Shown here one piece after another: positions 1 to 18,384 of a stretch of DNA of 18,384 nucleotides. Made by a program: the position numbers and the translations under genes. Numbering within the stretch: position 1 is the stretch's first letter; each line of letters opens with the position of its first letter. Where the stretch lies: contig DHXA01000237.1 in the NCBI GenBank assembly GCA_002413455.1, positions 1 to 18,384 on the forward strand, written 5' to 3'. This stretch comes from Rhodanobacter sp. UBA5168. Lineage in GTDB: Bacteria > Pseudomonadota > Gammaproteobacteria > Xanthomonadales > Rhodanobacteraceae. The notes under the pieces are model-generated. The model ran no database searches and was not told the origin of the DNA. It saw only the letters and a program-made list of their open reading frames with translations.

Positions 1-338
1 GCGGACAGGATGCGGGTGAGCGCCACGATCCACTGGAAGTGGTCCATGTTTTTCGAGTTGATGAAGATCTCGAACGGGCGGCGCAGTTCGTGCGGGGTGC
101 CGGCGTTGAGCACGATGTCGTTGATGGTGACGTACAGCGCGTGCTCGAACAGCGGTGACTTGACCTTGAAGGTGGAGCCGACCAGGGTCTCGGGGCGCTC
201 CACGCTTTCGTGCATCTGGATCACTTCGGCCTGACGCGGCTCTTTCGGCGCGGCGGCGGTGACCGGGGTGGCGGCAACCTTGTCTTCGGGTTTGACCACG
301 TTGTAGCCGGTGATCTTCTTGTTGATCTTGATCGCCAT
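1..338 (-). CDS. nrdJb: Class II ribonucleotide reductase partner subunit NrdJb (5' part, runs off left edge)
   Basis: The first 112 codons of a minus-strand gene are present; the rest lies beyond position 1. The protein starts MAIKINKKITGY, passes through an Ala/Pro-rich linker, and then shows ALYVTIND, RRPFEIFINSKNMDHFQWI and VALTRILSA. That block is characteristic of the TSCPD domain found at the C-terminus of B12-dependent ribonucleotide reductases and, in split enzymes, in the separate NrdJb protein. In Pseudomonas the class II enzyme is made of NrdJa and NrdJb and both are needed for activity (established knowledge). The ATG is preceded on the minus strand by a purine-rich GAGAAGAAG ribosome-binding site. 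The matching catalytic gene nrdJa lies upstream on the same strand, separated by a histone-like gene and a terminator. The product name is supported by both sequence and context. The C-terminal redox cysteines, if any, cannot be checked because that part is missing. Confidence 0.85.
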   Translation of the reverse strand, partial: MAIKINKKITGYNVVKPEDKVAATPVTAAAPKEPRQAEVIQMHESVERPETLVGSTFKVKSPLFEHALYVTINDIVLNAGTPHELRRPFEIFINSKNMDHFQWIVALTRILS

Positions 339-390
339 GGTTTTTCTTCTTCTCTAGGTGTCGGTGCCGGAGTGGACGCGGCGTGGTGCG

Positions 391-428
391 AAAAAGCATG
401 CGGCCCGGCGCATGGCCGGGCCGCATGC
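391..428 (-). terminator. Strong intrinsic terminator after the histone H1-like gene
   Basis: A perfect 14-bp GC-rich stem (396-409 with 415-428, 5-nt loop) is followed on the minus strand by five T (391-395). It begins 8 nt after the H1-like stop codon. It should end transcripts from nrdJa and the H1-like gene before nrdJb, whose start is 53 nt further on. Confidence 0.85.
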
Positions 429-436
429 GGTGTTGC

Positions 437-1162
437 TTACTTCCGTTTTGCAGCGGCCTTCTTGCCGGCAGCCTTTTTCATCGCTGGCCGTGCCGACTTG
501 ACGCTCGCTTTCTTGCTGGCAGTGGACCTCTTTGCCGTCTTGGCGACGGCTTTCTTGCTGGCGGACTTCTTGACTGCCGCCTTCTTCGGTGCGGCCTTCT
601 TGCTGGCCGACTTTTTGCTGCTGACCTTCTTTGCGACCTTGGCGGCTTTCTTCTTCACCACCTTGGCGACTTTCTTCGCGACCTTCTTCACCGCCTTCTT
701 GGCGGCGGAGGCTTTCTTGGCAACCTTCTTGGCAACCTTCTTGACCGCCTTCTTCACGGCTTTCTTGGCGGCGACCTTCTTGGCCGGTGCCTTCTTGGCC
801 ACCTTCTTCTTGGCGACGGCCTTCTTCACGGTTTTCTTGGCGGCAGCTTTTTTCTTCGGTGCAGCTTTCTTGGCAGCGGCTTTCTTCGGTGCGGCCTTCT
901 TGGCGGCAGCCTTCTTCGGTGCAGCTTTCTTGGCCGCAGCCTTCTTCGGCGCGGCTTTCTTTGCTGCGGCCTTCTTCGGCGCCGCCTTCTTGGCCGGTGC
1001 AGCCTTCTTCGGCGCGGCCTTCTTCGCGGCGGGTTTGCTTGCTGCGGGCGTGGCCACGGGCGCGGGCGGCGCCACGTCCGGCAACGGCGGCAGCACGACG
1101 GCGGGTGCGTCGACAACTGGTGCGGCGCTGTTGTTCATTTCAAATTCGTTTTCGATGGACAT
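437..1162 (-). CDS. Lysine/alanine-rich histone H1-like DNA-binding protein
   Basis: 241 residues. The first ~40 are acidic to neutral and Pro/Ala/Val-rich. The remainder is almost entirely Lys and Ala with some Pro, Val and Ser, giving an extremely basic tail like eukaryotic histone H1, chlamydial Hc2 and the Pseudomonas AlgP C-terminus. Residues about 46-105 are tandem copies of a KKAAPKKAAA-type decapeptide; after that the tail becomes Val-containing (KKVAKKVAKK) and then Ser-containing. Such tails bind DNA non-specifically (family knowledge); a role in nucleoid compaction is inferred. The start at 1162 is chosen because a GGAGGGG site (1172-1178) lies 9 nt upstream. An internal Met at residue 9 has no such support. 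The gene begins 59 nt after the nrdJa stop on the same strand, so co-transcription with nrdJa is likely. Several open frames on the opposite strand here are by-products of the repetitive codons. Confidence 0.85.
   Translation of the reverse strand: MSIENEFEMNNSAAPVVDAPAVVLPPLPDVAPPAPVATPAASKPAAKKAAPKKAAPAKKAAPKKAAAKKAAPKKAAAKKAAPKKAAAKKAAPKKAAAKKAAPKKKAAAKKTVKKAVAKKKVAKKAPAKKVAAKKAVKKAVKKVAKKVAKKASAAKKAVKKVAKKVAKVVKKKAAKVAKKVSSKKSASKKAAPKKAAVKKSASKKAVAKTAKRSTASKKASVKSARPAMKKAAGKKAAAKRK
848..1027 (-). repeat. Tandem ~30-bp repeats encoding KKAAPKKAAA units in the H1-like tail
   Basis: Imperfect tandem units of about 30 bp, read on the plus strand as variants of cttcggtgcagctttcttgg followed by cggc and similar. 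They encode roughly residues 46-105 of the H1-like protein. Differences between units are mostly synonymous third-position changes, so the protein repeat is better conserved than the DNA repeat. Confidence 0.75.
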
Positions 1163-1195
1163 GCTGATTTTCCCCTCCGATGGACCACTTGAGTT

Positions 1196-1218
1196 GTCGC
1201 ACGCCGATGGCGTGCGAC
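1196..1218. other. Perfect 10-bp hairpin between nrdJa and the H1-like gene
   Basis: The arms 1196-1205 and 1209-1218 are perfectly complementary with a 3-nt loop. The hairpin starts 3 nt after the nrdJa stop on the minus strand. No T-run follows on the minus strand (the next bases are AACTCAAG), so it is not a classical terminator. It may act as an attenuator or as an RNA-stability element between the two genes. Confidence 0.5.
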
Positions 1219-1221
1219 GGT

Positions 1222-4200
1222 TCAGAATTTGCCGTAGTAGCCTTCCTTCAAGGCATCGAAGAGGTTGGCGGCGGAGTGCATTTCGCCGTCGTATTCCACC
1301 TGCTCATTGCCTTTCAGTTCGACAACGCTACCGTCTTCGAGCTCGAAGCGGTAGAGGGTGCTTTCAAGATCGGAATCCTTGACCAGCACGCCCTGGAACG
1401 CGGCGGGGTTGAAGCGGAACGTGGTGCATCCTTTCAGGCCCTGTTTGTAGGCGTAGAAATAGATGTCCTTGAAGTCTTCGTAGGGGTAATCGGTGGGCAC
1501 GTTGGCGGTCTTGGAGATCGACGAGTCGATCCACTTCTGCGAGGCGGCCTGGATGTCGACGTGCTCTTTCGGGCTGATGTCGTCGGCGGAAACGAAGTAG
1601 TCGGGCAGCTTGTTGTCCGCCTCGTCGGTGAACACCTTGGCCTCGGCGTTGATCAGCGCGCGGTAGGCGAGCAGCTCGAAGCTGAGCACCTCGACCTTTT
1701 CCTTGGACTTCTTGCCTTCGCGGATCACGTTGCGCGAATAGCTGTGCGCGAAGCTGGGCTCGATGCCGTTGCTGGCGTTGTTGGCCAGGCTGAGGCTGAT
1801 CGTGCCGGTGGGCGCGATCGAGCTGTGATGGGTGAAGCGCGCGCCGGTCTCGGCCAGTTCGGCCACCAGGTTCGGCGCCACGCTGGCGATGCGCTGCATG
1901 TAGCGCGAGTACTTCGCGTGCAGCACGCGGCCGGGGATGCTGTCGCCGACCTTGTAGCCATCGGTGACCATTTCCGGGCGCTTGCGCAGCATGTCGCCGG
2001 TGACGGTGAAGTCGCGCAGCAGGATCGGCGCGGCGCCCTTCTCCTTGGCCAGCTCCAGCGCGACTTCCCAGCCGGCGACGGCCATTTCGCGCGACACTTC
2101 CTCGGTGAATGCGACGGCTTCGGCGCTGCCGTAGCGGTGCTTGAGCATGGTCACGGTGGAACCGAGGCCGAGGAAACCCATGCCGTGGCGGCGCTTGGAC
2201 ATGATCTCGTTGCGCTGCTGCTCCAGCGGCAGGCCGTTGATCTCGACCACGTTGTCGAGCATGCGGGTGAATACCTTGACCACCTCGCGGTACTCGTCCC
2301 AGTCGAAACGCGCCTTCGGGCCGAACGGATCGCGCACGAAGGTGGTGAGGTTGATCGAGCCGAGCAGGCAGGAGCCGTACGGCGGCAGTGGCTGCTCGCC
2401 GCAATTGTGTGCATGCAGGCCGTTGCCGTCGAAGGTGTTGATGCCGGGCACCTGCACGTCGTAGACGTCCTCGACGCCATCGGCGTGCAGCGAGGCCACG
2501 GTGGCGACGAAGCGCTCGCGGTTGAGGTTGCGCTGGTAACCGGACAGGGCCGCCTTGAGGCGGGTCGCCTTGTCGGTGTCGGCAAAGCCGATCAACTCGG
2601 CGAAACGCAGCAGTGACTCGCCCGCGATGACCAGTTCGTGCTGGGCCTGGGTGGCATACACGCGCGAACCGCCGTGGCCGTCCGGCAGCAGGCTTTCATC
2701 GGCAGCGCGACGATCGCGGTAGATACGCGAAGGCATGCCCAGGCGCAGCAGCATGCGCTGCACCGCTTCCAGTCGTGGCATATCCGACTGCGCCAGGCGA
2801 ACGGACACACCCTTGGCCTGGCTGCCCTGCACCGAACCATCGGCATCGAAGAAGCCGCGCAGGAAACCGCGGTATGCCTCGCTCGATGCCTGTTCCAGCG
2901 CCGGCGTGATCGCCTTGTCGCCAACGCTCATGCCGAACTCGAAGGCGAGGTCGCGCAGCGCGGCGGATTTCATGCGGAATTCGCCACGACCGCTCACTTC
3001 CGACCAGCCGGCAAAGTCGGCGCGATGCGGCAGCGTCTGCGCGCAGCGCAGGGCTTCGGCCATCAAGGCATGGGCAGCGCCATTCACACAGCCGTTTACG
3101 ACGGCAGCCTGCGGCCACACCGACAGCACCGCGGCCTCGTGCTTGAGCGTGCCGTCACCGACCAGCATGCCGAGCAGGTAGCCCTGCTCCGCGGTCAGCG
3201 CGCCGGACCACTGCGCGTTGGCGCGGTGATCGTTGAGGAGCACGCGATCGCCCGGTCGCAACGCACCGGCGGCACACCATTCGGTGTCCACGCTCCAGCG
3301 GGTCAGACGCGAGACACGGCGTACGCGATGGTCTTCGGTCAGGCGCAGGCGATGACCTTCTTCGGTCTGCAAGGCCAGCACCGGCTTGGTCGCGGTGCGG
3401 AAGAAACCTTCGGCGCCGGTGGTGTGATCCTTGCCGTCCACCCGCGCCATGAAGCCGTGGCCGAGCAGGTCGCTGACCTGGCGCGGACCTTCGGATGTCT
3501 GCACCCAGGTATCGGCAGTGACGCAAGGATTGGTCGCGCGGATGTGCTCGCACCACCAGTTGTTGTTCATCTCGTTGACCTTGTCGATCAGGATGAAACC
3601 GGGCTCGGCGTAGTCGTAGGTGGACACCATGATCATGTCCCACAGATGCCGCGCACGGATGTGGCTGTAGATCTTGCAGGCGACCAGGCCGTCCTCGCGG
3701 TCGACGTAGTTCTCGTGGGTCGGCCACTCGCGCCAGATCACTTTGGTGGGATCGTCGACGTCGATCTCGTCCTTTTCCTTGACGTGCACCGGGAACACCA
3801 GCGGCCAGTCCTGGTCGTGCTCGACCGCGTCCATGAAGCCGTCGGTGATCAGCAGCGACAGGTTGAACTGGCGCAGCCGGCCGTCCTCGCGCTTGGCGCG
3901 GATGAATTCCTTGGCGTCCGGATGGCTGATGTCGAACGTGCCCATCTGCGCGCCGCGGCGGCCGCCGGCGGAGGACACGGTGAAGCACATCTTGTCGTAG
4001 ATATCCATGAACGACAGCGGGCCGCTGGTATACGCACCGGCGCCCGACACGTACGCGCCGCGCGGACGCAGCGTGGAGAACTCGTAGCCGATGCCGCAAC
4101 CGGCCTTCAGCGTGAGGCCGGCCTCGTGCACCTTCTCCAGGATGTCGTCCATCGAGTCGCGGATGGTGCCGGAGACGGTGCAGTTGATGGTGGAGGTGGC

Positions 4201-4506
4201 CGGCTTGTGCGCCAGCGCGCCGGCGTTGGAGGTGATGCGGCCGGCGGGGATCGCACCGCGGCGCAGCGCCCACAGGAAACGCTCGTACCAGTGGCCGCGC
4301 AACTCGTCGCTGGCTTCCACGTCGGACAGCGCACGCGCCACGCGCTGATACGTGCCGTCGATGGTGATGTCGACCGGCTCGCCGGACTTCGCCTTCAGGC
4401 GATATTTCTTGTCCCAGATGTCGTACGACGCGGGTTGTAGTGGAATTTCCACGACGGCATCACGACCTGTGGCTGAATTTGTGGCTGGGGCACGCATTGT
4501 GCTCAT
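1222..4506 (-). CDS. nrdJa: Adenosylcobalamin-dependent (class II) ribonucleotide reductase catalytic subunit NrdJa, intein-containing
   Basis: A 1094-residue precursor. Removing the intein (residues 328-701) leaves ~720 residues, normal for NrdJa. The enzyme reduces ribonucleotides to deoxyribonucleotides with a thiyl radical made from adenosylcobalamin, independent of oxygen (family knowledge). Seen in the sequence: STINCTVSGT (Cys109, probable redox-pair cysteine), GCGIGYEFS, and after splicing the NPCGEQPL motif. That motif contains the Asn-x-Cys-x-Glu active site (Asn326, Cys702, Glu704 in precursor numbering). CLLGSINL (Cys713) matches the second redox cysteine of other reductases. KGCTTFRFN lies near the C-terminus. 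No N-terminal ATP-cone is visible, so overall-activity allosteric control by ATP/dATP is unlikely. The ATG at 4506 has a GAGAGG site about 12 nt upstream. NrdR-like boxes lie in the upstream region. No cobalamin riboswitch was recognised. nrdJb, needed as partner, lies two genes downstream. Confidence 0.95.
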   Translation of the reverse strand: MSTMRAPATNSATGRDAVVEIPLQPASYDIWDKKYRLKAKSGEPVDITIDGTYQRVARALSDVEASDELRGHWYERFLWALRRGAIPAGRITSNAGALAHKPATSTINCTVSGTIRDSMDDILEKVHEAGLTLKAGCGIGYEFSTLRPRGAYVSGAGAYTSGPLSFMDIYDKMCFTVSSAGGRRGAQMGTFDISHPDAKEFIRAKREDGRLRQFNLSLLITDGFMDAVEHDQDWPLVFPVHVKEKDEIDVDDPTKVIWREWPTHENYVDREDGLVACKIYSHIRARHLWDMIMVSTYDYAEPGFILIDKVNEMNNNWWCEHIRATNPCVTADTWVQTSEGPRQVSDLLGHGFMARVDGKDHTTGAEGFFRTATKPVLALQTEEGHRLRLTEDHRVRRVSRLTRWSVDTEWCAAGALRPGDRVLLNDHRANAQWSGALTAEQGYLLGMLVGDGTLKHEAAVLSVWPQAAVVNGCVNGAAHALMAEALRCAQTLPHRADFAGWSEVSGRGEFRMKSAALRDLAFEFGMSVGDKAITPALEQASSEAYRGFLRGFFDADGSVQGSQAKGVSVRLAQSDMPRLEAVQRMLLRLGMPSRIYRDRRAADESLLPDGHGGSRVYATQAQHELVIAGESLLRFAELIGFADTDKATRLKAALSGYQRNLNRERFVATVASLHADGVEDVYDVQVPGINTFDGNGLHAHNCGEQPLPPYGSCLLGSINLTTFVRDPFGPKARFDWDEYREVVKVFTRMLDNVVEINGLPLEQQRNEIMSKRRHGMGFLGLGSTVTMLKHRYGSAEAVAFTEEVSREMAVAGWEVALELAKEKGAAPILLRDFTVTGDMLRKRPEMVTDGYKVGDSIPGRVLHAKYSRYMQRIASVAPNLVAELAETGARFTHHSSIAPTGTISLSLANNASNGIEPSFAHSYSRNVIREGKKSKEKVEVLSFELLAYRALINAEAKVFTDEADNKLPDYFVSADDISPKEHVDIQAASQKWIDSSISKTANVPTDYPYEDFKDIYFYAYKQGLKGCTTFRFNPAAFQGVLVKDSDLESTLYRFELEDGSVVELKGNEQVEYDGEMHSAANLFDALKEGYYGKF
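2404..3525 (-). mobile_element. Intein with LAGLIDADG (DOD) homing endonuclease, in-frame in nrdJa
   Basis: A 374-residue in-frame insertion between Pro327 and the extein Cys702. It begins with Cys (CVTADTWVQTSEG, block A), has LTEDH as block B (intein residues 62-66), and ends VYDVQVPG...NGLHAHN followed by extein Cys (blocks F and G). All standard splicing residues are present: Cys1, block B Thr-x-x-His, penultimate His373, Asn374 and Cys+1. The block F position that is often His reads Asn (VPGIN). The endonuclease has both LAGLIDADG helices: YLLGMLVGDG (intein residues 116-125, catalytic Asp124) and FLRGFFDADG (221-230, Asp229). Both catalytic acids are intact, so the element may still be mobile. 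It is open throughout with no frameshift. GC content looks similar to the host gene, so recent arrival is not obvious from composition. Confidence 0.93.
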
Positions 4507-4860
4507 CGGCTTCTAAGACCTCTCGGTGTGGCCTTGCGGCCCCCGTTGATTTTTATTTGATACGACGGTGTCGTTTACGTTGTGTCCGCTGCAGCCAACA
4601 GGTCGTGAGGATTGCCCTCCGACCTTGTGCCACTTGTTTCCGACGACAACGACTCCCCCTCAAGAGTGCGATGGTCGACACCAGTGCTTGTCTCAGCGCT
4701 GGCACTTGAACACAAGATGTTGTGGTTGCTATCGGATAGGCAAGTTAACCCTGACGCCGCTGGAAGTAAAGTGCCCACGGCCGCATTCGGACCGATGGAA
4801 CCGCCGCGCCCCGTACCGGTCGAACCAGCGCCGCATTTGTCGCCCTTAGAGGAGGAATCC
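4507..4860. other. Divergent intergenic region between nrdJa and the degQ-type gene
   Basis: 354 bp with no convincing gene. It must contain the nrdJa promoter (minus) and the protease promoter (plus). The clearest signals are two NrdR-like boxes (4678-4693, 4710-4725). No confident -35/-10 pair was found for either direction. TTGAAC (4706-4711) and TATCGG (4730-4735), spaced 18 bp, is a weak plus-strand candidate overlapping the upstream box. The region is less GC-rich than its flanks, with a short AT-rich tract at 4549-4561. The plus-strand frame open from 4612 into the protease is treated as non-coding because the signal peptide and ribosome-binding site start at 4861. Confidence 0.6.
4678..4725 (-). 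promoter_or_regulatory. Tandem NrdR-like boxes upstream of nrdJa
   Basis: The box at 4710-4725 reads acacaagatgttgtgg and matches the published NrdR consensus acaCwAtATaTwGtgt at 13 of 16 positions. A second, weaker box at 4678-4693 (acaccagtgcttgtct) matches at 10 of 16. Their starts are 32 bp apart with a 16-bp gap, about three helical turns. This is the arrangement known for NrdR, the nucleotide-sensing repressor of ribonucleotide reductase genes. Matches were counted by eye. Confidence 0.6.
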
Positions 4861-6261
4861 ATGTCGCCACAACGTTTCCGACTTTGGCACTGGCTGGCCG
4901 GTCTGCTGGTGTCCGCCGCCATCGGCGCCGCGCCGGCCAGCGCGGTGGCCGCCACCTTGCCGGCGGCGGTCGACGGCCAGCCGATGCCCTCGCTGGCGCC
5001 GATGCTGGCGCGGGTGACGCCGGCGGTGGTGAACATCTCCACCAAGACGCGCGTGCAGGTGCGCGATGCGTATTTCGACGACCCGATGGTGCGCCAGTTC
5101 TTCGGCCTGCCCGCGGCACCGCGCGAGCGGGTCGAGCAGAGCCTGGGCTCGGGCGTGATCGTGGACGCGGCCAAGGGCTACGTGCTGACCAACAACCACG
5201 TGGTCGGCGGCGCCGACGACATCAGCGTGACCTTGCAGGACGGGCGCACGTTCAAGGGCAAATTGATCGGCACCGACCCGGACACCGACGTGGCGGTGGT
5301 GCAGATCCCCGCGCAAAATCTCGAGGCGCTGCCGCTGGCCGATTCGACCCGGCTGCAGGTGGGCGATTACGTGGTGGCGGTGGGCGATCCGTTCGGCCTT
5401 GGCCAGACGGTGACTGCCGGCATCGTTTCCGCGCTCGGGCGTTCGGGGTTGGGCAGCTCCGATGGGGAAAGCTCCGGCTACCAGAACTTCATCCAGACCG
5501 ACGCGTCGATCAATCCCGGCAACTCCGGCGGCGCGCTGGTGAACCTGCGCGGCGAACTGGTCGGCATCAACACGATGATCTTCTCGCCGTCGGGCGGCAA
5601 CGTCGGCATCGGCTTTGCGATTCCCAGCGCCATCACCACGGAAGTGATGGGCCAGTTGCTGGCGCACGGCAAGGTGCAGCGCGGCAGCCTCGGCGTGCAG
5701 ACGCAGGCGATCACGCCGCGCATCGCGCAACTGCTGAAGCTGAAGGACAACAACGGCGTGGTGGTCACCGGGGTCAGCGACGACTCGTCCGCTGCACGCG
5801 CCGGCTTGCAGCCGGGCGACGTGCTGACCACGCTCAATGGCAAACCGTTGCGCAGCGAGCAGGAGCTGCGCAACGCCGAAGGCCTGCTGCCGCTGGGCAG
5901 CGCGGTGCAACTGGGCGTGCTGCGCGACGGCCATGACCGCCAGGTCAGCGCCACGCTCGCCGCGGAGAAGCTGGCCAGCATCGACGGCGGCCAGCTCGAT
6001 CCGCGCCTCAGCGGCGTGCGCTTCAGCGAACTCGACGAGCGCCAGCGCAGCGACGGCCTCTACGGCGTGGCGATTGGCGCGGTGCAACCGGGGAGCGGTG
6101 CCGCGCGCGCGGGGCTGACCACCGACGACGTGGTGATCGGCGTGGGCAACCAGCGCATCACCAGCCTGCGCATGCTGCGCGGGCTGGCCGGCGTGAAGCC
6201 GCGCCAGCTGGTGCTGGTGGTCGCCGACACCGATGGCACCCGCTATGTGGTGGTGAACTGA
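4861..6261 (+). CDS. degQ: Do-family periplasmic serine endoprotease, DegQ-type
   Basis: 466 residues. An N-terminal signal peptide (about residues 1-31, hydrophobic WLAGLLVSAAIGAAPASAVA) sends it to the periplasm. The trypsin-like domain carries the triad His113 (NNHVV), Asp143 (DTDVAVVQI) and Ser222 (GNSGGAL). Two PDZ domains follow, around residues 265-365 and 380-466. The family degrades or refolds misfolded envelope proteins in large oligomers (family knowledge). The loop between the N-terminal strand and the protease core is short, unlike the long LA loop of DegP, which favours a DegQ-like or MucD-like assignment; the paralogue is not certain. The start at 4861 is preceded by AGGAGG (4850-4855). 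The open frame continues upstream to 4612, but a longer start would bury the signal peptide. It is divergent from nrdJa and separated by 224 bp from the next gene, so it is probably its own unit. Confidence 0.92.
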   Translation: MSPQRFRLWHWLAGLLVSAAIGAAPASAVAATLPAAVDGQPMPSLAPMLARVTPAVVNISTKTRVQVRDAYFDDPMVRQFFGLPAAPRERVEQSLGSGVIVDAAKGYVLTNNHVVGGADDISVTLQDGRTFKGKLIGTDPDTDVAVVQIPAQNLEALPLADSTRLQVGDYVVAVGDPFGLGQTVTAGIVSALGRSGLGSSDGESSGYQNFIQTDASINPGNSGGALVNLRGELVGINTMIFSPSGGNVGIGFAIPSAITTEVMGQLLAHGKVQRGSLGVQTQAITPRIAQLLKLKDNNGVVVTGVSDDSSAARAGLQPGDVLTTLNGKPLRSEQELRNAEGLLPLGSAVQLGVLRDGHDRQVSATLAAEKLASIDGGQLDPRLSGVRFSELDERQRSDGLYGVAIGAVQPGSGAARAGLTTDDVVIGVGNQRITSLRMLRGLAGVKPRQLVLVVADTDGTRYVVVN

Positions 6262-6485
6262 AACACGGCGCAAAGCCGACATCGGCAAACCGTGGCGTGG
6301 ATCGCCGGCCCGCCGTGTCCCGGCGCACAGGCTGGCGTACTGCCTCGCGCAAATCCATGAAAGTGCTTGATGTTTTGTGTTCAGGCCGATGCAATATCCT
6401 TTCGGGTTCACTCTATGTGCGCCCGCAAGGCGGCATACTCGCGCCATTACATCCACACCTAATCATGCCGGGGTTCCCCACCACC

Positions 6486-7835
6486 ATGTCCGTCCGTCTT
6501 GCCCGCCTGCTGTCCGTCGCCCTGATCGGGGCCTGCGTCGTCACTGCCCCGGCATTTGCCAAGAGTCACCCCAAAGCCAAGGCCAGGGCCAGCGCACCCG
6601 CGAGCGGCCCCACCCTGATCTGGCGCGGCGACGTCGCCACCGCCAACGGCGTGGTCGACGACGTGGCAGCGGCGTGGGAAAAGAGCGGTCACGGCCATAT
6701 TGAACTGCAGCCGTTCAACACCGCATCGGGTATCGACGCGGTGGCCAACGGCACCGCGGATCTGGCCGGCAGCGCGCGCGCCGGCGATGGCAGCGCGCAG
6801 AACACCAACCTCACCTTCACCCCGGTGGCCTGGGATGCGCTGGTGATCATCACCCAGTCGTCCAACCCGGTCAGCAACCTCACGCTGAAGCAGGTGCACG
6901 ACATCTATTACGGCAAGATCCACAACTGGAGCGAGGTCGGCGGCAACAATGCGCCGATCGACGTATATGCGGTGGCCAGCCCCGGCGACGGCGTGGAGTT
7001 CAGCCTGCGCAGCCTGCTGTTCGGCCGCGGCAACCAGCCGGTGGCCGCGCCGCGGCTGTACGTCAACACGCGCAAGCTGGAGGAAGGCATCGCGCTCAAT
7101 CCGAACGGCCTGGGTGTGACCACGCTCGCGGGCATCAGTGGCAACGGCAAGCTCAAGGCGATCCCGGTCAACGGCAAGCGAGCCACCGTCGCCAACGTCG
7201 CCGATGGCAGCTATCCCCTGTTCATTCCGCTGTATCTGGTGACCAATCCGAGCAGCCCGAAGGCCGCCAGTGCGCAGGCTTTCGTCGACTTCGTGCAGAC
7301 CGAGCCGGGCAAGGCCGTGCTGCGCAAGCACGCCGTGCTGCCCTATCAGGATGGCAGCGCGCTGACTGCGATGGACAGCTCGCGGCGTAGCCGCATCCTC
7401 GCCGAAGTCGGTGCGCGCGCCAGCCATGTCACGCCGGTCTCGGCACCGGGCGCGACCTACGCCGCGCGCGCTGCGGTGGCGCCCACATCGCCCGATACGG
7501 TGGCGGCCAGGACAGCGCTGGAAGCACGCCGTGCAGACGCGGCGGACACGGCCCGGCTCAACCGCATCAGCGGCAGTGTGAGCGACCTCACCGTCAGCGG
7601 CGTGGCGCACGCCAACGGCTCGGCCACCACGGTGAGCCAGACCAGCGGCAAGGATTTCGGCAAGGTCACCGCCGACGCCAGCCAGACCGCGACGACCTAC
7701 AAGGTGACCAAGGGCGACACGCTGTCCTCGATCGCCAAGCGGCATGCGGTCGAGGTCGCCAAGCTGCGCGAATGGAACCACCTGAAGAACGATCAGCTCA
7801 AGCTCGGCCAGGTGCTGCGCGTCAGCAAGCGCTGA
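6486..7835 (+). CDS. PstS-like substrate-binding protein with C-terminal LysM domain
   Basis: 449 residues. A signal peptide (about 1-25, ending APAFA) is followed by a basic Lys/Ala stretch. A phosphate-binding-protein-like domain follows (about 43-290), recognisable from FNTASGIDAVANGTADLAGSAR, LTLKQVHDIYYGKIHNWSEVGG and YPLFIPLYLVTNP. An Ala/Thr/Ser-rich linker of ~110 residues leads to a LysM motif at 404-447 (TYKVTKGDTLSSIAKRH...LKLGQVLRV), which normally binds peptidoglycan glycans. No PstC, PstA or PstB transporter genes are adjacent, so it may sense or store an anion, or act as a wall-anchored binding protein, rather than feed a local transporter; that is inference. An alternative in-frame ATG lies at 6465; neither start has a strong ribosome-binding site. 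Cys17 within IGAC could be a lipobox, but the AxA site after it looks better. Confidence 0.82.
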   Translation: MSVRLARLLSVALIGACVVTAPAFAKSHPKAKARASAPASGPTLIWRGDVATANGVVDDVAAAWEKSGHGHIELQPFNTASGIDAVANGTADLAGSARAGDGSAQNTNLTFTPVAWDALVIITQSSNPVSNLTLKQVHDIYYGKIHNWSEVGGNNAPIDVYAVASPGDGVEFSLRSLLFGRGNQPVAAPRLYVNTRKLEEGIALNPNGLGVTTLAGISGNGKLKAIPVNGKRATVANVADGSYPLFIPLYLVTNPSSPKAASAQAFVDFVQTEPGKAVLRKHAVLPYQDGSALTAMDSSRRSRILAEVGARASHVTPVSAPGATYAARAAVAPTSPDTVAARTALEARRADAADTARLNRISGSVSDLTVSGVAHANGSATTVSQTSGKDFGKVTADASQTATTYKVTKGDTLSSIAKRHAVEVAKLREWNHLKNDQLKLGQVLRVSKR

Positions 7836-7847
7836 GCCAAAGCTGGC

Positions 7848-8558
7848 GTGCAGATACTCGCACTCACGCTGGATCTGGACGACACGCTGTGGCCGGTGCT
7901 GCCGGCGCTGGAACGCGCCGACCAGGCGGTCGACGCCTGGCTGCGGCAGCATCACCCCGAGGTCGCTCGCGCGTGGCCGATCACGGCCATGCGCGAGCTG
8001 CGCGCACGGGTCGCCGCCGAACGGCTCGACCTGGCGCACGACTTCACCACCCAGCGCCAACTCACCCTGCAGCAGGCGTTTGCCGCCTGCGGCGTCGCCG
8101 CCGCGCCGATCGAGGCGCTGTGGGAAATCTACTTCGCGGCGCGCAACTGCGTGGAGCTGTACCCGGACAGCCTGCCGGCCTTGGAGCGGATCACCGCACG
8201 CTGGCCGCTGGCCAGCCTGACCAACGGCAACGCCGACCTGCAACGCATCGGCATCCACGCGCACTTCGCCCATCAGGTCTGCGCGCGCGACAGCGGCGTG
8301 GCCAAGCCCGACCCGCGGATTTTTCTGGTCGCTGCCGAACGGCTGGGCGTGGCACCGCAGCAGATCCTGCATGTCGGCGACGATCCGGCGATGGACATGG
8401 CCGGCGCGCGCGATGCCGGCCTGCGCACTGCCTGGATCAATCGCGACGCGCGGCCCTGGCCGCCCGAACTGGGACCGCCACCGGAGCTGGATCTGCGCGA
8501 CATGACTGCGCTGGTCGACTGGCTCGAAGCACAGGCTCCTGCTGCCAAGGGCCGATAG
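7848..8558 (+). CDS. HAD-superfamily phosphatase, YigB-like
   Basis: 236 residues, starting with GTG only 12 nt after the preceding stop, so probably translated from the same message. The four HAD motifs are visible: motif I LDLDDT (Asp9 nucleophile, Asp11), motif II SLTNGN (Thr125), motif III Lys153 in VAKPDP, and motif IV HVGDDPAMD (Asp178, Asp179). The TNGN and HVGDD forms and the overall layout with an alpha-helical cap after motif I resemble Escherichia coli YigB, an FMN and sugar-phosphate phosphatase. The substrate here is not determined by sequence. GTG is chosen because motif I begins at residue 9 and no ATG lies upstream in frame near it; the next ATG would remove the nucleophile. 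Confidence 0.85.
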   Translation: MQILALTLDLDDTLWPVLPALERADQAVDAWLRQHHPEVARAWPITAMRELRARVAAERLDLAHDFTTQRQLTLQQAFAACGVAAAPIEALWEIYFAARNCVELYPDSLPALERITARWPLASLTNGNADLQRIGIHAHFAHQVCARDSGVAKPDPRIFLVAAERLGVAPQQILHVGDDPAMDMAGARDAGLRTAWINRDARPWPPELGPPPELDLRDMTALVDWLEAQAPAAKGR

Positions 8559-8646
8559 GCAGGCGGCGGGCATTGCGCGCATCATTGGCGATTCGCCATC
8601 CATGGCACACCTCGCGTCGTGCCAACGCAAGCCAGAAGGAATCCGC

Positions 8647-10026
8647 ATGTCCGCCCTGATCGAACGCCAACCCGGCGGCCGCTACAGCATCCCCATCGAA
8701 ACCACCGACGCCGCGCATTACGCCGCGACCCGGCGCCGGCTCAGTGCGCCGCAGCGCCGCTGGTTGAGCGACAGCGGTTTCGAGGCGGCAGCGGGCACCT
8801 TCGCGCTGTTGTCCGATCCCGCCGGCAAGCTGGTGCGGGTGCTGGTCGGGATCGATCCGGCCGATCCGCTGGTGGCGCTCGCGGCGTTGCCGTGCACGCT
8901 GCCCGAGGCCAGCTATCACCTTGCCGCCGAAGGCGTCCTGGGCGATCAGGCGCTGGCGGCACTGGGCTGGGCGCTGGGCGCGTATCAGTTCAGCCGCTAT
9001 CGCCCGCCGAAGCGTACGCCGGCCCGGCTCGCCGTGAGCGCAACCGAACTGCAGCAGCTGGCGCCGCTGGTGGAAGCCACCACGCAAGTGCGCGACCTGG
9101 TCAATACGCCTACCGAAGACATGGGGCCGGCGCAGCTGGCGGACGCGGTCAGGCAGCTCGGCAAGGCGCACAAGGCGAAGCTGCGCGAGTGGGTCGGCGA
9201 CGAACTGCTCAAGGCCAACTTTCCGACCATCCATGCGGTGGGCCGCGCCAGCCATCGCGCACCACGCCTGGTGGAGCTGAGCTGGGGCAAGGCCAGCGAT
9301 CCGAAACTGGTGGTGGTCGGCAAGGGCGTGTGCTTCGACACGGGCGGGCTCGACCTGAAATCGTCCGACGGCATGCGCTGGATGAAGAAGGACATGGGCG
9401 GCGCCGCGCACGCGATCGCGCTGGCCGGGCTGATCATGCAAGCCGGATTGCCGGTGCGGCTGACCCTGCTGATTCCGGCCGTGGAGAACGCCGTCGCCGG
9501 CAACGCGATGCGGCCGGGCGACGTGATCGCCACCCGCGCCGGGCTGACGGTCGAGGTCGACAACACCGATGCCGAAGGCCGGCTGGTGCTGTGCGATGCG
9601 CTGGCTTACGCGGCCGAGCAGCAACCCGAACTGATCATCGACTTCGCCACCCTGACCGGCGCCGCGCGCGTCGCGCTGGGGCCCGACCTGCCGGCTCTTT
9701 TTTCCAACGATGACGCGCTGGCGCAGACCGCGCTGGCCGCTGGCCGTACGGTCGGTGATCCGCTGTGGCAGCTGCCGCTGTGGCGGCCGTACCGCCGGAT
9801 GCTCGATTCGTACGTGGCCGATGTCGCCAACGCCGGCCCCTCGCGTCACGCCGGCGCGATCACCGCGGCGCTCTATCTCGAGCGCTTCGTGCCCGAGAAC
9901 ATTGCCTGGCTGCACCTGGATACCTACGCCTGGAACGATGGCGATCGTCCCGGCCGGCCGCGTGGCGGTGAGGCGATGGGCCTGCGTGCGATGTTTGCAT
10001 TTCTGCAAGGCCGCTACGCGCGCTGA
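8647..10026 (+). CDS. M17 leucyl aminopeptidase family metallopeptidase
   Basis: 459 residues, cytoplasmic, no signal peptide. The C-terminal catalytic domain has the two-metal site seen in PepA: Lys226 and Asp231 in VGKGVCFDTGG, Lys238, Asp249 in MKKDMGG, and Asp308, Glu310 and Arg312 in the family signature NTDAEGRL. All ligands are present, so an active exopeptidase releasing N-terminal residues from peptides is expected. The ~150-residue N-terminal domain is shorter and more divergent than in PepA, as in other compact M17 members. The start at 8647 has AGAAGGA 6 nt upstream. An in-frame ATG at 8602 lacks such a site. It follows the HAD gene by 88 bp with no terminator seen, so read-through from upstream is possible. 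Confidence 0.92.
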   Translation: MSALIERQPGGRYSIPIETTDAAHYAATRRRLSAPQRRWLSDSGFEAAAGTFALLSDPAGKLVRVLVGIDPADPLVALAALPCTLPEASYHLAAEGVLGDQALAALGWALGAYQFSRYRPPKRTPARLAVSATELQQLAPLVEATTQVRDLVNTPTEDMGPAQLADAVRQLGKAHKAKLREWVGDELLKANFPTIHAVGRASHRAPRLVELSWGKASDPKLVVVGKGVCFDTGGLDLKSSDGMRWMKKDMGGAAHAIALAGLIMQAGLPVRLTLLIPAVENAVAGNAMRPGDVIATRAGLTVEVDNTDAEGRLVLCDALAYAAEQQPELIIDFATLTGAARVALGPDLPALFSNDDALAQTALAAGRTVGDPLWQLPLWRPYRRMLDSYVADVANAGPSRHAGAITAALYLERFVPENIAWLHLDTYAWNDGDRPGRPRGGEAMGLRAMFAFLQGRYAR

Positions 10027-10061
10027 GACTTTCGGTTCGGCTGCCGACGCATGATCGCGGG

Positions 10062-10092
10062 TTGCTTCGTTGCGTGATCGCGTTCTTATACT
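10062..10092 (+). promoter_or_regulatory. Candidate promoter for the TPR/Asp-hydroxylase gene
   Basis: TTGCTT (10062-10067) and TATACT (10087-10092) resemble sigma-70 -35 and -10 elements. The -10 matches at five of six positions, but the spacer is 19 bp, longer than ideal. It lies 30 bp before the start codon at 10122. Confidence 0.35.
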
Positions 10093-10121
10093 TGCCGGTA
10101 CGTTCCTGGAGTGAACCACCG

Positions 10122-11447
10122 ATGGCCAGCTCGCCGGATGCCACGCCCGCGACCTGCCGCGCGCAAGCGCTTGCGGGGTTGCAGCGTGGCGACATGACGC
10201 TTGCCGAGCAGGCCTTTTCGCGCCTGCTCGAGGTGCAGCCCGACGACGCCGAAGCGCTGCAGTTCCTGGCCACCTGCCAGCTCGGCCGGGGAAACACCCC
10301 GCGTGCGATCGAGCTGCTGCAAACGGCGCAACGCAGCCAGCCGCAGGACGCGGCGATCCTGCATCAGCTGGGTTCGGCACAGATGCTGGCCGGGGATCTG
10401 CTTGCCGCCGCGGACAACTTGCGCAAGGGCCTGCAGCTGGCGCCCGGCATGTTCGTGGCGCGGCTGCGCCTGGGCGTCGTGTTCGAGCAGCAGGGACGCC
10501 GGCATGAAGCCATGCTGGCTTATCTGGACGCGATCAACGCGGCCCAGGCACAGGGCCGCTGGCTCAGCGACGACACCACCGCGCCGGGCGTGCGCGACGC
10601 GGTAAAGCACGCCACGCACTACATCGCCGCGGGTCGACGCGAGACGTTCGATGCGGTGATCGAGCCGTTGCGGCAACGCTACGGACGATCGGAGCTGACC
10701 CGCGTCGACCAGTGCCTGGCCATCTATCTCCATGAGCAACCTGCGCCGTTGCCTGATCCGCGACAGCGGCCCGAGTTCCTGTACTTTCCGGGCATCCCCA
10801 GCCAGACCTTCTACCCACGTGAGCGCTTTCCGGCGCACGCACGGCTGGAGGCTGCCGTCGATGTGATCCGTGAGGAACTGCGCGCCGTGCTGGCGGGGGA
10901 CGACCTCGTGCCTTTCCTCGGTGCTCCCTCGGCCGAGGCGGTGGCGGCGCACCTGCTGGATTCGTCCGGTACGCAAGAGGCGGCATGGGATGCCTTCTTC
11001 TTCTATCGGCACGGTGTGCGCCATGACGCCAACTGCGCGCGCTGCCCGCGCACCATCGAGCTGCTGGACTCCGTGCCGCTGGTCCGGGTTCGCGACCACG
11101 CGCCGGAAACGCTGTATTCGGTGCTGCGCCCGGGTACGCACATCCTGCCGCACCGCGGCGTCACCAATACCCGCCTGGTCACCCATCTTCCGCTCATCGT
11201 GCCGCCGGATTGCGCGTTGCGCGTCGGTGGCGAAACCCATGTGTGGGAGGAAGGCCGCTGTATCACCTTCGACGATACGTTCGAGCACGAAGCGTGGAAC
11301 CACAGCGAGCAGACCCGCGTGGTGTTGATCATGGACAGCTGGAATCCCGATCTCAGCGAGACGGAACGGGCGGCGGTGGCCGACCTGGTGGCAGCCATTG
11401 GCGACTTCAATCGGTCCGGTGCGATTCCGGCGCCATCAACAGCCTGA
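10122..11447 (+). CDS. TPR protein with C-terminal aspartyl/asparaginyl beta-hydroxylase domain
   Basis: 441 residues. The first ~140 form about three to four tetratricopeptide repeats (for example AEQAFSRLLEVQPDDAEALQ). The C-terminal ~230 residues match the Asp/Arg hydroxylase family of Fe(II)/2-oxoglutarate dioxygenases. The spacing fits human AspH: His344 in LPHRGVTNTR and His389 in TFEHEAWNH are 45 apart (AspH His679 and His725), Arg399 follows the second His by 10 (AspH Arg735), and His355 matches AspH His690. The family uses two His iron ligands without a carboxylate. Probable activity is hydroxylation of Asp or Asn side chains in a protein or peptide, with TPRs as the docking part (inference). 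A CxxC pair lies in NCARCP just before the iron site. GGAG (10108-10111) supports the ATG. It is followed by a TonB receptor 206 bp downstream. No export signal is seen, so it should act in the cytoplasm. Confidence 0.88.
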   Translation: MASSPDATPATCRAQALAGLQRGDMTLAEQAFSRLLEVQPDDAEALQFLATCQLGRGNTPRAIELLQTAQRSQPQDAAILHQLGSAQMLAGDLLAAADNLRKGLQLAPGMFVARLRLGVVFEQQGRRHEAMLAYLDAINAAQAQGRWLSDDTTAPGVRDAVKHATHYIAAGRRETFDAVIEPLRQRYGRSELTRVDQCLAIYLHEQPAPLPDPRQRPEFLYFPGIPSQTFYPRERFPAHARLEAAVDVIREELRAVLAGDDLVPFLGAPSAEAVAAHLLDSSGTQEAAWDAFFFYRHGVRHDANCARCPRTIELLDSVPLVRVRDHAPETLYSVLRPGTHILPHRGVTNTRLVTHLPLIVPPDCALRVGGETHVWEEGRCITFDDTFEHEAWNHSEQTRVVLIMDSWNPDLSETERAAVADLVAAIGDFNRSGAIPAPSTA

Positions 11448-11653
11448 GATCTGCGGCATCGCACCGCCGGCGTTCACCGCCGCCTCCACGATATCCGCCA
11501 GCGACGCGCCATCTGCGCGCAAGACCGTTCCAGAGAGTAGTCTTTGGACTATCAAGCACGGGCAACCGTTGCGGCGTCATCGGGCGCGTGCTTGTGGCGT
11601 TGGGGGACGTCTGAAGTCAAAGACCATCACTTCGCATCTATCGGGGAGAACGT

Positions 11654-14536
11654 ATGAAATACGGCATGAATCACCTGTCGTTGGCGGTGCGTCTGGCGCT
11701 CACGGCGGGTATTTTGACGACGGCAGGCATGGTCCAGGCACAGGACTCGCCCATCAATAATTCACAGCAAACCGATCAGACCACAACCCCACCAGCCAAG
11801 AACAAGGCCAAGACCCTGGAAGCGGTGGTCGTGACGGGCTCGCTGATCCGGCGTGTGGATGCCGAGACGGCCAGCCCGGTAGTGACGCTGGATCGCGCCG
11901 CCCTCACCAACTCTGGCAAACCCGTGCTGGGCGATGTGTTGCAGCAACTGCCGAGCATCTCAGGCAATGCCACCAACCCGTCGAACAACAGCAACGGCGG
12001 TGGCGTGGCCAGTCCCCTGCTGGAAGCCGGCGATGGTGCGTCGCGCGTCTCGCTGCGCGGCCTGGGCATCAATCGCACGCTGGTGCTGGTCAACGGCCAG
12101 CGCATGGCCAACCCGGATATCAACCTGATCCCGCCGGAGATGATCGAGCGGGTCGACGTGCTCGCCGAAGGTGCCTCCACGGTGTACGGCTCCGACGCCA
12201 TCGGTGGCGTCGTCAATTTCATTCTGCGCAAGGACTTCAAGGGTGCCCAGTTCAGCTTGAACGACGGCATCTCCAGCCACGGCGACGCCCAGCGCCGCGG
12301 CTTCAACCTGACCGCGGGCAGCACGGGTGAGAACTACAGCATTGCCGGCGGCCTCGATTACAACAAGTACGACGCAGTGCTCGGCGCCCGGCGCAAGTTC
12401 TCCAAGCAGCAGCTGTACCTGTCGAGCGGTTCTGTCGTGGCGGCCGGCTCCAGCTCGATTCCGACCGGCAGAATCCAGCTGCCCGCATCGGTCGCCAGCC
12501 AGTACGGCTGCCCGATCAATTCGAGCGGCACCGCCAACGTGACCCTGGCGCAGGGCGACGGATCGTCCCTGGGTGATTACCGTTGCCGCCTCGCCTCGGA
12601 TACCTACAACTACGCTGCGCTCAATTACATCCAGACCGCACAAAAGCGCACCAACGGCTTCATCCTCGGAAGCTACAACCTCACCGACAACCTGACCGCC
12701 TTCGTCGATGCGTTCTACAACCACACGTCATCCAGCGGCCAGGATGCACCGTCACCGGTCGGGACCGGCGACGGCCTGATCATCTCCTCCAGCAATCCGA
12801 TCAATCCGTTTGGCGTCACGTTCAGCCAGAACCCCGTCCCCGGCGATCCGAACAGCGGCTACAGCTTCCAGACCCGCCTCACCGGCGCCGGCACGCGCGT
12901 GCACAGTTACACCACCAACACCGGCCAGATCAACACGGGGCTGCGCGGCAATTTCGGCCAGGACAGCAGCTGGATCTGGGATGCATCGATCAACTACAGC
13001 CATACCAAACGCGACCAGCGCGATACCAACGAGGTGGACATACCGGCACTGCAGGCAGCCGTCGACAGTGGCGCGAATATCTTCAACCAGGCCGACCCGA
13101 GCGTCGGCGAGCAATTGCGGGGAGGCGTGAAAACGCCGATCTACGTCTTCACCCAGTCCACCAAGCAGGGCCAGTTCAACGCCAGCGGCGAGCTGTGGGA
13201 TTTGCCCGCCGGCGCGATGCAGCTGTCCGCCGGCGCCTTGTACCGCAAGCAGTTCATGAACTACACCGTGAGCCCCTTCGCCGTCCTCGATCCGGTGACC
13301 ACCACGTGCCAGATTCTGCAGGAAGCCTGCGGCTCGCCCGGGCGCGGCAGCTTCGACGTCAAGGAGCTGTACGCCGAAACACTCATCCCATTGCTCTCCG
13401 AGCAGCCGTGGGCTCAGTCGTTGAACCTCGACCTCGGCGTCCGCACATCCCGCTACAGCACCACCGGCACCACCACCAACGGCAAGATCGCGATCGAGTG
13501 GCGTCCCACGGCCGACCTGCTGGTACGTGGCACGGTCTCCCAGGTGTTTCGCGCACCCAACCTCAATGAACTCTACGATGGCCGCACGCTGGTGCAGCCA
13601 AACTTGAACGATCCGTGCCGCGGACTCACCGCGGCCGATCTGGCGGCGCATCCGGCAGCCTGCCAGTTCGTTCCGGTGAACTGGGCCGGCAACTCGCCGG
13701 CGCAGGTCAACACGTTCTACTCCGGTGCCGCCACGGTCGGTGCGACGCTGAAGCCGGAAAAGGGCAAGTCCATCGATCTCGGACTGGTCTACGATCCGGA
13801 CTGGCTACCGGGCCTGTCCACCAGCGTCGACTTCTGGCACATCTACCTGGCCGACACGCTGACGGCGATCCAGGCCGATATCGTCGTCAACTCCTGTTTC
13901 AACAACGCCAACAGCCCGTATTGCTCATTCATCCACCGCCAGGACAACACCAGCAGGACGCCGGGCCAGGTGTTCCTGATCAATACCCCGGTGGTCAATC
14001 TGGGCAATCTGAGCACCACCGGCATCGACTACACGCTGCGCTACAAGATCCCGCATTTCGATCTGGGCAGCGTGGACCCGGGAAATTTCCGGGCCGGCCT
14101 CAGCACCAGCTACACGTCGACTTACAAGATCAACGCCACGCCCGGCGAGCCGGGTGCCGAGACGATCAACTACGCCGGCACCTTCACTCCGCAGTTCGGC
14201 AACATCTCGCGCTGGCGCGGCACGGTCACGCTCAATTGGGACAAGGGCAACTGGAACGCCCAGTGGCAGTCGCGCTACATCAACAAGCTGACCGCCCTCA
14301 ACGCCGATGCCGCCATCAGCGGCGTGAACATCCCGATGGCCTCGGTGATCTACCACTCGATCCAGCTGGGCTACGCGGTGCCATCGATCCACACCCGCTT
14401 CGACGTCGGCGTGGACAACCTCAGCAACAAGCTGCCACCGCTGGTCTACCAGAATGGCGCCAACTACAACGTGGATACCGCCACGTACGACGTGCTCGGC
14501 CGCTATTACTGGGCGCGGGCGACGATCAAGTTCTGA
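11654..14536 (+). CDS. Large TonB-dependent outer-membrane receptor
   Basis: 960 residues. The signal peptide is about 1-29, cleaved after MVQA. A Gln/Thr/Pro linker leads to a TonB-box-like TLEAVVVTGSLIR (residues 54-66). The plug domain (about 65-190) contains RVSLRGLGINRTLVLVNGQR and GASTVYGSDAIGGVVNFILR. The rest is a 22-strand type beta-barrel ending in Phe960, the usual outer-membrane assembly signal. The family imports ligands such as siderophores, oligosaccharides or peptides using the proton-motive force. This Asn/Thr-rich, cobalamin- and siderophore-unlike subtype is common in Xanthomonadaceae and sphingomonads and its ligand cannot be named. Eight cysteines occur as four close pairs (286/311, 552/559, 655/670, 748/757), all in the barrel region. 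The start at 11654 has GGGGAG upstream (11643-11648). Genes for a TPR-hydroxylase and a TPR-sulfotransferase flank it. A 17-bp hairpin follows the stop. Confidence 0.93.
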   Translation: MKYGMNHLSLAVRLALTAGILTTAGMVQAQDSPINNSQQTDQTTTPPAKNKAKTLEAVVVTGSLIRRVDAETASPVVTLDRAALTNSGKPVLGDVLQQLPSISGNATNPSNNSNGGGVASPLLEAGDGASRVSLRGLGINRTLVLVNGQRMANPDINLIPPEMIERVDVLAEGASTVYGSDAIGGVVNFILRKDFKGAQFSLNDGISSHGDAQRRGFNLTAGSTGENYSIAGGLDYNKYDAVLGARRKFSKQQLYLSSGSVVAAGSSSIPTGRIQLPASVASQYGCPINSSGTANVTLAQGDGSSLGDYRCRLASDTYNYAALNYIQTAQKRTNGFILGSYNLTDNLTAFVDAFYNHTSSSGQDAPSPVGTGDGLIISSSNPINPFGVTFSQNPVPGDPNSGYSFQTRLTGAGTRVHSYTTNTGQINTGLRGNFGQDSSWIWDASINYSHTKRDQRDTNEVDIPALQAAVDSGANIFNQADPSVGEQLRGGVKTPIYVFTQSTKQGQFNASGELWDLPAGAMQLSAGALYRKQFMNYTVSPFAVLDPVTTTCQILQEACGSPGRGSFDVKELYAETLIPLLSEQPWAQSLNLDLGVRTSRYSTTGTTTNGKIAIEWRPTADLLVRGTVSQVFRAPNLNELYDGRTLVQPNLNDPCRGLTAADLAAHPAACQFVPVNWAGNSPAQVNTFYSGAATVGATLKPEKGKSIDLGLVYDPDWLPGLSTSVDFWHIYLADTLTAIQADIVVNSCFNNANSPYCSFIHRQDNTSRTPGQVFLINTPVVNLGNLSTTGIDYTLRYKIPHFDLGSVDPGNFRAGLSTSYTSTYKINATPGEPGAETINYAGTFTPQFGNISRWRGTVTLNWDKGNWNAQWQSRYINKLTALNADAAISGVNIPMASVIYHSIQLGYAVPSIHTRFDVGVDNLSNKLPPLVYQNGANYNVDTATYDVLGRYYWARATIKF

Positions 14537-14565
14537 CCGTCTGACGGGAGGGGAACATCCGGAGC

Positions 14566-14605
14566 ATGCAAGAGGGCCGCGAGCACGTTCGCGGCCCTCT
14601 TGCAT
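14566..14605 (+). terminator. Long hairpin after the TonB receptor gene, possible terminator
   Basis: A perfect 17-bp stem (14566-14582 with 14589-14605) with a 6-nt loop lies 29 nt past the receptor stop. No T-run follows on either strand, so it could be a Rho-assisted terminator, a partial attenuator or an RNA 3'-end protector. The next start codon is only 33 nt further on. Confidence 0.5.
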
Positions 14606-14638
14606 AATGGGGATCGGAAGACGATCGATGGAGAAGCC

Positions 14639-16501
14639 ATGTCCACTGCGACCACGGATCTGGCCAAAGCCATGGCCGGTGCCTGGAACGCCGGCGAGCC
14701 GGAGCGGGTCATCGCTCTTGCGGGGCAGGCCACGCCGTCCCAGGAGAAGAACGAAGGCGTGCTGATGCTGCTCGGTCTGGCGCAGCAGGCGACCGGTCGC
14801 CCGCAGCAGGCCGCGGCGACATTCCGGTTGCTCGCGCAGATGCGACCGGACGTTTCGGCTCACTGGAACAACCTGGCCGTCGCCTGCCGGCAGGCGGGCG
14901 ATCTGCCAGGATCCGAGCAGGCACTGCTGACCGCGCTGTCGCTGGCGCCGGACGATGCCGAGGTGCACTACAACCTCGGCCTGCTCTACACGCAGCAACG
15001 GCACTGGCTGCTGGCCCGGCAGAGCTTGCTGGATGCGGCGCGGCTGGCTCCGCATTTCATCGAAGCCCGGCTGCAGGCCGCCTATGCCTGCTACGTCTGC
15101 GGCGACAACACGCATCAGGAAGCCATGCTGGATGGCGCCATCGACTGGCCGGCACAACCGGCGGAGCAAGCCCTGGTGCTGTCCGCCATGCTGTCGGTCC
15201 AGGGCAACCTGGATGCAGCGCTGCGCACGCTGGCGCACGCACAATTGCCCGCCGAACCGGCGGCCGGGGTCATGCGTTTGCGCATCGCCGCGCAGCGCGT
15301 CTTGCTGTACGAAAGAAACAACCAGATCGACACAGCGCAAGACGAACTGCAGCAGTTGCCGCCGGAGGCGCTGGACGCCCTGCCAGCGGAGGCGGAACAG
15401 GCCCGCGCCGATGGCTGGCGCGCGCACGCTGCCATGGCGATGCGCAGGGGTGCTTATGCGGATGCGGAGGCGCTTTACCAGCGCGTGCTCGCCTGCGCCA
15501 TCGACGACGAAAGCCAGGCCAGCGCCGCCTTTGGCCTGGCGTCCGCTCGCGACCGGCAAGGGCGGTATGCCGAGGCGTGGCAAGCCCTGCAGACGGCGCA
15601 TGCCACACAACTCGGCATCGCCCGCAACGTGGTGCCGGAGCTGCTGGCAGCAGACAGCCAACCGCTGCAGGTGACCGGCGCCCGCGTCGAGCATGCCTCC
15701 CATGCCGGCTGGAAACCGTTGTCCTCACCTGGCAGCCGGCAGAGCCCGGTCTTCGTGGTCGGCTTCCCCCGCTCCGGCACCACCTTGCTGGAACAGATGC
15801 TCGACGCCCATCCGGACTACCAGTCCATGGACGAGCGCGCGTACATCCATGAGCTGATCGAAGGCATGGAACTGGTTGGCCAGCACTATCCCGAGGACCT
15901 GGCGAACCTGACGCAGCCGGACGCCGATCAACTGCGCAGCGTCTATGCCCGCAGGGTCGGCCACGTACTGCCCGAGCTCGGCGAGCGCCGCCTGGTGGAC
16001 AAGAATCCACTCAACATGCTGTGCCTGCCAATGATCATGCGGTTGTTTCCGCACGCGCGCATCATCCTGTGCCTGCGTCATCCCTGCGACGTGCTGCTCA
16101 GCTGCAGCATGCAGCCGTTCCGCTCGCCGGCGTTCATGGTGCTGTGTTCGTCGCTGCAACGCCTGGCCCAGGGCTACACAAGAGCCTTCGACCAGTGGTA
16201 CCGCGATGTCGACGTGTTCGCACCGCATGTGCTGGAGTGGCGCTACGAATCCGTCGTCAGCCAGTTCGACGAACAGGTCGCGCGCCTGGGGCAGTTCCTC
16301 GAGACAGCCGACGCATCGCCCATGACACGCTTCGCCGAACACGCACGGGACAAGCGTTTCATCAGCACACCCAGCTATGCGCAAGTCACCGAAGGCGTTC
16401 ACCGCAAGGCGGTCGGTCGCTGGCAGAACTATCGCGAACAGTTCGAGCCCGTGCTGCCGGCGCTGCGGCCGTGGATCGATCGGCTCGGCTACACCGCATA
16501 G
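14639..16501 (+). CDS. TPR-repeat sulfotransferase
   Basis: 620 residues. Residues about 10-340 are a series of tetratricopeptide repeats (for example HWNNLAVACRQAGDLPGSEQ and HYNLGLLYTQQ). The C-terminal ~250 residues are a sulfotransferase domain of the Sulfotransfer_3 type. It has the 5'-phosphosulfate loop GFPRSGTTLLE (Gly375 onward) and the 3'-phosphate motif LRHPCDVLLS (Arg480 to Ser488) that bind PAPS. The family transfers sulfate to tyrosine or to carbohydrate; for TPR fusions the acceptor is generally unknown. TPRs suggest a protein or peptide acceptor (inference). No signal peptide is visible. The ATG at 14639 has GGAGAAG at 14630-14636. A TTG at 14600 would place the start inside the hairpin and is not preferred. 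It sits directly after the TonB receptor and 89 bp before an M1 peptidase gene. Confidence 0.88.
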   Translation: MSTATTDLAKAMAGAWNAGEPERVIALAGQATPSQEKNEGVLMLLGLAQQATGRPQQAAATFRLLAQMRPDVSAHWNNLAVACRQAGDLPGSEQALLTALSLAPDDAEVHYNLGLLYTQQRHWLLARQSLLDAARLAPHFIEARLQAAYACYVCGDNTHQEAMLDGAIDWPAQPAEQALVLSAMLSVQGNLDAALRTLAHAQLPAEPAAGVMRLRIAAQRVLLYERNNQIDTAQDELQQLPPEALDALPAEAEQARADGWRAHAAMAMRRGAYADAEALYQRVLACAIDDESQASAAFGLASARDRQGRYAEAWQALQTAHATQLGIARNVVPELLAADSQPLQVTGARVEHASHAGWKPLSSPGSRQSPVFVVGFPRSGTTLLEQMLDAHPDYQSMDERAYIHELIEGMELVGQHYPEDLANLTQPDADQLRSVYARRVGHVLPELGERRLVDKNPLNMLCLPMIMRLFPHARIILCLRHPCDVLLSCSMQPFRSPAFMVLCSSLQRLAQGYTRAFDQWYRDVDVFAPHVLEWRYESVVSQFDEQVARLGQFLETADASPMTRFAEHARDKRFISTPSYAQVTEGVHRKAVGRWQNYREQFEPVLPALRPWIDRLGYTA

Positions 16502-16590
16502 GATCCGCAGCCCGGCGGCATGACTTCTGGCGTTGTCGCGCCAGCCTGGAACATTGCATCCTGCCGGATCTCCACGATCGGAAGCCCATC

Positions 16591-18342
16591 ATGCATTTTC
16601 GCCTGCACCTGCTCGCCGCCAGCGTGGCGCTTGGTCTCGCCGCCTGCACCAGCGTACCCATCGCCAAGACCGCGGCACCGGCCCAACCGGCGCTGACCGC
16701 GCAGACGCTGAACTCCGGCGGCATGATGCCGGCCGAGCAGGCACGCGTGCATTTCGATCATGCCGAGCTGCATTTCGCGGTCGATCCTGCGAAACAACGC
16801 ATCGACGCCACCGCCACGCTGAGTTTTACCGCCAAGTCGAGTACCGACACACTGCTGCTGGACCTCGATCGCAATCTGCCGATCAGCGCCATCGCGCTGG
16901 ATGACCAGCCGCTTGCCGCCAGCGGCTGGAGCAATCCGGACGGCCGCCTGCGCATCCAGCTGCCGGCACCGCTCGCCGCAGGCGGCAAGGTGCGTGTGAC
17001 TGTTCGCTACGGCGGCAAGCCGCACGTGGCGAAGAAGGCGCCGTGGGACGGCGGCTTCGTGTGGAGCCACACCGCTGACGGCCAGCCGTGGGTGGCCAGC
17101 GCGGTCGAGGGCGAGGGCTGCGATCTGTTCTGGCCGTGCATCGACCAGCCGCAGGGCGAGCCCGACCTGGTCGATACTTTCATCACCGTGCCCAAGGCGC
17201 TGGCCGCACCCGGCAACGGCGTGCTGGTGGGCATCACCGACGAGGGCGACCAGCACACCTACCACTGGCGCGCCAAGCATCCGGATACCTATGCGATCTC
17301 GATCAACGTCGGCCCCTTCGATGTTTTGAAGGGCAATTACGCGAGCCGCTACGGCAACACCATCCCGATGCAGTTCTGGTATCTGCGCGGACAGGAAGCA
17401 CAGGCGAAGGAGTTGTTCGCCGGCTTCCCCCGCATGCTGGATTTCTTCGAGCAGGAGATCGGCCCGTATCCGTTCGGCGACGAGAAGATGGGCGTGGTGG
17501 AAACCCCGCACCTGGGCATGGAGCACCAGACCATCAATGCCTACGGCAACAACTACCGCCTGAACGGCTATGGGTTCGACCAACTGCTGCAGCATGAGTT
17601 TGCGCATGAATGGTTCGGCAACCAGGTCACCAACGCCGACTGGGACGACATGTGGCTGCACGAGGGTTTCGGCACGTACATGCAGCCGCTCTACAGCCAG
17701 TACCTCAATGGCGACATGGATTACTTCAGCTGGCTGCGCGATCTGCGCCTGATGTTGCGCAATCACCATCCGATCGTTTCCGGCAGCAGCAAGACCGAAG
17801 AACAGGTCTACGACGAGACGACAGGCCCCGGCCAGGACATCTACAACAAGGGTGCCGTGATGCTGCATTCACTGCGCCAACTGATCGGCGACAAGGATTT
17901 CTTCGAAAGCATCCGGCTGCTGGTGTATGGCCGGCCCGACCCCAAGCCGGGCAATTTCAGCCCGCGTTACGCGAGCACCAACGACTACATCGCCATCGTC
18001 GACAAGGTGACCGGACGCGACCTGCGCTGGTTCTTCGACGTTTACCTGCACGATGCCGCGCTGCCGCGGCTGGATGTGCGGCACGACGGCGACACGCTCA
18101 CGCTGCGCTGGACCACCGAGCACGGCAAGCCGTTTCCGATGCCGGTGGAAGTACAGGTGGGCGATGCGCTGCATGCGTTGCCGATGACGCACGGCGAAGG
18201 CCAGCTGAAGGTGCCCGCCGGCAGCCTGTTGATCGTCGACCCCCATTCGAAGCTGCTGCGCGAACTGCCGCACATCGATGCCTACCGGCAATGGATGAAA
18301 CAGCAGCGCGAGCAGAAACGGGGCAAGCAGGCCACGAAATAG
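16591..18342 (+). CDS. M1-family zinc aminopeptidase, predicted lipoprotein
   Basis: 583 residues. The N-terminus has a lipobox, LGLAAC with Cys19, so it is probably membrane-anchored in the periplasm. An N-terminal beta-domain (about 50-250) precedes a thermolysin-like catalytic domain. Zinc ligands are His335 and His339 in HEFAHEW, with Glu336 as general base, and Glu358 in LHEGFGTY, 18 residues after the second His as in gluzincins. The substrate-anchoring GxMEN-type motif reads LGMEHQT (309-314), and Tyr418 in DIYNKGAVM fits the transition-state tyrosine. All catalytic residues are present. The protein is shorter than PepN, lacking a large C-terminal helical domain. The start at 16591 has GGAAG upstream (16580-16584). 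A longer open frame from 16021 overlaps the sulfotransferase in another frame and is not used. It probably trims peptides in the periplasm. Confidence 0.9.
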   Translation: MHFRLHLLAASVALGLAACTSVPIAKTAAPAQPALTAQTLNSGGMMPAEQARVHFDHAELHFAVDPAKQRIDATATLSFTAKSSTDTLLLDLDRNLPISAIALDDQPLAASGWSNPDGRLRIQLPAPLAAGGKVRVTVRYGGKPHVAKKAPWDGGFVWSHTADGQPWVASAVEGEGCDLFWPCIDQPQGEPDLVDTFITVPKALAAPGNGVLVGITDEGDQHTYHWRAKHPDTYAISINVGPFDVLKGNYASRYGNTIPMQFWYLRGQEAQAKELFAGFPRMLDFFEQEIGPYPFGDEKMGVVETPHLGMEHQTINAYGNNYRLNGYGFDQLLQHEFAHEWFGNQVTNADWDDMWLHEGFGTYMQPLYSQYLNGDMDYFSWLRDLRLMLRNHHPIVSGSSKTEEQVYDETTGPGQDIYNKGAVMLHSLRQLIGDKDFFESIRLLVYGRPDPKPGNFSPRYASTNDYIAIVDKVTGRDLRWFFDVYLHDAALPRLDVRHDGDTLTLRWTTEHGKPFPMPVEVQVGDALHALPMTHGEGQLKVPAGSLLIVDPHSKLLRELPHIDAYRQWMKQQREQKRGKQATK

Positions 18343-18367
18343 GCGGCTTGCCAGCCCCGCTCGCCCC

Positions 18368-18384
18368 ATAAAAAAACCGGCGCC
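18368..18384 (-). terminator. Partial intrinsic terminator at the right edge
   Basis: On the minus strand GGCGCCGG runs directly into seven T (18370-18376). This looks like the 3' arm and T-run of an intrinsic terminator whose other arm lies beyond the window, probably serving a convergent minus-strand gene and perhaps also the M1 peptidase gene. The pairing cannot be verified. Confidence 0.4.

Follow-up and report, generated by a model that had tools for sequence, protein, structure and literature searches.

This locus of Rhodanobacter sp. UBA5168 raises the question of why a gene for a TonB-dependent receptor (TBDR) is enclosed by genes for two TPR-fronted enzymes, an aspartyl/asparaginyl beta-hydroxylase (AspH) and a sulfotransferase (ST), and of what the two enzymes modify. 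The window, meaning the whole stretch of 18,384 nucleotides analysed, carries all three genes on one strand, as the first-pass annotation had placed them (Table 1). That annotation also proposed a shared target of hydroxylation and sulfation, either the receptor before export or a secreted peptide that it recognises. The analysis suggests most likely a cytosolic side-chain-modifying module that serves the receptor pathway. Our more specific reading, tentative at a probability of roughly 45%, is that the three genes make up one functional module in which the precursor of the co-encoded receptor would be the shared substrate of both enzymes.

Table 1. Positions of the module genes and their gaps in the window
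Feature	Position	Strand	Remarks
TPR-aspartyl/asparaginyl beta-hydroxylase (AspH)	10122 (ATG) to 11447 (stop)	+	441 aa; 2-oxoglutarate/Fe(II) oxygenase
Gap, AspH to receptor	11448..11653		206 bp; DNA weakly conserved
TonB-dependent receptor (TBDR)	11654-14536	+	960 aa
TBDR plug (PF07715)	11864-12211	+	Residues 71-186
Gap, receptor stop to ST ATG	14537..14638		102 bp
TPR-sulfotransferase (ST)	14639 (ATG) to 16501 (stop)	+	620 aa

Domains and active sites

AspH combines TPRs (residues about 14-142) with a PF05118 domain at 244-409, which scores 165.5 bits against a Pfam cut-off of 22.6 (E 1.1e-48). The nearest solved relative of the oxygenase domain is human AspH (E 7e-31), an enzyme which acts on protein substrates and in which, too, a TPR solenoid leads into a double-His oxygenase. 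The active site is intact: metal-binding His344 and His389 together with Arg351 and the 2OG-binding Arg399 align with human His679, His725, Arg688 and Arg735 (numbers from structure entry titles), which presumably hold those roles in the human enzyme. H344, H389 and R399 are kept in 85/85 and R351 in 84/85 rows of an alignment in which the window's own protein is present twice. The best 10 fold matches of the AspH model are all AspH TPR-oxygenase constructs, a match of architecture only, as the model is weak from residue 211 on (pLDDT 32-75 per ten-residue block, 18 sequences). The window protein differs from human AspH in being bacterial, with no signal peptide seen by eye at its N terminus, in a TPR part that is alike only as a general TPR, and in that an EGF-type substrate is not known for it. 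By homology, the window enzyme would hydroxylate Asp or Asn in a polypeptide.

In the sulfotransferase, TPRs precede a PF13469 domain at 370-556 (108.6 bits against a Pfam cut-off of 27). Its nearest solved relatives are human TPST1/2, which act on protein substrates, with a best match (E about 1e-8) that spans only about 115 aligned residues. The TPST motifs are nevertheless kept: PRSGTT (377-382) at the 5'-PSB, Glu399 at the place of the catalytic Glu, and Arg480 and Ser488 at the 3' PAPS-binding site, as we take these sites to be named. Counting the window's own protein twice, E399 and R480 are present in 128/128 and S488 in 124/128 alignment rows. While TPSTs carry a catalytic Glu, small-molecule sulfotransferases are His-dependent. 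The window enzyme, which unlike TPST1/2 is TPR-fronted and probably cytosolic, is TPST-like in this respect, with a predicted PAPS-dependent sulfate transfer.

The receptor contains both a plug and a beta-barrel (PF00593, residues 389-923), and its AlphaFold2 model (pLDDT 79.9, pTM 0.79) matches best the enterobactin (siderophore) receptors PfeA, at 14-15% identity.

Recurrence of the gene grouping

In the source genome (85% complete) there are 17 PF13469 and 30 plug matches, and 10 of these 17 lie within 10 kb of a plug where 2.5 are expected (p 3.5e-5); the 17 sit on 12 contigs, five of them with a plug no more than 6 kb away, and matches on the same contig are not independent. The order to which the source belongs yielded 17 ST homologues from 12 of 101 genomes (E limit 1e-50, against 1e-40 in the phylum search). 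A TBDR lies within about 10 kb of 14 of them, in nine cases directly upstream on the same strand at less than 300 bp, and a 2-oxoglutarate hydroxylase is near 13. Among 80 loci of AspH relatives, a TBDR is directly followed by an ST on the same strand in 43, an ST is found in 57 and a TBDR in 50; 12 have an ST without a TBDR (several of them ending at contig edges) and 18 have neither. In these counts related genomes are not independent and several loci end at contig edges. As the HMMs used for scanning were made from module loci and the source genome's receptors, remote receptors and oxygenases may be missed, which would lower both counts together.

Outside the order, three of 20 ST loci have both a TBDR and a hydroxylase and 17 have neither (Fisher p 9e-4). 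For all 37 ST loci the figures are 13 with both, four with the TBDR only, three with the hydroxylase only and 17 with neither (p 2e-4), and TBDR and ST occur together at 5/33 AspH loci outside the order (p 0.01). A genome related only at the phylum level (L190) has AspH>TBDR>ST>ST, the gene order of the window. Co-occurrence of the three families across genomes, on which the first-pass annotation had staked its proposal, has thus survived within the order, with fewer loci beyond it. A receptor-centred comparison of 143 genomes of the class (E <= 1e-80) gave five receptor loci beyond the source genome, L139 and L140 with the module enzymes and L136, L137 and L138 without them in the locus DNA examined.

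The composition of the module is variable. AspH-TBDR units lacking an ST (L214, L218 and L227, with L218 a two-gene unit) show the receptor paired with just the hydroxylase as well, and enzyme pairs with no receptor nearby occur at L172, L173 and L228. At one chromosomal site AspH precedes the TBDR in L025-L030 and follows the ST in L050 and L057, and the latter two fall on a different branch of the AspH tree, a pattern that looks like two separate acquisitions of an AspH by the receptor-ST pair. On this tree, made by a quick method and with long branches flagged, the presence of a TBDR>ST pair requires nine changes, at least seven of them forced by starred branches, which suggests that the TBDR-ST link has been gained or lost several times. 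Among the AspH loci that lack the pair (37 of 80) is a group sited close to a glutamine-synthetase-like gene (identified by eye, and present at 13 of the 31 loci compared), where a gene for a TPR protein or a TPR-sulfotransferase often lies immediately upstream. The grouping persists through these changed gene orders, and its recurrence in other bacteria points to an undescribed pathway decorating the receptor or its ligand. No description of a TBDR-hydroxylase-sulfotransferase association was found in the open-access literature searched (titles and abstract openings).

On contig C212 of the source genome, the gene after a TBDR, on the same strand, encodes a Trp_halogenase (PF04820, 629.7 bits), so that another side-chain enzyme also pairs with a TBDR. 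TBDR-halogenase gene neighbourhoods, already published, differ from the present module in chemistry and in receptor; none was found in the open-access literature searched.

Hydroxylase-sulfotransferase fusion proteins

The two enzyme activities are also found in single polypeptides, such as that of Steroidobacter (L088). All 120 relatives listed of 3195 (identity 61% and up, with candidates restricted to similar lengths and the query's own record counted) contain both PF05118 and PF13469. A fusion-centred comparison gave matches in 3/299 genomes: what matched at L143, where a TBDR and a sulfotransferase are present, is a 369-aa piece of AspH; at L141 and L142 the fusion is present and the TBDR absent. 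The oxygenase part of the fusion resembles L-proline cis-4-hydroxylase, which acts on the free amino acid, and the sulfotransferase part resembles CurM.

Small ORFs, transcription signals and flanking genes

A search for ORFs of 18-110 aa in 32 loci, drawn from four arrangement groups, found some small ORF in 31 of them, and no small ORF between module genes was common to more than 2/32 loci, both gaps of the window included. The 214 small ORFs that lie inside the module in 23 loci fall into four families, each confined to at most two loci. L101 yielded no candidate. The 15 most widespread families listed all lie outside the module genes; those of the window type lie within the M1 gene on the opposite strand, the remaining ones in the 1.5-kb flanks. 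The AspH-TBDR gap has a mean column identity of 53%, with 17 invariant columns in six sequences. Scans of 9900-16700 gave no promoter-like site, and five terminator-like sites against 4.2 expected.

Such a small-ORF check near other copies of the cluster had been suggested in the first-pass annotation, which found no precursor peptide in the window. The existence of the fusions, together with the absence of a widely common small ORF between the module genes, supports a common substrate of hydroxylation and sulfation. The parallel drawn earlier with RaxX and RaxST holds for the chemistry, but not for the gene content. The raxX-raxSTAB system of Xanthomonas, as described in PMC6637879, includes a bacterial tyrosine sulfotransferase that uses PAPS and modifies a ribosomal product, and the likeness of RaxST to the window ST is one of chemistry. 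No RaxX-like small precursor was found; the window carries a hydroxylase and a TonB receptor in its place, and Pfam found no secretion or exporter gene, type I included, among the ten window genes scanned (partial ORF 3-338 left out).

Peptidases (M17, M1, M28) border the module in the window and in contig C103. M17 and M1 were rejected as module members, being tied to the chromosomal site, with the module found on either side of M1. The further families present in at least five of 47 module loci (25 most widespread listed, named by eye) are likewise flanks of one chromosomal site and include no conserved inner-membrane transporter family; a protease family of the window's site, which appears once elsewhere (L104), is the sole such case among them. 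A lasso-peptide cluster was also rejected, as PF13471 (B2) has no match in the source genome and, in 18 genomes, no match that lies as close as 10 kb to the module.

The receptor or its ligand as a possible substrate

If the receptor precursor is the substrate, the N-terminal TPR solenoids of the two cytosolic enzymes would dock on the polypeptide while it is still unfolded, ahead of Sec export; the AspH-type oxygenase would hydroxylate an Asp/Asn-type residue, and the TPST-like enzyme would move sulfate from PAPS to a side chain. The hydroxylated and sulfated residues would then reach the plug or the extracellular loops and may tune ligand binding. To our knowledge, TonB-dependent receptors are generally seen as unmodified transporters.

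A comparison of 37 module receptors with 12 non-module receptors gave no sequence signal for a modified site. Of 190 positions conserved in the former, 45 are rare in the latter, and these module-specific columns are enriched neither in Tyr (5/45 against 7/145 elsewhere, p 0.16) nor in Tyr, Asp and Asn together (p 1.0). Four of the 45 are Cys (p 0.09), which are read as lying in extracellular loops from the strand order of the model. L136, counted among the 12 non-module receptors, has the Cys/Tyr loop motif; it may be of the module type, with its enzymes missing. The lack of a marked site in the receptor, the enzyme pairs without a receptor and the 17/20 remote ST loci lacking both TBDR and hydroxylase count against the receptor as substrate, as do the receptor loci with no module enzymes (L136, L137 and L138), the fusions at L141 and L142, the 18/80 AspH loci with neither partner and the likeness of the fusion's oxygenase part to a free-proline hydroxylase. 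This part of the earlier proposal stays tentative, while a shared substrate has gained support.

The main rival, which we consider unlikely though nearest to the receptor reading, is that the enzymes make or finish a siderophore- or lasso-peptide-like ligand, a peptide or metabolite encoded elsewhere, modified in the cytosol, exported and reimported through the TBDR. TBDRs are uptake receptors, here with siderophore receptors as best fold matches; the fusion resembles free-proline hydroxylases and CurM, and enzyme pairs occur without a TBDR, as at 12/80 AspH loci. Table 2 of PMC10040529 has a sulfotransferase, an aspartyl beta-hydroxylase, lasso-peptide B2, PqqD and Asn synthase at near-consecutive cluster numbers (1738-1748) in Pontixanthobacter/Allopontixanthobacter; adjacency is deduced from this numbering, and the listing is a hint of peptide substrates in a different group. 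Against this, no precursor recurs between the module genes (one elsewhere is possible), the widespread further families are site-bound flanks rather than module companions, neither an exporter among the scanned window genes nor a lasso B2 near the module was found, and the two-gene unit of L218 leaves little room for a pathway.

Within the receptor reading, the two reactions may be coupled, the oxygenase first adding a hydroxyl to an aliphatic receptor side chain (Asp, Asn or Pro) and the ST then sulfating this new hydroxyl. This would fit, as the activities are fused in a large family and repeatedly paired near TBDR genes, but we regard it as improbable, and we know of no organism with hydroxylation and then sulfation on one residue.

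Still less probable is a substrate such as another exported protein, or lipid A or ornithine lipid, with a regulatory or historical TBDR link. The TBDR is absent from some loci, and the oxygenase has a weak likeness to the lipid hydroxylases OlsC (110.8 bits against a cut-off of 450) and LpxO (71.4 against 500; NCBIfam equivalogs). These scores are far under the cut-offs, in contrast to the match to human AspH with its catalytic residues, and direct TBDR>enzyme pairs recur in unlike arrangements and distant genomes. Least probable is hydroxylation and sulfation of an imported compound for breakdown or detoxification: TBDR genes often adjoin catabolic genes and peptidases border the module, but M17 and M1 are features of the chromosomal site, no conserved inner-membrane transporter is among the 25 families listed, and the invariant ST Glu is TPST-like, unlike His-dependent small-molecule enzymes.

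Implications

The module suggests a role for the large set of AspH-sulfotransferase fusions and for the numerous members of the sulfotransferase family in these genomes, and can be tested directly in culturable Rhodanobacter, Dyella and Frateuria, among them Rhodanobacter spathiphylli, R. thiooxydans and Frateuria terrea, which have a module of the window type. If the proposal is true, outer-membrane receptors would be tuned covalently, or else their ligands would include a new class that is hydroxylated and sulfated.

Gene content and active sites of the module

The first-pass annotation had proposed a TPR-aspartyl/asparaginyl hydroxylase (TPR-AspH, PF05118), a TonB-dependent receptor (TBDR) and a TPR-sulfotransferase (ST, PF13469) on one strand, and the three genes lie exactly where it placed them, separated by 206 bp (AspH/TBDR) and 102 bp (TBDR/ST). 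The draft genome (G000) comprises 275 contigs totalling 3.76 Mb, at 85% completeness. Named protein relatives are mostly from Rhodanobacter, Frateuria and Dyella, and the AspH closest to that of the window on the AspH tree is from a Rhodanobacter. By a Pfam scan of the window genes the module has ordinary neighbours: a ribonucleotide reductase with an intein, a protease of trypsin-like/PDZ type, a PstS-like/LysM protein, a HAD hydrolase and an M17 aminopeptidase precede it, and an M1 peptidase follows. The PstS-like/LysM fusion looks an unusual pairing. Relatives differ in whether they carry the intein: ribonucleotide reductase residues 329-680 are missing in loci L025, L028, L029 and L030, and L027 aligns through residues 1-754.

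Features of the window and AspH-sulfotransferase fusion proteins of other loci
Feature	Location	Strand	Support
Lys/Ala-rich repeat protein, resembles histone H1-like HC2	437-1162	-	33 bits, under cut-off of 40
Ribonucleotide reductase large subunit with LAGLIDADG intein	1222-4506	-	Pfam
PstS-like substrate-binding domain fused to C-terminal LysM domain	6297-7835	+	Pfam
TPR-AspH	10122-11447	+	Pfam match over cut-off
TBDR	11654-14536	+	Pfam match over cut-off
TPR-sulfotransferase	14639-16501	+	Pfam match over cut-off
AspH-sulfotransferase fusion	L088:11248-13062
AspH-sulfotransferase fusion	L042:12389-14242
AspH-sulfotransferase fusion	L139:13286-15370

The oxygenase domain of the window AspH aligns with human AspH (E 7e-31), including the two His that bind the metal and the Arg that binds the co-substrate, all of them kept in 85/85 aligned rows (the window counted twice). 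The best solved relatives of the sulfotransferase domain are human TPST1/2 (E about 1e-8). Small-molecule sulfotransferases mostly carry His in place of the TPST catalytic Glu; that position is Glu in all 128 rows of the sulfotransferase alignment, where the PAPS-binding Arg is likewise kept in 128/128 and the PAPS-binding Ser in 124/128.

Linkage of the three families

The link between the three families, drawn in the first-pass annotation from gene order, extends to other genomes. Among 101 genomes of the order, 17 sulfotransferase homologues (E <= 1e-50) occur in 12 genomes and 10 genera, two of them in G000; all 17 neighbourhoods were read, and a TBDR is nearby in 14 (exceptions L170, L172 and L173) and a hydroxylase in 13 (exceptions L162, L163, L164 and L174). 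For the window AspH family, the best 80 of 530 confirmed loci (among 594 pattern matches) hold a TBDR in 50 cases, a sulfotransferase in 57, a TBDR directly followed by a same-strand sulfotransferase (the pair) in 43, an AspH-sulfotransferase fusion in 8 and neither TBDR nor sulfotransferase in 18. Where at least 9 kb is available on both sides (n=42), the counts are 31 for TBDR, 34 for sulfotransferase and 27 for the pair.

A search of 398 genomes of the phylum for the sulfotransferase (E <= 1e-40) yielded 21 matches beyond the order; they fall in 20 loci, of which 3 hold TBDR and hydroxylase and 17 hold neither in the DNA examined (Fisher p 9e-4). Outside the order, L190 reads AspH>TBDR>ST>ST and L194 TBDR>TPR-Oxy5>ST, and L195 contains TBDR, ST, AspH and TPR-Oxy5. 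An AspH-centred search of the same genomes added 33 loci, 31 of them outside the order, which with L190 and L195 give n=33; here a TBDR occurs in 11 (two weak, L199 and L203), a sulfotransferase in 6 and both together in 5 (p 0.01). Since TBDRs are common in such genomes the 11/33 count is not striking alone, whereas the same-strand TBDR>AspH units of L214, L218 and L227, with gaps of about 75-120 bp, are. The HMM models for scanning derive from these very loci, and more distant partners may therefore have escaped them.

Neither the receptor family nor the fusion is confined to modules. A receptor-centred search of 143 genomes of the class (E <= 1e-80) found five loci outside G000, with module enzymes in two (L139, L140) and none in three (L136-L138), and the fusion query matched in 3 of 299 genomes, L143 holding a TBDR, an ST and an AspH piece, and L141 and L142 the fusion without a TBDR. 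The fusion has 3195 relatives at E <= 1e-3, both domains being present in 120/120 of those listed; source names are mostly sulfotransferase, LPS sulfotransferase NodH or hypothetical. A second AspH group (L058, L064, L066, L077 and others) lies close to a gene that by eye resembles glutamine synthetase; the gene immediately before AspH encodes either TPRs alone or a TPR-sulfotransferase, and the DNA examined shows no TBDR.

Changing gene order and growth of the module

The members stay grouped while their order changes, which is more than conserved order. AspH>TBDR>ST is found in the window and L025-L030; TBDR>ST>AspH occupies the same chromosomal site in L050 and L057, their AspH lying on another tree branch. 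Elsewhere TBDR>ST is followed by two reversed sulfotransferases before AspH (L032, L035, L036, L042, L044, L047 and others), or a P4H-type oxygenase stands between TBDR and ST (L033, L039, L086, L088, L093, L094, L097, L101, L104), and L055, L056, L092, L098 and L100 are converging or diverging forms. Placed on the AspH tree, the label for the pair requires 9 changes. Where the set is larger, the added members are again enzymes of these two chemistries, namely further sulfotransferases, oxygenases of PF13640 and PF13759, short AspH proteins and AspH-sulfotransferase fusions. When the further families of 47 module loci are ranked by spread, the top 25 are flanking genes bound to a single site, with one recurrence elsewhere, in L104, of the protease family found at the site of the window.

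G000 carries a second module on contig C103 (L015, 4022-18670). It comprises a TPR-sulfotransferase, a protein of 1043 aa that has two sulfotransferase domains, a PF13759 oxygenase of the TPR-2OG type and a TBDR of 37% identity to that of the window, followed by an M28 peptidase. On contig C212 (L116, about 3291-7723, minus strand) a TBDR (frame 4778-7723) precedes a same-strand Trp_halogenase (PF04820, 629.7 bits), so that another side-chain-modifying enzyme of G000 adjoins a TBDR.

Candidate substrate and relation to known systems

As 2OG and PAPS are cytosolic co-substrates and neither window enzyme has an export signal visible by eye, the hydroxylase and sulfotransferase would modify side chains of their substrate in the cytosol. 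Many module enzymes begin with TPR repeats (Sel1 in L214), and none were found in the P4H-type oxygenase or the fusions; the TPR parts match those of OGT, and the TPR repeats of AspH and OGT hold polypeptides. The shared substrate envisaged in the first-pass annotation was the receptor or a peptide that it recognises. We tentatively favour the receptor precursor, at a probability of about 0.45, because the TBDR is the most constant non-enzyme of the module, because either enzyme can adjoin it without the other, and because no precursor peptide gene was found at the module. Counted against the receptor are enzyme pairs without a nearby receptor, the receptors of L136-L138 without enzymes, and the fusion oxygenase, whose nearest solved relative is L-proline cis-4-hydroxylase; nor did comparison of module with non-module receptors give a residue signature. 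A gene list from Pontixanthobacter/Allopontixanthobacter (PMC10040529) also speaks against the receptor: it suggests that AspH and sulfotransferase belong to a lasso-type cluster there, although the genomes tested showed no lasso B2 gene close to the module. Modification of a ligand instead is the main rival, at a lower probability than the receptor.

The fusion proteins suggest that hydroxylation and sulfation may share a substrate; in the boldest version of this reading, sulfate would be placed onto the newly made hydroxyl. The RaxST/RaxX precedent holds for the chemistry; as a system the module has no further likeness to it. The enzyme families are already known, and searches of open-access literature listed no paper that treats the TBDR, the hydroxylase and the sulfotransferase as one unit. 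The module is placed with a known kind, the bacterial side-chain modification gene clusters, with the receptor precursor as candidate substrate.
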